From assembly GCA_028135785.1 (NCBI GenBank), contig JAOIHS010000001.1, positions 1-63,193 of the forward strand: DNA of 63,193 nucleotides, given 5' to 3'. Shown piece by piece: positions 1-63,193 of this stretch (positions are counted from its first letter, which is position 1; every line of letters starts with the position of its first letter). The stretch comes from SAR86 cluster bacterium (GTDB lineage Bacteria > Pseudomonadota > Gammaproteobacteria > Magnimaribacterales > AG-339-G14). The notes under the pieces were generated by a model. That model had not been told where the DNA came from. It worked only from the letters and a program-made list of their open reading frames with translations, and made no database searches. The position numbers and the translations under genes were made by a program.

Positions 1-332
1 GAACCGATCATAAAAAAAATTGACCCAACTGATGCTAAATAATAATTAGATCTATTGTTTTTAAATAATTTTGGGATAAATAAAAATGCCATCCCAGCAA
101 AACCAAACAAAAATAGGGAAAAAGCAAAAAAGAAAGAGGAAATAAAGTTTGCTTCTCCTGAATGAGATCTAAAACCACCAAGATCACTTAAAAAGTTATG
201 AGTGAAAGAGTAGCCTATTTGAGCTTCATTATGAATATTTCCACCTGGATAAAAATAAATAGCGATAAGAACCCCTATGCTAAAAACTACTGGCACAAAC
301 CTTATGAATCTTATTATTAAAATATCATTCAT
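1..332 (-). CDS. DUF998-like multi-pass membrane protein (partial, C-terminus off window)
   Basis: An open frame reads from an ATG at 332 off the left edge of the window, giving about 110 residues. It begins MNDILIIRFIRFVPVVFSIG and has a hydrophobic segment, then a short loop with YPGG, GYS and NFLSDLG, then two more hydrophobic segments. That YPGG...NFLSDLG...S pattern is typical of DUF998-type integral membrane proteins, whose biochemical role is unknown. Its ATG overlaps the stop codon of the upstream lipoprotein gene by eight bases, so the two are probably translated from one message. The family call is from the motif pattern only. Confidence 0.6.
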   Translation of the reverse strand, partial: MNDILIIRFIRFVPVVFSIGVLIAIYFYPGGNIHNEAQIGYSFTHNFLSDLGGFRSHSGEANFISSFFFAFSLFLFGFAGMAFLFIPKLFKNNRSNYYLASVGSIFFMIG

Positions 333-1314
333 TCTTGTAAAGCTTTAAAACTTCTCCTGGTTTAACTGTCTGAAAAAAATCTTTCGATAAATTTAGTTTT
401 CTTAAAGATTCATTTAATAAAGAAGGTGGCTCTAAAACAGGCTCATCAGTTAAAATAAAAGTTCCCCAATGCATCCCAATAGATCTTTTGGCTTTTAAGT
501 CCAAAGCTATTTGTACAGCCTCGCTAGGATTTACATGACTAAAGCTCATAAACCATTGAGGAGAGTATGCTCCTATAGGAATCATTGCGAAATCCGGCGA
601 CCCTAATTTTGTATAAGTTTCTTTGAAGTCTTGAGTATATCCAGTATCGCCTGCATGGAAAATTGATATTCTCTTATTTTTCATAAACCATCCTCCCCAT
701 AAACTTTCACTTCTATCAAAAAGACCTCTAGCAGACCAGTGTTGAACTGGTGTGTAAGTAAAATACATTCCTTTTATCTTTTTCGTATCCCACCAAATAA
801 AATCAAAAACATTTTTAATATTAGCTTTTTTAAGAAGATGCTTGTCTCCTTTGGGAATAAGAAAAATAGCTTCAGGGTTGAGTTTAGAAATTTTTTTTAG
901 GCTTTTTATATCCAGATGATCATAGTGATTGTGACTAATAGTAATTACGTCTATTTTAGGTAAGTCTTCTATGGATATTGCAGGAGGAATTAATCTTTTA
1001 GGACCAATAAATGAAAATGGTGAGGCTCTTTGAGAAAAAATAGGATCAGTAAGAATGGTTAGATCATTTTCTTTTATTAAAAAAGTAGAATGTCCTATCC
1101 AGACCGAATAATCATTAGAATTTGTATTAAGATTTTTCCATTCATCAGAAATCTCAATTTCTACTCTATCTGGACTGACCCTTTCTCTTCTCCACTTTAG
1201 AAGCTCAGAAAAAGACCTTTCAGTTTTAGATATTCCGTTAGTATTTTTAAAAGGTTCTGTCATAGCGCAATTAGACAATAATAAAACAAAGATAAAAGGG
1301 AAATATTTATACAT
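325..1314 (-). CDS. Metallo-beta-lactamase-fold lipoprotein hydrolase (NAPE-PLD/RomA-like)
   Basis: This is a metal-dependent hydrolase of the metallo-beta-lactamase fold, in the branch that includes N-acylphosphatidylethanolamine phospholipase D and RomA. Numbering from an upstream in-frame Met at 1341, the metal motif HNHYDH is at residues 137-142, with later ligands at H201, D232 (HAGDTGY) and H291 (MHWGTF). The start chosen is the ATG at 1314, because MYKYFPFIFVLLLSNC then forms a clean lipoprotein signal with the lipobox cysteine, which predicts membrane anchoring. It is divergent from pgi with a gap of only about 65 bases, so promoters must overlap or abut. The substrate is unknown; a phospholipid or N-acyl lipid is a family-level guess. 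Confidence 0.8.
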   Translation of the reverse strand: MYKYFPFIFVLLLSNCAMTEPFKNTNGISKTERSFSELLKWRRERVSPDRVEIEISDEWKNLNTNSNDYSVWIGHSTFLIKENDLTILTDPIFSQRASPFSFIGPKRLIPPAISIEDLPKIDVITISHNHYDHLDIKSLKKISKLNPEAIFLIPKGDKHLLKKANIKNVFDFIWWDTKKIKGMYFTYTPVQHWSARGLFDRSESLWGGWFMKNKRISIFHAGDTGYTQDFKETYTKLGSPDFAMIPIGAYSPQWFMSFSHVNPSEAVQIALDLKAKRSIGMHWGTFILTDEPVLEPPSLLNESLRKLNLSKDFFQTVKPGEVLKLYKNE

Positions 1315-1380
1315 GTAATTAAGCCTGATAATTTTAATCACCTAATATCCAAGATATATTAGTTATAATCAACCTAAATT

Positions 1381-2766
1381 TTGGATATCTTGAAAAATAA
1401 GGAGAACTTGATTTCTCTAGCTAAAAATAATGAAGAGTCATCTCTTGCGATTGATTTTACAAATGATTATTTATCATTAAAAGGAAACGCTTTTGGCTTT
1501 TCTAAATCTGTAATCTCTCAATTTAATTCTATATATGATTTTCTCGAGGTTGATAAATCTATTTCTGATCTTTTTTTAAAAAAAATAGTCAATACTACTG
1601 AGAATCAATCGGCGCTTCATTGGGAACTAAGAGGTGCTGATAATTTTTTTCAAAGTGATCTTTTATCCAGAGTTAAGAATTTAAAGAAAAACCTATTAGA
1701 TAAAAATATTAAAAACATTATTACTTTAGGTATTGGAGGATCATATGAGGGACCGAAACTACTAATTGAATCTTTAACCAATTCAACAGAGCACGTATTT
1801 AATCATTTTTTTATAAGTGGGTCTGACCCTGATGAATTGAATGAATGTCTGGCTTCATGTGAATCCAAAGAAACAATATTCATCGTTTCATCAAAATCTA
1901 TGACGACTGCTGAAACGCTACAAAATTATAAATTGGCCTATAGTTGGCTCTCCAGAGAGCGACGACTATCTGATAAAGACCTTTTAGAGTCTTTTTATGC
2001 TGTTACAGCTAATGATCTTGAGTCAAAAGATTTAGGTTTTTTAGCAAAAAATACTTTTGTTTTTTCTAAAGAAATTGGCGGAAGATATTCTATATGGTCA
2101 TCTATATCCCTTCCTGCCCTCTTAGAAATTGAAGATGAGTTCATAAATTTTTTATCTGGAGCTTGCAAAGCAGATAAAGATTTAAAAAAAGATTCTAAAT
2201 ATTTAAATATTATTAAAACGCTTTCATTTATAGATATCTGGAACTCAAATTTTCTCAATAAATCAAATAGAGTAATTCTTTCTTATGCTTGGAAACTTAG
2301 ATCTATAACTGATTATCTTCAACAATTAGAAATGGAATCTTTAGGAAAAGCCTCTAGCAAGGATTCCATTTTTTCTAAAACAGGACAAACTATTTATGGT
2401 GGCTATGGTCCAAATGCTCAGCATTCTTATTTTCAGCTGCTTCACCAAGGAACATCTCAAACAGCTATTGACATGATTTATATTGAAAACGAAAATAAAA
2501 AGAACTTAATAGACTCTCAAGTTGCAGCTCAAAGTGATCTTTTTAATAGCTTTCATGAAGAGTTTAAAAATACCCATATAGCTGTAAATAGCGATGTTTC
2601 TGTTAATTTGTTTAAATTAAATAAACTTAATGCATTTAACTTAGGGTTTCTATTAGCAAGCTGGGAGCATAAAGTTTTCATCACTGCGCAAATGTTGCAG
2701 ATAAATCCCTTTGATCAATTTGGTGTAGAAGCTGGAAAGAGATTGGCTAAAAAAACCAATCAATAA
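1381..2766 (+). CDS. pgi: Glucose-6-phosphate isomerase
   Basis: It interconverts glucose-6-phosphate and fructose-6-phosphate in cytoplasmic sugar metabolism. Recognisable blocks are IGGSYEGPKLLIESL (phosphosugar binding), VSSKSMTTAET (SIS phosphate loop), IGGRYSIWSSI, the catalytic Glu in EMESLGK, the catalytic His in AQHSYFQLLHQGT and the C-terminal Lys in GVEAGKRLA. At 461 residues it is much shorter than the roughly 550 usual in gammaproteobacteria; the N-terminal helical part is reduced. No ATG lies upstream, since an in-frame stop precedes TTG 1381. In-frame TTG codons at 1381, 1390 and 1408 are the candidates, and an AAGGAG sits too close to the last. The 3' end overlaps the convergent glycosyltransferase gene by seven bases. 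Confidence 0.93.
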   Translation: MDILKNKENLISLAKNNEESSLAIDFTNDYLSLKGNAFGFSKSVISQFNSIYDFLEVDKSISDLFLKKIVNTTENQSALHWELRGADNFFQSDLLSRVKNLKKNLLDKNIKNIITLGIGGSYEGPKLLIESLTNSTEHVFNHFFISGSDPDELNECLASCESKETIFIVSSKSMTTAETLQNYKLAYSWLSRERRLSDKDLLESFYAVTANDLESKDLGFLAKNTFVFSKEIGGRYSIWSSISLPALLEIEDEFINFLSGACKADKDLKKDSKYLNIIKTLSFIDIWNSNFLNKSNRVILSYAWKLRSITDYLQQLEMESLGKASSKDSIFSKTGQTIYGGYGPNAQHSYFQLLHQGTSQTAIDMIYIENENKKNLIDSQVAAQSDLFNSFHEEFKNTHIAVNSDVSVNLFKLNKLNAFNLGFLLASWEHKVFITAQMLQINPFDQFGVEAGKRLAKKTNQ

Positions 2767-3575
2767 GTATTTTGATTTATTAGTGATTCGAAATTATCTT
2801 CCAATTCCTTACGATTAACTGATATCTCTCTTTTAACTCCAAAGATAAGTGCCTTAATAAACATAGGTAGTTCATAAAAGGAAATTTTTAGCCTTATTAA
2901 CTTTCTAGACATCCAAGAGTTATTTATATAATTTTTATTCCTTACTTGATGAATCGAAACATTATCCCCTTTTGTAGCCTTATCAATGTGCATCATCTGT
3001 ACAACAGGAGCAGGCTCTATTTGTCTATAATCTATCCATTTTCTAGACCAAAAAGTCGCATCAATCATGGCATAACTAGTTATTTCTTTATAAGCCTTTA
3101 AAGCTAATTTAGGACCAATTACATAAGCACCCAAGCCATCTTTATTTTGGTAAATCTTAATAGCAGAAGATTTCGTTTTAATATCCTTCCAGATAACACT
3201 TTTACCTAAAATATGTTTTCTAGGTACATACTCTAAATCATAAGCGACATTCCAATCATCTGAATGATTGCTTATAAAGTTTAATATTTCTTTTATATTG
3301 TCAGAAAAAATAACATCATCTTCAATGATCAAACATTTTTCATTTTCTTGAGAGACCCTATCCCATGCCTTCCTATGAGAGTGAAAACAACCGACATCTT
3401 TAGAAAATATATTTCTTGTCCAATTATTAGCTGCTTGTTGGAGATCTAATTCACTCAATAAAGAACCATTTATTGCATCTATGAATTCAATTTCTAATCC
3501 AAGATTTTCTGCTTGATACTTTTGAAAATCTCTTCGCTCTCGGTAGCTACTCATGCTGATTATAAAGATTTTCAT
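2760..3575 (-). CDS. Glycosyltransferase family 25 protein (LPS-type)
   Basis: This is a probable glycosyltransferase of family GT25, which adds galactose or similar sugars to lipooligosaccharide or other surface glycans. The N-terminus MKIFIISMSSYRERR, the DAINGSLLSE segment, the GCFHSHRKAWDRV block and the acidic LIIEDDVIF motif (likely nucleotide-sugar and metal binding) are in family order. At 271 residues its length is normal. Its ATG overlaps the nagZ stop by four bases, so translation is probably coupled. No signal peptide is seen, so it should act at the cytoplasmic face of the membrane. The sugar donor and acceptor cannot be read from the sequence. Confidence 0.82.
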   Translation of the reverse strand: MKIFIISMSSYRERRDFQKYQAENLGLEIEFIDAINGSLLSELDLQQAANNWTRNIFSKDVGCFHSHRKAWDRVSQENEKCLIIEDDVIFSDNIKEILNFISNHSDDWNVAYDLEYVPRKHILGKSVIWKDIKTKSSAIKIYQNKDGLGAYVIGPKLALKAYKEITSYAMIDATFWSRKWIDYRQIEPAPVVQMMHIDKATKGDNVSIHQVRNKNYINNSWMSRKLIRLKISFYELPMFIKALIFGVKREISVNRKELEDNFESLINQNTY

Positions 3576-4585
3576 AATACTAGATTATTAATCTCAATAT
3601 TTAATTCATCCCTCAGATTACTCTTTTCAAGATCTTTCCATGACACATCATTCGACATGAGCATTGAATAGACTTTTTCTGATTTAGGAATATTATTTTC
3701 TTCAAAGTATTTTAGAATTTCTTTGGCACCGCCTCTATCATTGCAAATTAAAATCATGTCGCAGCCAGCATTTACAGATAATTTAGCCTTATTAATATAA
3801 TTTCCTGCAGTATCTGCACCTTTCATTGACAAGTCATCACTAAATACCATTCCTTTAAAATTTAAGCTTTCTCTTAATATAGTTTGAATCCACTTATTAG
3901 AAAAACTTACAGCCGAAGTGTCTATTTCTGGAAAGGTTATATGAGCTGTCATAACTCCATCTAGCACTTCAACGAGCTCTTTATAAGGAACTAAGTCATT
4001 TGATTCTAGAACGGATAAAGGTCTATTATCAATTGGGGTAACTAAATGACTATCTTCTTCTATTCCACCATGGCCTGGAAAGTGTTTCCCTGTAGAAGCC
4101 ATCCCCGCCTCTGCCATACCAAAGATGAATGCCTTAGCAGAATTTACAACTATATCTATTTGTTCTGAAAAAGATCTATCGCCAATAATGCTACTAGTAT
4201 CTTTGTCTAAATCTAATACGGGAGCAAAACTAATATCAATTCCACTGGCAATCATTTCTGACGCCATTAGCCAGCCAACCCGCCTACATAAAGATAAGCC
4301 TCTCTCACTATCGTAAGCGACTAAATCTCCTAATCTCTGCATGGATGGAATATTAGAGAACCCTTCTTTAAATCTTTGAACTCTTCCGCCCTCTTGATCT
4401 GCAGCAATTAAAATTTCCGGCTTAATAGATTTAATTTCAAAACATAAATCAATAAGTTGCTCTTTTGATTCAAAGTTTCTAGAAAAAAGAATAATACCTC
4501 CGACATGCGGAGATTTAATGAGAGTTCTATCTTCATTCGATAAAGATTTACCTTCAATATCGAGCATTATTGATGCTTTATTCAT
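3572..4585 (-). CDS. nagZ: Beta-N-acetylhexosaminidase (peptidoglycan recycling)
   Basis: This is a cytoplasmic glycoside hydrolase family 3 enzyme that removes GlcNAc from imported anhydromuropeptides. Visible features are AADQEGGRVQR near residues 61-71, the hallmark KHFPGHGG...DSH with Lys167, His168 and the Asp178/His180 loop, and the nucleophile Asp near residue 250 in GMVFSDDLSMKG. Its 337 residues match E. coli NagZ closely in length and layout. It lies directly upstream of a GT25 gene with a four-base overlap, and about 20 bases downstream of ppnP, suggesting one ppnP-nagZ-GT25 message. Confidence 0.95.
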   Translation of the reverse strand: MNKASIMLDIEGKSLSNEDRTLIKSPHVGGIILFSRNFESKEQLIDLCFEIKSIKPEILIAADQEGGRVQRFKEGFSNIPSMQRLGDLVAYDSERGLSLCRRVGWLMASEMIASGIDISFAPVLDLDKDTSSIIGDRSFSEQIDIVVNSAKAFIFGMAEAGMASTGKHFPGHGGIEEDSHLVTPIDNRPLSVLESNDLVPYKELVEVLDGVMTAHITFPEIDTSAVSFSNKWIQTILRESLNFKGMVFSDDLSMKGADTAGNYINKAKLSVNAGCDMILICNDRGGAKEILKYFEENNIPKSEKVYSMLMSNDVSWKDLEKSNLRDELNIEINNLVL

Positions 4586-4608
4586 TCTTGCAGTATACGT
4601 AAATATTT

Positions 4609-4923
4609 TTAATCAATATAAGAGCAGCAGTAATCTGTAAGAGAAAGAATTTCTATCTTGAATTTTGAATTAGCCGGCACTTCAAAGGACATTCCAGACT
4701 CAATATTTTGCCATTCAGTTTGATCAGCTAATAAAATTTTTAAATTTCCTGAGATTATTTCCATTATTTCTTTTTTTTCAGCCACAAATTCATAATTACC
4801 TGGCATCATTATTCCTAATGTTTTTTTTGCACCATCCTCAAAAAAAATATTTCGGCTTGTTACTTTTCCATCAAAGTAAATATTAGCTTTTTTTTCGATT
4901 GCTATATTTTTTAATAATTCCAC
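4609..4923 (-). CDS. ppnP: Pyrimidine/purine nucleoside phosphorylase (PpnP, YaiE family)
   Basis: This is a small cupin-fold enzyme of the PpnP (DUF1255/UPF0345) family, which phosphorolyses nucleosides to base plus ribose-1-phosphate. The 104 residues carry the family signature FDGKVTSRN, KTLGIMMPGNYEF, the EIMEIISGNLKILLAD turn, EWQNIESGMSFEVPANSKF and a C-terminal YCCSYID. The N-terminus is about ten residues longer than E. coli YaiE. The start at 4923 is preceded by an AGGAGT-type ribosome site. Assignment is by motif order. Confidence 0.9.
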   Translation of the reverse strand: MELLKNIAIEKKANIYFDGKVTSRNIFFEDGAKKTLGIMMPGNYEFVAEKKEIMEIISGNLKILLADQTEWQNIESGMSFEVPANSKFKIEILSLTDYCCSYID

Positions 4924-5013
4924 TGTTACTCCTTTACATTAATAATATTTTTAACTTATATCAGATTCTATAAATATATGTTCAATATAAATAAAAACTT
5001 GAAAAGCCTATTA

Positions 5014-5655
5014 TTAAAGATCAAGAAAATCTTCAAAATAAAAATAATTTACACCATCTGCAGAATTAATATTCTGTTTCATTGCTCTAGCAAGCTTACA
5101 AGCTGCAATGCTTCTAAATTTTTTCATTGAGCCCCAAAGGAATGGGTCTACTAAGCCAGCAAATTGCTGACCTAATCCTTCCATTAATCGAGGATCTTTT
5201 CTCTGTCCAATTAATAAACTGGGTCGATATATATTTGTGGAGCTAAATTCAATTTCTTTAATTGCCTCTTCAGTTTCTCCTTTTGTTTTTAAATAAAAAT
5301 TATTGGCTGTTGGGGTTGCTCCTATTGAGGAAACTAAACTAATTCTTTTAACACCAGAATCTTTAGCCTTTTTAGCGATTTCTACACAATAATTAAAATC
5401 AACTTTTTTAAACTCTTTTTGGCTACCAGCTTTTTTAATGGTTGTACCTAAGCAAATAAAAACATGATCACATTCTGGAAATTTATGCTTTTGAATAAAT
5501 ACCTCAAGGTCAACTTCTAAGACTTTTATATTTATAGGGATATTTAAAATTGGTCTTCTCGATACTGCTAGAACTTCTACATCAGAATTAGAAAGCTCTG
5601 ATATTAAACTTTGACCCACAAGTCCTGTAGCTCCAAAGACTAATAATTTGGTCAT
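5014..5655 (-). CDS. NAD(P)-binding atypical SDR (HTATIP2/nucleoside-sugar-epimerase-like)
   Basis: This is a 213-residue Rossmann-fold protein. It starts MTKLLVFGATGLVGQSL, where GATGLVG is the dinucleotide-binding loop, followed by VSRRP, which favours NADP. A middle motif VFICLGTTIKKAGS and the segment VSSIGATPTANNFYLKTKGETEE place a Tyr-x-x-x-Lys pair (YLKTK) in the expected catalytic position. The closest recognisable group is the HTATIP2-like atypical SDRs of proteobacteria. Its start overlaps the stop of the upstream fatty-acid-hydroxylase gene by four bases, so the two are co-translated and probably co-functional. The substrate is unknown. Confidence 0.75.
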   Translation of the reverse strand: MTKLLVFGATGLVGQSLISELSNSDVEVLAVSRRPILNIPINIKVLEVDLEVFIQKHKFPECDHVFICLGTTIKKAGSQKEFKKVDFNYCVEIAKKAKDSGVKRISLVSSIGATPTANNFYLKTKGETEEAIKEIEFSSTNIYRPSLLIGQRKDPRLMEGLGQQFAGLVDPFLWGSMKKFRSIAACKLARAMKQNINSADGVNYFYFEDFLDL

Positions 5656-6878
5656 TGCTTTAGAGAAAATAAATTATGATATTTATTTAGAAAAGGAAGC
5701 AATAAAAAATTTAAACAGATATATGAAATAAGAAATACCAGTTCATATGAAAATACATTTCTTAAAATTAAAGTTATGGAAAGAATAGAAAGAAAAATTA
5801 ACCTAACGCTTTCTAAAATAATAGCTGACTTGCCATCTAACCATTGAGTACAGGAAACCATTGTTAAAACTAATAGAGTAACTAAGATCAAGCCAGTGCT
5901 ATAACTCGAAGAACCATATTCGGTTATAAAATTTCCTATAGCCGCTAGTATTAATAATTGAATAAAAGCATATATGTTAATTAATTTATGCACTTGAGGA
6001 TCAAATTTTTGAAAAGTGTCAGGATTATATTCATTAGATAATGTTCCAACATCCATACTTTCTGGCTTCCAGCCTGTCGGACTGAGAGGAGCGTAAAGCT
6101 TATCTTTAAAACTTTTCGCCTTTAAAATATCTTTAAAAATTCCCAAGTAAACATGGACGTTAGCCCATAGAGGATTAAAAGTTCTTATCGGCCCTCTAAT
6201 TCCATAAACGCATTTCTCATTATTTAATTCTTCTTGAAAGGTTCCAAATAACCTATCCCAAACAACAAATACACCGCCATAGTTTTTATCAATATAGCTA
6301 TCATTTTGTGCATGATGAACTCTATGATTGGATGGAGAAACAAATACATAATCGAACCATCCCAATTTGGGGACGTGTTGGCTATGAACCCAAAATTGAT
6401 ATATCAAATTTATCGATGCAATAGAAACAAAAACCTCAGCAGGAACTCCTATCATAAATAAAGGTACATAGAACACCCAACTCAAAATAAAACTCATGCT
6501 AGTCTGTCTCAACGCAGTAGATAGATTATATTCTTCGCTTTGATGATGAGCGACATGAGCGCCCCAGAAAATTTTTCTTTCATGGCTTATACGATGAAAC
6601 CAGTAATAACAAAGGTCATATAAAATGAAGATAAAAACTGAGGTAATTAATAAATTATCACTCAATCTCCATAAAGCATAATGATCTTCTATAGCTTTAA
6701 AGACTAAGCCACCTGCCCCTATCAATATTAATTTCGATGCTCCGCTTAGAGAACCCATAAATAGACTGCTTACAGTATCGTTTAATCGATAAGTATTATT
6801 TTTTTTTAATATTCCATATAAAAATTCTAAGAGAATCGCTAATAGAAAAAAAGGTACTGCGTAAGGAACATAATCCAT
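5652..6878 (-). CDS. Sterol desaturase / fatty acid hydroxylase family membrane protein
   Basis: This is a di-iron membrane oxygenase of the fatty acid hydroxylase superfamily, resembling alkylglycerol monooxygenase. The histidine clusters that bind the iron pair are visible: HRISH at residues 95-99, HVAHH at 108-112 and HRVHH at 185-189. They are separated by membrane segments, and the C-terminal third adds several more hydrophobic helices. At 408 residues it is longer than the roughly 280 of minimal family members. It is translationally coupled to the downstream NAD(P)-binding protein, which could supply reducing power or act on the product; that link is inference. Lipid hydroxylation is the family role. 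Confidence 0.82.
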   Translation of the reverse strand: MDYVPYAVPFFLLAILLEFLYGILKKNNTYRLNDTVSSLFMGSLSGASKLILIGAGGLVFKAIEDHYALWRLSDNLLITSVFIFILYDLCYYWFHRISHERKIFWGAHVAHHQSEEYNLSTALRQTSMSFILSWVFYVPLFMIGVPAEVFVSIASINLIYQFWVHSQHVPKLGWFDYVFVSPSNHRVHHAQNDSYIDKNYGGVFVVWDRLFGTFQEELNNEKCVYGIRGPIRTFNPLWANVHVYLGIFKDILKAKSFKDKLYAPLSPTGWKPESMDVGTLSNEYNPDTFQKFDPQVHKLINIYAFIQLLILAAIGNFITEYGSSSYSTGLILVTLLVLTMVSCTQWLDGKSAIILESVRLIFLSILSITLILRNVFSYELVFLISYICLNFLLLPFLNKYHNLFSLKQ

Positions 6879-6952
6879 AAGTGATTATATATTGCTAAGA
6901 GCTCTTTTCAGGTAAAAAGGTTAATAACTAATATATTCTAATGCTAAAGTAA

Positions 6953-7084
6953 AATTGTAAATATTTATTAAAAATATTGAATGATTCTGGTTTTGATATT
7001 ATCGAATTGGAAGAAATGTATCTACAAAATACACCTAAATTTGTAGGTTATAACTATTGGGGCACTGCAGTTATTAATTGCTAG
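6953..7084 (+). pseudogene. C-terminal remnant of a class I SAM methyltransferase
   Basis: In this otherwise gene-free 215-base gap the plus strand reads a 43-codon stretch ending in TAG at 7082. It includes LNDSGFDIIELEEMYLQ and NTPKFVGYNYWGTA. The pattern of a helix, GFDII.LEE.YL, then TPKF.GYNYWG.A, matches the extreme C-terminus of UbiE-like class I methyltransferases. No start codon, SAM-binding motif or upstream frame is present, because a TAA precedes it immediately. I read it as the tail of a deleted gene. Identification rests on a short motif and is tentative. Confidence 0.45.
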
Positions 7085-7093
7085 ATAGATTCT

Positions 7094-7747
7094 CTATTTT
7101 TTTGTATTGTGATTTTCAAATAATTGTGGAATAAACTTTTCACTCTCTCCAGATTCCTCAATGTTATGCAACATCCATGCTTTAATCCTTTTTTCAGTTG
7201 CAATAAAATTACATGCTATCCAAGTGAGTAATTTTCCAATAACAGGAACATTACACTTTATAAGCATTTCTGTTTTATAAATCACTCCTTCTTCAATTTC
7301 TTTGTAAAAATGGAGTAAATGAGCTACTTTTATCCCAAGAAAACACATCTCAAAATTAAAGGCATCTCTATCAAATTGAGAAACAGTTACGCTTTCATTA
7401 ACCAAGAAGCCCTGAAAAGTTTCTTTAATGGCAAGTTTTGAGCCGGGCATTATTTTACCTTCGTGATTAAGTTTTTTTTTCTTCCAGTTAACTTTAATAT
7501 GATCGTGAGGATGCCAAAGCTTATAAGAATCTATTTCATGGCCATCAAAACCTTTACCATTAAAGGTTGTAACTTTATCTATATTTTCAAACCACCAAAT
7601 AAGATGATCTATTTTTACACCTTTCATCACATCATGAACGATAGTTGCTTTAAAACCTCCATCTTTAATTTTTTCAAAACTTGTTTCAGCCGAACCAAAA
7701 GATTTCATTGGTCCAAAAAAACCCAATTTTTGTTTATTTTTTTGCAT
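7094..7747 (-). CDS. PhlG (DAPG hydrolase)-like metal-dependent C-C hydrolase
   Basis: A 217-residue protein with a WWFENI segment, YKLWHPHDHIKV (His79, His81, His83), a mid-sequence Glu109 in AIKETF and a C-terminal HNIEE (His194-x3-Glu198). The order of one His, one Glu and a final His-x3-Glu matches the zinc ligands of 2,4-diacetylphloroglucinol hydrolase PhlG, which cleaves a carbon-carbon bond on an aromatic ring. The family assignment is from this spacing and the WW...WHP..H pattern. It is followed on the same strand by no close partner, but lies just downstream of a CmcJ-like oxygenase, suggesting a small aromatic or secondary-metabolite pathway. Confidence 0.6.
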   Translation of the reverse strand: MQKNKQKLGFFGPMKSFGSAETSFEKIKDGGFKATIVHDVMKGVKIDHLIWWFENIDKVTTFNGKGFDGHEIDSYKLWHPHDHIKVNWKKKKLNHEGKIMPGSKLAIKETFQGFLVNESVTVSQFDRDAFNFEMCFLGIKVAHLLHFYKEIEEGVIYKTEMLIKCNVPVIGKLLTWIACNFIATEKRIKAWMLHNIEESGESEKFIPQLFENHNTKK

Positions 7748-7768
7748 GGTTAAATTGGTAATAATTTA

Positions 7769-8581
7769 TCAATAGAAGAAACAAATTGCTCTGGCTTCTA
7801 TGCTCTCTCTTGGAGAGACATCTTTACCTTGAGCAGAAGGATCATCAAAAGCACTATGAAGAGTCGGCAAGAAAGGTTTTTCTTTTGAATCATAAGTTTT
7901 GAACATTAACACTTCGTCGCGTTTCATCTCTGGATAGTAATACCAAGAATGTTGCTCACTAAAGCTAGATTGATATATTTCTACCTGGAGGCCCCCTTCT
8001 TCACCGTCAAGATAATTATATAAGTCAGTAGGAATTAGTTCTTTCTCTGATACTGTTCTTGAATCACAAAGAGCAAAAGGAGCATCTATACCATCAGCGT
8101 CAAATCTTCTCCAAAGATTGTAAACAACGATTTGTTTAGGATTTGAACCCGTCTCTTTGAGAAAAGGCTCCAAGGTCTCTTTAAATTTAGGCGTAAAGTC
8201 ATTATGAACTAATCGATGCGCACCTTTTCTTGTTCCAGACTGAGCCTCCTCCTCGTTTCTTGCAATGTGTGAAATAATTTCGACATCGTCTGCTTTAGTT
8301 TTAGCTTTTACTAAACTTTTAATTTCTTGATAGTAAATTTCAGAGATTTCTTTATCGTCGTAAAAATTCTTAACTTTCGACTCGTGCTGCAATAATTCAA
8401 ATCCAGTATTAGAAAGATTGTAATTTGTTAATCTTGCATTCTCGATATACTTAGAATAGCTTTTGTGATCGGGCATATTTGGATCTTCTTCCTTTAATCC
8501 AAAGGCTGGCTTTGATTCACCTTCGCTAAGTGAGTTGCGGTAATTAAATACTGCTTCAATTTTGTTAGTAGTTTTATTCAT
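7769..8581 (-). CDS. CmcJ/NvfI-family non-heme iron oxygenase
   Basis: A 270-residue member of the CmcJ/NvfI (gibberellin GA4 desaturase-like) family of Fe(II)/2-oxoglutarate enzymes. The family core is clear: VHNDFTPK with the iron pair His126 and Asp128, IVVYNLWRRF, DAPFALCDSRTVSEKELIPTDL, WYYYPEMKRDEVLMFKTYDS, and LHSAFDDPSA with the distal His242, then an Arg-rich end (PRESIEARAICF). In fungi and actinomycetes such proteins oxidise antibiotics, alkaloids and terpenoids. Here the substrate is unknown. It sits 21 bases upstream of the PhlG-like gene on the same strand. Confidence 0.8.
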   Translation of the reverse strand: MNKTTNKIEAVFNYRNSLSEGESKPAFGLKEEDPNMPDHKSYSKYIENARLTNYNLSNTGFELLQHESKVKNFYDDKEISEIYYQEIKSLVKAKTKADDVEIISHIARNEEEAQSGTRKGAHRLVHNDFTPKFKETLEPFLKETGSNPKQIVVYNLWRRFDADGIDAPFALCDSRTVSEKELIPTDLYNYLDGEEGGLQVEIYQSSFSEQHSWYYYPEMKRDEVLMFKTYDSKEKPFLPTLHSAFDDPSAQGKDVSPRESIEARAICFFY

Positions 8582-8662
8582 CTAATACCTCTTAAATATT
8601 ATGAACTTTAAAAAAAATTATGAAAAGAATTTCTCAAGTTTCTATATTCTTGATTCAAAAAA

Positions 8663-9571
8663 TTATACTTCGTTAGTGCTTGATTCGATCACTAAATTAG
8701 TAGCGCTCTCAATTTCGCTAAATCTATCTTCAACGGTCCCAAATAATTTTTCTGGTGAGACTGATTCTAGCTCTCCATTCATGCTTTCAGGATCAGAGAA
8801 AAATCCTAATACATAACCACCTTTAGAATAACCCATTAACGCTCTTAATTCTGGAGACAAATCTTTGGCAATGTGAGGTGGGCATGAAAGATATTGATTT
8901 TCCTCTTGCCTCAACCAGGTTGGAGCATAATGAAGAAATACACCAAGCCTATTCATTCTAGAATTATTAGTTCCACCGCCATGCATAACGGATCCAGTGT
9001 AAATCAATACTGACCCTTTAGACATTTCTGCGTAGCAAATTTCAGAATCTAACGGCTCTCGATCTTTATCCCATTTATGAGAACCTGGAACTACCTGAGT
9101 AGCACCATTCTCTTTGGTAAAGTCTGTGATTGCCCAAACAGTGCTTAATTGAGTTTCAATTTTTCTTGGAATATACCCACCCCAAACACCTCTATCTCTG
9201 TGAAGAATTTGCTTGCTTTCTAGAGGAGCAATATCTATTGCTGATGTAAAGTGTAGTTGATATCCATCACTATTTGGTTCAAGAAATTTTCTAGCAACCT
9301 CATTTATCGTCGGATTTAGAGCTAAGACTCCACACTCTTCTGATCTTGCCATGAGAGCTCCAACTCTTTTGGTTTTGAATCCAGTAAAGTCATCCTGGCC
9401 TTCTTTTGTATTTAATAAATAGGGATTTAATTCTTCTTTAATTTTTTTTAATTGCTGGTTGGATAAAACATTATCAATAATTACACCTGCATCACGATCC
9501 AAGACTTCTAGAATTTCTTCTAAACTGGATTCCGAACTTAAATGCTTAATCCCCATGTTATAAATAATCAC
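8663..9571 (-). CDS. Phytanoyl-CoA dioxygenase (PhyH) family protein
   Basis: An Fe(II)/2-oxoglutarate dioxygenase of the PhyH family. The facial triad is His124 and Asp126 in ILHRDRGVW, and His197 in GSVMHGGG, followed by Arg in NNSRMNRLG that would hold 2-oxoglutarate. It also has WAITDFTKENGATQVVPGSH, a classic PhyH block. Its 302 residues are typical. A second Met at residue 6 is an alternative start. It is the third oxidative or hydrolytic enzyme in a same-strand run (7094-9571), though the gap to the CmcJ-like gene is 81 bases. Family members hydroxylate lipids or natural products; the substrate is not evident. Confidence 0.85.
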   Translation of the reverse strand: MIIYNMGIKHLSSESSLEEILEVLDRDAGVIIDNVLSNQQLKKIKEELNPYLLNTKEGQDDFTGFKTKRVGALMARSEECGVLALNPTINEVARKFLEPNSDGYQLHFTSAIDIAPLESKQILHRDRGVWGGYIPRKIETQLSTVWAITDFTKENGATQVVPGSHKWDKDREPLDSEICYAEMSKGSVLIYTGSVMHGGGTNNSRMNRLGVFLHYAPTWLRQEENQYLSCPPHIAKDLSPELRALMGYSKGGYVLGFFSDPESMNGELESVSPEKLFGTVEDRFSEIESATNLVIESSTNEV

Positions 9572-9624
9572 AGATATTTAAACAATAGTAAACACTCTAA
9601 AGGCTAGTCAATATAAACTTAATT

Positions 9625-10974
9625 ATGGACAAGAGAATGGAAGAGCTTTTATATAACCCAGTATTGCCTTTGCTGGTTAAATTGTCTGCCCCAAATACAA
9701 TTGCATTCTTAATACAAGCGATTGTTGTCCTTACTGAAATTTGGTTTATAGGTCAGCTTGGCACTATCTCATTAGCTGCTATAGCTTTAGCTTTTCCAGT
9801 ACTAATGTTGACTCAACAAATGGCATTTGGAGCTTTAGGTGGAGCCGTAGGATCATCTATTGCAAGAAGTTTGGGCGCTGGTAATATTGAAAAAGCAGAA
9901 AAATTATTATGGCATGCTATTTTTATAGGAAGTTGTGGCGCTTTATCTTTTCTAATTATTTTTTTAATTCTTGGTGAATCGATTTTAATATTACTTGGTG
10001 GATCGGGACTTTTGTTAGATCAGTCATTTTCTTATTGTTTAATTTTTCTTTCAGGCGGAATACTTATATGGCTTTCAGGTGTTACGAGTGCTGCAATTAG
10101 AGGATCTGGGAATATGCAATTTCCCGCATTGATGATGGTTGCCTCTTCAATATTGCAAATATTTTTTTCAGCTGGACTTATTTTAGGTTGGTTTGGTCTT
10201 CCTAAATTGGGTATCGTTGGAGCCGCTGTATCTGCATTGATAAGTGCTGGTTTTATGTCATTGATTTTTATTTTAAAACTATCCCTATCTTCATCGATGC
10301 CTATAAAGCTTAAATATTCTCGCTTATCTCTAGAAAAAGATTTATTTAAAGATATTTTTAATGTGGCTCTGCCAGCATCTCTCTCTCCGATTTTAACCGT
10401 AGGCACCGTTCTTGTTTTAACTGGTCTTATTGGTCAATTTGGAACATCCGCGCTAGCGGGTTATGGGATAGGCTCTAGAGTTGAATTCTTGATGATTCCT
10501 TTAGTTTTTGGGATAGGTACCGCTTTAACCACTATGGTTGGTGCAAACATTGGAGCTAAAAATATAGAAAGAGCTGAAAAAATGGGATTTATGGGTGGTT
10601 TTTTTGCTGGCTCCTTGTCTGGAATTATTGGTTTAATTTTAGCTTTAACTCCTGAGCTTTGGATTAATTTATTTACGACTGACGAAGCAACATTTCTAGT
10701 AACGAAACAATATATTGAAATTGTCGGCATTTGTTATTTCTTTCAAGGGCTTGGTTTGTCTCTTTATTTCGCTTCGCAGGGAGCAAGTGCAATGAAATGG
10801 CCAATATTAGCTACATTTTCTAGATTTATCATCGCTGCTTTAGGTGGCTACCTGGCTGTGAACTACTTTTCTGCTGGGCTTAATGAAATCTTTTATTTAG
10901 CTGCTGCGGGAATGACTATTTTTGGACTAATGATAGTTATCTCTTTAAATCTTGGAGCTTGGAGAAGGCTTTAA
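9625..10974 (+). CDS. MATE family multidrug/metabolite efflux transporter
   Basis: A 449-residue inner-membrane antiporter of the MATE family with about twelve hydrophobic helices. The N-terminus MEELLYNPVLPLLVKLSAPN, the ALAFPVLMLTQQMAFGALGGAVGSSIARSLG repeat unit (quoted here in family terms) and the matching second-half unit GIGTALTTMVGANIGAKN show the internal two-fold repeat of the family. It probably exports cationic or amphipathic compounds with Na+ or H+ exchange. It is divergent from the PhyH gene (53-base gap) and its last bases overlap the convergent flavoprotein gene by four. Confidence 0.9.
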   Translation: MDKRMEELLYNPVLPLLVKLSAPNTIAFLIQAIVVLTEIWFIGQLGTISLAAIALAFPVLMLTQQMAFGALGGAVGSSIARSLGAGNIEKAEKLLWHAIFIGSCGALSFLIIFLILGESILILLGGSGLLLDQSFSYCLIFLSGGILIWLSGVTSAAIRGSGNMQFPALMMVASSILQIFFSAGLILGWFGLPKLGIVGAAVSALISAGFMSLIFILKLSLSSSMPIKLKYSRLSLEKDLFKDIFNVALPASLSPILTVGTVLVLTGLIGQFGTSALAGYGIGSRVEFLMIPLVFGIGTALTTMVGANIGAKNIERAEKMGFMGGFFAGSLSGIIGLILALTPELWINLFTTDEATFLVTKQYIEIVGICYFFQGLGLSLYFASQGASAMKWPILATFSRFIIAALGGYLAVNYFSAGLNEIFYLAAAGMTIFGLMIVISLNLGAWRRL

Positions 10975-12200
10975 ACTACTAAACCAGCACTATATCCTGA
11001 AGCCCAAGCCCATTGAAAATTATAGCCTCCCAAGTGACCTGTAACATCTAAAACCTCTCCAACAAAGAATAAACCAGGGTGCTCTTTTGTTTCCATAGTC
11101 TTAGAGTTAATTAAATCTGTATTAACTCCTCCCAAAGTAACCTCAGCTGTTCTGTATCCTTCGGTTGCTGCTGGTTTTAAAGTCCAGTTATTAAGAAAGT
11201 TAGTTATTTTTAAGATTCTTTCATTACTTATCTCAGCCAACGTTAGATTTTTTTCATTAGGCCAATAAAAATCTTCTAATTCAGTTACCAGCGCTTTGGG
11301 TAAATAAGAGTTTAATTTTTTTTTGATCGTTGTTTTGGGGTTATTATTTTTTTCATTAAAAAATATTTCTGAAAGATCATTATCTGGCCAAAGATTAATA
11401 TTTATTTCATCACCTGGATTCCAATAATTTGAAATTTGTAAAATTACTGGCCCACTTAATCCTCGGTGAGTAAATAACATAGACTCTAAGAAGTTAGTAC
11501 CATTGGTAGATATTCTGGTCATAACTGATAGACCACTTAACTTTTCGCAGAGTCCTTTAATTTCATCGGAAAACATAAATGGCACTAAACTTGCTCGTCT
11601 AGGAATTAATGTCAGGTTAAATTCTTTAGCTAGTTCATAACCAAATCCACTTCCACCTAACGAAGGAATTGAAAGTGCTCCAGTTGCAATCACTAAAGAA
11701 TCACATTGAAAGGAAGCTTTTTTTGCTAATTTTTTTGCATCTAAGTGAGTAACAACCTCGTAATAAATTTTATTTTCTTCATTGGTTAGTTTGTTAACTC
11801 TTTTTGTATCTGCGTTAGTTAATATTTCTACTCCAGAATCAGCGCACTCACTTAAAAGCATATTCAATATATCCTTTGATGAATTTATACAGAATAATTG
11901 TTGATGTTTTTTTTGTTCATAGTCAATCTGATGTTCTTCCACCATCCTAATAAAGTCATCTGGCGTAAATCTATTCAAAGCTGATTTACAAAAATGTGGG
12001 TTTTCTGATAAAAAATTCTCAGCTTCAACATAAAGATTAGTAAAATTTGATTTGCCACCGCCTGACATGAGAATTTTTTTTCCTTCTTTATTAGATTTTT
12101 CTAAAACCAAAACTCTTTTTTGTCTTTTCGCTGCTGTTAGAGCAGTCATAAGTCCGGCTGCTCCAGCTCCTAAGATAATTACGTCGAATTCTTTATTCAT
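10971..12200 (-). CDS. HI0933/YhiN-type NAD(P)/FAD-dependent oxidoreductase
   Basis: A flavoprotein of the HI0933-like (BaiN/RdsA) family. The FAD-binding N-terminus reads DVIILGAGAAGLMTALTAA followed by VLVLEKS and GKKILMSGGGKSNFTN, the family-specific motif. The C-terminus has GGVNTDLINSKTMETKEHPGLFFVGEVLDVTGHLGGYNFQWAWASG, which closes the FAD site (described by its key pieces GGVNT, GLFFVGE, GGYN.Q.A). The 409 residues match the family. Its role in most bacteria is unsettled; a reductase of an unknown substrate. It is last in a probable operon DUF2141-aldo/keto reductase-flavoprotein with gaps of 6 and 14 bases. Confidence 0.87.
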   Translation of the reverse strand: MNKEFDVIILGAGAAGLMTALTAAKRQKRVLVLEKSNKEGKKILMSGGGKSNFTNLYVEAENFLSENPHFCKSALNRFTPDDFIRMVEEHQIDYEQKKHQQLFCINSSKDILNMLLSECADSGVEILTNADTKRVNKLTNEENKIYYEVVTHLDAKKLAKKASFQCDSLVIATGALSIPSLGGSGFGYELAKEFNLTLIPRRASLVPFMFSDEIKGLCEKLSGLSVMTRISTNGTNFLESMLFTHRGLSGPVILQISNYWNPGDEININLWPDNDLSEIFFNEKNNNPKTTIKKKLNSYLPKALVTELEDFYWPNEKNLTLAEISNERILKITNFLNNWTLKPAATEGYRTAEVTLGGVNTDLINSKTMETKEHPGLFFVGEVLDVTGHLGGYNFQWAWASGYSAGLVV

Positions 12201-12214
12201 TGCTTTAAAAGAGA

Positions 12215-13195
12215 TTAATCTTCAAACATGTCATCTAGTATTTCCATTTCATGAGGCTTTAATTTTCCTTTTTCTTCAGCCTTCAAGCATTCTTTTAATT
12301 CAACTCTGTTTTTAATTCCTAAGATTACTGAACTTACATTTTTAACACTTAAAGCATATCTGTGAGCTAATGATGCTGGTGAATGTCCCCATTCTTTAGC
12401 CAGCTCTCTAAATGGCGCTGCTTTTTTATAATCATTAAAGTCATCAAGATCCGCTCCTGAAACGTGCGGCTCCCTGTCCATAGAAGAGGTTAAAGCTCCA
12501 GCTTGAACAGCTCTTATAGCGAGAATTGGAATTTGATTAATCTGACATGCTTCTAAAATTTTGTTTGGATTAGATTTTTTACTAATGTAACCGATAGAAC
12601 CTATTGAATTTAAAATATTCACTGCACATTGCATAGCTTCTGGTGGTTCTGAATAATTGATCGCTTTTATTAACGCTTCTTCTTGACCTAGCCCTATCCC
12701 CCAGTGATCAATTTTCCCTTCAAGTTTTAATCGCGCAAATGCAGGTATTACTGCATTAAAATAACAACTTAAAGTTGTGGTGTTTTTTTCTTTTCCCTCA
12801 TTAAACTTATAAAGTTCGTAATCATCCTCGATTAATTGTGAGTGCAGTAAAAACAAATTAACTTTTTCAACATTCATAGTTTCTAAACTTCGGCAAAGAG
12901 AATTATTTAAAATATCGTAAACATCTTTATTCTTTGGGTTTCCAAGCCTACATTTTGTAGTTATATTTATATCGTTTAAGTTTTTATCCTTAGCTGCCTC
13001 TCCGACAACTCTTTCGGCTTCACCCTTTCCGTACATCGGAGCAACATCTAGATGATTTATACCTGACTGAAGGGCCAAATTTACTGTTTCTACTGCTTCT
13101 TTTCTAGTTGTTTCGCCCCAAACGTTACCTATTCCTCCACCTCCTAAAGTTAAAGAACTAATTTGTCCAAAAGGCTTGAAATCTCGTATTTGCAT
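12215..13195 (-). CDS. Aldo/keto reductase family oxidoreductase
   Basis: A 326-residue TIM-barrel NADPH-dependent reductase. The catalytic tetrad positions are visible: Asp and Tyr in HLDVAPMYGKGEAE, Lys in ITTKCRLG and His in LFLLHSQL. The C-terminal cofactor segment SSVILGIKNRVELKECL is also standard. It resembles the group that includes D-threo-aldose 1-dehydrogenase-like proteins. It lies six bases downstream of the DUF2141 gene and 14 upstream of the flavoprotein, so the three are likely one message. The substrate is not identifiable. Confidence 0.88.
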   Translation of the reverse strand: MQIRDFKPFGQISSLTLGGGGIGNVWGETTRKEAVETVNLALQSGINHLDVAPMYGKGEAERVVGEAAKDKNLNDINITTKCRLGNPKNKDVYDILNNSLCRSLETMNVEKVNLFLLHSQLIEDDYELYKFNEGKEKNTTTLSCYFNAVIPAFARLKLEGKIDHWGIGLGQEEALIKAINYSEPPEAMQCAVNILNSIGSIGYISKKSNPNKILEACQINQIPILAIRAVQAGALTSSMDREPHVSGADLDDFNDYKKAAPFRELAKEWGHSPASLAHRYALSVKNVSSVILGIKNRVELKECLKAEEKGKLKPHEMEILDDMFED

Positions 13196-13201
13196 AAAAA
13201 A

Positions 13202-13651
13202 TTATTTAAGTTTTATATTTTGAACGGTTTTGCCTAAAACGCTAAATTTTGCTTGATCAAAAGTTGGAGCTGAAAGCGAACCCATAGCATTATTAGAAAA
13301 ACCATATTGTTCTTTAGGGATTCCTATAAAATTTTTATCAAGCTTATTGTTTTTATTAGCATCTATAAAAAAAACTAATGCGTAATCTCCGTCTGGCAAT
13401 TCAATAATCAATTCATGCATAGCTTTCAATTCAAGATTGATCAGTTGATTGTAAAAAGTATCATTTTTAGAAAAAACCTCTCCTCCGCCTTTTATAGCTT
13501 TTTCATAGGCTTGTGCGTTGTCATATACAGATAAAAATAAAACTCCTGATTTAGTCTGTTTTTCTAAGTTAATGATCAGCTCTGAACCATTTACTGCCGA
13601 GATAAAAAATAAGCTAATAAGAAAGAATTGTATTTTAAATTTATAAAGCAT
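13202..13651 (-). CDS. DUF2141 exported protein
   Basis: A secreted or periplasmic protein of about 149 residues. The start taken is the ATG at 13651, giving the signal peptide MLYKFKIQFFLISLFFISAVNG; it is preceded by a GGGGG stretch. A TTG at 13663 with an upstream GGAGG is the alternative. The family hallmark is the block YALVFFIDANKNNKLD followed by IGIPKEQYGFSNNA. DUF2141 proteins have a beta-sandwich appearance and unknown function. It heads a probable operon with an aldo/keto reductase and a flavoprotein, and is divergent from the CehA-like gene. Confidence 0.82.
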   Translation of the reverse strand: MLYKFKIQFFLISLFFISAVNGSELIINLEKQTKSGVLFLSVYDNAQAYEKAIKGGGEVFSKNDTFYNQLINLELKAMHELIIELPDGDYALVFFIDANKNNKLDKNFIGIPKEQYGFSNNAMGSLSAPTFDQAKFSVLGKTVQNIKLK

Positions 13652-13691
13652 CTTGACCCCCAAAGTTGACCTCCATAATACAGGATGAATA

Positions 13692-13709
13692 TTAAAATAA
13701 TTATTTTAA
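13692..13709. promoter_or_regulatory. 18-bp AT palindrome between divergent genes
   Basis: TTAAAATAATTATTTTAA is a perfect 18-base palindrome in the space between the divergent DUF2141 and CehA-like genes. It could be a dimeric repressor site serving both, but in such AT-rich DNA a palindrome of only A and T is weak evidence. Confidence 0.2.
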
Positions 13710-13790
13710 GAGATAATTTGAATCAAAATAAAATTTTGGTTAAAGTTTTGTGATGTATTCAATAGGCGTTAAAAATATTAAGGAAAAAAA

Positions 13791-16493
13791 ATTAAAAAAT
13801 TAATTTTTTTAACCTTTTTTGCTTTATTAAACTCTTCAGTTTCTTTTGCAACTGAATCTTCATTAATTTCAAAGCAAATTACTCCAACCAATGCTGCCAC
13901 CTATATTCAAGGCGGTCCAGATGCTACTGGCGGAATTGATGACTGGATTCTCTCTAATGGAATTCTGTGCGTAATTATTGCTGGACTTGAACATGAGGGA
14001 GATTTTTCATCCAAAGGAGGTACTCTAAGAGATATAAGCCTTTGTAATAGAGATGATGATCAGTTTGTATCTGGTCAAGATCTACTGAATGGTAGCTTGA
14101 GTGAGCCTGTTGAAATTAATAAAATAGAAAGCAATGTAAATGCTTTTGAAGCAACCCTGGTAACAACGGGAAGTTTTCAAGGATTAATGGTCAAGACTAC
14201 ATATACTTTATCAAGGGAAATTCCTGATCGCTTACAAATTAAAAAACATATATGGCGGGAAGATAATAATGCTTCTGATGGAGGAATCTTTAGTACGGCG
14301 ATTTTAAATTATAAGTCCTTAATTCCATTTTTAATTTCAACAAAAAATTTACAAAATTCTAAAGGCTACAAACTAGAAAAATTTGTGGGCCGAAGTGAGC
14401 TATCTTTTCCACAAACAGCAATACCGGTTGATATGGTTATTATGTCTTCACCATATGACAGTGATAATCCTATTAGTTATGGATGGCGTCGCATCTCTTC
14501 AGAGTTACATAAAAATAATGAAATTATTCCCTTGGCGAGTTTTGTGTTCGCTGATGATACTGCTTTGGCTTTTATAACTTTAACCCAAGACCTTACTTTA
14601 GGAGATGGAAAAAAACTTGGTTTACTTCAGCTTCTTCAAGTTTTTTTTATGGGGATAGACATAGAAAATTCTCTGCATTTTGAGGAAGAAATTTGGGTAA
14701 CGCCAAGTGCAGACATAAGTTCTATTACAGATATTCTTTACGCTGATTCTCCTATTTTAGAAGGGCAAGTTAATTCTAAAAATTTAAGAACAAAAGTTCA
14801 TATCGATCATACTGATGGTTCGCCGTTTTCAATGGTTTCAATAAACGAGAATGGTAAGTTCTCATTACGAGTTCCGGCCGGCAGATACGGTTTAAGAATT
14901 TTATCTGAGTCATCTTCCCCTTTTACAAAAGAAATCAAAGTATCTGCAAATGGCGCCATATTAGAACCTATAGATTTGCCTCAAGTAGCTCGTATCTTCT
15001 TGCCGCAGGGAAATCCTATGCGTCTTGCTTTCAGAGGTTATGAAGGTACACCTAATCCGCACTTTGAAGATACTTTATTAGGTAATTCTGTGAACGGTGA
15101 AAATGGCCTTATAATTGAACCAAAGGTTTCGGATGTGCATTTGATTGGATCTAATAAAGATAGTCAATATGTCTTCTTGCCCAAAGGAACTTATAAAGTT
15201 TATGCCGTGCATGGACCCGAGTTTTCAATAGAAAGTACTCTTTTAAAGGTAATCTCTGGAGAGAACCAAACCTTACAAATAAATATCCCAAAAAGAATTG
15301 TTTCAACTCCAAAATATATAGCTGTTGATATGCATGTTCATTCCGCTCCAAGTATGGACAATGCTTTCTCAAGCCGTAAAAGGGTTAAAACTTTTGTTGC
15401 TGAAAATGGAGAAATTATGGTCGCTGCAGAACACGACACTATTTATGATTTTAATCCTCTAATAAGTGAAATGGGTGCAAGCGGGAAGATGATTGCCATT
15501 GCAGGAACTGAAGTTACTAGCACAGTGAATTCTGAAATTGCTCCTTTCACTATCGGTCATATGAATTTTTTTCCTCTGATACTAAAACCCTTTGAATATA
15601 GAAAAGGTTTAACACCTCATGAAAATCGAAGGACTCGTGATGTTCTGTATGAGATGTCTGAAGCTCATAACAACCCTATTGCTCAATTGAATCATCCACG
15701 AGAAGGATTCAAATTATCTGGTAAATCAATTCCTTCAAATTATAAAGATCTTATAGAAGGCGAAGCTTTTTTTGAGCATATGGGAGTTGCAAGCCACCCT
15801 TTCAACCCTCATTTACCGCTTTCTAGTGTTCCTAACAATAGCCTTGTCGAACCCAATAAAATAAATGGCACTAGAGACATTGACTTTGATGTCATAGAGA
15901 TTATGAATGGAACCCAAAACTATAAACCTGAAAGAACTGCTGCTGTTCGTCAAGATTGGTTTTCTCTTTTGAACCAAGGCATAAAGCTAGCTGCCTCAGC
16001 TAATAGCGATAGTCATAACAAATGGCAACAAGTAGCAATGCCTAGAAATATGGTAAGTGTCTCTGATGATCGAATTTCAAAATTCGATATGAAGAATTTT
16101 ATTAATTCTGTTCGAAATGGAAATTTTTACGGAACTACAGGTCCATTTATAGAGTTAAAAATTGATGAATCCACTATGGGCGAAATGCATTCGGGTTATC
16201 AAGGAACCCTTAACGGTCGAATTTATAGCGCTGATTGGGCTCAGGCTAATAATTTAAAAATACAAATGAATGGCAATGAGATTATGGATATAGAGCTAAA
16301 CGATTCTGGTATTTTTTCCATTCCACTTAAATTTATCAAAGATAGCTTTGTAACTATCGAAGCTTCTGGACCAGCCGGCGAGAACTATCAAGCTGTTTAC
16401 CCTGGTTTCTTTCCATACGCTTACTCTAATCCTATATATATAGATGCAAATGGAGACGGTGTCTGGACTCCTCCTGGCTTAGAGACAAATTAA
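13791..16493 (+). CDS. CehA/McbA-family PHP-type metallohydrolase, exported, apparent ATT start
   Basis: A large exported metal-dependent hydrolase with a PHP-like active site, related to carbaryl esterase CehA/McbA. The metal motif DMHVH is at residues 513-517, followed by AAEHDTIYDF, GTEVTST and HPREGF ligand blocks, and ASANSDSHNKW near the end. The N-terminal half is beta-rich. The frame is open from 13782. A TAA lies at 13779, and no ATG, GTG or TTG occurs before TTG 14097. Starting at 14097 would discard an obvious signal peptide, KKLIFLTFFALLNSSVSFA. An ATT at 13791 sits six bases after AAGGA and would give that peptide exactly. Alternatives are an ATG at 13755 joined by slippage on an eight-A run, or a sequence error. 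Length about 900 residues. Confidence 0.8.
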   Translation: MKKLIFLTFFALLNSSVSFATESSLISKQITPTNAATYIQGGPDATGGIDDWILSNGILCVIIAGLEHEGDFSSKGGTLRDISLCNRDDDQFVSGQDLLNGSLSEPVEINKIESNVNAFEATLVTTGSFQGLMVKTTYTLSREIPDRLQIKKHIWREDNNASDGGIFSTAILNYKSLIPFLISTKNLQNSKGYKLEKFVGRSELSFPQTAIPVDMVIMSSPYDSDNPISYGWRRISSELHKNNEIIPLASFVFADDTALAFITLTQDLTLGDGKKLGLLQLLQVFFMGIDIENSLHFEEEIWVTPSADISSITDILYADSPILEGQVNSKNLRTKVHIDHTDGSPFSMVSINENGKFSLRVPAGRYGLRILSESSSPFTKEIKVSANGAILEPIDLPQVARIFLPQGNPMRLAFRGYEGTPNPHFEDTLLGNSVNGENGLIIEPKVSDVHLIGSNKDSQYVFLPKGTYKVYAVHGPEFSIESTLLKVISGENQTLQINIPKRIVSTPKYIAVDMHVHSAPSMDNAFSSRKRVKTFVAENGEIMVAAEHDTIYDFNPLISEMGASGKMIAIAGTEVTSTVNSEIAPFTIGHMNFFPLILKPFEYRKGLTPHENRRTRDVLYEMSEAHNNPIAQLNHPREGFKLSGKSIPSNYKDLIEGEAFFEHMGVASHPFNPHLPLSSVPNNSLVEPNKINGTRDIDFDVIEIMNGTQNYKPERTAAVRQDWFSLLNQGIKLAASANSDSHNKWQQVAMPRNMVSVSDDRISKFDMKNFINSVRNGNFYGTTGPFIELKIDESTMGEMHSGYQGTLNGRIYSADWAQANNLKIQMNGNEIMDIELNDSGIFSIPLKFIKDSFVTIEASGPAGENYQAVYPGFFPYAYSNPIYIDANGDGVWTPPGLETN

Positions 16494-16515
16494 AATTCAT
16501 TAATTGGATTTAAAA

Positions 16516-17808
16516 CTACTTAAAATGCTTTTCGTGAAAGTCTTGAATATCTGGATCGATTAATGCGTCAGATCTTTTTAATTCTCTAAAGAGAGTTAAT
16601 GAATCAAGAGTTTTGCAACGACTTAAAGCTACGTAAGCTTGCCCTGTCGCAAATGCCCCATCGCCTAAATCTACAGCGCAACTATCTAGAGTAAGACCTT
16701 GAGATTTATGTATTGTTACAGCCCAACCTAATTTAATTGGAAACTGTTTAAAGGAAGACACCACTTCTTCTAAAACTTCATCGGAATCTTCGTCATATCT
16801 AAATTTTACTTTTTTCCACTCTTCTCTCTCGACTCTATGAGTCACTCCATCGATCTTAACTTTGATACATTTTTTATTTTTATCTAAACATTCAGAAATA
16901 ACACCGACAGTCCCGTTTACCCACCTTCCATCGCTATCATTTTTTACAAACATAACTCTTGCGTCTTTCTTGATTCTTAGTTCACGAAGAGCAGGCAAAT
17001 CATTTTCCTTTAACTCTCCGAATTCTTTAGATTTTATGACTTCTTCAGGATTATCGTTGAAAGATAATTTATGACGGTTAATCTCTTCTGCCCTGTTTTT
17101 ACGAGACGTGAGAGTCATAAAAGGATCAGCATCTAGAGTGGAATCAAAACAATGTTTGTTTATCTTATCTATTGTTGGTTCCAAATCTTTACCTAATCTA
17201 ATGTTATTTAAAAGATTGAAGAAATTCTCATCCTCTTCTTGTCGGAAAGACTCATTTAACTCGTAAAATATTTTTTCTTCGATTTCGTTAAAGCTATGCG
17301 AATCAAAAAAATAAACTGAATTATATTCACCATAAATTTCATTTTCTTCGTGCTGCTTTACTATAGGAGGGAGTTGAAAAAGGTCACCGCAAGCTATAAC
17401 GTCAATACCGCCAAATGGTTGAGTTGATTTTCTATGTATCTGTAATGATTGCGAAATTGCATCGAGCATTGGCGCTCTCACCATAGAAATTTCATCGATG
17501 ATCAATAGCTCAAGATTTTTTAATAGCTTTCTAAATCCAGGATCTTCAGATTTAGTAACCTTAGGAATAGTATCGAAACCAATTCTAAAAGCAGAATTGA
17601 TAGTTGTGCCTCCAATATTAAGAGCAGCTATACCAGTAGGAGCAACAACCATCTTCTTTTTATCTACTTCGTATTTGACGCTCTCAAGTAATGTGGTTTT
17701 GCCTGTTCCCGCTGCCCCTGTTAAGAAAATAAATTTTTGATCATCGCCTTCTTCTGAAACAGCTCTGATTATTTCATCTTTTATTTGATTGAAACTCTTA
17801 ACGATCAT
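16516..17808 (-). CDS. PIF1/RecD-like AAA ATPase helicase
   Basis: A 430-residue superfamily 1B helicase. Walker A is GAAGTGKTTL at residues 31-40, Walker B is LLIIDEISM at 101-109, and the Gln-containing motif III is GDLFQLPP near 141-148. The C-terminal motifs are GWAVTIHKSQGLTLD and YVALSRCKTLDSL. It lacks the N-terminal extensions of RecD and looks like the small PIF1-type ATPases (Dda-like). Such enzymes unwind 5' to 3' at forks, G-quadruplexes or R-loops. It is convergent with the CehA-like gene and has no close same-strand neighbour. Confidence 0.85.
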   Translation of the reverse strand: MIVKSFNQIKDEIIRAVSEEGDDQKFIFLTGAAGTGKTTLLESVKYEVDKKKMVVAPTGIAALNIGGTTINSAFRIGFDTIPKVTKSEDPGFRKLLKNLELLIIDEISMVRAPMLDAISQSLQIHRKSTQPFGGIDVIACGDLFQLPPIVKQHEENEIYGEYNSVYFFDSHSFNEIEEKIFYELNESFRQEEDENFFNLLNNIRLGKDLEPTIDKINKHCFDSTLDADPFMTLTSRKNRAEEINRHKLSFNDNPEEVIKSKEFGELKENDLPALRELRIKKDARVMFVKNDSDGRWVNGTVGVISECLDKNKKCIKVKIDGVTHRVEREEWKKVKFRYDEDSDEVLEEVVSSFKQFPIKLGWAVTIHKSQGLTLDSCAVDLGDGAFATGQAYVALSRCKTLDSLTLFRELKRSDALIDPDIQDFHEKHFK

Positions 17809-17871
17809 AGAACATAACGATAATTTATTATTTTTGAAATAAGCACTAAATTAATTAAAGTAAAATAATTT

Positions 17872-18627
17872 TTATATGCTAAAGCCATTGATTTTATTGG
17901 AAATATGTTTGAAGCCCTTGATGTTTGCTCCCATTAAATCCTCCATTACAGGCGGGGTAATATTTATATTTCCAAGCTCACTCAATACCAAGTGAACATC
18001 ATCATGTCCTTTCATTTGAGTCATTCTTTCAAGCCATCGATTAATATTTGGGAAAGGCTCAAAATTAAAGAGGTTAGTAAATTGACTTTGTAATTGACCT
18101 ACTTCTACATATGCTGCCATGTCTGCAATTGTCGCTTTATCGCCACATATATAATTATTTTTTTTTAGCCATTGATTTTCCAACGCATTCAGACCATTTT
18201 TAAATAATCTTTTAGCCATGTTAATGACGTCGTCTGTTAAGCCAAGATCAGGTCTTGCCATTGGAGCAAAATAAGCCAAAGATGCTTCTTTTATATTTCG
18301 ATGATGATAATGCAGAAAATCATCTATCTTAGCTCTCTCTTCATGTCCTTTTGGATATAAATCTACCCACTCATATTTGTTACAGAGGTAGCACATGATG
18401 GCATGAGATTCGGCTAATAAAAAACCAGTTTGAGGGTCTTCCAGTGCGGGAATTGTTCCATTGGGAAATTTATTTAAATAATCTGGATGACGTGTTCCAT
18501 TTTCGGCTTTTGATCCGGGAACAGTCAACACTAATTCAAAAGGTAATTCCTTATTGAAAAGCACCCATAGCACCGCTCTAACAGCTTGAGACAGCGGAAC
18601 TCCATGAATTTTAATCATATTACTCAC
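17872..18627 (-). CDS. Glutathione S-transferase family protein (theta-like)
   Basis: A 251-residue cytosolic GST. The N-terminal thioredoxin-like domain starts MIKIHGVPLSQAVRAVLW, with the glutathione-binding block GTIPALEDPQTGFLLAESHAI (Pro in cis and the ES motif). The C-terminal helical domain contains the N-capping motif YICGDKATIADM. The catalytic Ser is probably in PLSQAVR, as in theta and related classes. It lies two bases after the yghU stop, so both thiol-transfer proteins are on one message, pointing to a detoxification or thiol-homeostasis role. Confidence 0.87.
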   Translation of the reverse strand: MSNMIKIHGVPLSQAVRAVLWVLFNKELPFELVLTVPGSKAENGTRHPDYLNKFPNGTIPALEDPQTGFLLAESHAIMCYLCNKYEWVDLYPKGHEERAKIDDFLHYHHRNIKEASLAYFAPMARPDLGLTDDVINMAKRLFKNGLNALENQWLKKNNYICGDKATIADMAAYVEVGQLQSQFTNLFNFEPFPNINRWLERMTQMKGHDDVHLVLSELGNINITPPVMEDLMGANIKGFKHISNKINGFSI

Positions 18628-18629
18628 TC

Positions 18630-19472
18630 TTAATCGAGGTCACTTGCATCGTGTCTTTCCACAATAGCATTATCATCTGGCCCGCTAGGCGCTCTATTTA
18701 CTCTTGTCCCTCTTTTGAATGCAGGACGTTTAGCAATATCCTCAGCCCATCGTATGACGTTTTTATAAGATGCGACGTCTAAAAATTTAGCTGCGTTATA
18801 AGCATTTTTTAAAACTAACATCCCGTACCATGAACAAACAGCAATATCAGAGATATTATAATCATCGCCACATAGGTACTGCCTTGAATTTAGATTTTTA
18901 TCCAATACATCTAATTGACGTTTAACTTCCATAGCAAATCGATTAATTGGGTATTCAAATTTCTCGGGGGCATAAGCATAAAAATGACCAAAACCGCCGC
19001 CCAAAAAAGGAGCACTGCCCATTTGCCAAAATAACCATGACATGCACTCAGCTCTTTCTGAGGGCTCGGTAGGTAAAAGCTCTCCAAATTTTTCTGCTAA
19101 ATAAACCATTATTGCACCCGACTCAAAAATTCTAGTTGGAGGATTAGTGCTTACATCGAGAAGAGCAGGTATCTTTGAATTAGGGTTGATTCCAACAAAA
19201 TCACTTCCAAACTGATCTCCTTCTCCTATATTAATTAAAAATGCGTCGTATTCTGCGCCTTCGTGTCCAAGTGCTAATAACTCTTCCAGCAAAATAGTTA
19301 CTTTCATGCCGTTGGGAGTGCCTAATGAGTAAAGCTGTAAAGGATGCTTCCCCCTCGGTAGTTCTTTGTCATGAGTAGCTCCAGCAGTTGGCTTGTTTAT
19401 ATTGGCAAATTTTCCACCATTTTTACTATCCCATTCCCAAACTTCAGGTGGAGTATAAGTATCTTTTGTCAT
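18630..19472 (-). CDS. yghU: Glutathione-dependent disulfide-bond oxidoreductase (YghU)
   Basis: A 280-residue GST-fold nu-class enzyme. It follows E. coli YghU nearly block by block: VWEWDSKNGGKFANINKP, GKHPLQLYSLGTPNGMKVTILLEELL, GDQFGSDFVGINPNSKIPAL, FESGAIMVYLAEKFGELLP, GGGFGHFYAYAPEK and the C-terminal VERHDASD. YghU reduces disulfides using two bound glutathiones and has weak peroxidase activity. It is followed after two bases by a second GST gene. The start at 19472 matches the E. coli N-terminus. Confidence 0.93.
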   Translation of the reverse strand: MTKDTYTPPEVWEWDSKNGGKFANINKPTAGATHDKELPRGKHPLQLYSLGTPNGMKVTILLEELLALGHEGAEYDAFLINIGEGDQFGSDFVGINPNSKIPALLDVSTNPPTRIFESGAIMVYLAEKFGELLPTEPSERAECMSWLFWQMGSAPFLGGGFGHFYAYAPEKFEYPINRFAMEVKRQLDVLDKNLNSRQYLCGDDYNISDIAVCSWYGMLVLKNAYNAAKFLDVASYKNVIRWAEDIAKRPAFKRGTRVNRAPSGPDDNAIVERHDASDLD

Positions 19473-19513
19473 TTTCTGTCCTCGTTAATTTAAATTTATG
19501 GTTAATTGATTAT

Positions 19514-20086
19514 CTAATTCCATTCAATGTGAAACATACTCTCATTTCTGCGAAACATAGGAGGCATGAAAGGACTATTGTATGTTGCTTTAATTGGTGA
19601 ACTTACAATTGAAATATCATCGCTTTCTAAATATTCTTTAAGAGCTCTTGAGTGTTCATTGAAATTTTTGTCGTTAGGTCTACCTGAAAAACTCAATACA
19701 GCATAATGCCCTGCTTTAATTGAAGAAACCTCTATAGAATTATCTGCCGGAAGTGGAAGATTAGATTTATTAAACTTTTTAGGCAGATAGAACTGCATTA
19801 AATAACCCCTTTCACCCTTAACTTGAGTAACGGGAACGGTCATTGAAATTTTTTCTGATGATTTATTCGATCCAGATATATATTTAAAAAGTTTCCTGAA
19901 AGCGCCATTCTGGCTTTCATATTCTGTTTGAACTATCAGTCTTTCCTGGTAATAACGTATTTCATAATTTTCTGATTCGGAAACTATTTTAAATGCAGGT
20001 TCTTCTATTGCCATAAGATTTATATTAAAGGATAGAAATAATCCTAAAAGAAAAATATTTTTAAATTTATACAACACTTCTATCAC
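19514..20086 (-). CDS. SOUL family heme-binding protein, exported
   Basis: A 190-residue SOUL/HBP family protein. It has a signal peptide (FKNIFLLGLFLSFNINLMA), then EPAFKIVSESENYEIRYYQERLIVQTE, the usual opening of the SOUL domain, and KISMTVPVTQVKG, the conserved MT.PV loop. Members bind heme or tetrapyrroles, and in bacteria the role is unclear. It sits about 40 bases upstream of yghU on the same strand. The start at 20086 gives a short charged lead before the hydrophobic core. Confidence 0.87.
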   Translation of the reverse strand: MIEVLYKFKNIFLLGLFLSFNINLMAIEEPAFKIVSESENYEIRYYQERLIVQTEYESQNGAFRKLFKYISGSNKSSEKISMTVPVTQVKGERGYLMQFYLPKKFNKSNLPLPADNSIEVSSIKAGHYAVLSFSGRPNDKNFNEHSRALKEYLESDDISIVSSPIKATYNSPFMPPMFRRNESMFHIEWN

Positions 20087-20179
20087 TTTTTTAATTATAT
20101 TTAATCATGATAGTCTAGATAATTGTAAAACCTTTAAAGTAATTAGGGGATCATAAAACGAAAAAATTAGAGGGGACAA

Positions 20180-21151
20180 ATGATTTCAAAACAGCAAAAA
20201 CCATTAAATTCGGGATTTGGAGCGAAAACAGAACCTAAAGATATTCTCCAGGGAATTGATCTTACTGGAAAAGTTGCCATGGTTACGGGCGGTTATTCAG
20301 GAATAGGTTTAGAAACTACTAAAGCATTAGTTGAAGCAGGAGCAAAGGTCATCATTCCTGCAAGAAGAGTCTCTGTGGCGAAAAAAGAGCTTTCTGGAAT
20401 TATTGAAGATAAAAATATTATTGAAGTTGATTTGGCTGATCCTTTATCAGTTATTAGATTTGTTGATGGTCTTTTAAACTCTGAACTTGCACTAGATATA
20501 CTTATCAATAATGCAGGAATAATGGCTTGTCCTCAGATGCTCACGAAGGAAGGATGGGATCTTCAATTTGCTGTCAATCACATAGGACATTTTATTTTAA
20601 CTAAAAGCCTCATACCTGTTTTGAAAAAAGCTACTGAACCAAGGATAGTTACTCTTTCTTCAACGGGTCACAAACTTTCTGGCATACAATGGGATGATAT
20701 TAATTTTGAGAATTCTTATGATAAGTGGCAAGCCTATGGACAATCAAAAACAGCTGCCAGCTTATTAGCAATTGAAATTAATAGTCGTTATAGAGATCAG
20801 GGAATAAAAGCCTTTTCTGTTCATCCTGGAGGGATATTTACACCTCTTCAAAGGCATTTAGAAAAAGAAGAGATGATAGCTTTGGGCTGGTTAGGTAAAG
20901 ATGGAGAGCCTTCGGAACTTGCAACAGCAAATTTTAAATCAACCAGTCAAGGTGCTGCTACCAGTCTTTGGTGTGCAACAAGTCCTATGCTTAATGAAAT
21001 TAGTGGAGTTTATTGTGAGAACTGTGATGTAGCTCCTAGACAAAGTGATGGTCCAGAGGCTCGATATGTTGGCGTAGCTGATTGGGCGGTTGATACAGAC
21101 GAAGCCGTAAAACTTTGGGAATTAACAGAGCAAATGATTTCTAACTTGTAA
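20180..21151 (+). CDS. Short-chain dehydrogenase/reductase (retinol dehydrogenase-like)
   Basis: A 323-residue classical SDR. The cofactor motif is VTGGYSGIGLETT near residues 34-46, then NNAGIMA, the catalytic Ser in VTLSSTGH and the Tyr-x-x-x-Lys pair in YGQSK. The C-terminal part (CENCDVAPRQSD) resembles the RDH/WW-domain oxidoreductase-like bacterial group. A strong ribosome site GAGGGG precedes the ATG. It is divergent from the SOUL gene and convergent with the DUF3604 gene. The substrate is unknown. Confidence 0.88.
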   Translation: MISKQQKPLNSGFGAKTEPKDILQGIDLTGKVAMVTGGYSGIGLETTKALVEAGAKVIIPARRVSVAKKELSGIIEDKNIIEVDLADPLSVIRFVDGLLNSELALDILINNAGIMACPQMLTKEGWDLQFAVNHIGHFILTKSLIPVLKKATEPRIVTLSSTGHKLSGIQWDDINFENSYDKWQAYGQSKTAASLLAIEINSRYRDQGIKAFSVHPGGIFTPLQRHLEKEEMIALGWLGKDGEPSELATANFKSTSQGAATSLWCATSPMLNEISGVYCENCDVAPRQSDGPEARYVGVADWAVDTDEAVKLWELTEQMISNL

Positions 21152-21165
21152 TAATTTTTTTTAAA

Positions 21166-23142
21166 TTACAGGCTTGAATTTAACCAAATTGGAGATGACC
21201 AAGCTCTCTCTTGAATCGTTGCAGGTATATCAGATCTAGGTTTTTCCCCTACTCTGATTGCATCCCAAGTCGACCATCTACATACAGGGTTTTCAAGAAC
21301 TCTTGAATAGTAAAATGCTTCTTGTTCTTGATTGAATTCGGGATCTTGCCAAAAAGTTTTTATTTCTTTATTTCCATTATTGCTAATTGAGCAATCTTCC
21401 ATATAAACACTTGCTTCGTTATCAGGACATCGATTAGTTTTTGGATCAACACTTAGACCATCTGAACAAGCTACATCGAATACTTTTTCTTTTTGTTCTC
21501 CGCCTTCAAGCCATCCTTTGATAATCTGAACTCTTTGTAGCGGAGCTCCTAAAGAATCAGCAATCGCCCAAACAAGAAATCTAGGATTTTTACTTTCCTC
21601 AATATTTAGCGTGCCTCCCATTGGAGTACCTTTTGAATATAAATCTTTTAAAAGACTAACATCATTCAAATTAGATTTATCTAAATTGTATCCAGCAAAA
21701 AAACGAACTTTAATCCTCGGGCCACTGGTAGCAAAAGTTTCTTTGCGTCGAAAAGCATCGTAAATTGCTTCTCGAGTATTTTCTTCAGCCCAGACACCTG
21801 TTAAACCTGAAGCTGAAAAGCCAATGAGTCTTTTTGCTGGACCGGCTAAATAATTCTTTCCGTCTATTTCAGAAATCAAGTTTGGACGAATTAGCTTAGC
21901 AGTTGTAGCTAGAGCCCAATTAAATGGTATGGAGCCTCTCATATCAGCTCTTCCATCTAAAGTGCCAACTTTAGAAAAGAAAGTTTCTTCATCATATGAT
22001 CCTCCGCCAACATGAGTATCGCTTGCTCCAGCAAGACCAAACTTATAGGGATTTGTTAAGCCTTGTTCAGATAAAGTTAATCCTCTCAAATACGCATTTC
22101 GGACATAACTTCCTTTGGCATATTCAAGAAGTTTTGCTTCATCGTCACCAGGCAATTCAAATGCTGCCCACTCATCATTTTTAGAAAGTAAGGGGTGTGT
22201 TTCTGAAGTTCCTTTAGCCTGAGTTATCTCTACTAGTGGTTCGTTTATAGATCTTTGTTTGGCGTATGCTTCATCTATAGGATCGCCATTATAATATGTC
22301 ATTTCAAAAGCAGCGCCGCCAGATATGTTTGAATTGTGAGGTATTGCTAAACTTTCTACTCCTTCGCCTCTAAGCCCATCCATCCAGCCCCATAAATCCT
22401 CAGGATTCATACTATCGCCCCTAATAAAGAGTCTTTTTGGTAAATTTTTAGTGTCTTTAAAGATCACATTTCGGTGTAAGTAATTATCATATAATTCTTC
22501 TGAAGAGGTATATTCATAAGCAGCAAAAGTAGTAAAAACTCCTGGTGTATAGGCACGATCAGCAGCAGCAATTGTTTCCTGCCAAACAGTTCGGCCAATT
22601 TCATCTAAGAGTTTTTTATCCACCGTTCCGTCTTCAATGTCTTCTGCTAATGCTCGCCCTATTGGCCTGAAGAGATCAGCTCTTTGTAATAACGAAAATA
22701 AACTACCGCTTACATTTTCATTTATATTGTGAAGAGGTTTAAAGACTTCATAGTTTGAAATTTTAGAAGATGTATCTGCTGCTTCCTTTATCACACCAAG
22801 AAAAACTCCATGATCTGTTACTGCATAAAAATCTAAAGGCCGACTGAGTTGAATTTGATATCCAGATGGATGAGGAATAGCCTCACCTTGAGCATACTTA
22901 TAAGCATCATCTGGAGTAGCAGTTGTTCCAAAAGTATATGCATCAAAAGAATTTTCGGTATGAACGTGAAGGTCTCCAAAATATGCATTTTTGTATGGAT
23001 TTGAATCTGGTCTTGCCGTATTTTTTTTACCTAAAGCAAGGATATCTTCTTGAGACAATTTAGAAGAGTGTGTCTGGTAATTGATATCCGAACATGAAAT
23101 TAATAAAGAAATAAATACAAAAATATATACAAAGTTTTTCAT
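21166..23142 (-). CDS. DUF3604 lipoprotein with PHP-like metal site
   Basis: A 658-residue DUF3604 protein. The lipobox is IFVFISLLISC (Cys17), so it should be membrane-anchored. The PHP-like motif FGDLHVHTENSFDAYTFG has Asp57, His59 and His61, followed by DFYAVTDHG, AIPHNSN and GASDTHVGGG, all likely metal ligands. The C-terminus has several Cys. DUF3604 proteins occur next to sulfatases and degradation genes in marine bacteria, and their substrate is not established. The enzyme fold parallels that of the CehA-like protein at 13791. Confidence 0.87.
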   Translation of the reverse strand: MKNFVYIFVFISLLISCSDINYQTHSSKLSQEDILALGKKNTARPDSNPYKNAYFGDLHVHTENSFDAYTFGTTATPDDAYKYAQGEAIPHPSGYQIQLSRPLDFYAVTDHGVFLGVIKEAADTSSKISNYEVFKPLHNINENVSGSLFSLLQRADLFRPIGRALAEDIEDGTVDKKLLDEIGRTVWQETIAAADRAYTPGVFTTFAAYEYTSSEELYDNYLHRNVIFKDTKNLPKRLFIRGDSMNPEDLWGWMDGLRGEGVESLAIPHNSNISGGAAFEMTYYNGDPIDEAYAKQRSINEPLVEITQAKGTSETHPLLSKNDEWAAFELPGDDEAKLLEYAKGSYVRNAYLRGLTLSEQGLTNPYKFGLAGASDTHVGGGSYDEETFFSKVGTLDGRADMRGSIPFNWALATTAKLIRPNLISEIDGKNYLAGPAKRLIGFSASGLTGVWAEENTREAIYDAFRRKETFATSGPRIKVRFFAGYNLDKSNLNDVSLLKDLYSKGTPMGGTLNIEESKNPRFLVWAIADSLGAPLQRVQIIKGWLEGGEQKEKVFDVACSDGLSVDPKTNRCPDNEASVYMEDCSISNNGNKEIKTFWQDPEFNQEQEAFYYSRVLENPVCRWSTWDAIRVGEKPRSDIPATIQERAWSSPIWLNSSL

Positions 23143-23162
23143 AATAAATAATTTTAAAAAAA

Positions 23163-25061
23163 TTAAGCTATCGTTGTCTTAATTTTTTTCTTACTTAAAC
23201 TCCAGTAAATTTTAAAGATTTTTAGAAAAAATAATCTAAAGGTTCTGTCAAAAAGAGAGACTTTTGAAATTTCTGATTTAACTTCAGAAATTTGTTTTCC
23301 TCTAATTAAGTTTCCAGGAAGAATTCCAGTTGCAGTTCCGTTCTCACTGACTATATGACCTCTTTTGATAGTTGCTATATAACCTGTAGCATTTTGAACT
23401 AAACGTTTTCCTCCTAAAGGCAGATCATGAATCATTTTAGGATGACTCACATTTAAATCATCAAAATCGATGATATTAATATCAGCTAACATACCTGGTT
23501 TGATTTCACCGCGATCAAATAAGCCAAAAGTTTCAGCAGTATCTTTTGTTTGTTTTTTAACTAACATCTCAAGAGGAAATTTCTTACCAGCCTCTCGGTC
23601 TCTTGCCCAGTGAGATAAGTTTGTTGTTGGCATACTTGCATCGCAAATTAGACCACAATGTGCTCCTCCATCACTCCCACCTGCAACAGAAGACTTAAGG
23701 CCATATGCTTGTTCGACAAAATTAAGTTTATAATTTTCATACGGAGTAAAGGCTGCATAAATAAGGTTTGTACCATTATTTTTCATCATTTCGTCGTACA
23801 TTACCTCAAGTTCTGAGATCCCCTTTATTAAAGATATTGCTGCAATACTATCTTCTTTCTTAGGTTCATAATTTGGAGGAGTCCCTAAGATAAATTGAGT
23901 TTTATAATTAGCAGTAAGCTTTGTTGGAAGTTGAACATCCTTTGTAATTTCTTCTCTGGTTTTAGTATTACTTTCATCAGCGAGTTTTTTTTCTATCTCT
24001 GACTCAAAATCAGGTTCTTGACTCAATAGCATATTTTTAAAATCAGGATTCTTCATGATTTCAAATTTTTGATCAAGCGGTAAATTTGAAATCTCTTTAT
24101 AAGCAGGATATTGAACGAAAGGATTCAAAGAGCTTTCAAGACCAAACATAAGACCTACATTTCTTCCAGGAAATTGAGGGCGGATATTTTTACCTTTAAG
24201 ATAGTGTTCTTCTGCATATAAAATTGTTTTAGCTGCATCTCCGCTCGTTTGCAAAAAAGTCAAACCGCAGTCACTTTTATCGACATATTCTTTCATCCAA
24301 GACATTTCTATTTCTTCGTCTAACCAGTCTGATGTTATTTCCAAAGTACCTTCGCCAGCCTTATCTATACCAAAAGCCAGAGCTTTCATTTCTTCAGAAC
24401 TAGCTTCAGTTCCTGGAACATATTTTCCATAAATATCTCTATGCAAAATAGTTCTTGAAGTGCTGAAGCCTAAAGCACCTGCATTAATAGCTTCTGTTAC
24501 AAGCTCTGACATTTTATTAATCTCTTTGTCAGAGGCATCAACTTGGTTTTGACATCTTTCGTGACCCATCACATAGCTTCTTAATGGTCCATGACCAATC
24601 ATGAAACCTAAATCCATAACAAATTCTTTCTTATCGATTGCATCTAAAAACTCAGGGAAAGTTTCCCAGTCCCACTCAATGCCTTCATGCAGAGCGGCGC
24701 CCGGAATGTCTTCCACACCTTCCATCAATTGAATTAAAAAATTTTCATCGCCAGGTTTGACTGGTGCAAACCCAACTCCACAATTCCCCATAACGGCAGT
24801 CGTTACTCCATGCCAACTGGACGGTGTTAAGTATGGATCCCAACATACCTGGCCATCGTAATGTGTGTGAATATCGACCCATCCAGGCGTAACTAAATTA
24901 CCTTTGGCATCAATTTCCTTTTTACCTGAATTTGCTACAAACCCTACTAGTGAAATTTTTTCATCATCAATAGCAATGTCGCCAATGAACGGTTTTTTTC
25001 CAGATCCGTCTATAATTTTTCCATTTCTAATTACAAAATCATGCATATTATTATTTCTCAT
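23163..25061 (-). CDS. Amidohydrolase, N-acyl-D-amino-acid deacylase family
   Basis: A 632-residue metal-dependent hydrolase of the urease superfamily. It has the first metal motif VDIHTHYDGQVCWDP (His65, His67), GNCGVGFAPVKPGDEN, a family-specific block, and SDGGAHCGLICD with a late Asp. The C-terminal beta-sandwich has the usual DRGEIKPGMLADINIIDFDDL. It resembles D-aminoacylases and related N-acyl-D-glutamate deacylases, and could help recycle D-amino-acid derivatives. The start may be the first Met or Met6 (MHDFVIRNGKIIDGSG). It is followed downstream by the DUF3604 gene 20 bases later. Confidence 0.86.
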   Translation of the reverse strand: MRNNNMHDFVIRNGKIIDGSGKKPFIGDIAIDDEKISLVGFVANSGKKEIDAKGNLVTPGWVDIHTHYDGQVCWDPYLTPSSWHGVTTAVMGNCGVGFAPVKPGDENFLIQLMEGVEDIPGAALHEGIEWDWETFPEFLDAIDKKEFVMDLGFMIGHGPLRSYVMGHERCQNQVDASDKEINKMSELVTEAINAGALGFSTSRTILHRDIYGKYVPGTEASSEEMKALAFGIDKAGEGTLEITSDWLDEEIEMSWMKEYVDKSDCGLTFLQTSGDAAKTILYAEEHYLKGKNIRPQFPGRNVGLMFGLESSLNPFVQYPAYKEISNLPLDQKFEIMKNPDFKNMLLSQEPDFESEIEKKLADESNTKTREEITKDVQLPTKLTANYKTQFILGTPPNYEPKKEDSIAAISLIKGISELEVMYDEMMKNNGTNLIYAAFTPYENYKLNFVEQAYGLKSSVAGGSDGGAHCGLICDASMPTTNLSHWARDREAGKKFPLEMLVKKQTKDTAETFGLFDRGEIKPGMLADINIIDFDDLNVSHPKMIHDLPLGGKRLVQNATGYIATIKRGHIVSENGTATGILPGNLIRGKQISEVKSEISKVSLFDRTFRLFFLKIFKIYWSLSKKKIKTTIA

Positions 25062-25130
25062 TTGAATATTTTACCAAGAAGCCATGTTGCTTTAAATTAA
25101 AAGCAAAACGTCTTAAAAATAAAAATTTAT

Positions 25131-25988
25131 TCAGGATGCCAAATTAGTAGATTTCCAGAATCTAGGGATAATCCAAGTTACAAAGATAGAGAAAAATATA
25201 CCCAAACTATAACTAAAGAACATTCCTAGAAAGCCTTCCACTTCAATATTTGCTTCAAGTTGAGTAATTAAAATCATACTAACAAACACGGTCAATACGC
25301 TTAATGATGATAAAAGAAATTTTTGTATTTTACCTGAATTTAAATGAATCTCTGAAAACCCAACAAACCAACCCATCATTACTCCTAGAAACCAAATATT
25401 TGGTTCATGACCCTCATGACTTGGATAAGCAATATAAAAAATTAACTGAAAGAGTAATATCAGTAACAACCAAATATGATTGCTTAAAGATTCATACACA
25501 TTATTGATAACTGCAAAATTCCAAATAGCGAGGACTAAAGCTCCAATAATTAAACCCGAAAGAACATCTCCAAAATCATGCACACCCAAATACATTCTGC
25601 TAAATGAAATTAATAGAATTAAGGTTCCTGCGCCTATAGAAATCCATTTATTTTTCAGCTCATAAGCTAGCAATCCCCATAAAGTGACAGCTATTTGTGC
25701 GTGACCGCTTGGCCAACCGTATGAAGTTCCTACTTTTGGATCCAACATTAATTCTATCAATGGTCGTGGATCTTGAAAGAAGTCTTTCAAGAAACTATTC
25801 ATTAATCCAGAAATAAATAACAACATAGCAACTCTTGAAAATCTCGATGGAGACCAGAAAAAATAGCCAAAGGAAATGAATAAAATCAAAAAAGTTGGAT
25901 AACCAAGCAACGAAATATTTTCAAAAAATATTGATAAAATTGGTGTACGAATATTTTCAACCCATGACAAGTCATTCCAAATAGACAT
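25131..25988 (-). CDS. PAP2-family membrane phosphatase
   Basis: A 285-residue integral membrane phosphatase. The three phosphatase motifs are KDFFQDPRPL, WPSGHAQIA and SFSRMYLGVHDFGDVLSG, in order and with their catalytic His residues. Several hydrophobic helices follow. Family members remove phosphate from undecaprenyl pyrophosphate, phosphatidylglycerophosphate or phosphatidic acid. It lies 28 bases downstream of a TrhA-like gene in a run that starts with ugd, hinting at an envelope role. The exact lipid is not known. Confidence 0.85.
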   Translation of the reverse strand: MSIWNDLSWVENIRTPILSIFFENISLLGYPTFLILFISFGYFFWSPSRFSRVAMLLFISGLMNSFLKDFFQDPRPLIELMLDPKVGTSYGWPSGHAQIAVTLWGLLAYELKNKWISIGAGTLILLISFSRMYLGVHDFGDVLSGLIIGALVLAIWNFAVINNVYESLSNHIWLLLILLFQLIFYIAYPSHEGHEPNIWFLGVMMGWFVGFSEIHLNSGKIQKFLLSSLSVLTVFVSMILITQLEANIEVEGFLGMFFSYSLGIFFSIFVTWIIPRFWKSTNLAS

Positions 25989-26016
25989 ATTTTTATCTTC
26001 TCTCCATATTTATTAA

Positions 26017-26652
26017 CTAAAGTAGATTATAAATCACAATAAAATGCAATATTGCAGCCACAATTACCAGCAAGTGGAAAAATTCATGAAAGCCAAAGGT
26101 CTCAGGAGACAGAACCGGTAATTTAAAGCCGTAAGTTATGGCGCCAATGGAGTAAATAGTTCCTCCTGCTCCTATCAATATCAATTTTGTAAAACTCAAT
26201 GATGCAATTAATATTGGTATAAATGGTAGAGCCGCCCACCCAGCAATTAGATAAATGAATGCTCTTAAAAGCCGATGGATATTTGAAAAGAAAATAGACT
26301 GGATAATTCCAATGAGAGCTATGCTCCAGATAATTATTAATAATTTAGTTCCACTTTGTTCTTTTAAGGCTAAGAGACATATAGGAGTAAATGTCCCTGC
26401 AATCATCATAAATATAGCGCTATGATCTAGTTTTCTAAGTATTTTTTTTATCTCTATCGTTGCGTTTAGACGATGATAAAGGGCACTAAATCCAAACATT
26501 GATAACAAGCCAATTGAGTAAGTTAAAACAGCAATCAATTGCGAAGGATTACTAGTTTTAAGAATTAAGATTAAGCATGGAATAATGGAAACAAAAAACA
26601 TGAGTTGATGACTTACGCCGCGAAATCTTGGCTTGACTGTGATTTGATCCAT
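26017..26652 (-). CDS. TrhA/hemolysin III family membrane protein
   Basis: A 211-residue seven-helix membrane protein of the PAQR-related hemolysin III family. It has the family features FSALYHRL, LDHSAIFMMIAGTFTP and the C-terminal FGFHEFFHLLVIVAAILHF. The His, Asp and Ser residues that would bind zinc are in place (ALYHR, DHS, HEFFH). Bacterial members influence membrane energetics or lipid homeostasis. It has the usual length. It is five bases downstream of a short ORF that looks like a truncated sulfatase. Confidence 0.87.
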   Translation of the reverse strand: MDQITVKPRFRGVSHQLMFFVSIIPCLILILKTSNPSQLIAVLTYSIGLLSMFGFSALYHRLNATIEIKKILRKLDHSAIFMMIAGTFTPICLLALKEQSGTKLLIIIWSIALIGIIQSIFFSNIHRLLRAFIYLIAGWAALPFIPILIASLSFTKLILIGAGGTIYSIGAITYGFKLPVLSPETFGFHEFFHLLVIVAAILHFIVIYNLL

Positions 26653-26657
26653 TCGCT

Positions 26658-26840
26658 TTATTTAACTATGAGGTTCTGCGACGCCAAATTCGCCATAAAC
26701 AGAATGATATTTGGCCTTATGTTAGAGGTTGTTTGCTCATCTGATAATGAAGTAGCACTAATAACTGGCGATAGAATAATTTGACATAAAAGAATATTCA
26801 GGAAAGTACGATAGGTAGAATTATTTATATTAATTGTCAT
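26658..26840 (-). pseudogene. Truncated sulfatase-like N-terminus (60 aa)
   Basis: A 60-codon ORF with a signal-peptide-like N-terminus (LNILLCQIILSPVISAT) followed by TTSNIRPNIILFMA. The string RPNIILFMA is the standard first beta-strand of alkaline-phosphatase-fold sulfatases (xPNIxxxMADDLG), but the frame then leaves the pattern and stops 12 codons later. An alternative frame gives EFGVAEPHS and stop, so a deletion junction is likely. The ORF overlaps the end of ugd by 11 bases. It could be expressed as a short exported peptide; I favour a remnant. The start ATG is at 26840. Confidence 0.4.
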
Positions 26841-28008
26841 TAAATATATCTCTTGTAAAAATTTTTTCTTTCACATCTTCTATATCTTTTGAGTTTCTAT
26901 TTGAAACAATTATGTCTGAAATAGACTTAAATTCTTCTAATGATTGAGCAACTTTTAAGTTATTGAAAGTGCTTTCTTTTAGAGTTGGTTCGTAAATAAT
27001 TATCTCAATGTCATATTTTTGGATTTTTTTAATAATTTCTTGAATAGCTGATGAGCGAAAGTTCTTACTTCCTTGCTTCATGATTAATCTATAAAAACCT
27101 ATGATTTTTGGTTTTAGTTTTATAATTTCATCAGCCATAAATTGGATTCTAATTTCGTTTGAAGAAATAATTGATTCAATTAAGCTTTGAGGAGTTTGAT
27201 CAAAGTTAGAGAGAAGCTGCTTTGTATCTTTAGGAAGACAATAACCGCCATAACCAAAAGAAGGATTATTATAGCCATTTCCAATCCTATTATCATGACA
27301 TACGCCATTGATTATACTTTCAGAATCTAAGTCATAAGTTAGCGCATAGGAATCTAATTCATTAAAAAAAGCTACTCTCATTGCAAGGTAAGAATTAGCA
27401 AATAGTTTCACTGCCTCTGCTTCTTTAGAGCCAATAAATAAAGTTTCAATATCTTTTTTTTCTGCTCCATCTTGAAGCAATTTAGAAAACTCTTTAGCAA
27501 GCAAAGAATTACTTCCAATTATAATCCTTGAAGGGTAAAGGTTATCTTTCAAAGCTTGTCCTTCGCGCAGAAACTCAGGAGAAAAAATAATATTTTTAGT
27601 TGAAAGTTTTTTTTGCAGTAATTCGGTATGACCCACAGGAATTGTTGATTTTATAACTATAAGCGCGTCTTGATTAATATCTAAAGCTTCTTTGGTGACT
27701 GTATCAACCGAACTAGTGTCAAAAGAGTCCTTTTCAAAATCATAGTTTGTGGGAGTAGCTATAATAATAAAGTCAGCGTTTCGATATGCAATTTCTTTAT
27801 CTGTAGTTGCTGAAAGTGAAAGATTTTTTTCTTCTAAAAAAATTTCTATATCAGCATCTGCTATTGTAGATTCACGCCTATTAATTTTATCTACTTTTGA
27901 TGGGTCAATATCTAAGATCACTACATCATTATTTTGAGAAAAAAGAATAGAAAGTGACATTCCTACATATCCAGAACCTACTATAGTAACTTTTTTCTTA
28001 TTTATCAT
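26830..28008 (-). CDS. ugd: UDP-glucose 6-dehydrogenase
   Basis: It oxidises UDP-glucose twice to UDP-glucuronate with NAD+, feeding surface polysaccharide synthesis. The N-terminal Rossmann domain reads KKVTIVGSGYVGMSLSI, the central part has FIIIATPTNYD, IFSPEFLREGQAL and EAVKLFANSYLAMRVAFFNELDSY, and the catalytic Cys is in FGYGGYCLPKDTKQL. The match to E. coli Ugd extends over the whole length, including the C-terminal VYTRD-like end (IFTRDIFND). The start chosen is the Met at 28008, which gives MINKKKVTIVG. An upstream Met at 28026 would add six residues. It begins a run ugd, sulfatase stub, trhA-like and PAP2. Confidence 0.93.
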   Translation of the reverse strand: MINKKKVTIVGSGYVGMSLSILFSQNNDVVILDIDPSKVDKINRRESTIADADIEIFLEEKNLSLSATTDKEIAYRNADFIIIATPTNYDFEKDSFDTSSVDTVTKEALDINQDALIVIKSTIPVGHTELLQKKLSTKNIIFSPEFLREGQALKDNLYPSRIIIGSNSLLAKEFSKLLQDGAEKKDIETLFIGSKEAEAVKLFANSYLAMRVAFFNELDSYALTYDLDSESIINGVCHDNRIGNGYNNPSFGYGGYCLPKDTKQLLSNFDQTPQSLIESIISSNEIRIQFMADEIIKLKPKIIGFYRLIMKQGSKNFRSSAIQEIIKKIQKYDIEIIIYEPTLKESTFNNLKVAQSLEEFKSISDIIVSNRNSKDIEDVKEKIFTRDIFNDN

Positions 28009-28101
28009 AGCCTTGCCTGTGCTCATTTTTAATCAAGGTCTAAGTCAAATTATTAATGGACATAAAATTTTAGTGAGATGAAAGAATAAATATAGTCTAA
28101 G

Positions 28102-28809
28102 TCACTCTTTAACTAATGGCAAAATTTTATCGACCCAAAACACATAACCACTAAGATTAAGATGAACTCCATCATATGTGTACTCTGAACTCAAACCGCC
28201 TATAGAAGATAACTCGCCTAAGTGTAAAAATTTGATTCTTTTAGAAGTTGATAGCAAATTCAAACTATCATTAAGCAAATTTACTGACTGAACATGCCCA
28301 GAGCCACAAATGATCAGCTCACATTGAATAGTTGATTGAACTACGACTTCAATATCTGCATCAATTAAAAGATCAATAATTGCTTCATAATTTTCTAAAA
28401 CTTTAGAAATAGAGATATTACGATGGATGTCATTTATACCCATCATAATGAATGCCTTGTTAGGTTTGGTAGATAAAATTGAATCCATACGGGCTAAAAT
28501 ATCTGAAGTTTTATCACCACCTATACCTCTATTCACTACTTTTAAAGTTGGGAAAAAATCACTCCATTCACCTTCGTTTGTAATACTATCTCCAATAAAA
28601 GCTAATTCAGCATTGGGGCTGAATTTTTGAAACATAAGGATTCTTTGTTCTCCATTCCTTTCTACTCTATCAATCTTATTTAAAGCAAAAGTTTTTTTTA
28701 ATAGCTTTAATTCTTGATAAGGAAAAATCTCAAACTTTCCAACTATAAATCCATACGAAAAAAAGATAAAAGATAAGCTAACAAGAATGAAGATATTTAT
28801 TCTTTTCAT
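28102..28809 (-). CDS. SGNH/GDSL-family hydrolase, membrane-anchored or exported
   Basis: A 235-residue SGNH hydrolase. An N-terminal hydrophobic segment (INIFILVSLSFIFFSYGFIVG) is followed by block I FIGDSIT with the nucleophile Ser, block III MGINDIH and block V YDGVHLNLSGY with the catalytic Asp and His. Block II is VNRGIGGDKTSDIL. It resembles acyl-esterases that act on surface glycans. It begins 11 bases after a copy of the guaA 3' end on the same strand, so it is either the original guaA-downstream gene or cargo of the outermost inserted element. Confidence 0.84.
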   Translation of the reverse strand: MKRINIFILVSLSFIFFSYGFIVGKFEIFPYQELKLLKKTFALNKIDRVERNGEQRILMFQKFSPNAELAFIGDSITNEGEWSDFFPTLKVVNRGIGGDKTSDILARMDSILSTKPNKAFIMMGINDIHRNISISKVLENYEAIIDLLIDADIEVVVQSTIQCELIICGSGHVQSVNLLNDSLNLLSTSKRIKFLHLGELSSIGGLSSEYTYDGVHLNLSGYVFWVDKILPLVKE

Positions 28810-28819
28810 ATAATATTAA

Positions 28820-28837
28820 TTATTCCCACTCAATAAC
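28820..28837 (-). repeat. guaA 3'-end copy A (outermost)
   Basis: On the minus strand this reads GTTATTGAGTGGGAATAA, that is Val-Ile-Glu-Trp-Glu-stop, the same as the last codons of guaA apart from the first. It lies between the start of the SGNH gene and the beta-barrel gene. It marks the far edge of the guaA-linked island. Confidence 0.75.
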
Positions 28838-28881
28838 GCTCTTCATTATTTTTATTGAATAGAAGAGCATACGAAGCATCT

Positions 28882-28921
28882 AGAAACTACTTTGCTGCTA
28901 GTTTTTAGTTTCTTTTTTTTT
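28882..28921 (+). terminator. Hairpin plus T-run, orphan
   Basis: AGAAACTA at 28882-28889 pairs perfectly with TAGTTTCT at 28906-28913 across a 16-base loop, and nine T residues follow. It has the form of an intrinsic terminator for plus-strand transcription, yet no plus-strand gene lies upstream. It may be what is left of a deleted gene in the island. Confidence 0.45.
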
Positions 28922-29018
28922 AAACTTATTATTCGCATGTAAAAAAATCTTAATTAAAATCAATACTCATTGAATTAATAACTGTAGTATTCTCTTGCCC
29001 ATCTACTAAACAACTAAT

Positions 29019-29786
29019 CTAGAACGATATTCGATAGTCAATTTGATAAAGTGTTTGTTTTATATTTTTTGCTTCATAACCCCATCTAAAGCTTCTGAAA
29101 CTATCGCCTTTGCAGTCTAGATTTTCTGTCTTCACAGAAACTCCAAAACCCTCTAAGAAACCTGAATTAAAAAATACTCCACTATTAGGATTTAAACCCC
29201 AGCAAGTAATACCTGTTTCTGGACCACCCACGCCATAAGTTCCAGAATGATTTGGGTTTCCATAAGTAACTCCATTTACTTCGAATTGAGGATAATTTGT
29301 ATCTGTCATCTTTCCATCAAAATAGGATATGGTTAATCCAACATAAGGGGTTAGGTTGAGCCAAGAATTGAACCTATAACTTGGTCCCAAGTTAAGAGTT
29401 ATTCCCTTTAATTTAAATGGAGGCGCAGGATTTACAACATAGCCCCCAACCACAAAAGTCCCGCTTATAGGGTCACCTTTCCTTCTGCTGTGAGTAATAC
29501 CGGCGTTTAGATATAAATTATCATTAATTTTTCTATAATAATCTAAACTAAGCGCATGATCTTCTGTTCTTAATGTGTCATCAGTTAGTTTTACTGTTTT
29601 AACATTTTTGCCAAGATTGCCATATATCGGCGTATGCAAGCCACTAACATCTCCCATTGATCCGCTTGAAGAAACTGCAATACCAAATGAAAGTTCATTG
29701 ACTTTTTGATTAACATCCATTTCAGCGGCTGTGCTCAATGTAATTTGAAAAAGAAATAAAATAGAAATAAAGGACAGATTCTTCAT
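29019..29786 (-). CDS. Outer-membrane beta-barrel protein (porin-like, OmpW-sized)
   Basis: A 255-residue protein with a cleavable signal peptide (MKNLSFISILFLFQITLSTAAE) and alternating polar/apolar strands. Examples are LNAGITHSRRKG, GITLNLGPSYRF, LTPYVGLTISYF and the end QTLYQIDYRISF with the C-terminal Phe used by the BAM complex. Two Cys residues (ITCW, LDCKG) may form a loop disulfide. No specific family is recognised. It occupies the segment between guaA 3'-end copies A and B and starts about 130 bases after copy B. Confidence 0.65.
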   Translation of the reverse strand: MKNLSFISILFLFQITLSTAAEMDVNQKVNELSFGIAVSSSGSMGDVSGLHTPIYGNLGKNVKTVKLTDDTLRTEDHALSLDYYRKINDNLYLNAGITHSRRKGDPISGTFVVGGYVVNPAPPFKLKGITLNLGPSYRFNSWLNLTPYVGLTISYFDGKMTDTNYPQFEVNGVTYGNPNHSGTYGVGGPETGITCWGLNPNSGVFFNSGFLEGFGVSVKTENLDCKGDSFRSFRWGYEAKNIKQTLYQIDYRISF

Positions 29787-29919
29787 TATTCAGTATATGC
29801 TATTTAAAAAAATATTTTTACAATTCTTAAAAAACGACAATACATTTAAAAAAGAATTGAAACATTTTAATAATATTATGTTTTCATAGTTGTTTCTTAA
29901 AGCCTAGTCATTATTTATT

Positions 29920-29937
29920 TTACTCCCACACTGAAAG
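29920..29937 (-). repeat. guaA 3'-end copy B (degenerate)
   Basis: On the minus strand this reads CTTTCAGTGTGGGAGTAA. It aligns with the guaA end at 11 of its last 12 bases (GTGTGGGAGTAA against GAGTGGGAGTAA in other copies) and encodes Ser-Val-Trp-Glu-stop. The upstream part has diverged. I count it as a decayed copy with lower confidence than the others. Confidence 0.45.
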
Positions 29938-29960
29938 CATTTTTTAAATATATTCTTTTA

Positions 29961-30878
29961 TTATCTTTTTGTTACGTAATTTATTCCGATCAGCATATTT
30001 TTTGTAAAGGATTTAATAATAGAGGCAATATTTATTTTTCTAGTGTATTTTTTATTAGTCCTATGTTGAAGCAAGTAATAAAAAGTAGCTAAAAATAAAT
30101 GCTTTGTAAACAGTATCATTTGAAAGCTCTGCAGCAATTTCAAACAAATTAGATAGTTGTGCCTTGAGAGGCCTATAAAACCACAATGTTTATAAATATC
30201 TTTTTTAATTGTTAAGAAATAACCAATAGCCCAACTAGCTGTCAATTTAAAATTTGAAGAATGAGGAGTTCCATCATATGAGGTTTCAAGCTTGACACAT
30301 AAATCCTTTGGTACTAATTTTATTTTTTCTTTCTTTGCAACATTAAGCGTAAGTAAATCATCAGAGAAAAAGCCATCGCCATCGCTAATAAATTTAGTTT
30401 CTTTTGCTAAAGAGGATTCACAAAAAAGAGTAGCTGTATCGGCAAGGACACCTTGGTAGAGCCAGTCTGCATAGGTGCTATCTATACTCAGGAAAGGTTT
30501 CCTAATTTGGCCAGAGCACCAGCAATATGCATACCTTGTTCCGTCTTTAGTTGCCTCCACCATGTTTTCTAAAAATTCTGGAAACCAAATATCTCCAGTA
30601 TCTATAAAAGCAATATACTTACCTTGAGCAATCTTTTTCCCAGTATTTAATCTCCATAACTGACCTCTGTTCTTCTTAAAATTTAGCTTTTTTACCCTTT
30701 TATCAACTATTTTTTCGATAAGGTTCTCTGTATTATCTGTGGATGCATCATTTAAAATTAGAAGCTCAAAGTTGCCAAAATTTTGCCATAAGACACTATT
30801 AATAGATCTTAAAATCTCATTCTCGCTATTGTAAGTTGTCATTAAGACTGTTACTAAAGGATTCTTTATATTTTGCAT
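29961..30878 (-). CDS. Glycosyltransferase family 2 protein
   Basis: A 305-residue GT-A fold glycosyltransferase. The opening is PLVTVLMTTYNSENEILRSINSVL, followed by ELLILNDASTDNT with the nucleotide-sugar Asp residues, and then AFIDTGDIWFPEFL, where the usual D-x-D region is partly altered to DTGD. A basic, hydrophobic C-terminus may bind membrane. It lies in the island, just downstream of copy B's position, and is probably laterally acquired surface-glycan cargo. Donor and acceptor are unknown. Confidence 0.8.
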   Translation of the reverse strand: MQNIKNPLVTVLMTTYNSENEILRSINSVLWQNFGNFELLILNDASTDNTENLIEKIVDKRVKKLNFKKNRGQLWRLNTGKKIAQGKYIAFIDTGDIWFPEFLENMVEATKDGTRYAYCWCSGQIRKPFLSIDSTYADWLYQGVLADTATLFCESSLAKETKFISDGDGFFSDDLLTLNVAKKEKIKLVPKDLCVKLETSYDGTPHSSNFKLTASWAIGYFLTIKKDIYKHCGFIGLSRHNYLICLKLLQSFQMILFTKHLFLATFYYLLQHRTNKKYTRKINIASIIKSFTKNMLIGINYVTKR

Positions 30879-31001
30879 AATATATATTTTTTCACTACCA
30901 CTAAACAGGTTATCACTCTAAAATCCGTTTTTTATAATTTTTTCTAGGTTAGACCTAAATAGTTATTTTTTATCTAAGTGTTTGTTTTATTTCTGCTCAA
31001 T

Positions 31002-31136
31002 CTACTCTGAAGAATAAGGTTCTAAAAAAGGGTCATCTATTATATGTTCTTTCCACACAATATTGGTTTGTGCATTGATATAACCCACAAATAATGTTGT
31101 GATAATTATTGATATTATTTTTGAATATATTTTCAT
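31002..31136 (-). pseudogene. 44-codon exported fragment, VCBS/FG-GAP-like N-terminus
   Basis: On the minus strand an ATG at 31136 gives a good signal peptide (MKIYSKIISIIITTLFVGY then INA) followed by QTNIVWKEHIIDDPFLEPY and a stop. The strand IVWKEHIID resembles the opening of VCBS-repeat secreted proteins, where a similar strand precedes the first repeat. It ends abruptly, so I read it as the N-terminal stump of a deleted gene. It is divergent from the intact VCBS lipoprotein, 15 bases away. No other gene is seen in 30879-31151. Confidence 0.35.
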
Positions 31137-31151
31137 ATCAAAAGAAGCATC

Positions 31152-33467
31152 ATGAAATTGTTTAATTTATTTATTATAGTCGCATCTTTGGGATTAGGTG
31201 CATGTGCAAGTGGCGGTGGTTCTTCAGGCGCCATGTCGCAAGCTTTTACCCGAACCGACCAGCGTGTGGCATTTGACATTTGGGTAGATACATACCCTGA
31301 AGCTAACTCTTATGGTGATGTTTCAGTTACATACGATAAGACTGCTTACACTACATCAGGCTTACCTGCAAAAACAGAAAAGTATTATATTGAAGACTAT
31401 GGTTTCTTTAGGACTACTATTAATGGTTCTACTGATAGAACTGGTGGAGGCGTTGATGAAGGAACAGATGATACAAACTTTATCCAAAGTTACAATGTGA
31501 TTGAAAGCAGTATTAATGGTGACGGTCATATGGACTATTATATGTTCCATTGGGCAGGTGACCATGTTAACGACGGCTTCCTTCCTGAGAGCAAAGTGTT
31601 CGCATGGATTAATGATGGTGAAGGACATTTCACGATGGACCAGTCTGTGTTTGCAGATGGTACTCCATGTTTAATGGGTACAGGCTGTTTAAACAACGAA
31701 TCGCATACAGGTATAATTGTTACAGATTTTAATGGTGACGGAATGGATGATATATTCCAAAATCAAACTTTACTATTAAGTGATAACGGAATTTTACATA
31801 ACACCACTGGATTTGACGGTGGATTATTTGAAACATGTTTTGACGGTTGTTGGGCACATGACGCTGCTCATGGAGATGTTGATGGCAATGGTACAGTAGA
31901 TATATTTTTACCTATATGGGATAAAGATGCTGAGGAAGATAGGTGGTCAGAAGGTACTCTTCCATGGGCTATGTTGCTTAATGACGGCACTGGTAACTTC
32001 AGCGTAAACAGAAACTTCCCGGACTTAGGTGGCTCGAATGATGATAACTTTGCCACTTCGGCTGTTATTGCCGACTTTGATAATGATGGTCATGGCGATA
32101 TTGCTGTTGGTTGGCAAAAACCTTCTTCACACACTTTAGCAAATAATATTGTCAATAGTGCTGGAGCAGTTTTTTATAACGATGGCAATAATGAATGGAG
32201 AGACAGGATAGTTACTCTTCAGGCAAATTACTTTGGAGTAAACGGACTTGCTAATGATATACAAGCATTTGACTTTGACGGAGACGGTCTTATAGATATT
32301 GTGTTGGCAAGTACAAAACATGATCCTTACTATGACGGTAGGTATGTGCAATTCTTTAAAAATATGGACGGTACATCATGGACAGATGTTAGTGCTACTG
32401 CTAATCCAAGCACAAAATATATAAATGGTTTAGGCAATGGTTTTTGGAATGGCGATGGCAACATGATACTCGTAGATTTTGACCACGACGGGGATATCGA
32501 TATTGTTGACCAAGTAAGAGGTGCATACGCATTACTTAACAATGGTGATGGTACGTTTACTTTGTATGATGATTTCCCACAGTTTAGTGACAGAGACAAA
32601 ATGTTTGCCGTAGAACTAGATGGCAAATTTTGGTATGACTTTGTAGGCGCTACAGTGTCAAACATAAGTGGAAGCAGTGAAACACTAAACTTTTTCCAAG
32701 TATTAGATCCACCTAGCATGAGTGAAATGGTTCAAGACATTTCGTCGAAGCCGCAAGGGTATGCTGTAGCTGTATTTGAAAGCAAAATGTTGTTTGATAA
32801 TATTAGAAGGCAAACAAGAGGTGATGCCGTAATTGCAGAAATTAAACAAGGTAGTCAAGTAATAGGTTTTAACAAAGAACTTGGTGAAGGGTTTGGTGTG
32901 TTACTGCAAAAAGCAGAAGGCGATAACAACGGTTATGCAATTACTATAGACAAAGAAGAGAACAGATGGCACTCAGGATTTACATTTATTAATAACAAAC
33001 TACAAGCGCAGAATGAGACTATTTGGTTTGGTAGAGGTAACGCAGACTTAGAATATAATTCTGTAAGTCAATTTGTTGAATACTTACAACCTATTAATGC
33101 TAATGTATTTACTAGTGCAGGATTTGAAATAAGCCTTACAGAAGTTGATGGCTTTACCGAACAGTTCAGTGATTTCAATGTTACTGTGAATAAATTTGTA
33201 ACCAATGATGCTAAAGTATTTGCAGATATAAACTATCGTTTGCATAGCAAAATAGGACGGACATTAGTTGTTGCTGGTATTGATCATTATCAATCTATAG
33301 GAAAAAACAATATTAGATTTGCAGACATAATGACATATAATTTTGAAGATGCATTAACAGTTGGTAAGTTAAGTGCGCAACACAACTGGAACCAGTTCTA
33401 TTTTAAAGGAAACTTTAATACAGAAAGTTTAAATAGTTTTGAAGTTGGATTTAATTTACTTTTTTAA
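31152..33467 (+). CDS. Large VCBS/FG-GAP-repeat lipoprotein with beta-rich C-terminus
   Basis: A 771-residue surface lipoprotein. The signal ends LGLGAC with the lipobox Cys, followed by a Gly/Ser linker. Calcium-binding FG-GAP/VCBS repeats are seen as DFNGDGMDD, DVDGNGTVD, DFDNDGHGD, DFDGDGLID and DFDHDGDID, near residues 192, 243, 308, 374 and 443, so a propeller is likely. From about residue 540 the chain becomes alternating beta-strands and ends in FNLLF, similar to an outer-membrane barrel end. Its codon use and richer GC differ from the neighbours. It lies inside the guaA-linked island. The RBS AAGAAG precedes the ATG. Its function is unknown; surface attachment or binding is a guess. 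Confidence 0.75.
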   Translation: MKLFNLFIIVASLGLGACASGGGSSGAMSQAFTRTDQRVAFDIWVDTYPEANSYGDVSVTYDKTAYTTSGLPAKTEKYYIEDYGFFRTTINGSTDRTGGGVDEGTDDTNFIQSYNVIESSINGDGHMDYYMFHWAGDHVNDGFLPESKVFAWINDGEGHFTMDQSVFADGTPCLMGTGCLNNESHTGIIVTDFNGDGMDDIFQNQTLLLSDNGILHNTTGFDGGLFETCFDGCWAHDAAHGDVDGNGTVDIFLPIWDKDAEEDRWSEGTLPWAMLLNDGTGNFSVNRNFPDLGGSNDDNFATSAVIADFDNDGHGDIAVGWQKPSSHTLANNIVNSAGAVFYNDGNNEWRDRIVTLQANYFGVNGLANDIQAFDFDGDGLIDIVLASTKHDPYYDGRYVQFFKNMDGTSWTDVSATANPSTKYINGLGNGFWNGDGNMILVDFDHDGDIDIVDQVRGAYALLNNGDGTFTLYDDFPQFSDRDKMFAVELDGKFWYDFVGATVSNISGSSETLNFFQVLDPPSMSEMVQDISSKPQGYAVAVFESKMLFDNIRRQTRGDAVIAEIKQGSQVIGFNKELGEGFGVLLQKAEGDNNGYAITIDKEENRWHSGFTFINNKLQAQNETIWFGRGNADLEYNSVSQFVEYLQPINANVFTSAGFEISLTEVDGFTEQFSDFNVTVNKFVTNDAKVFADINYRLHSKIGRTLVVAGIDHYQSIGKNNIRFADIMTYNFEDALTVGKLSAQHNWNQFYFKGNFNTESLNSFEVGFNLLF

Positions 33468-33551
33468 AAAATCTCGATAAAGATTATCTGATACAAAAAA
33501 ATTAAAGTTTAAGATCAATTAAGAATAAAATTTTTACTATACTGGAGACTT

Positions 33552-33827
33552 ATGAAGAGACTATTGGCGCTAATATTACTATCACCTATGCTCATTGGGG
33601 AAGAGATAAAGAAAGAACGGTTGGTTTCAGAATTAACAGTAACTGAGCTTACAGAAATAGTTCGTAATATAGTTGAAGAGAGCATTGAGCAATGTGTTGT
33701 ATCTGGAACCATGAAAGGAAGGGCTAAGGTCAATTTAAAAGTAGAAGGAGAGGTAATAGCCGGAATGGAATGCGAGTTTGAGAATATAGAATCTTCAGAT
33801 CTAATTTCAGAGGAAATTAAAGATTAA
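33552..33827 (+). CDS. Small exported acidic protein (91 aa), unknown
   Basis: It has a short signal peptide (MKRLLALILLSPMLIG) then an acidic, amphipathic domain with Glu-rich segments and two Cys residues (EQCVVSG and GMECEF) that could form a disulfide. The pattern TELTEIVRNIVEESIEQC suggests a helix and KGRAKVNLKVEGEVIAGMECEFE a beta-hairpin. A GGAG ribosome site sits five bases before the ATG, and TATACT upstream could be a -10 box. No family is recognised. It is 84 bases downstream of the VCBS lipoprotein on the same strand and within the same island segment. Confidence 0.6.
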   Translation: MKRLLALILLSPMLIGEEIKKERLVSELTVTELTEIVRNIVEESIEQCVVSGTMKGRAKVNLKVEGEVIAGMECEFENIESSDLISEEIKD

Positions 33828-33874
33828 TGATGATTTGAAAGCTTCAGTTTATAACCTCTAAGGTTTCAATCACT

Positions 33875-33892
33875 CTATTCCCACTCAATAGT
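33875..33892 (-). repeat. guaA 3'-end copy C
   Basis: On the minus strand this reads ACTATTGAGTGGGAATAG, Thr-Ile-Glu-Trp-Glu-stop, differing from guaA only in using TAG. The frame continues upstream as Gly-Phe-Tyr-Lys-Tyr-Ser. A second shared box, AAAACCC on the plus strand about 14 bases away, is also present near copies D and E. It lies in the gene-free stretch 33828-34314. Confidence 0.8.
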
Positions 33893-34050
33893 ACTGTACT
33901 TATAAAACCCTTTTATATCAGTACTTTCAGGGCGATAAAATTTACTTTTTTGAAAGTTAGTTAAAACCTGTCAAAAAAGGGGTAATTTTGAACTTAGTTG
34001 AAAGAAAAATGTGCTGAAAGCCTTATTTAGAAGTCCTCTAAATCCCTAAG

Positions 34051-34068
34051 TCACTCCCACTCAATAGT
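34051..34068 (-). repeat. guaA 3'-end copy D
   Basis: On the minus strand this reads ACTATTGAGTGGGAGTGA, Thr-Ile-Glu-Trp-Glu-stop, with synonymous GAG for GAA and a TGA stop. The frame continues upstream as Val-Ser-Lys-Thr-Ala, close to the Ser-Lys-Pro-Pro-Ala of the real guaA. It is therefore a true guaA 3' end of about ten codons. The 158 bases between copies C and D hold no gene. Confidence 0.82.
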
Positions 34069-34120
34069 AGCGGTTTTTGAAACCCTTATGTAGCAACGCT
34101 TTGCGAGGGGAAAAATTGTC

Positions 34121-34207
34121 TTTACAACATTTGAGGTTTATTTCTGTGTGTCTCAATATCTTAAATTCCTTTTAATATCAGCAGTTTAGAATTTTAGTTG
34201 TTGTAAA
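34121..34207. repeat. Inverted arm-type repeats TTTACAACA
   Basis: TTTACAACA occurs at 34121-34129 and its exact reverse complement TGTTGTAAA at 34199-34207. The same nonamer recurs at the other end of this segment near copy E. The rest of 33828-34314 shows no gene, only copies C and D, these repeats and, at 34309-34320, the perfect palindrome AAGTGATCACTT overlapping the methyltransferase stop. Confidence 0.5.
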
Positions 34208-34314
34208 GTTTACAATGCCATAATTTGCTGAAACTTACTAAATATTGATGAAACAGCATCAAGCGTAGAACTATGAAAACCATGCTTACCATTTAAATTT
34301 TTATGTCTAAGTGA

Positions 34315-34956
34315 TCACTTTGTACCTTCCACAAATACAGACTCCGAACCTCTCTCAAATAGATCTAAGCCAGTTGAATTTTTAATGGTGGTTTCACCTT
34401 CAGCGCAAACTTTTATATTTTTGAGCCCTACTTCTCTGAACAAACTGCTAAGAGACTTACCATCGTACATCCATTGATGATGCCGATAGCCATTCAGAAA
34501 TAAAAATACTTTCTGCTTCAATGTGTTTATGGGTGGAGCCTCTACTAAAATAGAAGTCATAAATTCGTCAGCGTCTTCATTGATTAAGTATCTCTCTATT
34601 CCTATTTTTAGGTCTGGTATAGAAACTCGAAGCACACCATCAATCTTAAGCATTCTCTTTGCTTCATACAAAAATGATTTTGCTCCTTCGCGTGAGAGGT
34701 GCTCGAACATGTGGGATGTATATATCGCCTCAACAGAATTTGATGAAAGTGGAATACCTTTTGTAGCATCTGCATACTTAATTTTATTTTTCTTATTCCA
34801 CTCAATATTATCAATATGATTCTTATTAAGCATGCCAATTAATTTTGCTATGCGATATTTTAGTGGAGAGTTCGCGAGTTTTATTGCGGGAGTATTATCA
34901 AAATTTAACCAACCTTCCGAAGGGCTTGACCCACAACCTATATTAATTCGATCCAT
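34315..34956 (-). CDS. Class I SAM-dependent methyltransferase
   Basis: A roughly 213-residue methyltransferase. Motif I is INIGCGSSPSEGWLNFD (glycine-rich SAM loop and acidic strand end). Motif II-like AIYTSHMFEHLSREG is next, then MLKIDGVLRVSIPDL. This layout is shared with methyltransferases of surface-polysaccharide and fatty-acid clusters. The start is one of three consecutive codons (GTG 34962, ATG 34959, ATG 34956) after a strong GGAGGA; spacing favours the last. It is the sole recognisable gene in the segment between guaA 3'-end copies D and E. Confidence 0.78.
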   Translation of the reverse strand: MDRINIGCGSSPSEGWLNFDNTPAIKLANSPLKYRIAKLIGMLNKNHIDNIEWNKKNKIKYADATKGIPLSSNSVEAIYTSHMFEHLSREGAKSFLYEAKRMLKIDGVLRVSIPDLKIGIERYLINEDADEFMTSILVEAPPINTLKQKVFLFLNGYRHHQWMYDGKSLSSLFREVGLKNIKVCAEGETTIKNSTGLDLFERGSESVFVEGTK

Positions 34957-34972
34957 CATCACTCCTCCATTT

Positions 34973-35026
34973 ATACATTCCTTATTTGTTTAACTAATAC
35001 AATTATATTCGTAGTTAGGAATGTAT
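34973..35026. repeat. Inverted repeat ATACATTCCT upstream of the methyltransferase
   Basis: ATACATTCCT (34973-34982) and its perfect complement AGGAATGTAT (35017-35026) flank the 34 bases upstream of the methyltransferase ribosome site. Either a regulator site or part of the attachment region. The gene-free stretch 34957-35295 otherwise holds arm-type repeats, copy E and a tRNA fragment. Confidence 0.35.
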
Positions 35027-35087
35027 CATCTTCAAGTAAGATGTATTACATACTTGATACACTTATGAAGGGTAATAGTAGCAGAAC

Positions 35088-35147
35088 TTTACAACAATAT
35101 TTACAACAAAGACGAAGGAATGCGTCTATACAACATCTTTACAACAT
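35088..35147 (+). repeat. Cluster of TTTACAACA direct repeats
   Basis: TTTACAACA occurs at 35088-35096, 35100-35108 and 35138-35146, with ATACAACA at 35128-35135. The cluster is about 40 bases inside guaA 3'-end copy E. Repeated nonamers beside a core site resemble recombinase arm sites; the matching motif near copy D supports this. Confidence 0.5.
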
Positions 35148-35185
35148 AGGAAACAGCGTAGGAATGGGGGTTGTAGGGCGTGTTA

Positions 35186-35203
35186 TTACTCCCACTCAAT
35201 GAG
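35186..35203 (-). repeat. guaA 3'-end copy E
   Basis: On the minus strand this reads CTCATTGAGTGGGAGTAA, Leu-Ile-Glu-Trp-Glu-stop. It shares the invariant core TCCCACTCAAT (plus strand) with copies A, C, D and guaA. About 10 bases further on the plus side is TGAAACCCTT, also found beside copy D. A tRNA 3' fragment lies 29 bases away. Confidence 0.78.
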
Positions 35204-35231
35204 TAATACCCTCTGAAACCCTTGTAAATTT

Positions 35232-35270
35232 TGGGCTCGGGGGGACTCGAACCTCCGACCAACAGATTCT
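35232..35270 (-). pseudogene. tRNA 3'-end fragment
   Basis: On the minus strand GGTCGGAGGTTCGAGTCC has the form of a variable loop, T-stem and T-loop (TTCGAGT), followed by CCCC and an acceptor-like GAGCCCA. The 5' half with its D-arm is absent: upstream sequence is the 3' end of the lipoprotein gene, and the anticodon region does not pair. It is a fragment, not a working tRNA. tRNA 3' ends are classic integration targets, so this is probably carried by or left by an element. The isotype cannot be told. Confidence 0.6.
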
Positions 35271-35295
35271 TAGAACATAGATTACCTAAAAATAG

Positions 35296-37566
35296 TTAAT
35301 TAAGTTGTCGAGCAAACAAATCTCTTACTTTATTATCAGCTCCAGCAACAGGACACATCATTATCTTTCTAACATCTCCCACAGTAAAACCTATCTCTCT
35401 ATTAGATTTTCTTAGACTTCCATCCAGGAATTTTTTAAAGTCTTCATCTCCTAAGGTTGTGCTGAACAAATTAAAATAGCAACTCAAACAAGCATTATAA
35501 GCTCTCTCTAATCTTGCATTTTTTGCCTCGAGACTACCACTAAAGTAATAATTTATTATGAAAGCTCCATCATCTTCTTTCAAAATATTACATGCTTCTC
35601 CAGAAGGAGATTTTTTGAAATCAGCGAATAATTCTTTTCTTTGTTGTTTTTTCTTTCTCTTTGCTTCCTCTTTCTTTCTTTCTTCTAAATCTGCATATAA
35701 CGATAAATCTGTTTGTATTTTTACTGCAAGTTTTGCTAAAGGTGAATAAGCATTGGTATTTTGAGAAACGTATATTGAAACGTTGCCTTCTAAGCATTGT
35801 TTAAATTGTGAAACCGCAAAGTTATCAGACACTGATTCGTTAGCTAAAATTAACCGGCCTCTGGCAACTCTATCTACATACGTTTCAGTTATTGTTGGTA
35901 TTTCATTTTTAACAGTGCCAAGCAAATCAAGTGCTTCTTTAGCCTCCCTGCCTCTATAACAATTTTGTAAGCTTGATAAATCATAATAATGCTCAAGATA
36001 CCTATTAAGTGCCACTTCAGAATCAATAAGTGGATTCTTTTTTTCGTAAGCTTCTCGTCTTATTCCTTTTCGAACTCCATCTTCATAGACAGTGTAAGTT
36101 TGCAAATAATTCATTGAACTTGTTATAAGTTCTCTTTGCATCTCTCCAACATCGCTATTAAATTCCTTTGGTAAACTTTGCCAAGTTATAAAATCAGACG
36201 TATCGAATACTTCAGGTGCACAATCTTGACTGTTATAGCCGCGTCTCCATTGCTTATCTTGAGGATAAAACAAATTGCTATCTGCGCATTTACTAATGTC
36301 ATAAAATTTTGCATTAGGAGAGAAAGATCCAAAGTCAAGAAGCTCTTTGTATACTTCTGATATATGCTTTTCTAAGTACTCTTGGTCCCCAACTGCAAGA
36401 GCATATCTTTGGTCTTTTTCTCTGTTTGTTGAGTAGTTTATATTTTCATAATCTGTTGGTTTCTCAAGCGCATATTTTGCAATTAAATATAAAGAATTAT
36501 TAGGAAGATAAGATTTCTCAAAATCTTTAACCCCGAATTGGTCAAATTTAGAATCCATACCAAAACAATAATCAGCAATCATTGGTATTTTTCCATCTTT
36601 GACTTCCAAGCCATCGCATAAAAAAGCATTGTTTATGGGATCGCCGGAAGCATCCATTCCAACTATCAATCCATTGAGCGAATCAATAGTAGTATTTTTA
36701 AAACTTAAAATAGGGGTAATACTGTTTATAGTTGTATTATTTCTACTCTGTACAGATAAATTTAAGAAAGTAAAATTTTTAAAACTAGAGTTTTGTGTTT
36801 CTAGAGATAAATTTAAAACACAATTCTCCCAATTTGGACTGCTATAGCATTCATCAGTAAATCTACCTTCATGACTATTTTTTAGAACAAAGTCTTCTAT
36901 ATCTGAATTAGAGATTTTCAAAGAGATTATAGCTTGCTCATCTTGTTCAATAAGCACTTCTATTTTTCCTGTTACATTGTCGAGTGTAAGATATGACGCA
37001 GCTACATTTTCCCCAAATTTTAAGTTTTCTAAAGACGAATCAATAATTTTAAAATTATCTAAAAGCGCAACGTCATCTGGCCTGAATTTAGCTCCTTCAA
37101 AAGAAACGTTTTTGAACTTACTATTTTTAAAAGTTACATTCTTAATTGTTATTGCACTAATAACCAAGTCCTCAAGAGTAACATTTTCATAAATACATTC
37201 TTCTTCACACAATAAATCATTTGCTTCGATAGTGTTCTTGTTAAAATCTTTAACAACAAAAATTTCGCCGTCTAAATAATTTATTCTTTGTGAAATTTTG
37301 TTATTTAAAAAAATTTCATCCGCAATCAAGTCACCACTTTCTGAGAAATAAGCTTTTTTGATTGTTTTTCCATCTTCGAAAGAAATTGTATTTTTTATAA
37401 CGGTCCCTTCATTATAGTAATCTGAAGCTATGCCGGAGAATAGATTGCCATCTTTATAAGCCAATCCATTTTCAAAATTTATATCTTGAAGGTTAGAATC
37501 GCTTGAACAACTAATTATAAAAATTAACAAAAATGAATTTATTAAAAATATCTTTATTTTATTCAT
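35296..37566 (-). CDS. Large lipoprotein with MORN-like and pentapeptide-like repeats
   Basis: A roughly 756-residue lipoprotein. The start is placed at ATG 37566, since MNKIKIFLINSFLLIFIISC then gives a standard lipoprotein signal; an upstream Met at 37605 would add a charged 13-residue lead. Early repeats (DGNLFSGIASDYYNEGTVIK, AYFSESGDLIADEIFLNN) are like the YwqK/MORN antitoxin-like repeats. Next, NVTFKNSKFKNVSFEGAKF resembles pentapeptide repeats. A Lys/Glu-rich helix (EERKKEEAKRKKKQQRKE) precedes a Cys-containing C-terminal domain. No function is recognised. It is the first gene after guaA in the island and probably laterally acquired. Confidence 0.72.
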   Translation of the reverse strand: MNKIKIFLINSFLLIFIISCSSDSNLQDINFENGLAYKDGNLFSGIASDYYNEGTVIKNTISFEDGKTIKKAYFSESGDLIADEIFLNNKISQRINYLDGEIFVVKDFNKNTIEANDLLCEEECIYENVTLEDLVISAITIKNVTFKNSKFKNVSFEGAKFRPDDVALLDNFKIIDSSLENLKFGENVAASYLTLDNVTGKIEVLIEQDEQAIISLKISNSDIEDFVLKNSHEGRFTDECYSSPNWENCVLNLSLETQNSSFKNFTFLNLSVQSRNNTTINSITPILSFKNTTIDSLNGLIVGMDASGDPINNAFLCDGLEVKDGKIPMIADYCFGMDSKFDQFGVKDFEKSYLPNNSLYLIAKYALEKPTDYENINYSTNREKDQRYALAVGDQEYLEKHISEVYKELLDFGSFSPNAKFYDISKCADSNLFYPQDKQWRRGYNSQDCAPEVFDTSDFITWQSLPKEFNSDVGEMQRELITSSMNYLQTYTVYEDGVRKGIRREAYEKKNPLIDSEVALNRYLEHYYDLSSLQNCYRGREAKEALDLLGTVKNEIPTITETYVDRVARGRLILANESVSDNFAVSQFKQCLEGNVSIYVSQNTNAYSPLAKLAVKIQTDLSLYADLEERKKEEAKRKKKQQRKELFADFKKSPSGEACNILKEDDGAFIINYYFSGSLEAKNARLERAYNACLSCYFNLFSTTLGDEDFKKFLDGSLRKSNREIGFTVGDVRKIMMCPVAGADNKVRDLFARQLN

Positions 37567-37630
37567 TAGATTATCTCTCTTATTTTGTCTTTTTCTTCTT
37601 ACCATACCTTTATGTTTTTTAGTAAGTGAC

Positions 37631-37724
37631 CAAACTTTGCGCTAAAGTTTGTATCTACAGAACAAAAATACTATAAGAATAAGGATATTGTCAAAAGTTT
37701 GTATTAAGTTTGTATCTGTAGAAT
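37631..37724. repeat. AAGTTTGTAT repeats and hairpin beside guaA
   Basis: AAGTTTGTAT occurs at 37645-37654, 37695-37704 and 37706-37715. Two copies extend to the related blocks GTATCTACAGAA and GTATCTGTAGAA. In addition CAAACTTT (37631-37638) pairs perfectly with AAAGTTTG (37644-37651). They lie 30 to 125 bases from the guaA stop and may be arm sites of the most recent recombinase, distinct from the TTTACAACA type. Confidence 0.45.
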
Positions 37725-37754
37725 CTTTATTTTTAGTGGTTTCAGAGCCACCCT

Positions 37755-37772
37755 TTATTCCCACTCAATAGT
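37755..37772 (-). repeat. guaA 3' end (site F), parent of the repeat family
   Basis: The functional guaA gene ends ACTATTGAGTGGGAATAA (Thr-Ile-Glu-Trp-Glu-stop). The core TCCCACTCAAT on the plus strand is the invariant part of five sites in this window. In other bacteria the guaA 3' end is a known integration hotspot for genomic islands. Confidence 0.85.
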
Positions 37773-39317
37773 GGCTGGTGGTTTGCTAGAAATATCATAG
37801 ACAACTCTTGAAACTTGCGGTATTTCATTGATGATTCGATCCGATAATAAATTTAAAAATTCATGATCAAGCTTGGCTGCATTAGCAGTCATAAAATCTG
37901 TTGTTTCAGCAGCTCTTAAAGCAATAACGTATTCATACCTTCTGGCATCTCCAACTACGCCAACACTTTTAATAGGCAAGAAAACTGCAAAAGCTTGGCT
38001 TACTTTGTCATAGAGATTGTGACTGTTTAATTCTTCCATAAAAATAAAATCAGCTGCTCTCAATATTTCTAGTCTTTCTTTTTTTATTTCTCCGAGAGTT
38101 CTTACAGCTAAACCTGGTCCTGGAAAAGGATGTCTGTTAATTAAATAATCTGGCAGACCAAGTTCTTTCCCTATTTTTCTGACCTCATCTTTAAACAAAG
38201 AAGTTAATGGTTCAACTAAAGGTAATTTCAAATAAGATGGCAAGCCACCAACATTATGATGAGATTTTATAATGTGCGCTTTGCCGTTTTTAATACCCGA
38301 AGATTCAATGACATCTGGATAAATTGTGCCTTGAGCCAAGAATGAAATATTTTTTAGTTTTTTGGTTTCTTTCAAGAAGACATCAATAAAAGTTTTGCCA
38401 ATTATTTTTCTTTTCTTCTCGGGATCAGACTCCCCTTTTAAATTCTTAAGAAATAACTTCTCGCTATCTGAAAAATTTATATTTAGTTTCAACCCTCGTT
38501 TTAGATCTTTTTTAACTTGTTCGGCTTCGCCTTTTCTGAGCAGACCATTATCCACAAAAATACATTCTAAGTTTTTGCCTATTGCTTTTGAAAGCAAGGC
38601 TGCCACTACCGATGAATCGACTCCACCTGAGATTCCTAATAATACTTTCTTATCTCCAACTTGAGACTTAATATCTTGGATTAATGAATCAACAATATTT
38701 TTGGGTCGCCATTTTCCACTACACCCACAAATATCTTTAACAAAAGTTTTTAAGATTTTCTGACCCTGATTGGTGTGCGTTACTTCAGGATGAAATTGAA
38801 AACCATATTTTTTTAATTTTATATTTTCAAAAGCAGCAATTGCGCTATTGTTAGAAGAACCTATTTTTTTAAAACCTTTTGGCAAATTAGTAACTTTATC
38901 GCCATGACTCATCCAGACATTTAAATCTTTAGTTTTTGTTGAAAGGCCAGAAAAGATTAACCCTTTATTAACTTTAAGAACTGCATTACCAAATTCTCTT
39001 TTATCAGAAGAACTAACGATGCCGCCAAAATGCTTTGCCATAGTTTGCATGCCGTAACAAATACCAAGAACAGGGATATTACTGTCCAGCAGTTTTGGAT
39101 CAAATTTAAGTGCTTTTTTAGTATTAACTGACTCTGGTCCCCCAGACATGATTACTCCAGAGGCATTCATTTCTATAATTCGTTTTAGAGATGTTTCGTG
39201 GGGTAAGATTTCGGAGTAAACTCCCGCTTCCCTTATGCGACGAGCAATGAGTTGGGTGTATTGCGAGCCAAAGTCGAGAATAATTATTTTTTCAGATGTT
39301 ATTCCAGCTTTCACCAA
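37755..39317 (-). CDS. guaA: GMP synthase (glutamine-hydrolysing)
   Basis: It converts XMP to GMP using ATP and glutamine, in the last step of GMP synthesis. The amidotransferase domain has [15 protein letters not shown] with the nucleophile Cys, and HPEVTHT with the His-x-Glu. The ATP pyrophosphatase domain has the P-loop [15 protein letters not shown]. The C-terminal dimer domain ends [13 protein letters not shown]. The 520 residues match the usual 525. It starts one base after the guaB stop, so guaB-guaA is an operon. Its last codons are the repeated attachment-like site of the downstream island. Confidence 0.97.
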
Positions 39318-39318
39318 T

Positions 39319-40785
39319 CTAGCTCATTCGGTAATTGGGAGCTTCTTTTGTAACGCTCACATCATGGACATGACTCTCGGTTATTCCAGAAGAAGTGATT
39401 TGAACAAATTTTGGTTTTGTCTTCATAGTTTCTATATCTTTAGATCCGGTATAGCCCATACTTTGTCTTAGACCTCCTAAAGTTTGATGAAGAGTTGTTT
39501 CCACCCAGCCTTTATAGGGCACTCGACCTTCGATACCTTCAGGTACTAATTTATCCGATTGCGTAACGTTTCCTTGAAAATAACGATCACCAGAATTAGT
39601 TTCTCCAGACATAGCTCCCACAGAGCCCATGCCACGATAAGATTTGTAACTTCGACCTTGGTATAGCTCTACCTGTCCAGGTGCTTCTTCTGTTCCCGCT
39701 AAAATTCCACCCAACATGACCGTATCGGCACCAGCAGCAATTGCTTTCGCAATATCGCCGGAAAATCTTATGCCGCCATCGGCTATTACTGGAACACCTT
39801 TTTTGCCAATCGCCTTCACCACATTAACTATCGCCGTAATTTGAGGAACCCCAACTCCTGTGACTATTCTGGTGGTGCAAATAGATCCAGGACCTATTCC
39901 TATTTTTACTGCATCTGCACCGGCTTTTACTAAAGCCAAGGCTCCTTCTCCAGTAGCAACATTTCCTCCAATTACTTGTAGATCTGGGTAAACAGACTTA
40001 ACCAATTTAACCCTATCGATAATTCCTTTTGAATGGCCATGGGCACTATCAACAACAATGGCATCGACGCCCGCCGTTACTAGAGCTTCTAATCTTTCTT
40101 CGGTATCGGTTCCATTGCCTATAGCTGCACCAGTTAATAATCTACCCTCTAAATCTTTTGACGCAAAAGGAAAATCTTTATTTTTATTTATGTCTTTGAG
40201 AGTGACCAATCCTTTGAGTTTAAAGCTTTCATCGACGAGTAATATTTTTTCTATTCTATTTTGATAGAGCAATCCTTTTATAGTTTCTAAATCTTCATTT
40301 TCTTTTGCCGTAATTAACCTATCCTTTGGCGTCATGATGGTGCCTACGTTAGCAGCAAGATCTGACACATTTCTAAAATCTCTAGAAGTAACTATTCCTA
40401 CTAAATTTCCATCATCGACAACTGGCATTCCTGAAATGTTTAGATCTTGGGTCAACTTAGTCAATTCACCAATAGTTTTATTGGAGGAAATAGTTATTGG
40501 ATCTCTTACAATTCCACTCTCAAATTTTTTGACTGTAGATACTTCCTGAGCTTGATCCTGAACAGATAGATTTTTATGAATGATACCAATTCCACCAAGT
40601 TCAGCTAACGCTATAGCCATTCGTGATTCTGTAACGGTATCCATTGCTGCAGAAAGCACAGGAATTTTTAGTGATATATTTTTTGTTAATTTGGTGGTTA
40701 AATCAGCTTCATGAGGAAGAACCTCAGAGTAGTCAGGTACAAGGAGTACGTCGTCGAAAGTCAATGCTTGTTCTAATAGCAACAT
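39319..40785 (-). CDS. guaB: Inosine-5'-monophosphate dehydrogenase
   Basis: It oxidises IMP to XMP with NAD+, the first committed step to guanine nucleotides. The start at 40785 gives [20 protein letters not shown], like E. coli, and 488 residues in total; a longer frame to 40854 would run over the divergent MFS promoter. Two CBS domains sit in the middle ([21 protein letters not shown] and [18 protein letters not shown]). The catalytic Cys loop is [19 protein letters not shown], and the flap is in the block from MGSVGAMS to [16 protein letters not shown]. Followed by guaA with a one-base gap. Confidence 0.97.
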
Positions 40786-40821
40786 TTTCAGATTATACAG
40801 AAACAATTGAGAAAATAAACT

Positions 40822-42057
40822 ATGGATAAAGTAACTAAATTCAAAGGATGGCAAATGGTTTACACAGCCATGATGATGGAATTTTCAGTAGTCGGCTTTG
40901 TTTTTTATTGTTTCCCACTAATGTTTGCCCATTTAGAAAGAGATTTGGGTGCGACACAATCTGAATTATCAGGCGCCCTATCTCTTTTTTTTATTTTTTC
41001 TGTAGTTGCCTCAATATTCTTAGGAAGATTACTAGATAAATATTCTGTAAAAAAAATAATGACTATTGGCGGAGTTTTTTTTAGCTTAGGTCTTTTTTCG
41101 ATTGCATTCATTGAAGATAGTTTCAGTTTGTTGTTAATTTATGCAACATTAATAGCTGCAGGTGGTCCTGCATTGGGAAATCTATCCGTTACTAAACTAG
41201 TGGCTAATTGGTTTGAAAGTAAAGCTGGAATGGCTTTGGGTATTGCAGCAATAGGAATATCTTTTTCAGGAGTTGTCTTGCCTATTTTAGTTGATCCATT
41301 GATTGATCTAATTGGCTGGAGAAATGTTTATTTAGTCTTTGGATCTATTGTTATTTTTATTCTTTTGCCAACAATAAGATTTTTGGTGATAGACAATCCC
41401 GAGGAAGTAGGCCAAAAGAAAGATAACTTAGAAGTTCAACCAAAAGAGATTGTTCAAAATAACTTATTGGAAATATCAGATTTTTTTAAATCGAAAATAT
41501 TTTGGATAATTTCTTTAACGTTTGCATTTCAATTTTTTGCTATGGGAGGAGTGCTTTTACATCTTCCTTTGCACTCTGAAAAAATAGGTTTTATTGAGAC
41601 TTTTTCTATTTTTGGATTCCCTATAAAACAGTATGTTTTTGCTTATTCTTTGGCAGCGCTTGGAGGCGTAGCTGGAAAAATTTTATTTGGCTATCTCATT
41701 GATAAACTAATGGCTAACAAACCAGTGATGATAATGATGTTGATGCAATCTATTGGTATTTTTGGTTTGACCATGTCTGAAGGTTTTGGTTTATTTACAA
41801 TCTTTTGTTTTATATTTGGAATGGGTTTTGGTGGAGCAATGGTTTTGATGAGCGCCTGTTTTTTAAAAGCATTTGGATCAATAAACCTTGGCTCAGTGAG
41901 AGGTTTTTCTGGGTTGATAGTGGTTCCACTTCAGCCAGTTGGAATCTTTATCGTTGGAAAGTCTTTTGACTTAAATCTTTATATTGAAGCTTTTTTAATG
42001 ATGGGAGCAGTCACATTGATTGGGTTTGCATTAGGATCTAGAATAATTATTAGATAA
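40822..42057 (+). CDS. MFS transporter (monocarboxylate/OFA-like)
   Basis: A 411-residue twelve-helix major facilitator. The loop 2-3 motif reads [15 protein letters not shown] (the family GRxxDRxGxR pattern in divergent form), and its second-half counterpart is [15 protein letters not shown]. Overall layout resembles the oxalate/formate and monocarboxylate branch. It is divergent from guaB with only 36 bases between the starts, so both promoters overlap. It meets the convergent phhB gene four bases after its stop. The substrate is unknown. Confidence 0.85.
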
Positions 42058-42061
42058 CAAA

Positions 42062-42409
42062 TTAACTTGAGTAAATTTCGTCTGTTTTTGCTGCAGCAAT
42101 AAAATCATTTTTGTGAAGTCCTTTGATTTTATGAGACCACCAGGAAACGCTAACTTTACCCCACTCTAAGATTATCTCAGGATGATGATCTTCCATTTCT
42201 GCCATAGCTGCAACTTTAGAAACAAAGCTTAAACCTTCTAAATAAGACTTAAAAGCAAAGCCACACTTTAGCCTTTTTATATTTTCAATTTCTATAATTT
42301 CCCATGCAGGAATTTGGGGTTTCAAGTCGATAATTTCTTGATCAGTAACTAACGGTGCATCTATAGTACATGCTTCGCAAGTCTTTAAAGTTAATTTATC
42401 ATCATTCAT
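42062..42409 (-). CDS. phhB: 4a-hydroxytetrahydrobiopterin dehydratase
   Basis: A 115-residue pterin-4a-carbinolamine dehydratase, which regenerates the pterin cofactor of aromatic amino acid hydroxylases. The active-site block is AAMAEMEDHHPEIILEWGKVSVSWWSH in family terms, with the paired His residues (DHHPE) and VSWWSHK. An N-terminal CEACTID segment is typical of the proteobacterial branch. The gene begins immediately after the fumC gene with no gap on the same strand. No phhA is seen in the window. Confidence 0.9.
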   Translation of the reverse strand: MNDDKLTLKTCEACTIDAPLVTDQEIIDLKPQIPAWEIIEIENIKRLKCGFAFKSYLEGLSFVSKVAAMAEMEDHHPEIILEWGKVSVSWWSHKIKGLHKNDFIAAAKTDEIYSS

Positions 42410-43813
42410 TTAATTAATTCCACCTTTTGTAAGCTTCAATGGATCTAGAATTTTCTTTAATTTTGCTTCCGTTAAGTTTGTTTCTTCAAGTGCTACTTCG
42501 ATTATAGGTCGATTTTCTTTATAAGCTTTTTTTGCTATAGCTGCTGCTTTTTCATAACCAATGATTGGGTTTAAGGCTGTCACTAGTATAGGGTTTTTAC
42601 TTAGTGATTTATCTATAGAAGCTTTATTAACTTTGAAAGTCTTAATTGCCTTGTCAGCTAAACCTTCCATACCTCCAGCAAGAATATTGATGCTTTTTAA
42701 AAGGTTATAACAAATGACAGGTAACATAACATTAAGTTGAAAATTTCCAGCTTGTGCAGCAACGGTAATGGTTGCATCATTTCCAATTACATCTGCAGCC
42801 ACCATAGTAACTGCTTCAGGTATAACAGGATTTACCTTTCCCGGCATGATGCTACTTCCTGGTTGAAGAGCTTTCAATTCGATTTCAGAAAGTCCGGATA
42901 AAGGACCACTATTCATCCACCTGAGATCATTTGATATTTTCATTAAAATAACTGCTAAATTTTTTAACTCTCCCGAAACTTGAACTGAAGAATCCTGAGC
43001 GCTCAGATCATGAAAAAAATTATCGCAAGGTACAAATTTTCCACCGGTTAGCCTTGCAACTTCATTAGCGAATAACTTAGCAAATCTTGGATGAGCATTT
43101 ATTCCTGTCCCTATTGCAGTTCCTCCTTGTGGTAGCTCTAATAATTTTTGCTCGAGTATTTTTAACATTGCTTTTGAAGATTTTAATTGCGAAGACCAAC
43201 CGCTTAATTCCTGAGAAAAATCAATTGGCATTGCGTCCATTAAATGGGTTCTTCCTGTTTTAACTATTCCCTCGAGAGAGCTTGCTTTTTTATCTATTGT
43301 CACAATTAATTTATCCAATGCGGGAAGTAGTTTATTTGTTAAATCGCTATATGCACTTATTTTAATTGCAGAAGGAATTACATCATTGCTACTTTGACTC
43401 ATATTTACGTCATCATTTGGATCAATATCTACTCCACTCGATTTGGTCGCTAGATTGGCAATTACTTCATTGGCATTCATATTTGAGCTAGTTCCCGAAC
43501 CTGTTTGAAAAACATCTACGGGAAACTCTTTATTATGCTTACTTTGCCAGACTTCTTTTGCTGCTTTTGAAATGGCATTTGCTTTCTTAGAGTCTAATAA
43601 ACCTAATTTATTATTTGTTTTCGCTGCTGCATCTTTAATAATGCCAAGAGAATCTACAAAGGAATTTGTAAAAGGGAAATCCATTTTAATTCCGCTTATA
43701 GGAAAATTTTCTATAGCTCTTTGAGTTTGCGCCCCGTATAAAGCATTTCTTGGAACATAAACCTCACCTAAAGTATCTTTTTCTAATCGATAACCTTTTT
43801 TAACTTTTGCCAT
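42410..43813 (-). CDS. fumC: Fumarate hydratase class II
   Basis: It hydrates fumarate to malate in the TCA cycle and needs no iron-sulfur cluster. The start at 43813 gives MAKVKKGYRLEKDTLGEVYVP and 467 residues, exactly the E. coli length; a Met at 43846 would add 11. Visible features are GTSSNMNANEVIAN, SNDVIPSAIKI, TGRTHLMDAMPI and the superfamily signature GSSIMPGKVNPV. A TACAATTGTA palindrome lies about 20 bases upstream of the start and may be a promoter element. The gene is directly followed by phhB. It complements the sdh genes at the other end of the window. Confidence 0.95.
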   Translation of the reverse strand: MAKVKKGYRLEKDTLGEVYVPRNALYGAQTQRAIENFPISGIKMDFPFTNSFVDSLGIIKDAAAKTNNKLGLLDSKKANAISKAAKEVWQSKHNKEFPVDVFQTGSGTSSNMNANEVIANLATKSSGVDIDPNDDVNMSQSSNDVIPSAIKISAYSDLTNKLLPALDKLIVTIDKKASSLEGIVKTGRTHLMDAMPIDFSQELSGWSSQLKSSKAMLKILEQKLLELPQGGTAIGTGINAHPRFAKLFANEVARLTGGKFVPCDNFFHDLSAQDSSVQVSGELKNLAVILMKISNDLRWMNSGPLSGLSEIELKALQPGSSIMPGKVNPVIPEAVTMVAADVIGNDATITVAAQAGNFQLNVMLPVICYNLLKSINILAGGMEGLADKAIKTFKVNKASIDKSLSKNPILVTALNPIIGYEKAAAIAKKAYKENRPIIEVALEETNLTEAKLKKILDPLKLTKGGIN

Positions 43814-43895
43814 AATTTTTATAATGTTTAAAATACAATTGTACAAAAATTTAGTTTGTTAATACCAGCTAAATTAATAATATTATGAGGTAAAG

Positions 43896-44720
43896 ATGTC
43901 AGAAGAAAATACAGAAATTCAACTCCCTTTAGATACTTCATTGGGAAAACTGCCACAGAAAGAAAAAGGCTCTTTATCTCCGGTTGAGTGCAAGACTATG
44001 GAAGAGCTTAGAAGACATCAATTAGAAAGATTAGCTGCTGGTTTTAGAATGTTTTCTCATTTTGGTTACGATGAGGGTATAGCAGGTCACATCACATTGA
44101 GAGATCCTGAGTTTCCCCATTATTTCTGGGTAAATCCTTTTGGAATGCATTTTGGTCAAATATGCATTTCTGATTTAATTCTTGTTGATCGAGATGGAAA
44201 TATTGTTCAGGGAGAAGGAAAGATGTTGAACACGGCAGCCTTTGCTATTCACTCAAGACTTCATGAAGCAAGATCTGATGTGAATGCTGCTGCTCATTCT
44301 CATTCAATGTATGGTAAATCATTCTCAACTTTAGGACGACTACTTGAACCCATCACTCAAGATTCATGTGCCTTTTACGAGAACCATGTTTTATTTGATG
44401 ATTTTACTGGAGTAGTTTTAGAAACGGATGAAGGTGATCGAATAGCCAAAGCCCTGGGTGATAAAAAAGCTGCTATTCTCAAAAATCATGGTTTATTAAC
44501 AACAGGAGAATCAGTTGATGCAGCTTTGTGGGCGTTTTTATCTATGGATCGATGTTGTCAATCTCAATTAATTGCCGAATCTGCAGGGCAAATGGAACGA
44601 ATTGCAGATGATGTTGCAGAATTAACTAGAGACCAAGTGGGAAGTGAATTTGCTATGTGGGCGAGCTTTCAACCTATCTATGATTTAATGCTTGAAAAAG
44701 ATGATAGTTTCCTAAATTAA
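43896..44720 (+). CDS. Class II aldolase/adducin family protein
   Basis: A 274-residue zinc-dependent aldolase-fold protein. Metal-binding His residues are in AAAHSHSMYG (residues near 133-138) and KNHGLL. The glycine-rich block DEGIAGHITLRDPEFPHYFWVNPFGMHFG is characteristic of the bacterial adducin-like branch, which includes aldolases and decarboxylases. A GAGGTAAAG ribosome site precedes ATG 43896. It is divergent from fumC. It probably handles a sugar phosphate or related acid, but the substrate is unknown. Confidence 0.87.
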   Translation: MSEENTEIQLPLDTSLGKLPQKEKGSLSPVECKTMEELRRHQLERLAAGFRMFSHFGYDEGIAGHITLRDPEFPHYFWVNPFGMHFGQICISDLILVDRDGNIVQGEGKMLNTAAFAIHSRLHEARSDVNAAAHSHSMYGKSFSTLGRLLEPITQDSCAFYENHVLFDDFTGVVLETDEGDRIAKALGDKKAAILKNHGLLTTGESVDAALWAFLSMDRCCQSQLIAESAGQMERIADDVAELTRDQVGSEFAMWASFQPIYDLMLEKDDSFLN

Positions 44721-44731
44721 AGAGATTTCTA

Positions 44732-45814
44732 ATGTTTTCAACTTTCCTTTTCTTCACATTGATTGCTGTAGTGATACATTTTTTAGTTAGACATTTTTTT
44801 GGAAGATATGGGCTTGTTGATCATCCAGATGGTTTAAAGAAAATGCACAAATCTCCTGTTCCCATTTCTGGAGGTCTTTCTTTTGCAATTTGCTTAGTAG
44901 TCTTTTTAGTTCTTTCTTATGTATTTTTCCTTTATCCAAATCTAGGCATAAAAACATATTTAATTAATCAAAATTCAGATACTTTTGTTGATTTGGGGCT
45001 GATTTGGATATTTCTTACGTCTTTAATTCTCCTTTCCATAAGCCTGATAGATGATTTCATCGACCTTCCTATATGGGTAAGGTTATTTACTCAGATTAGC
45101 TGTTGTTTAGTGGTGATTTCTGTTGGTGATTTAAGACTAACAAATTTAGGTCCTATTTTTGGAGGAAATGATATAGAGCTTCAAATATTATTTTCATATT
45201 TATTTACTATATTTTGTGTTGTGGGCATCACGAATGCTTTTAATTGGATAGACGGTTTAGATGGTCTTTTTTCTTTTCAAATCTTCATTGCGGCTTTGGG
45301 AATGTTAATTCTAGTTAAAGATTACGGAATAATTGCAATCTCTTTAGTAGCTGCATTTATCCCTTATACTTTTATGAACCTAGGCCTTTTAGGAGATAAG
45401 TTTAAAGTCTTTATAGGTGATCATGGAGCGATGATGATAGGTTATATGATTGCTTGGAGTCTTATATCATTTTCTGAAGATGGGCTTATTAGACCAGTAG
45501 ATGCATTGTGGTGTGTTTGCATTGTGCTTTTAAATTCTTTTAGAGTCATGTGGAAAAGATACATAAAAAAACTCTCGGTTTTTAGCTCAGATAGAAGCCA
45601 TATTCATCATTATTTTTTAGATAAAGGTTATTCTGATAATCTCTCTTTAACAATAGTTTGCTGTTTAACTTCTCTTGCATGCGGGTTTGGATATGTATTG
45701 TATCTAATAGATGCATCAGAATGGGTCTCTTTACTATGCTTTTTCGGCATATTATTTGGATGGGCCTCTATTAGCTATCTAGTAAATGTTAAGAAGCTAT
45801 TTAAAACCTTTTAA
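44732..45814 (+). CDS. wecA: Undecaprenyl-phosphate GlcNAc-1-phosphate transferase (WecA-like)
   Basis: A 360-residue polytopic transferase of the WecA/MraY family, which loads a sugar-1-phosphate on undecaprenyl phosphate to start O-antigen or other surface glycan synthesis. The motifs are GLVDHPDGLKKMHKSPVPISGG, the acidic SLIDDFIDLP, ITNAFNWIDGLDGL and the His motif SHIHHYF. About ten membrane helices are spread over the chain. It starts 11 bases after the aldolase gene and ends in a 14-base overlap with the convergent isomerase gene. WecA rather than TagO-type is inferred from the group and length. Confidence 0.82.
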   Translation: MFSTFLFFTLIAVVIHFLVRHFFGRYGLVDHPDGLKKMHKSPVPISGGLSFAICLVVFLVLSYVFFLYPNLGIKTYLINQNSDTFVDLGLIWIFLTSLILLSISLIDDFIDLPIWVRLFTQISCCLVVISVGDLRLTNLGPIFGGNDIELQILFSYLFTIFCVVGITNAFNWIDGLDGLFSFQIFIAALGMLILVKDYGIIAISLVAAFIPYTFMNLGLLGDKFKVFIGDHGAMMIGYMIAWSLISFSEDGLIRPVDALWCVCIVLLNSFRVMWKRYIKKLSVFSSDRSHIHHYFLDKGYSDNLSLTIVCCLTSLACGFGYVLYLIDASEWVSLLCFFGILFGWASISYLVNVKKLFKTF

Positions 45815-46394
45815 TAATCTCTTCTATAGTATTTTTACCAAAATACATTTCATCGCCAACAAAAAAAGTAGGGATTCCAAAAACTCCCCTTTCTGCAGCT
45901 GCACTCGAATTATTTAAAAGCTTGTCTTTGATTTCTTGTGCACCCATTAAGCTAAATATTTTTTCTGAATCAAAGCCAGCATTATCATAGGCGGCTTTTA
46001 ATTCGTCTGGATCATCTAGTTTCTTTTCATTTTCCCACATTTCAACTGACATTTTATTAATATATTCTTCTAAAAAGCCTTCCTGTTGGGCAGCAAGCGC
46101 CCCTCTCATCAACATAAGAGTAATTACTGGGAAGTGCGGATTCATTTTAAAGTTACTCAATTGATGAAAATCAATAAACCTTTTCATTTCTAGGTTTTCA
46201 TACTCTAGTTTTCCTTTAACTTCGCCAAAAGCGATCATGGGTGGTTGATTATTAGTTAATTTAAAAATACCACCCAAAAGAACAGGAATATAATTTATTT
46301 CTAAATCCATTTCTGCCTGATATTTTTTTAAAGCTTGAAGACTTAAATAGCCATTTGGGCTAGCAAAATCAAAATAAAAATCTATTTTTTTCAT
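45801..46394 (-). CDS. 2-hydroxychromene-2-carboxylate isomerase/DsbA-fold kappa-GST-like protein
   Basis: A 197-residue DsbA-fold enzyme. The opening MKKIDFYFDFASPNGYLSLQAL holds the Ser or Asn that replaces the redox Cys, and the C-terminus has VFGIPTFFVGDEMYFGKN, the usual cis-Pro and end loop. HCCA isomerases act in naphthalene-type degradation, while relatives act as kappa-class GSTs. In a marine generalist the role may be detoxification. Its start overlaps the esterase stop by four bases, so both are in one message. Confidence 0.85.
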   Translation of the reverse strand: MKKIDFYFDFASPNGYLSLQALKKYQAEMDLEINYIPVLLGGIFKLTNNQPPMIAFGEVKGKLEYENLEMKRFIDFHQLSNFKMNPHFPVITLMLMRGALAAQQEGFLEEYINKMSVEMWENEKKLDDPDELKAAYDNAGFDSEKIFSLMGAQEIKDKLLNNSSAAAERGVFGIPTFFVGDEMYFGKNTIEEIIKRF

Positions 46395-48169
46395 AATTTA
46401 CATTCCTCCATAGTAAAATTCGATTTGTTTCCGGAAGCTTTTAATTCCTCAATATATCTGCATTTTATTTTTACATCGGTAATTCTAGAGTCATTAGCTA
46501 ATCTTTCTAGTTCCGTTTGATGAAATAATTGTGATTTAGTCATTCTGATATTTTTGTCATTAAAAGTATCTAAAATAATAAATTTGTTTGTATCTGGTTT
46601 AGTTGACCAAGAACTCCATTTTGGTAAATCTTTGTTTCTTCCATTTCCAGGATTTCCGAAATAAGCAAACTCTGCCCAATAAGACATCATGGCATCTGAT
46701 AGCTGCCTTGCTGCAGATCTATTTGTATCATTAATTATGTAGTCTTCAAATCCAAAATATTTAAAGGTTCCTGTAATAAAAGATATTTCAAATCCATGTG
46801 CTGCTCCGAAAATTTTAGAAAAGTCCATCCAAAGGTATTTAGGCTCTTCGTCCCAATCAAACCTATAAGCAAAGACATTCAAATTTCCTGAATTGACTAA
46901 TGTTCTTGCAGGTCGATCAACGCCATTTATTTTCCAATTATTTGATGAGTATTCATTTTCGATTTCATATTTATCTTTATCTTTGATAAAAATTAGAAAA
47001 TTTAAATACCTTCTTACGTAGTCAGGATCCATAGAATAAAAAAGCTTCATTTCATCTCTATTAGTTCCTAGAATTGTAGGGACTTTATTAAACTGTCCTT
47101 TTTTAAAATTCATACCATCGAATGGCAAGACATAACCATCTCTTAAAATTCTAGGCACGTTGAACATTCCAGCTACTATCGCTTCGCTATAGGCTTCATA
47201 AATCTCTTCAACCCTTAGAGATTGTAAAAAATCTGTTAGCAGGAATTCGTCCATAGAATCTTGCATTATTTTTGCCTCAAATCTATCTATGGCCTGTTTT
47301 TTTTTAATTAAAAACTTATTAACAATCTCTTTCGAACTAGTTGGAATGCCAGGATTAATTTCATCATCTACATAATTAGAAGCATCAGATATTGAAGTCG
47401 TCCTAGTCGAGCCACTTTGAGAAATTGCTCTATGAAAAAGGCCTTTAGCAAGTGGAGATGAAATTAAAGAAAATACATTATGACCTCCAGCAGATTCTCC
47501 AAATATGGTTACATTGTTAGAGTTGCCTCCAAAATTTTTAATATTTTTTTTAACCCATTTCAAGGCGAGGATCTGATCTAGTAATCCAAAATTACCAGAT
47601 TTATCTTCTAAAGATGATCCTGTTTTATTTATACTAGGATGATAGAACCATCCTAATGGTCCTAATCTATAATTTATTGTGACAATTACTAAATCATGTT
47701 TACTTGCTAACTTACTGAAATCATAACTACTAGCTGCACCAGTAGTATTCCCTCCCCCATGAATCCAAAACATAACTGGCAAGTTTGAGTCTTCGGAAGA
47801 ATTATTAGGAGCATGAATATTTAAATATAAACAATCCTCAGAACCCACATAAGAAGAATCATCATCTGTATATCGAACAAAACTATTTTTTTGAAAACAA
47901 ATATCTGAGTAATTAGTAGCATCAATGATATCTATAGATTTTTTCTTTGCTATTGGAGCTCTCCATCTTAAATTTTCTATAGGCGCTTCAGCATAAGGAA
48001 TTCCCATCCAAGCTATAGATTGATAATGATTTTGAAAACCAATAACTTGACCTGAAGAGGATTCTCTTAAAGTTGAAATATCTCCGATAATCTCAGCTTT
48101 AGTGCCATTATTATTCGAACAACTTACAAAAATTATAAAAAATACTAAATAACTAAATTTCTTAACCAA
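46391..48169 (-). CDS. Type B carboxylesterase lipoprotein
   Basis: A roughly 592-residue alpha/beta hydrolase. The start is put at TTG 48169: a GGAGGA ribosome site lies just before it, and the signal LVKKFSYLVFFIIFVSC then ends in a lipobox Cys; the ATG at 48184 would add five residues and contains that ribosome site. The catalytic Ser is in FGESAGGHNV, the oxyanion segment is WIHGGGNTTGA, and the late His is in GAAHGFEISFITG. Hydrolysis of external esters is likely. It overlaps the HCCA-isomerase gene by four bases. Confidence 0.88.
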   Translation of the reverse strand: MVKKFSYLVFFIIFVSCSNNNGTKAEIIGDISTLRESSSGQVIGFQNHYQSIAWMGIPYAEAPIENLRWRAPIAKKKSIDIIDATNYSDICFQKNSFVRYTDDDSSYVGSEDCLYLNIHAPNNSSEDSNLPVMFWIHGGGNTTGAASSYDFSKLASKHDLVIVTINYRLGPLGWFYHPSINKTGSSLEDKSGNFGLLDQILALKWVKKNIKNFGGNSNNVTIFGESAGGHNVFSLISSPLAKGLFHRAISQSGSTRTTSISDASNYVDDEINPGIPTSSKEIVNKFLIKKKQAIDRFEAKIMQDSMDEFLLTDFLQSLRVEEIYEAYSEAIVAGMFNVPRILRDGYVLPFDGMNFKKGQFNKVPTILGTNRDEMKLFYSMDPDYVRRYLNFLIFIKDKDKYEIENEYSSNNWKINGVDRPARTLVNSGNLNVFAYRFDWDEEPKYLWMDFSKIFGAAHGFEISFITGTFKYFGFEDYIINDTNRSAARQLSDAMMSYWAEFAYFGNPGNGRNKDLPKWSSWSTKPDTNKFIILDTFNDKNIRMTKSQLFHQTELERLANDSRITDVKIKCRYIEELKASGNKSNFTMEECKL

Positions 48170-48253
48170 TGCTTCCTCCGACAAAAAATAAGTTTAAGAT
48201 ATTAAACTCTTTAGTTATTATGCAAGAATAAAAAAATTAAATCGAAATAAATT

Positions 48254-49471
48254 ATGGAAATATCACCAATACCTACATTATCAAAAGAAATTAATAAGAT
48301 AAGAGAAAATACTGCTGAGATTGTGGCCGATAAAATTATTCCTAACGAAAGCATAATTTATGAAGGCGGAGAAAGTGCTAAAGAATTAAGAGAAGAAATT
48401 AAGAAAGAAGTAAAAGACAAAAAACTTTGGGCTCCTCATTTACCTGAAGAATATGGAGGAATGGGTATTGGTTTTATGGCTCATGCTTATATGAATGAGA
48501 TTCTTGCATGGTCGCCTTTATCAAATAGGCTATTTGGAGTAATTGCTCCTAATTCAGGAAATCAAAAAATACTTCTTAAATACGGCACCGATGATCAAAA
48601 AAAGAAATGGCTTGAGCCTTTAATATCTGGAGAAATAGAATCTGCTTTTTCTATGACTGAGCCAGATAATGCCGGGTCTGATCCCAGGTCAATTAAAACT
48701 TCAGCAAAAAAAGAAGGAGATGAGTGGGTAATTAATGGTCACAAAGTAATGACTTCTAACGGCATAAGAGCTGATTTTGCAATAGTTATGTGCAGAACTG
48801 AAGAAGAAGATGATAGTGGAGAAGTGAACTCAAAAATGACCCAGATTATCGTTCCGACAGACACAAAGGGATTTAATATTATTAGGTCTGTACCTATTTG
48901 GGGCAGAACTGGTGGTGATCATGTAGAAATTAAGTATGAAGATGTTCGAGTTCCCATTGAAAATCAATTAGGAGCCAGAGGATCAGGTCATGCTGCTGCT
49001 CAAGATAGGCTTGGAGCTGGAAGAGTTTTTCATTGCATGAATAGCATAGGTCAAATGTGGAGAGCTTTTGATCTAATGATGCAAAGAACTACTACACGTG
49101 AGGTTCATGGCGGTCTATTGGAATCCAAACAGTTAATTCAAGGATTTATAGCTGATTCATATATTGATATACAGACTGCTAGATTGATGACGATCCATTG
49201 TGCTGAAGTCATGGATTCTGAAGGTGACCCAAGAGTAGATATATCCGCTATCAAAATATATGTTCCTGCTGCAATGCATCGAGTAGTGGACCGAGCGATT
49301 CAGGTTTATGGTTGGAAAGGTGTATCTTCAGATTTGCCTCTCTTTGGGATGTACCAAGGTGCAAGAACTCTTAGACTTGCAGATGGACCAGATGAAGTGC
49401 ACAGAATACTTATAGCAAAACAAATTCTTAGAAAATATAAAGAAGGTCACTCTTGGGATTTTGGTATTTAA
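48254..49471 (+). CDS. Acyl-CoA dehydrogenase family protein
   Basis: A 405-residue flavoenzyme that oxidises acyl-CoA to enoyl-CoA. It has the FAD motifs AFSMTEPDNAGSDPRSIKTSA and GGDHVEIKYEDVRVP, then GAGRVFHCMNSIGQ, and the C-terminal QVYGWKGVSSDLPLFGMYQGARTLRLADGPDEVHRI, whose acidic residues include the likely base. The layout is like the ACAD10/11 group that works on hydroxylated acyl chains. It is divergent from the esterase gene and convergent with the thioesterase. The preferred chain length is not known. Confidence 0.9.
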   Translation: MEISPIPTLSKEINKIRENTAEIVADKIIPNESIIYEGGESAKELREEIKKEVKDKKLWAPHLPEEYGGMGIGFMAHAYMNEILAWSPLSNRLFGVIAPNSGNQKILLKYGTDDQKKKWLEPLISGEIESAFSMTEPDNAGSDPRSIKTSAKKEGDEWVINGHKVMTSNGIRADFAIVMCRTEEEDDSGEVNSKMTQIIVPTDTKGFNIIRSVPIWGRTGGDHVEIKYEDVRVPIENQLGARGSGHAAAQDRLGAGRVFHCMNSIGQMWRAFDLMMQRTTTREVHGGLLESKQLIQGFIADSYIDIQTARLMTIHCAEVMDSEGDPRVDISAIKIYVPAAMHRVVDRAIQVYGWKGVSSDLPLFGMYQGARTLRLADGPDEVHRILIAKQILRKYKEGHSWDFGI

Positions 49472-49473
49472 TA

Positions 49474-49923
49474 CTATTTAATTATTTTAGCGTCTTTACC
49501 AATATTATCTTTAATAAAATCAATACCCGGAAAAGCAGCTAATTTAATTGAAGAACTAGCTGTTGCAATTAGGTTATCTTTTTGAAATAACTCTGCAGAT
49601 ACAAATCCTATTGAATTCCCTAATTTAATAACCTTTGACTTTGCAATAGTTAAGCCTGGCGAGCCAGAAGACACAAAATTAACATTAATGTCTATAGACA
49701 TTGGCGTTTTCTGAAAATTTGTTATCTGCATAACTAAAAAAGCCATTGAACAATCAAGCATCGTTGTAATAAAACCGCCTTGGATTACACTTCCATCGGA
49801 ATGACAATAATCCGAACTTGGATCGAAAGACATTTCAAGACTCTCATCTTTATGATCAATTTTAAGAATTTTAGCTTTTAAAGCTTCAATATAGACTGGA
49901 ATTGAAGAGTTTTTATCATCCAT
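49474..49923 (-). CDS. PaaI-family hotdog thioesterase
   Basis: A 149-residue hotdog-fold thioesterase. The catalytic helix is SDGSVIQGGFITTMLDCSMAFLV, with Gly-Gly and the acidic Asp in the usual positions, and SIDINVNFVSSGSPG is the strand that forms the dimer. Such enzymes hydrolyse acyl-CoA esters. It follows the photolyase start region on the same strand: its ATG at 49923 lies ten bases after the photolyase stop, so they could be one message. It ends two bases from the convergent acyl-CoA dehydrogenase gene. Confidence 0.83.
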   Translation of the reverse strand: MDDKNSSIPVYIEALKAKILKIDHKDESLEMSFDPSSDYCHSDGSVIQGGFITTMLDCSMAFLVMQITNFQKTPMSIDINVNFVSSGSPGLTIAKSKVIKLGNSIGFVSAELFQKDNLIATASSSIKLAAFPGIDFIKDNIGKDAKIIK

Positions 49924-49933
49924 AATTAATTTT

Positions 49934-51334
49934 TTAAATATTAGAAAAAGTTTCTATAGCTCTTTTCCTAGATGAAGAAAGATCAACAATCATTTCAGGG
50001 TAATTTACCTTTTTTCTTATTTCTGGTTCTGGATTGTGTATTTCTTTTGAGGAAAGTTCAGAAAGCAAAGGGATAAATTTTTTAATAAAATCACCCTCTT
50101 TATCAAATTTTTCAGACTGAGTAATTGGATTGAAGATTCTAAAATAAGGAGCTGCATCTACTCCAGTAGAAGCACTCCATTGCCATCCTCCAACATTTGA
50201 TGAATGATCACCATCGATTAAATTTTTCATAAAATATTCTTCACCTTTTTTCCAATCAATTAATAAATTTTTACTCAAGAACATTGCTGTCACCATTCGC
50301 AATCTATTATGCATCCATCCCGTTTCATTTAATTGAGTCATTGCAGCATCTATTAATGGAATGCCAGTCTTGCCATTGCACCAAGCTATAAAAGAAGTCT
50401 CGTCATCTCGCCACCTAACATCTTCATATTTTTCATTGAATGACTTTTTCATACTCACTCTGGGATAATGATAAATAATATATTTATAAAATTCTCTCCA
50501 TATTACTTCGTTAAACCAAGAGTATTCTCCTGTACCTGGAATGTCTTCTGAATAATTTAGTAACAAATTGACGCAAGTTTTAGCTGAAATAACTCCTGAA
50601 GCAAAGTATGGAGATAAGCCACTTGTAGAATCTAACTTGGGAAAGTCTCTAAGTTTTTTATAATCTTTCACTTTTGTTTCAATAAAGTCTTCTAAAATTT
50701 CTTGAGCTGCAATTTCACCAGGTTTGTAGAGATCTAAAGCGCTCTCATGAAGTTTATTTTCAAGTATAAATTCTGGTAACTCGTCACTCTCTTTTAAAAG
50801 TATTTTTTGTTTCAAAGGTGCAGGGCTTAATTCTAAGAAATTTTTGGCAAGCAAAGATCTAAAAGATCGAGAATAAGGAGTAAAAACTTTAAAAAAATTG
50901 TCAGAACCTGTTTTGATAAGATCTGGATTAATTATTGATGAATCAAAAATATTTAAATTTATATTTTTAGTTTCTAGAATATTTTTTAAATCAGCGTCTC
51001 TTCTCCTTTCATTTATTCCATATTCTTTATTGATATAAACTCCTGAGGCTTCAATTAATTCAGCTTCTTCTAATATCTTTAAAGGCTCTTCTTCAATACC
51101 TTCTGCATAAATAATTTTTAAGTTTATGTTTAGTCCTTTTAGATCTTTTTTAAGAATTTCTAAATTAGCTAGTTGAAATCTTATTTTTAGTGGACTTTCA
51201 TTATGGCTATCCCATTTCTTTGGGTTATATAAAAAAGCGACTTCCAAACTATCTGAATGTTTGGATGCTTCAAATAGAGCCTTATTATCTGAAAGACGAA
51301 GATCGTTAGAAAAAATATAGAGATTATTAGACAT
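49934..51334 (-). CDS. phrB: Deoxyribodipyrimidine photo-lyase
   Basis: It repairs cyclobutane pyrimidine dimers with blue light. The N-terminal antenna domain reads MSNNLYIFSNDLRLSDNKAL, and the FAD domain has TSGLSPYFASGVIS, WREFYKYIIYHYP, TGIPLIDAAMTQLNETGWMHNRLRMV and WSASTGVDAAPYFRIFNP. The Trp-triad residues for FAD photoreduction lie in these blocks. The 466 residues match class I CPD photolyases. A surface-ocean lifestyle fits the enzyme. Promoters for it are presumably in the structured region 51335-51536. Confidence 0.93.
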   Translation of the reverse strand: MSNNLYIFSNDLRLSDNKALFEASKHSDSLEVAFLYNPKKWDSHNESPLKIRFQLANLEILKKDLKGLNINLKIIYAEGIEEEPLKILEEAELIEASGVYINKEYGINERRRDADLKNILETKNINLNIFDSSIINPDLIKTGSDNFFKVFTPYSRSFRSLLAKNFLELSPAPLKQKILLKESDELPEFILENKLHESALDLYKPGEIAAQEILEDFIETKVKDYKKLRDFPKLDSTSGLSPYFASGVISAKTCVNLLLNYSEDIPGTGEYSWFNEVIWREFYKYIIYHYPRVSMKKSFNEKYEDVRWRDDETSFIAWCNGKTGIPLIDAAMTQLNETGWMHNRLRMVTAMFLSKNLLIDWKKGEEYFMKNLIDGDHSSNVGGWQWSASTGVDAAPYFRIFNPITQSEKFDKEGDFIKKFIPLLSELSSKEIHNPEPEIRKKVNYPEMIVDLSSSRKRAIETFSNI

Positions 51335-51394
51335 AATGTTTAAAAAAAAGAATAAATAATTTTACGAGAGATAAGAACCATTTTTAATATATTA

Positions 51395-51472
51395 ACGGGT
51401 TATGTTTAAATAAAATAACCCGTATATAATTGAGACCAAGGAGAGATTTCTGGGGAGAAAAGAATGTCTCAA
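51395..51472 (+). promoter_or_regulatory. Structured leader: two inverted repeats around a promoter-like -10 and ribosome site
   Basis: ACGGGTTAT (51395-51403) pairs perfectly with ATAACCCGT (51415-51423). It is followed directly by TATAAT (51425-51430). A second inverted repeat, TTGAGAC (51430-51436) with GTCTCAA (51466-51472), encloses two Shine-Dalgarno-like sites (AAGGAG, GGGGAG) and takes in the G of the small ORF's ATG. It looks like an operator next to a promoter plus an RNA fold that could gate translation. Confidence 0.4.
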
Positions 51473-51553
51473 TGTGAATATTCTATATATCCACAACATA
51501 AAAGGGGTTATAAATATGGTAAAAATAGTTATAAGCCTAATTTATTACTTTAA
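51464..51553 (+). CDS. Tyr-rich small ORF, 29 aa
   Basis: The ATG at 51464 follows GGGGAG at a good distance and reads MSQCEYSIYPQHKRGYKYGK then NSYKPNLLL and a TAA. Five of its 29 residues are Tyr and five are Lys or Arg, plus one Cys. It lies antisense to the gap between photolyase and the saccharopine-dehydrogenase-like gene and overlaps the 3' end of the latter by 17 bases. No family is recognised. The ribosome site and leader fold argue for translation, but it is short and could be chance. Confidence 0.35.
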   Translation: MSQCEYSIYPQHKRGYKYGKNSYKPNLLL

Positions 51554-52715
51554 ATTCAATTTCAGCATTCTTTAATCTGTCTATAAGAGCGTCACCTAAA
51601 CCGACTGCAGAAGTTAATACTCCACCATATGTATCTCCCCCTGGAAGACCATCTGATCTCGCTAACGTTAGTGCGGATTCACAAACTAACTTAGAAGTTG
51701 ATTTATAACCAGGGTCTCCTGATCCATACAAAGAACATATTTTTGTTTCGCCATCTTCTGCTTGAGCTACAAAAGTTGATCTAAACCACCCTTTATCTTG
51801 CATTTCTTGATCAGGACCCTCTCCAGGCTTAGGGAGAAACGGTCTTACTAAGTATTTAACTGGACTACTTATAACTATAAAAGCAGTAAGAAGGCCGTAG
51901 GAAGCTATTCTTGCTAATTTTTTCGATTGAAATAAACCATGCTCACCAAAACTAAAATCTATCCCATATGGTTTTTGATTTTGTTCCATCAAAGCTGCTG
52001 ATCTTCTAACAACTCTGGTATTCGCTACTGCCATTAAGCCCATTCCGGACCAACCTTCCAGATGCTCTACTTTTTCTATTTTAAATCCATCTTTGGAGAT
52101 TTTGCGTTGGTTTGAAGAAACAGTATTTTTAGGATTAAGAACAAAAGGATCTCTCATTTCTTTTGATAATTTACCCATAGAAAACATTGTTTCAGTTGTT
52201 CCACCTGACGCTGTACCTAGAGCTTCTTGATATACATCCACTCTTTTTACAGGCTTATCAAATTGAGATACGGTAAAAAAAGTACCAATATCTGATGGGA
52301 TTGAGTCATAACCGCAAGAGGGAATAATTCTTATTCCTTTTGATGCTGCAACTTCGTGGTGTTTATCTATTAGTCCTTTAACCCAATGATTTTCACCCGT
52401 TATATCTGTGTAATGCGTCCCTTGCTCTACACATGCCTGAACCAATAAAGAGCCATATCTTGCAAATGGACCTGCAGTGGATAATACAACTTTAGTTTGA
52501 CCCGCTAAAACTCTTAAAGACTCTAAATCTCCTCCATCAGCTATGATTACATCGCAATTTAAATCAAAATTAACCTTAACTTGATCTAATTTGTCTTTAT
52601 TACGGCCAGCAATTGCCCAACTTAAGTCAGCATAATTATTTTTTAAATATTTAGCGCAAAGCTGGCCTGTAAAACCAGTTGCTCCATAAACTATAATTTC
52701 ATATTTTTTTTCCAC
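51537..52715 (-). CDS. Saccharopine dehydrogenase-like NAD(P)-binding protein (trans-acting enoyl reductase-like)
   Basis: A 392-residue protein opening with MEKKYEIIVYGATGFTGQLCAKYL, an NADP-type Rossmann loop, then VVLSTAGPFARYGS and YTDITGENHWVKGLI. The block IIPSCGYDSIPSDIG is characteristic of the saccharopine dehydrogenase/trans-acting enoyl reductase branch. Mycobacterial members assist polyketide-lipid synthesis; in this organism the role may be in lipid metabolism. A hydrophobic stretch (ASYGLLTAFIVISSPVKYLV) suggests membrane association. It lies about 50 bases downstream of the oadA-like gene. Confidence 0.83.
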   Translation of the reverse strand: MEKKYEIIVYGATGFTGQLCAKYLKNNYADLSWAIAGRNKDKLDQVKVNFDLNCDVIIADGGDLESLRVLAGQTKVVLSTAGPFARYGSLLVQACVEQGTHYTDITGENHWVKGLIDKHHEVAASKGIRIIPSCGYDSIPSDIGTFFTVSQFDKPVKRVDVYQEALGTASGGTTETMFSMGKLSKEMRDPFVLNPKNTVSSNQRKISKDGFKIEKVEHLEGWSGMGLMAVANTRVVRRSAALMEQNQKPYGIDFSFGEHGLFQSKKLARIASYGLLTAFIVISSPVKYLVRPFLPKPGEGPDQEMQDKGWFRSTFVAQAEDGETKICSLYGSGDPGYKSTSKLVCESALTLARSDGLPGGDTYGGVLTSAVGLGDALIDRLKNAEIEFKVIN

Positions 52716-52764
52716 GAATACTCCTTAAAATTTTGATATTGATTATATCAATATTATATAAAAA

Positions 52765-54138
52765 TTAATTTAATGAACTTTCATTAGCACTTGTATTAAA
52801 AAAATCAGATGCGCTATAAGGAAACAAAGCAAAACTTAAAATATTTTCTTCTGATTTACTTAAGTCTTTTAAAGAATTCTTTTTACAAAAATTTTGTAAA
52901 TCTTTTTTAGACTCTTCAAAATTATTTTCAATAAAATCTGCTGGTCGAGAAGTAATAGGCTCCTTTTTTTCTTTTGCCAACTGTTTTAAATCTTCGCTAA
53001 CTTCTCCAAATAATTTTCCATACCAACCTGATATCAAGTTAATCATTTCTATAGAGATGTTTTTATAGCGCTGTTTATCAATTACATTAGCTAGAGCTTG
53101 AGCACCAACTATCTGAGAAACTGGCGTTACTAAAGGAGGATAACCTAGGTCCTTTCTTACTACAGGTATTTCATTTATTACTTTGTTTAAATTTTCTTCT
53201 TGTTTTAACTCTTTCAATTGAGTCTCTAGATTAGAAAGCATTCCGCCAGGAACTTGTCTAATCAGCATTTGAACATCCACTCCTTTCAAACTTCCCTCAA
53301 ATTCAGAATATTTCGATCTCAGATTTTTGAAATATTCACTTATTTTATCGAGCTTTAATAAATCTAAATTTGAGGAATAGTCTGTGTCTTTTAATATTGA
53401 AACTAAAGTTTCTGTAGCTGAGTGTCCGTAAGTCATGCTCATTGAAGATATAGAAGTATCAATATTATCTATTCCTGCTTCTATTGCTTTGAGATTTGTC
53501 GCTGCAGACATTCCCGTTGTAGCATGCGTTTGCATGTGAACAGGCAAAGAAATTTCTTTTTTTAATTTTGATACTAAATCAAAAGCATCATAAGGCTTTA
53601 AGATTCCTGACATGTCTTTAATGGCAATTGAATCTGCTCCCAAGTCTTCCATATTTTTTGCTAAATCTACCCAATAATTTAAATTGTGAATTGGACTTGT
53701 TGTGTATGCCATTGCGGCTTGTGCATGTTTATTATTTTCTTTTACCTGCAAGATAGAAAATCTAATATTATTAATATCATTCAAAGCATCAAAAACTCTA
53801 TAAACATCTATTCCATTTTCAGCTGACTTGTTTATAAATTTTGCAACAATTTGATCGCTGAAATGTTTATACCCCACTAAATTTTGACCTCTCAACAGCA
53901 TTTGCTGAGGCGTATTAGGCATTGCTTTTTTTAATTGCCTCAATCTCTCCCAAGGATCTTCGTTTAAATGTCTCAAACAAACATCAAAAGTCGCCCCTCC
54001 CCATGATTCTATTGACCAAAATCCAATCTCATCAATTGCCGAGGCAATAGGCAAAATATCTTCTAAAGTCAGTCTAGTTGAAATTAAAGATTGATTGCCG
54101 TCTCTAAGAACTACTTCTGTTATTCCAACTTTACTCAT
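52765..54138 (-). CDS. oadA: Pyruvate/oxaloacetate carboxyltransferase domain protein (OadA-like, no biotinyl domain)
   Basis: A 457-residue carboxyltransferase TIM barrel. It has TEVVLRDGNQSLISTRL with the metal-binding Asp, SWGGATFDVCLRHLNEDPWERLR, the Lys in IAIKDMSGILKP that is carboxylated, and the metal His pair in MQTHATTGMS. It is close to the alpha subunit of oxaloacetate decarboxylase or pyruvate carboxylase B, but ends after the PYC_OADA helical region, with no biotin-attachment motif (MKM) near its end. A separate biotin carrier and biotin carboxylase would be needed. A TGACAT palindrome lies 22 bases upstream of the start. Confidence 0.88.
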   Translation of the reverse strand: MSKVGITEVVLRDGNQSLISTRLTLEDILPIASAIDEIGFWSIESWGGATFDVCLRHLNEDPWERLRQLKKAMPNTPQQMLLRGQNLVGYKHFSDQIVAKFINKSAENGIDVYRVFDALNDINNIRFSILQVKENNKHAQAAMAYTTSPIHNLNYWVDLAKNMEDLGADSIAIKDMSGILKPYDAFDLVSKLKKEISLPVHMQTHATTGMSAATNLKAIEAGIDNIDTSISSMSMTYGHSATETLVSILKDTDYSSNLDLLKLDKISEYFKNLRSKYSEFEGSLKGVDVQMLIRQVPGGMLSNLETQLKELKQEENLNKVINEIPVVRKDLGYPPLVTPVSQIVGAQALANVIDKQRYKNISIEMINLISGWYGKLFGEVSEDLKQLAKEKKEPITSRPADFIENNFEESKKDLQNFCKKNSLKDLSKSEENILSFALFPYSASDFFNTSANESSLN

Positions 54139-54159
54139 TACACTATATTAATCTCTTGG

Positions 54160-54172
54160 TGACATAATGTCA
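54160..54172. promoter_or_regulatory. TGACATAATGTCA palindrome upstream of oadA-like gene
   Basis: A perfect 13-base palindrome with one central base, 22 bases before the oadA-like ATG and next to TATATA sequences on the same side. Its place in the promoter region suggests a repressor or activator operator. The 200-base gap 54139-54340 shows no gene. Confidence 0.35.
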
Positions 54173-54340
54173 TATATAAATCAATTATTTGAATTGCAAT
54201 TTATTTATGTATTCATTGACTAATATTATGTTACAGCTTTTAAGAAAAGTGGGTAATTCTTGCCGAAAATATTCGTTTAAAAAAATGGTAGAATAAAATG
54301 ACTAAAATCTTTTAACTTCTTATAGGAAAGTTTTTTAGGT

Positions 54341-55213
54341 TTAAGGGCCGACTAAATCTAAAACAGCTGTTCCTATATTTGCTAAACTTTTCACGGTTTT
54401 TACCCCCGCATTTTCTAAAGCTAAGAATTTTTCCTCAGCAGTGCCTTTACCTCCTGAAATTATTGCTCCAGCATGTCCCATTCTTTTTCCTGGGGGAGCG
54501 CTTACTCCAGCGATATATGCAACTATAGGTTTAGTTATATTATCCTTAATATATTCAGCAGCCTCTTCCTCAGCAGTTCCCCCAATTTCTCCTACCATAA
54601 CAATTGCCTCTGTTTGAGAGTCAGCTTCAAAAAGCTTCAAAACATCAATAAAACTTGTTCCGGGAACAGGATCTCCGCCGATTCCAACACAACTGCTCTG
54701 ACCTAAACCGATAAGCGTTGTTTGATCAACAGCTTCATAAGTCAAAGTCCCCGATCTTGAAACAATGCCTATTTTACCTGGAAGGTGAATATCAGCAGGC
54801 ATGATTCCTAATTTGCATTCTCCGGGGGAAATTAAGCCAGGACAATTTGGTCCGATAATTCTCGTTCCTAATTCATTAGCTTTAATTTTTAGAGAAATCA
54901 TGTCTAAAGTAGGAATTCCTTCGGTAATTACTATAATTAATTCTATGCCTGCATCTAAAGCTTCATTTATTGATTCTTTGCAAAATTTTGCTGGAACAAA
55001 AATTATAGAGGTGTTTGCGTTTGTTGCTTTTATAGCTTCTTCGACTGAGTTAAAAACTGGTTTTCCCAGATGAGTTTGTCCTGACTTTCCAGGCGTCACT
55101 CCTCCAACTAAATTTGTTCCATAAAGTAAAGCTTGTTCGCAGTGGAGAGTTGCCTGTGAGCCAGTAAAACCTTGACAAATAGCTATTGTACTTGAGTTAA
55201 TCAAAATACTCAT
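54341..55213 (-). CDS. sucD: Succinate-CoA ligase, alpha subunit
   Basis: The alpha subunit binds CoA and carries the phosphorylated His; with SucC it makes ATP or GTP from succinyl-CoA. The CoA-binding N-terminus has [21 protein letters not shown], then [10 protein letters not shown] and [15 protein letters not shown]. The active His is in [17 protein letters not shown]. The 290 residues match E. coli (289). Its start overlaps sucC by four bases, and it is the last gene of sdhCDAB-sucCD. Confidence 0.96.
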
Positions 55214-56370
55214 TTTGAAAGCTCCACAGCTTTTTGAGCTGCCAATGATAGGTCAGTTTCAGATATAATATTTTGCGAATTCTGACTAAGTATTTCCATA
55301 GCTTTAACTGAATTATTTCCTTTTAACCTTATTACAACTGGTATGTTGACTCCCACCTCTTCTATTGCAGCAACTATTCCCTCTGCAACTACATCACATC
55401 TAACTATACCGCCAAATATATTTATTAAGATTACTCTGACATTTTTATCTAAAAGAATTATTTTAAATGCCTCAGTAACGCTTTTTTTATTTACCGAACC
55501 GCCAACATCTAAAAAATTTGCCGGAGAACCTCCTGATAATTTAATAATATCCATGGTGCCCATTGCTAAGCCAGCACCATTCACCATGCAACCGATATTT
55601 CCATTAAGAGCTACATAATTTAAACCCCATTCTGACGCCTTGAGCTCGCTAACCTCTTCTTGAGAAATATCTCTCATTTCTAGGATATTTTTTTGACGAT
55701 ATAAAGCATTTACGTCAACATTTATTTTTCCATCTAAGCATTTTAAGTTTTGATCTGAATCAATAACTAAAGGATTGATTTCAATTAAAGATAAATCTTT
55801 TTCTATAAATAATTTACATAAATTAAAAAATATTTTTTTAAATTGAATCGTTTGATCTTCTGATAAGTTCAAACCTTTTGCTAAAAATAACGCATCTTTT
55901 TCTTGAGGTCCTAATTCAAGACTAACAGAAGCCTTAAAAATTTTTTCTGGAGAATTTTCAGCAACAGTCTCAATATCTACTCCGCCTTCTTGAGAAGTCA
56001 TTACAACAATTGACTGAGATGATCTGTCGATTACAACTCCAAGATAAAGTTCGTTTAATATATCTGTGCACTCTTCTACTAAAATTGAAGAAACTAACTG
56101 CCCTTTTTCATCTGTTTGATAAGTTACTAAATGATTTCCTATCCACTTATCAGTAAATTTTTCTGCTTCTTCGATATTACTAAATAATTTTACTCCACCA
56201 GCTTTGCCTCTTCCTCCTGCATGAACTTGTGCTTTAAAAACCCATTTCTTCGTTTTTAGCTTATGAGTTACTTGTTTTACTTGTTCAGATGAATTTATAA
56301 CAAAGAAATTAGTAGTCGGGAGACCGAATTCTTTAAAAAGTGTTTTGGCTTGGTATTCGTGTAAGTTCAA
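55210..56370 (-). CDS. sucC: Succinate-CoA ligase, beta subunit
   Basis: The ATP-grasp beta subunit that binds nucleotide and magnesium. It has [40 protein letters not shown], the [10 protein letters not shown] metal block and [28 protein letters not shown], then the C-terminal [10 protein letters not shown]. The 386 residues match E. coli (388). It is 10 bases after sdhB, with no sucAB between them, and its end overlaps the start of sucD. Confidence 0.96.
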
Positions 56371-56380
56371 AGTGCTTCTA

Positions 56381-57118
56381 TTATAAAGCTCTTTTTACCA
56401 ACATTTTCTTGATTTCGTTAATTGCTTTTGTTGGATTTAATCCTTTAGGACAAACAGAAACGCAGTTCATTATCCCATGACACCTAAAAACACTAAAGGC
56501 GTCTTCTAATTGATCCAATCTTTCTTCTCTTGCAGTATCTCTGCTATCTGCAATAAATCTGTATGCCTGGAGTAAAGCTGCTGGACCTAAAAATTTATCA
56601 GGATTCCACCAAAATGATGGGCAAGCAGTTGAACAACATCCACATAAAATACATTCATAGAGACCATCTAATTTTTCTCTATTTTCTACAGTTTGAGGTA
56701 TCGCTGTTCCATCGCTTTCTTTATCGGCAATTAAATAAGGTCTAATTTTTTTGTACTGATCTACAAATTGAGTCATATCGACAATTAAATCTTTTACAAC
56801 CGGCAAGCCAGGTAAAGGCCTAAGCTCTAATTTATTCTTACGGACCACAGTAGATAATGGCGTAATACAACCTAAACCATTTTTACCATTTATATTCATT
56901 CCATCTGAACCGCATACTCCTTCTCGGCACGACCTCCTAAATGAAATTGAAGAGTCTTGTTCTTTTGCCAAATGGAGAGCATCTAATACCATTATGTCTT
57001 TATCCTTAGGTATATCTATATCGATGTCCTGCATAAAAGGCTTATTGCCAGAATCAGGATCATATCTGTAAATACTCATCTTTAGAGTAGTTATTTGCTC
57101 TGCTGCAATCGAATTCAT
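56381..57118 (-). CDS. sdhB: Succinate dehydrogenase, iron-sulfur subunit
   Basis: The electron-transfer subunit of complex II. The 2Fe-2S cluster ligands are in CREGVCGSDGMNINGKNGLGC, the 4Fe-4S ligands in CILCGCCSTACPSFWW and the 3Fe-4S ligands in CHGIMNCVSVCPKGLNP. Its 245 residues are slightly longer than E. coli SdhB because of a short N-terminal lead ([11 protein letters not shown]). It shares one base with the sdhA stop. Confidence 0.96.
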   Translation of the reverse strand: MNSIAAEQITTLKMSIYRYDPDSGNKPFMQDIDIDIPKDKDIMVLDALHLAKEQDSSISFRRSCREGVCGSDGMNINGKNGLGCITPLSTVVRKNKLELRPLPGLPVVKDLIVDMTQFVDQYKKIRPYLIADKESDGTAIPQTVENREKLDGLYECILCGCCSTACPSFWWNPDKFLGPAALLQAYRFIADSRDTAREERLDQLEDAFSVFRCHGIMNCVSVCPKGLNPTKAINEIKKMLVKRAL

Positions 57119-58920
57119 TAGTAGGTTCTTGCAAAGGGTTGAAAAGCTTGAACAAGCTTAGGTCGAAAATTAACATCTCTTTTAGAAACTTCTTTTGACT
57201 CTTTAAAGTAGATTGAGTGTTTCAACCAGTTATCATCATCCCTTTCAGGAAAGTCGTCTCTAGAGTGAGCTCCTCTACTTTCTTTTCTTTCGTTTGCACT
57301 TATAGCTGTAGCTTCAGCAACTTCCAAAAGATTTAAAAGCTCTAAAGCTTCTACTCTTGCAGTATTAAATCTAGAAGATTTGTCTGCTAAATGAATATTT
57401 TCAGTTCTAGATCTAATTTCATCTATAACTTTAATACCTTTTTCCATATTTTCTTCAGTTCTAAAAACACCAAAACTTAATTGCATAGTCTCCTGAAGAT
57501 CTTTCTTAATCTTGGCAGAATTTTCTCCTTCAGTACTAGCATTAACTTTATTGATATTTTTAAGAGCTTTATTAATATCGTCTTTACTTGGATCTTTAAT
57601 ATCAATACCATTTTTGAAGGATTCTTCAATATGCATACCTGCAGACCTTCCAAAAACAACTAGATCAAGCAATGAGTTACCTCCTAGTCTATTCCCACCA
57701 TGAACTGATACGCATGCTGCTTCTCCAGCTGCATATAATCCCTCTACTATTGAATCAGAACCATTAGATTGTTGAGTAATAACTTGTCCATGAACATTTG
57801 TCGGGATTCCTCCCATAGCATAATGACAAGTTGGAACCACTGGTATAGGCTGCTCAGCGGGATCAACATGAGCAAATGTCCTTGATAATTCTGTAATACC
57901 TGGAAGTCTCTTATGGAGAAGATCGGCACCCAGGTGATCCATTTTTAGGAAGCAATGATCTGCTTCAGGACCGCAACCTCTTCCCTCAATTATCTCAAGC
58001 ATCATAGAACGAGCAACAACGTCTCTGCTTGCCAAGTCTTTCGCATTTGGAGCATAACGCTCCATAAATCTTTCACCATCTTTATTTATCAAGTATCCGC
58101 CTTCACCTCTGCAACCTTCGGTTACAAGAGTTCCAGCACCATGGATGCCCGTTGGGTGAAACTGCCACATTTCCATATCTTGAACGGCTAGGCCTGCTCT
58201 TAAAGCCATTCCTGTTCCATCACCTGTATTGATTAGGGCATTTGTAGTGGATTTATATATTCTTCCTGCACCACCAGTAGCTAATACTGTAGCTTTAGAT
58301 TTAAGGAAAAAGGCTTCTCCTGACTCTATTTCAAAAGCAATTACTCCTGTAACTTGATTTTGATCGTTAAGAACCAAGTCAATTGCGAACCATTCACTTA
58401 AAAAATTAGTTCCAGCTTTAACGTTTGCTTGATATAAGGTGTGTAATAAAGCATGACCAGTTCTGTCTGCTGCTGCGCAAGTTCTTTCAGCTTGTCCGCC
58501 CTTGCCGAAATCTTTGGATTGTCCACCAAATGCTCTTTGATAAATTTTTCCTTCTTCTGTCCTTGAAAATGGTAAGCCCATATTTTCTAACTCAAATACC
58601 GTTGCTGGTCCCTCTTGGCACATATATTCAATGGAATCTTGGTCTCCTATGAAATCTGAACCTTTTACGGTGTCATACATATGCCAGCGCCAGTCGTCGT
58701 TAGGATCTGCACTAGCAATAGCACAAGTAATTCCTCCTTGAGCAGAAACTGTATGAGATCTTGTTGGAAAGACCTTAGAAACAACTGCGGTGTTCATACC
58801 AGATTGAGCTAACTGAAGCGAAGACATGAGGCCTGAACCTCCGCCACCAATTATAATTCCATCATATTCCTTTACAGGAAGAGTTGAAGCATCTAAATAT
58901 CCTTTTCCGTTCATTGCCAT
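57118..58920 (-). CDS. sdhA: Succinate dehydrogenase, flavoprotein subunit
   Basis: The catalytic subunit of complex II, oxidising succinate to fumarate with covalently bound FAD. FAD binding starts [21 protein letters not shown], and the FAD-linked His is in [12 protein letters not shown]. Active-site residues are in [11 protein letters not shown] and [13 protein letters not shown], and the substrate block [10 protein letters not shown] is followed by [16 protein letters not shown]. The 600 residues are normal. It sits between sdhD and sdhB. Confidence 0.97.
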
Positions 58921-58931
58921 AAAAATACACC

Positions 58932-59294
58932 CTAAAAAATTATTAAGATACTACAAATTATGATACCGATTGCCTGGGAAAAACTATAGATACTAACTAT
59001 AATCCTTGCAGGTTTTGCTGCATTTCCTATTCTTGCCGGCGTAAGGTAATCAGTCACTATGTGATGAATTCCTTGCAGAGAATGATAAGAAATAGAAATT
59101 GCTATCAATACTGTGCATATCTTAAATAGGAGGATATCAAAAAAACTATTGAGATGTATGTAATTAATAGGCTGATACATTAACCAATAGAAGGTTATAA
59201 CTGAAAAATATAGGGCTTGAAATATAGCTGTGATTCGAACTAAAACGTAATCTAGTACTCCAGTTCTCTTTAAAGTATATAACTTAGTTACCAT
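58932..59294 (-). CDS. sdhD: Succinate dehydrogenase membrane anchor, SdhD
   Basis: A 120-residue three-helix membrane subunit that helps hold heme b and quinone. The heme-ligand region is [18 protein letters not shown] (His in the second helix), and [16 protein letters not shown] is the first helix lead. Its start overlaps the sdhC stop by seven bases. It lies directly upstream of sdhA. Confidence 0.9.
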
Positions 59295-59659
59295 ATAATC
59301 ATTGTAAAAATTACTAAAAGAATAAAACTAACTAGGAATGTTCCTATGGCAGATTTTCTTCCAGCTTCAAGTGTTTCCCAATACCCAAAATCCATTATCA
59401 AATGTCTAAAACCTGAAATGTAATGATAGGTTAACCCAGCAACTAGTAAATTAAAAAAAACCTTAACGAAAGTAATCTCAAAGTAGGATCTTGCAATTTC
59501 AAATCCTGATTCAGAGCTTTCAGCTAATAAAAGTAGAGATAAAAAAGGGAAGAGCAAAACGAATATGCCTACTGCGGATACTCTATGTGTAATGGAAGAA
59601 ATTCCCGCAATTGGTAATTGAATTTTGAGTAAGTTTAAATAAATGGGTGGTTTGGACAT
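59288..59659 (-). CDS. sdhC: Succinate dehydrogenase cytochrome b556 subunit, SdhC
   Basis: A 123-residue three-helix cytochrome b subunit. MSKPPIYLNLLKIQLPIAGISSITHRVSAVGIF contains the Pro-Ile-...-Ser-x-x-His-Arg motif for quinone and heme propionate contact (quoted in pieces: PIYLNL, SITHRVSA). The heme His is in HYISGFRHLIMDFG. It is the first gene of the sdh-suc operon, and a plausible promoter lies in the 57 bases before it. Confidence 0.93.
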   Translation of the reverse strand: MSKPPIYLNLLKIQLPIAGISSITHRVSAVGIFVLLFPFLSLLLLAESSESGFEIARSYFEITFVKVFFNLLVAGLTYHYISGFRHLIMDFGYWETLEAGRKSAIGTFLVSFILLVIFTMIIW

Positions 59660-59692
59660 ATTTTTTAATTCTTAGGAGAGATATTAAAAATC

Positions 59693-59720
59693 ATTATAAG
59701 TGGTTACAAAGTTTCTTCAA
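59693..59720 (-). promoter_or_regulatory. Predicted sigma70 promoter of sdhCDAB-sucCD
   Basis: On the minus strand TTGAAG (59720-59715) and a perfect TATAAT (59698-59693) are separated by 16 bases, about 35 bases before the sdhC start. The -35 box overlaps the last codons of der. Position and spacing fit a sigma70 promoter, though AT-rich DNA makes -10 matches common. Confidence 0.45.
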
Positions 59721-61093
59721 CGCTTTCTAATTCTTTTTCGTTTTTCAATTTGACGATCAGTCAATATATTTTTTTTGTTTTTGAAAGGATTTTCATTAAC
59801 TTTAAGAATAAGTTTCATTGGAACTCCTTTTAATTTTAAAGCTCTTCTCGCATAATTTTCTAAATATTTTAAATATTGCTTTGAAATAGAATCTAATTTA
59901 TTTCCATGAATAATAAAAGTCGGAGGAGATGAAGCGCCAAGGTTCACGTATTTAATTTTTGGTCTAAATCTCCCAGATAATGGCGGAGGGTTCTCTGCAC
60001 ATGCATTTAAAAAGACCTCGGAAAGAGTATTAGAATCATATTGTGTGTTCCCTTTTTTTATTAATTTTATAAGAGCTGAGATCATACTAGAAGTTCCAGA
60101 GCCCTTTTTTGCAGAAATATATTTAATCTCTAAATGTTTGGCAAAAGCTAATTTTCTATTTAAGTTCCTGCGCAAATTAATCTTGTCATAGCTATCAAGT
60201 AATTCAGACTTATTTATTCCAATAACTATTGGCTTGCCGGAAGAAATAGTGAGTGAAATTAAATGCAGATCTTGATCAGAAATAGATTCTTTTCCATCTA
60301 TTAAATATATTATTCCATCTGAAATTCGCAAAGACTGTATTGCCTTTTGTATAGAGAATTTTTCTACTTCGTCAGATATTTTTGATTTACGTCTTAATCC
60401 AGCAGTGTCAGTTAGCATGATATCGTTGCCCTTGAATTTTATTGTTTCTGAAATAGCATCTCGTGTTGTTCCTGGAATACTCGAAACTATAGACCTATCA
60501 TCTTTTAAAAGAGCATTGAAGAAAGTAGATTTTCCTGCATTTGGTTTGCCGAGAATACCAATTTTTAAAAAATCTATAATTTCTCTCTCTTGAATCGGTT
60601 CTGAAGGAAATACTTTAATAATAGCTTCTTTTAAACTTTTGATTCTTAATCCATTCTTTGCAGAAATTTCAAAAGAATTTTTAACTCCCAAAGTATAAAA
60701 TTCGGAAGTATTATTTCGACTTTTTTTAGTTTCAGATTTGTTTATTGCCAAGATGTAATCCTTACCAGATTTTCTTAGCATTTCATTAATTTTTAAATCA
60801 AGATGATGAATATTTGACGAGGCATCAGTTAGAAAAATAAACCCATCAGATTCTGAGATTGCTTTTTTTGTTTCTTCTAAAATTAATTTATCAAATTTTA
60901 ATTCTGATTCTGTTATTCCGCCCGTATCAACCAGTAAATAAGGGCAGTCTTTTATTTCACAATTTCCGTAGTGTCGATCTCTAGTTAGTCCAGGTAAATC
61001 TGCAATTAAAGCTGAGTTTTCACCTACTAAAACATTAAAAAGTGATGACTTTCCGACATTAGGTCTTCCAACAATTGCTAGTAATGGTCCCAT
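59717..61093 (-). CDS. der: Ribosome biogenesis GTPase Der (EngA)
   Basis: Two tandem GTPase domains and a C-terminal KH-like domain needed for 50S subunit maturation. The first G1 is GRPNVGKSSLFNVLVG and its G3 is DTGGI; the second G1 is GKPNAGKSTFFNALL and its G3 is DTAGLRRKS. NKSE motifs for base recognition appear in both. The KH domain starts around SEVFLNACAENPP and ends in a basic tail. Its 458 residues are shorter than E. coli (490). It lies 15 bases downstream of bamB, a conserved order. Confidence 0.96.
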   Translation of the reverse strand: MGPLLAIVGRPNVGKSSLFNVLVGENSALIADLPGLTRDRHYGNCEIKDCPYLLVDTGGITESELKFDKLILEETKKAISESDGFIFLTDASSNIHHLDLKINEMLRKSGKDYILAINKSETKKSRNNTSEFYTLGVKNSFEISAKNGLRIKSLKEAIIKVFPSEPIQEREIIDFLKIGILGKPNAGKSTFFNALLKDDRSIVSSIPGTTRDAISETIKFKGNDIMLTDTAGLRRKSKISDEVEKFSIQKAIQSLRISDGIIYLIDGKESISDQDLHLISLTISSGKPIVIGINKSELLDSYDKINLRRNLNRKLAFAKHLEIKYISAKKGSGTSSMISALIKLIKKGNTQYDSNTLSEVFLNACAENPPPLSGRFRPKIKYVNLGASSPPTFIIHGNKLDSISKQYLKYLENYARRALKLKGVPMKLILKVNENPFKNKKNILTDRQIEKRKRIRKR

Positions 61094-61108
61094 AATAGAA
61101 TTTTAGTT

Positions 61109-62242
61109 TCATTTAGCTGTTAAAACAGATAATTTACCGGATTGATCCAATGAAACGATATTTTGATCTGATGTGGAAATTGTTATTACTTGTGATCTTG
61201 ATAGTTTAATTCGTCCTTTCGTAACGCCGTCCTCTTGACTTATAAAGTGTAAATATCCTTTAAAATCGCCCACAACAATAAAATTATTGAATTTAGAAAT
61301 AGATTTAAGATTTCTCAACCTATATTCTTCATTTATCCAGACAGTTGAACCAGTAATATTGTCAAAAGATTTAATTACATCGAACTCGTCTATGATGAAA
61401 GTATTATTTTTTATGTTTAAAACATCATTTGTGGAAGAAGCAGCTTGACGCCATATAGTCCTTCCATTTCTAGAATCAATTGCAGAAATATCCCCCTGAT
61501 AAGAAACTGCAAAGGCTATTCCATTTTGAGATATGACTGGTTTAGAATCTATATCGATAACTCTTTCAATTTCTGAGCTACCTTTGGATATGGTGATGGG
61601 TACTTCCCATTGCACAACTCCACTTCTAGTTTCAATTTTTACCAAATTACCATTAGCGAATCCTGTATAAATAAAACTGTTATCGAATATTGGTTGACTA
61701 GTCCCTCTTAAACTCAGACTAGGAAGAACAGTTGTATACTCCCATTTAAAATTACCATTTTTAAAATCTAAGGCTGTTATTTTTCCATTAGAAGATTGAA
61801 TAGCTACAAATGATCCATTTGTCACAGGAGCAACGAGAATTTCTCCACTAACCTCTGACACCCAGTTTATTTCGCCATTGGTTGAATTAAGAGAAATAAT
61901 TTTTCCATTCTCTGTAGCAATAAATAATGATCCATTTCCAAACCCAAGACCTGCAGAAACATCAAACCCTAAGTCTATATCCCAATTTTTATTACCTTCT
62001 AGATCAAAAGAGATTACTTTGCCCTCTTCTGAAAATGAAAATAAACTTGAATCATCTATAACGATATCAATTCTGCCTGATGGTTTTTCTGAAAAAATGC
62101 CTTTTGACCATTTTTTATCCAATTTAATTTTGGAATCAAAATCTTTCAGTTCTGCTGGCTCTTCTGTTTTATCTGAATCAGATTGACAAGCTAATAAACA
62201 TAGAGAAATTATGATAAAGGTTATTTTATTTTTAAAATTCAT
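61109..62242 (-). CDS. bamB: Outer membrane protein assembly factor BamB
   Basis: A 377-residue lipoprotein beta-propeller of the BAM complex, which helps fold outer-membrane proteins. The signal ends FIIISLCLLAC with the lipobox Cys. PQQ-like repeats are spaced through the chain (GEINWVSEVSGEI, GVVQWEVPI, GRTIWRQAASS, GSTVWINEEY), giving the propeller blades. It lies between yfgM and der, the gammaproteobacterial order. The island's beta-barrel protein would use this machinery. Confidence 0.94.
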   Translation of the reverse strand: MNFKNKITFIIISLCLLACQSDSDKTEEPAELKDFDSKIKLDKKWSKGIFSEKPSGRIDIVIDDSSLFSFSEEGKVISFDLEGNKNWDIDLGFDVSAGLGFGNGSLFIATENGKIISLNSTNGEINWVSEVSGEILVAPVTNGSFVAIQSSNGKITALDFKNGNFKWEYTTVLPSLSLRGTSQPIFDNSFIYTGFANGNLVKIETRSGVVQWEVPITISKGSSEIERVIDIDSKPVISQNGIAFAVSYQGDISAIDSRNGRTIWRQAASSTNDVLNIKNNTFIIDEFDVIKSFDNITGSTVWINEEYRLRNLKSISKFNNFIVVGDFKGYLHFISQEDGVTKGRIKLSRSQVITISTSDQNIVSLDQSGKLSVLTAK

Positions 62243-62244
62243 TT

Positions 62245-62883
62245 TTATTCTATTATTGAGGATATTTTGATATTCAATATTCCTTTATGAGTTTTTGATT
62301 GAGTTAAAGATAATGCTTTTTTAAAGTGCTCTTTGGCTAAAGTAACGTTTAAAAGCTCTTTTTCTAAATCTCCTAGAAATTCATATTTTAAAGGCTTATA
62401 AAACATAAAGTCTTTATTTAAAATTTCTCTTGCATCTTGAAATTTATTTTGAGAAATTAAGAGCATTGATAATCTAATTCTTGATAAGTCTCTAATAAAG
62501 TAAACATCAGAGTCTTTAGACTCTAAGGAATAATTTGCTTCTGTTAATGAATTGATTGCTTCATTTGTATTACCCATAGAGATATATTTTTTAGCTAAGG
62601 ACATATTCATCAAGTCTAAATAAATTTGATTTGAAAAGTTTCTTTCAAAGTCTTTCTTTAATTCTATAGCTTGGGATAAATCATCTTCATAATCATTTAT
62701 ATAAGAGTGAAACTGTTCATAAATAATTGAAGCCTCCAAAGATTTCTGCTCTTTGTAATTTGACCTCAGGAGAGAGGCTATAAACAGAGATGAAATAACT
62801 AAAAAAACTACTAAAACTTTTAAATAGTTTTCTTTAATCCATTCAAAAATCTTTTGTATTATCCCATCTTTTTCTTCATTCAT
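62245..62883 (-). CDS. yfgM: YfgM-type ancillary SecYEG translocon subunit
   Basis: A 212-residue inner-membrane protein. One N-terminal transmembrane helix (YLKVLVVFLVISSLFIASLL) anchors a periplasmic TPR-like helical domain. YfgM links SecYEG to periplasmic chaperones with PpiD. Its place between hisS and bamB, two bases from bamB, is the conserved context that supports the call, as the sequence itself is poorly conserved. Confidence 0.88.
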   Translation of the reverse strand: MNEEKDGIIQKIFEWIKENYLKVLVVFLVISSLFIASLLRSNYKEQKSLEASIIYEQFHSYINDYEDDLSQAIELKKDFERNFSNQIYLDLMNMSLAKKYISMGNTNEAINSLTEANYSLESKDSDVYFIRDLSRIRLSMLLISQNKFQDAREILNKDFMFYKPLKYEFLGDLEKELLNVTLAKEHFKKALSLTQSKTHKGILNIKISSIIE

Positions 62884-62895
62884 TTTTTAGCTTTG

Positions 62896-63193
62896 TTATT
62901 TTAATTTAGATATTATTTCTTCTTCACTTAGTTTTTCTTGATTTTTATCTTGAGAAAGATTTTTAAATGAAAAAGAGTTTGATTCTACTTCTTCTCGACC
63001 AATTATGATTGCAAAATCTGAATTATTTTTTACTGCTTTTTTTAATTGAGATTTTAAATTTGTATCAAGGCCTGAAAATCTTATTTCTAATGAAGGCAGG
63101 ACATCTCTAAGTCTTTCTGAAAATTTAGCACCAAAGTTTAAAAAACTTTTGTCTAATATAATTATTGCTATTTTTTTTGACTTAATAAAATTA
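62896..63193 (-). CDS. hisS: Histidyl-tRNA synthetase, 3' part (N-terminus off window)
   Basis: An open frame enters from the right edge and ends in a TAA at 62896. The C-terminal anticodon-binding domain is visible: VLPSLEIRFSGLDTNLKSQL, then NSDFAIIIGREEVESNSFSF, and ends QEKLSEEEIISKLK. FAIIIGREEV plus the family order with yfgM-bamB-der identifies hisS. The catalytic core lies outside the window. Confidence 0.88.
   Translation of the reverse strand, partial: NFIKSKKIAIIILDKSFLNFGAKFSERLRDVLPSLEIRFSGLDTNLKSQLKKAVKNNSDFAIIIGREEVESNSFSFKNLSQDKNQEKLSEEEIISKLK

Follow-up and report, generated by a model that had tools for sequence, protein, structure and literature searches.

Why should the end of a housekeeping gene recur several times downstream of that gene? 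In the window, by which we mean the whole 63,193-nt stretch of SAR86 cluster bacterium DNA that was analysed, ATTGAGTGGGARTRR forms the 3' end of guaA, and four additional copies of it lie behind guaA on the same strand. The 15-mer ATHGARTGGGARTRR occurs five times in the assembly (946,968 bases, 64.9% complete), always in the window: at 28820, 33875, 34051 and 35186, besides the guaA end at 37755. These five are on one strand within 9 kb, and relatives present the same picture. A preliminary description of the locus had assigned the four clear copies a common core and orientation with the guaA end, which the exact 15-mer matches confirm; its reading of them as Ile-Glu-Trp-Glu-stop, with GAA or GAG and TAA, TAG or TGA as variants, is correct for the window. 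The shorter 11-mer TCCCACTCAAT is found exactly at 24670, 28824, 33879, 34055, 35190 and 37759, all on the plus strand, and the assembly contains six on one strand, none on the other and none of the reversed control. With one mismatch allowed, the 11-mer matches seven times (shuffles: mean 1.01, maximum 4, 0/100 reaching 7). The core at 24670 was considered as an island copy and rejected: it is coding sequence, lies inside ORF 23163-25061 and reads GIEWDWE, and the surrounding coding stretch is also present in relative L006. The tally is guaA and four further copies rather than six; the "stack of six" described earlier had taken in this coding coincidence and a doubtful copy at 29920 whose core is altered and which, by eye, has no clear arm repeats. 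The features of the locus are as follows.

37755..39317, minus strand: guaA (GMP synthase), the target gene; an ORF, compared with guaA loci of relatives (33 loci of family relatives)
37755-37769, minus strand: core ATTGAGTGGGAATAA, the last 15 nt of guaA
35186..37754, minus strand: unit 1 (WIN.1), 2,569 nt; P' arm, 769-aa protein, tRNA-Met 3' fragment, distal end, core copy
37695..37716, minus strand: P' arm repeats of unit 1, GATACAAACTTAATACAAACTT, of the G001 integrase element type (12/12 match)
35296-37605: ORF of the 769-aa protein of unit 1, with a lipoprotein-like start by eye
35232..35253, minus strand: fragment in unit 1 resembling a tRNA-Met(CAT) 3' end
35186-35200: core copy of unit 1
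34051..35185, minus strand: unit 2 (WIN.2), 1,135 nt; P' arm, leader, methyltransferase gene, P arm, core copy
34967..35185, minus strand: 219-nt front of unit 2, matching the G166 integrase element in its P' arm and leader at 96.3% identity
35126..35147, minus strand: P' arm repeats of unit 2, ATGTTGTAAAGATGTTGTATAG
34315-34962: methyltransferase gene of unit 2
34051-34065: core copy of unit 2
33875..34050, minus strand: unit 3 (WIN.3), 176 nt; arm regions only, no ORF of 70 aa; arm repeats AACTAAGTTCAA of the G008 integrase element type
33875-33889: core copy of unit 3
28820..33874, minus strand: unit 4 (WIN.4), 5,055 nt; four proteins
33552-33827, plus strand: 91-aa protein of unit 4
31152-33467, plus strand: FG-GAP protein of unit 4
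29961-30878, minus strand: glycosyltransferase of unit 4
29019-29786, minus strand: 255-aa protein of unit 4
28820-28834: core copy of unit 4
26640..28819, no strand: probable further island sequence; similarity to relative L006 resumes only at ~26638
28102-28809: GDSL hydrolase in the probable further island sequence
26830-28026: UDP-sugar dehydrogenase in the probable further island sequence

We put the probability at roughly 0.8 that this array arose by serial integration at guaA of units without an integrase, probably moved in trans, by a family of tyrosine-integrase elements. The 3' end of SAR86 guaA would be the attachment site of that family, with the crossover probably inside GAGTGGGA. 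Every integration would give guaA a new stop codon and displace the earlier occupant downstream, the old guaA end staying behind as a unit boundary. Most occupants would be non-autonomous, with an attP-like end (11-nt direct repeats, spacer and core) that is frequently accompanied by a single cargo gene. Rare autonomous elements whose arm repeats match would supply the integrase that moves them in trans, and would use the same site themselves. We infer the crossover point, excision, the action in trans, a transfer vehicle and read-through expression from guaA.

The window has the form of a guaA island, in that the 3' end of the gene is restored and a direct repeat of that end stands at the far end. 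Units 1-3 keep their core copies and arm regions, with no recombinase among their ORFs; the preliminary description had likewise seen no integrase, and none was found in the window. Its serial integration stands insofar as the gene is restored and the segments are units ending at the core, and filled and empty relatives and cross-family unit identity ending at the core back it. Its further claim, that each copy had formerly served a relative as a functional guaA 3' end and is more than a recombination core, is not supported: in family f1, 15/40 distal copies lack IEWE-stop, a fraction that depends on curation, those 15 boundaries having been hand-added as degenerate. To the left of GAGTGGGA the f1 distal copies vary (ATT, ATG, ACT, TTT, AGT, TTC), as expected if the incoming element supplies that side. 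On the integration model, only the stop-codon side would be a former working guaA end, from the same lineage before the next integration. The "Ser-Lys-Thr-Ala" stretch at 34051 belongs to the unit's own arm region, where related units differ, and we do not take it to prolong the guaA homology.

Comparison of filled with empty relatives places the junctions at the core (L022 versus L030 and L027; L032/L034 versus L035). We delimited 102 units of 118-5,493 nt, and the comparisons show, at the level of sequence, that units end at the core and that near-identical whole units occur in different genera and families. For example, unit 1 matches L049.1, from another SAR86 family, at 98.0% over 2,562 nt, ending at the core; the guaA proteins of the two hosts are 59% identical and the downstream flanks are unrelated. 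Global identity is 97.6% for the unit, 65% on the guaA side and 28% downstream, where unrelated 200-mers give a mean of 19% (range 2-56%, n=53). A 571-nt unit is 99.7-99.8% identical across f2g8, f2g10 and f3g21, and L016.1 and L030.2 are 98.6% identical. One feature of the unit 1 pair counts against our reading: the first ~40 nt differ while the remainder is 98% identical, which is beyond what simple integration explains.

These pairs also bear on the strongest alternative, accretion of the CIME type alone, in which decayed islands became fixed once their integrases were lost and have since spread by vertical descent or homologous recombination. In its favour, PMC5704250 describes such an outcome, with tandem elements that are as a rule decayed but keep their att sites; many distal copies and arms here are eroded, and no guaA-type integrase was found in the window's 65%-complete assembly or in most genomes searched. 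Units 1-3, without integration or transfer genes and with both att sites kept, have the structure of a CIME, which would further be mobilised by accretion with a neighbouring active element. We nevertheless consider this account improbable, as entire units lacking an integrase share 98-99.8% identity between SAR86 families, up to the core and no further. Among cross-family pairs that exceed 97%, the 200 nt of guaA preceding the core agree at only 65-70%, so that exchange through guaA homology would be unlikely. The likeness to CIME and IME-ICE accretion, as PMC5704250 presents it, lies in elements without integration genes, with kept att sites, stacked at one gene end. CIMEs are there described as decayed, whereas the SAR86 units are small and near-identical between families, and the ends that they share are limited in kind although the cargo families are many.

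An assembly or contamination artefact behind the shared units is very improbable: the records concerned are draft SAGs or MAGs, but the arrays lie inside long contigs (836,712 bases in G072, the WIN.1 partner; 1,591,815 in G176; 679,916 in G034), are adjoined by diverged guaA and come from several projects. Least credible of all is chance clustering of a short coding motif with no link to mobility, since even with a short core and one of six 11-mers (24670) coding, it does not account for the confinement of all five exact 15-mers of the assembly to one strand of a 9-kb stretch, for a like pattern in relatives, or for the junctions, shared units and arm repeats.

The serial-integration reading is further supported by the unit ends. 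Direct repeats of 11 nt, like integrase arm sites, stand at the distal ends of 60/93 units (59/60 at period 11) and the proximal ends of 34/93, against 11/279 mid-unit control segments. No clear repeat was seen at 33/93 distal and 59/93 proximal ends, and many units may therefore be one-way or dead. Alignments of the two-armed units show matching arms at both ends: in 14 such units P' matches its own P at 10.64/11 positions versus 9.26/11 for the P of others (0/5000 permutations), own P ranking first or tied in 11/14 and another unit's P matching better in 3/14. Unit ends are also seen to be reused, similar distal ends carrying different cargo in 275/302 pairs (mid-unit control, 0/23). In unit 4 arm repeats are weak or absent, and it is possibly several merged units.

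Full-length integrase relatives were found in 3/202 SAR86 genomes (G001, G008 and G166 only), each directly behind guaA, and these elements encode a tyrosine integrase beside att. In the window's 65%-complete assembly, PF00589 gives one partial match, at a contig edge away from guaA. Units 1-3 carry the arm types of the G001, G166 and G008 elements, respectively. In unit 2, 219 nt of the G166-type element (96%) stop at the integrase start codon, after which another gene follows; the unit looks like an integrase element whose integrase gene was replaced. Several arm types have no assigned integrase because integrases are so rare in the sample, which counts against our reading. A serine resolvase was considered as the mover and judged improbable. 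PF00239 is matched in 6/202 genomes, in two of which the match belongs to the G001 and G008 elements.

Integron cassettes are captured serially at one insertion point, often as one gene with one recombination end, by a recombinase acting in trans. The SAR86 units resemble them in outline, with a trans recombinase that we infer; unlike cassettes, their ends are arm-like repeats with a guaA core and their insertion point is a housekeeping gene. The arm repeats and guaA-side integrases point to a system other than the integron. Whether SAR86 keeps an integron-like, order-wide pool of non-autonomous cassettes seems to us an evenly balanced question; phage-type att ends would let these enter at the guaA 3' end, and visiting integrases, rare and differing in arm specificity, would mobilise them in trans. 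Arms, leader and distal end would form a conserved chassis in which the cargo is exchanged, once exactly at the integrase start codon.

Among known systems, GIsul2 is an island with its own integrase that occupies the 3' end of guaA (PMC9376610), and a table in PMC5704250 gives its integrase as Tyr. According to PMC9376610, the CR2-sul2 unit inside GIsul2 is bounded by att sites, and the integrase of GIsul2 serves both its excision and its integration; the site and the att-bounded unit are as in SAR86. That unit sits within an integrase-bearing island with resistance genes, whereas the SAR86 units are many, different, often of one gene and arrayed, in genomes that yielded no such integrase. 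The Dehalococcoides ssrA islands, as outlined in PMC3146451, likewise lie in tandem between numerous direct repeats that copy the 3' end of a single gene, with an integration module on only some islands, as in SAR86. Their outline in PMC3146451 has a serine recombinase and a six-gene module within one genus. In SAR86, by contrast, the integrases are relatives of the tyrosine type, the repeats are arm-like and the spread takes in families of one order. Tandem accretion and the guaA hotspot have been described before; what looks new is the cassette-like form, together with the exchange between families.

Restriction to SAR86 does not hold, and this too counts against our reading: comparable copy pairs are present in Gammaproteobacteria outside the group. 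At least two matches on one strand were found in 23/138 non-SAR86 Gammaproteobacteria versus 78/203 genomes of the SAR86 order, by hand counts that include matches away from guaA and compare genomes unlike in size and base composition; at least 11 of those 23 have matches within 12 kb. A phage origin was considered and set aside on integrase and arm-motif scans of viral contigs, which gave no close relatives, only one remote integrase relative at 25% identity. A PHROGs scan of 106/123 cargo proteins gave no structural or packaging family among the 25 of 74 families listed.

SAR86 bacteria are among the commonest of the surface ocean. They had resisted culture, according to the account in PMC3569297. 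A guaA site that gains restriction-modification, surface-modification and other genes as small units would be a concrete, testable route of gene flow in streamlined plankton, underlain by whole units up to 99.8% identical between families. It would show cassette-like behaviour arising from ordinary island integrases instead of integrons, with natural intermediates in the integrase elements, in the unit whose integrase seems to have been replaced, and in the 118-176-nt units, which consist of scarcely more than att ends.

A tRNA-targeted island was considered and rejected, the only trace being the tRNA-Met 3' fragment within unit 1, which replaces the distal arms there and is also in L049.1; no tRNA gene was found at 35232..35253, and an Rfam search of the window gave nothing at gathering scores. 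The 769-aa protein of unit 1 has a weak pentapeptide-repeat match under Pfam's cut-off. Cargo ORFs run with guaA in 123 cases and against it in 33, too near the value beyond the arrays (307 to 114) to be taken as proof of read-through. For an inverted repeat beside the core we claim no functional role, its excess (p 7e-7) being limited to a minority of units; the mean score is 8.22 at the core (n=102) versus 6.82 mid-unit (n=77), and scores of at least 9 occur in 32/102 versus 10/77.

There is good support for serial, site-specific capture at guaA. In the window, which is from a genome of the SAR86 group, the core (the last 15 nt of guaA) recurs behind the gene at four places, as the preliminary description had stated. 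The assembly (946,968 bases, 64.9% complete) contains ATHGARTGGGARTRR five times, always on the guaA strand and between 28820 and 37769; a sixth candidate, an 11-mer at 24670, was rejected as a core copy, being coding sequence. Among the 40 family genomes, 36 had a core match, the window's included. Of the regions taken from the remaining 35, one per genome, 33 contained guaA, which makes 34 loci with the window. At least one further exact copy lies downstream on the same strand in 16 of the 34 loci, and an altered copy with arm-like flanks was found by curation in seven more (23 of 34 in total). Within 11 kb downstream, 27 forward matches with one or two mismatches were counted, some of them plainly coding, versus four reverse matches with zero to two. 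Order-wide, 167 of 203 genomes had a match, and 78 had two or more on one strand (hand count). At two loci, L050 (G073:C1) and L046 (G066:C3), core copies stand in groups next to which no guaA was recognised; in L050 a longer guaA-like tail precedes the first copy, as though the array had become displaced.

The units are mobile. Empty and filled sites could be paired among the relatives: in locus L022 the guaA stop runs straight into sequence that is found after the distal copy in L030 and L027, 2,702 and 3,644 nt later, respectively, and L032 and L034 correspond to L035 once 4,294 nt are passed. Order-wide, 102 units (118–5,493 nt, median 1,183.5) were delimited in 65 of 78 guaA loci, a fraction that is no estimate of occupancy, as loci outside the window's family (f1) were picked for having two or more matches. 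Units are also shared between different genomes. The first window unit and its partner L049.1 are 98.0% identical over 2,562 nt in different families, with the guaA protein of L049 58.6% identical to the window's. A 571-nt unit is common to f2g8, f2g10 and f3g21 at 99.7–99.8%, and a front portion of 451–595 nt recurs at 95.6–100% in units that differ in length from it, in f1g2, f1g3, f1g4 and f2g12. A 1,001-nt unit takes differing array positions in f1g3 and f1g4 (98.6–99.0%), and two further pairs are L001.4/L020.3 (93.8% over 806 nt) and L005.1/L089.1 (93.6% over 1,290 nt). Outside the units, identity drops to the range of unrelated sequence in the nine pairs tested, except upstream where both are guaA. 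The first ~40 nt after the core (window 37711–37754) differ between the first window unit and L049.1, as though the proximal end had been swapped.

Among the 93 units of at least 450 nt, 60 carry a direct repeat (8 or 9 of 9 matches, period 10–12) ~25–125 nt before the distal core, 59 of these at period 11, versus 11 of 279 mid-unit controls; a proximal repeat, of mixed period, was found in 34. In 14 two-armed units, chosen because both ends carry strong repeats, the proximal arm (P') matches its own distal arm (P) better than chance, ranking it first or tied in 11. By sequence, the distal ends form ten clusters, of which most are common to different cargo, the largest having 24 units with 20 cargo families in 8 genera. 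Cargo differs in 275 of 302 pairs with similar distal ends, versus 0 of 23 pairs alike in mid-unit, and in 56 of 96 pairs with similar proximal ends. A forward ORF starts within 60 nt of the core in 40 of the 102 units, and within 15 nt in 21. The preliminary description had argued from synonymous differences that every copy was once a working guaA end from a relative. On the present model this is only half right: in a distal copy, the side with the stop codon would be such a former end, though of the same lineage, and the other side would be attP. Just before the distal end of unit 1, window 35232–35253 resembles a tRNA-Met(CAT) 3' end, with two mismatches to the host tRNA-Met; the 98% identical G072 unit has this fragment as well.

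An ORF of 70 aa is present in 98 units, the other four being 118, 119, 176 and 338 nt long, and the cargo forms 69 families. We scanned 106 of 123 non-redundant cargo proteins against Pfam, PADLOC and PHROGs, with 25 families listed per database. Those listed from Pfam (of 105) included FkbM methyltransferases (5), MORN repeats (4), GNAT acetyltransferases (3), HNH, acyltransferases and others; from PADLOC (of 129), components named type I and II restriction-modification, with mads_2 in 4; and from PHROGs (of 74), integrases, an invertase, methyltransferases, endonucleases, acetyltransferases, an O-antigen acetylase and unknowns. No structural or packaging family was among the 25 of 74 PHROGs families listed.

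Integrases are rare. Most PF00589 matches in f1 are ~300 aa, and by this size we take them to be XerC/XerD. The others are at G008:C31 and G001:C12, in each case immediately after guaA, at G017:C14, and partial at contig edges. A profile of three integrases put 31 of 202 genomes over threshold, at full length only in G166, G001 and G008, where all three adjoin guaA; the remainder were weak. In the G001 and G008 elements a serine resolvase gene overlaps the integrase gene. Unit 1 of the window has the arm type of the G001 element, and unit 3 that of the G008 element. Three observations lead us to infer that the integrase acts in trans: arms match, integrases are rare, and units lacking one have moved recently. 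Over its first 219 nt, window unit 2 follows the G166 element (212 identities, 5 mismatches, 3 gaps) as far as the integrase ATG, past which a methyltransferase takes the place of the integrase, and this suggests, from sequence comparison, how integrase-less units could arise. The G008 element also encodes a 156-aa protein (L007 3554–4021) with an HxH-type motif, THCHC, seen by eye; it had no Pfam match and is possibly a replication or nicking protein. A different integrase element lies in a SAR86 relative (L036, G017:C14, 6956–10462), with a 461-aa integrase and a 211-aa protein resembling one in the G001 guaA element.

Islands at guaA were reportedly surveyed in 2012. Among the open-access papers, preprints excluded, that were listed by literature searches, none dealt with guaA arrays in SAR86, judged by titles and the starts of abstracts. 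Published work describes guaA as a target and an att-bounded unit moved by an integrase (PMC9376610), IMEs at guaA and accretion of CIMEs (PMC5704250), and tandem ssrA islands (PMC3146451); PMC13310844, on Stenotrophomonas islands, mentions guaA many times, and PMC12416821 makes no mention of SAR86. Several Gammaproteobacteria other than SAR86 in the class sample (G254, G282, G318) have two same-strand matches separated by 0.9–1.4 kb, and small guaA arrays may therefore occur outside SAR86 too.

Follow-up and report, generated by a model that had tools for sequence, protein, structure and literature searches.

The segment between positions 34053 and 35200 of the window (the whole 63,193-nucleotide stretch of SAR86 cluster bacterium DNA analysed here) is bounded by two guaA-end copies, D and E, and is very probably a non-autonomous integrative cassette. 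Sequence comparison suggests that its ancestor was a small guaA-targeting element in which a methyltransferase gene took the place of the tyrosine integrase gene directly behind the start codon, and that the cassette would be mobilised in trans. It is filed as a derivative of the guaA islands and not as an autonomous member, since the segment holds no integrase. Streamlined ocean bacteria gain and lose genes rapidly and, to our knowledge, are usually without integrons, plasmids or recognisable mobile elements. If the reading is true, one-gene cassettes made of cores and arm sites are a compact and easily missed vehicle for marine gene traffic, and searches that begin with an integrase miss such islands.

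Structure of the D-E segment and its locus

The assembly containing the window is 947 kb in length, 65% complete and divided into 20 contigs. Downstream of guaA, 11–13 bases of the guaA 3' end are repeated at 35188, 34053, 33877 and 28822, so that the region consists of segments stacked in tandem with guaA ends at their borders (Table 1). An additional match at 24668 was rejected as a core copy; it lies inside an amidohydrolase ORF common to G023 and is a chance match. The preliminary description of two guaA ends enclosing one methyltransferase and no recombinase was confirmed, with exact 13-mers at 34053 and 35188, a single real gene exhibiting a PF08241 domain, no recombinase found in the segment and no tyrosine integrase beside guaA at this locus. 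Both boundaries are identical to the guaA 3' end (GAGTGGGA), which is the core that defines guaA islands, and this octamer, included in core D, is the recombination core of GIsul2 (PMC9376610). D-E thus has the make-up of a satellite, keeping both att half-sites with their arm sites while the recombinase is absent.

A search of the order's 202 remaining genomes at E<=1e-15 gave no relatives of the methyltransferase, whose distant matches are found on soil alphaproteobacterial plasmids with 27–31% identity. An Rfam scan matched no family. A tRNA 3' part is present in the neighbouring E-F segment (35233–35275, minus strand), running from the anticodon loop TTCTAA to the acceptor and resembling tRNA-Arg(TCT). 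It lies just inside the distal end of E-F, as a tRNA-targeting element would leave it; ARAGORN called no tRNA on the window.

Table 1. Features of the D-E segment and the surrounding guaA locus (window positions; arm-site offsets are relative to the nearest core of the segment).
Feature	Position	Strand	Remarks
Gene-less 176-bp neighbour segment	33877..34052		Arm sites with the AACTAAG word of the G001 integrase element
Core D, guaA 3'-end copy, distal boundary	34053..34065	-	Exact 13-mer; ATTGAGTGGGAGT on the minus strand
Distal arm site TTTACAACA	34121..34129	+	-62 from core D; offset common to most cassettes with distal end present
Distal inverted arm pair TGTTGTAAAGTTTACAATG	34199..34217		Offset about -142/-150; -153 in relatives
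Class I SAM-dependent methyltransferase (cargo), 214–215 aa	34315..34962	-	PF08241 above cut-off; same sense as guaA
Remnant of integrase start, ATG GAG GAG TGA	34959..34970	-	TGATG overlap into methyltransferase
guaA-proximal end and integrase leader	34968..35200	-	226/234 identical to G166 integrase leader
Proximal arm site TTTACAACA	35088..35096	+	+106
Proximal arm site TTTACAACA	35100..35108	+	+94
Degenerate proximal arm site TATACAACA	35127..35135	+	+67; intact in most relatives
Proximal arm site TTTACAACA	35138..35146	+	+56
Core E, guaA 3'-end copy, proximal boundary	35188..35200	-	Exact 13-mer
Neighbour segment (E-F) adjoining guaA	35201..37769		Single gene for a lipoprotein-like protein of 769 aa; ATACAAACT-type arm sites +54/+65
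guaA (GMP synthase), attB-bearing gene	37755..39317	-	Translation end KPPATIEWE*

Arm sites and their register

Five copies of TTTACAACA had been described just inside the two ends, and all five are in place (34121, 35088, 35100 and 35138 on the plus strand, 34199 on the minus strand). A sixth copy in the window is located at 29431. This count of six compares with 1.07 +/- 0.99 in dinucleotide shuffles, none of which reached six in 100 attempts. The whole assembly contains 24 copies and no second cluster like that of D-E, which holds five of the 24 where 0.023 are expected (P for five or more about 5e-11). The preliminary description held that its idea would fall if TTTACAACA occurred throughout the genome at background frequency; the five copies within 1.15 kb are far in excess of that, and the idea therefore stands.

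The TGTTGTAAA sites exhibit a register that, counted from the proximal core, is +56, +67, +94 and +106 and, counted from the distal core, is -62, -73 and, inverted, -153. This register holds in most of the loci with this end, namely the window, G166, G123, G107 and MAGs and SAGs belonging to SAR86, Woeseiaceae and other marine gammaproteobacteria, with several loci lacking at least one site and distal ends available for only some. In ten other loci, from marine gammaproteobacterial MAGs and SAGs, most offsets are common and the cargo is different; the genes found behind TGTTGTAAA ends include two kinds of methyltransferase as well as acyltransferases. Arm positions conserved across unrelated cargo support the earlier reading of the nonamers as recombinase arm sites. 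Within the window, the +67 site TATACAACA has one mismatch and the distal inverted pair is shifted, one 11-bp repeat unit being missing in comparison to relatives, so that this copy may be weakened.

Other arm words are found at closely similar offsets in two integrase-bearing elements: G017 has ATACAAACT at +55/+66 and -64/-53, and G001 has AACTAAG at +67/+77 and -73/-62. Unrelated words occupying the same offsets as direct repeats 10–11 bp apart are what is expected of sites for an N-terminal arm-binding domain, a type of domain described in PMC8138268, and the candidate arm sites are putative targets that an integrase would bind. The E-F arm sites are of the G017 type; with the other two words present in the two segments neighbouring D-E, cassettes of three arm types seem to be stacked at this locus.

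Searches for the proximal end among phage and plasmid records and the other genomes of a 398-genome phylum sample were negative, and hence this end is not a general sequence. IMG/VR provided no relatives when scanned with the end sequence, with the methyltransferase or with alignments of the integrases. Many of 24 contig matches to the arm pattern (e.g. L088, L096, L100 and L106) are due to chance, having no homology to the ends, as is the one IMG/VR pattern match, L111, which is without the flanking register.

Integrase-bearing relatives and the replacement junction

The preliminary description had proposed to look in related guaA islands for a tyrosine recombinase with TTTACAACA in the att regions, and one was found in SAR86 cluster bacterium BS30m-G42 (G166, JADHSF010000012.1). 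In this genome guaA is followed by the window-type, arm-bearing end and then by a gene for a 425-aa tyrosine integrase. It was added by a search of the 203 genomes of the order with the G001 and G017 integrases as queries (E<=1e-20). Candidate helper integrases of this family are rare, being encoded in 3 of the 203 genomes (G001, G017 and G166), in each case directly behind guaA with such ends. The catalytic domain is identified by PF00589 in G017 and G001 and by the PHROG "integrase" entry in G166 (4.6e-26). Residues R267, R375 and Y407 (G166 numbering) are invariant in all three proteins, and the first H of the HxxR motif is Y. The N-terminal part of the G001 protein exhibits only a weak match, to DUF6538, and a single-sequence AlphaFold model of the G166 integrase (pLDDT 34) was too poor to show an arm-binding domain and was discarded.

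The G001 and G017 integrases are core-bounded, and their elements encode the integrase, an adjoining small serine resolvase and other genes; no Pfam relaxase was identified in the eight proteins scanned. In G001 the integrase and small serine resolvase are part of a 3.3-kb element (L076, oriented positions 415–3122). This element also encodes a 156-aa protein with an HCHCLL motif resembling HUH replication proteins, for which there is no Pfam match. Besides ubiquitous Xer-like proteins, the other tyrosine-recombinase matches are three in G010 and G012, and the G010 locus is without a core. The sole tyrosine recombinase of the window's own, 65% complete assembly is an XerC-like fragment adjoining a HAD phosphatase gene, and no integrase of the G166/G017/G001 type was found among its 20 contigs.

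Over the stretch between the core and the start codon of the integrase, the window and G166 are identical at 226 of 234 positions (96.6%), compared to 68% identity between the guaA genes. This identity ends at the integrase ATG, where the methyltransferase takes over (34970–34957). The methyltransferase therefore occupies the place of the integrase and inherits its leader. L108 is an intermediate in which 40 integrase residues (92.5% identical) are followed by a break and then by an acyltransferase. The proximal att half-site of D-E is thus common to an integrase-bearing member. The G166 contig does not reach the distal end of its element, and a search for this end in the rest of the genome was negative; the distal half of D-E is homologous to other cassettes.

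The leader contains a TATAAT-like, promoter-like box inside a perfect inverted repeat, ATACATTCCT...AGGAATGTAT, and the integrase's AAGGA ribosome site lies within the right arm of this repeat. A read-through RNA of the leader is predicted to fold stably, at -21.8 and -25.2 kcal/mol for 120 nt, and a transcript beginning after the TATAAT-like box is predicted to have no stable fold. We hypothesise that the repeat would mute the integrase when transcribed from guaA.

The guaA 3' end as an insertion site and related systems

In this family the guaA 3' end is an insertion hot spot. The window and 32 relatives provide 33 guaA loci, and in 16 of these two or more cores delimit segments, 26 in all, which range from 119 bp to 5.5 kb with a median of 1155 bp. 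A single gene is present in 15 of the 26, and 34 of the 43 genes are co-directional with guaA. Such single-gene, mostly co-directional and tandem units are also what an integron would produce, with an IntI integrase moving attC cassettes. This is a highly improbable origin here, as the units end in guaA-type cores accompanied by arm sites at set distances, the integrases encoded beside guaA are of the phage or island type according to the PHROG match, and no attC-type site was noticed in passing. It is equally hard to credit that the arrangement is an assembly or binning artefact or a set of chance repeats. The window does come from an incomplete draft, and the related contigs L101 and L108 come from MAGs with implausible taxonomy, but the same architecture is present in many independent assemblies, including several SAR86 records with the isolate codes AG-337-P19, AG-404-A04 and AH-321-C05, and the opposite strand, over 572 kb, contains no core match.

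Filled and empty sites were identified in three sets of relatives: a 2702-bp segment with a duplicated core in G034 is missing from G025, one segment in G013 and two in G008 correspond to an empty site in G014, and 4.3 kb in G039 corresponds to an empty site in G036. The preliminary description looked for a relative lacking exactly this segment; exact filled and empty pairs exist for sister segments, but no genome was found in which C-D adjoins E-F with D-E missing. These pairs also bear on RecA-dependent homologous recombination between guaA and the conserved ends, by which cassettes could be exchanged with no integrase at all. The ends are 80–97% identical over about 150–230 bp between species, enough for such exchange once cassettes are present. 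Exchange of this kind leaves unexplained the insertion at bare guaA ends with core duplication, the conserved arm register and the integrases in the same position, and is considered improbable.

Several integrase-less segments are more alike than the last 190 bp of the guaA genes beside them. The c73 segment, which carries a single gene for an alpha/beta hydrolase, shows 99.0% identity from one core to the other (1012 bp) between genera with 73% identity in the guaA 3' end. The corresponding values are 93.7% against 78% for c96, also between genera, 92% against 81% for c116, and up to 99.6% over 491 bp against 67% for c78. Integrase-less cassettes have therefore spread horizontally as units; this was shown for c73, c96, c78 and c116 and not for the D-E cargo, which is unique in the order. 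The earlier proposal of a satellite mobilised in trans is largely supported by this spread across genera and by the G166 type of helper, with present-day mobilisation of the D-E copy itself being the part that we only infer.

D-E could instead be a dead remnant of an integrase island that inserted and decayed in place, acquiring the methyltransferase through a chance deletion or insertion, and be immobile now. The mutated proximal arm site, the missing distal repeat unit, the lack of a helper in the incomplete assembly and the degenerate cores elsewhere (G034, G028 and G004) are consistent with decay. Both cores and most arm sites of D-E are intact, however, and integrase-less segments with varied cargo recur in several lineages, comparable ones being 94–99% identical across genera, which argues that loss of the integrase does not end mobility in this family. 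Decay in place is therefore regarded as unlikely, though the most plausible of the alternatives.

As a trans-mobilised cassette, D-E would keep both att halves, with a guaA-end core at each boundary and arm sites inside each. A related integrase from an integrase-bearing member would act in trans, binding the core and arm sites and recombining cores D and E, and would thereby excise the 1.1-kb piece as a circle in which the distal end is joined to the proximal end via one ACTATTGAGTGGGAGT. Insertion at the guaA 3' end would recreate a complete guaA each time, allowing cassettes to stack in tandem. Arm binding, trans-mobilisation of the D-E copy and a route between cells are the steps that we infer; no conjugation or capsid genes were recognised in the segments examined.

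In a broader proposal, for which we see about even chances, the guaA 3' end of SAR86 and some other marine gammaproteobacteria would be a cassette platform that is functionally equivalent to an integron and built from phage-type integrases. Several integrase lineages would each have their own arm word (TGTTGTAAA, ACTTGTAAAC, ATACAAACT, AACTAAG, AGTTACAAAG and others) and share one common core. Integrase-less single-gene cassettes with one of these words would be mobilised in trans, the arm type deciding how they are sorted, even in hosts too streamlined to keep an integrase. Since the arm words differ and the core is common, the matching of integrases to the cassettes that they mobilise can be tested directly. 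In the part of the literature covered, papers that deal with SAR86 together with guaA, or together with an integrase and a genomic island, do not seem to describe such an element.

In recA-negative E. coli, the integrase of GIsul2 both excised and inserted a unit that is att-bounded and int-less, using the GAGTGGGA core of guaA; GIsul2 with the CR2-sul2 unit is large, with three att sites over about 15 kb (PMC9376610). This system has the guaA-end target, the GAGTGGGA core, tandem att sites and an int-less att-bounded unit in common with D-E and, by analogy, is the closest experimentally tested precedent for its mobilisation. The units described here differ in their size of about 1 kb, their single cargo gene, the fixed spacing of their arm repeats and their streamlined marine hosts, and their integrase gave no tblastn match at 1e-5 in the plasmid and phage collections. 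CIMEs are att-flanked elements without recombination genes that are stacked beside related elements. The terms CIME and accretion of ICE and IME are in use (PMC7563491, PMC5704250). D-E is likewise att-flanked, stacked and devoid of recombination genes, but here no conjugation or mobilisation gene was recognised and the units recur in different genera away from an adjacent integrase element. Tycheposons of Prochlorococcus are small, cargo-carrying integrative elements of marine bacteria that target tRNA genes. In contrast, D-E targets the protein gene guaA, is smaller, holds a single gene and has a different integrase context. Tycheposons are mentioned in PMC11389934, which also treats CALIN and integron cassette arrays. 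CALIN resemble D-E as tandem single-gene cassettes without an integrase that depend on one in trans, but D-E has a double-strand, guaA-type core with arm sites in place of attC, and the integrases associated with its family are of the phage or island type and not IntI. We regard D-E as a very small form of the known integrase-less, att-bounded satellites of guaA islands, arrayed like an integron.

Degenerate cores TTTGAGTGGGA, ATTGAGGGGA and TATGGAGTGGGA are present inside longer segments (L052 at about 1946, L057 at about 2846 and L067 at about 1626, oriented). They mark former cassette borders, and exact core counts therefore underestimate the number of cassettes. The L101 and L108 contigs, from MAGs named Flavobacteriaceae or Flavobacteriales, contain tandem TGTTGTAAA cassettes, and L101 starts in a guaA end; these contigs are probably misbinned and would otherwise represent phylum-level transfer. 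In G029, a 119-bp gene-less segment with one core lies behind guaA (L063, oriented 241–360), and its single ATACAAACT pair is located at the expected offsets from both cores, perhaps representing an emptied cassette.
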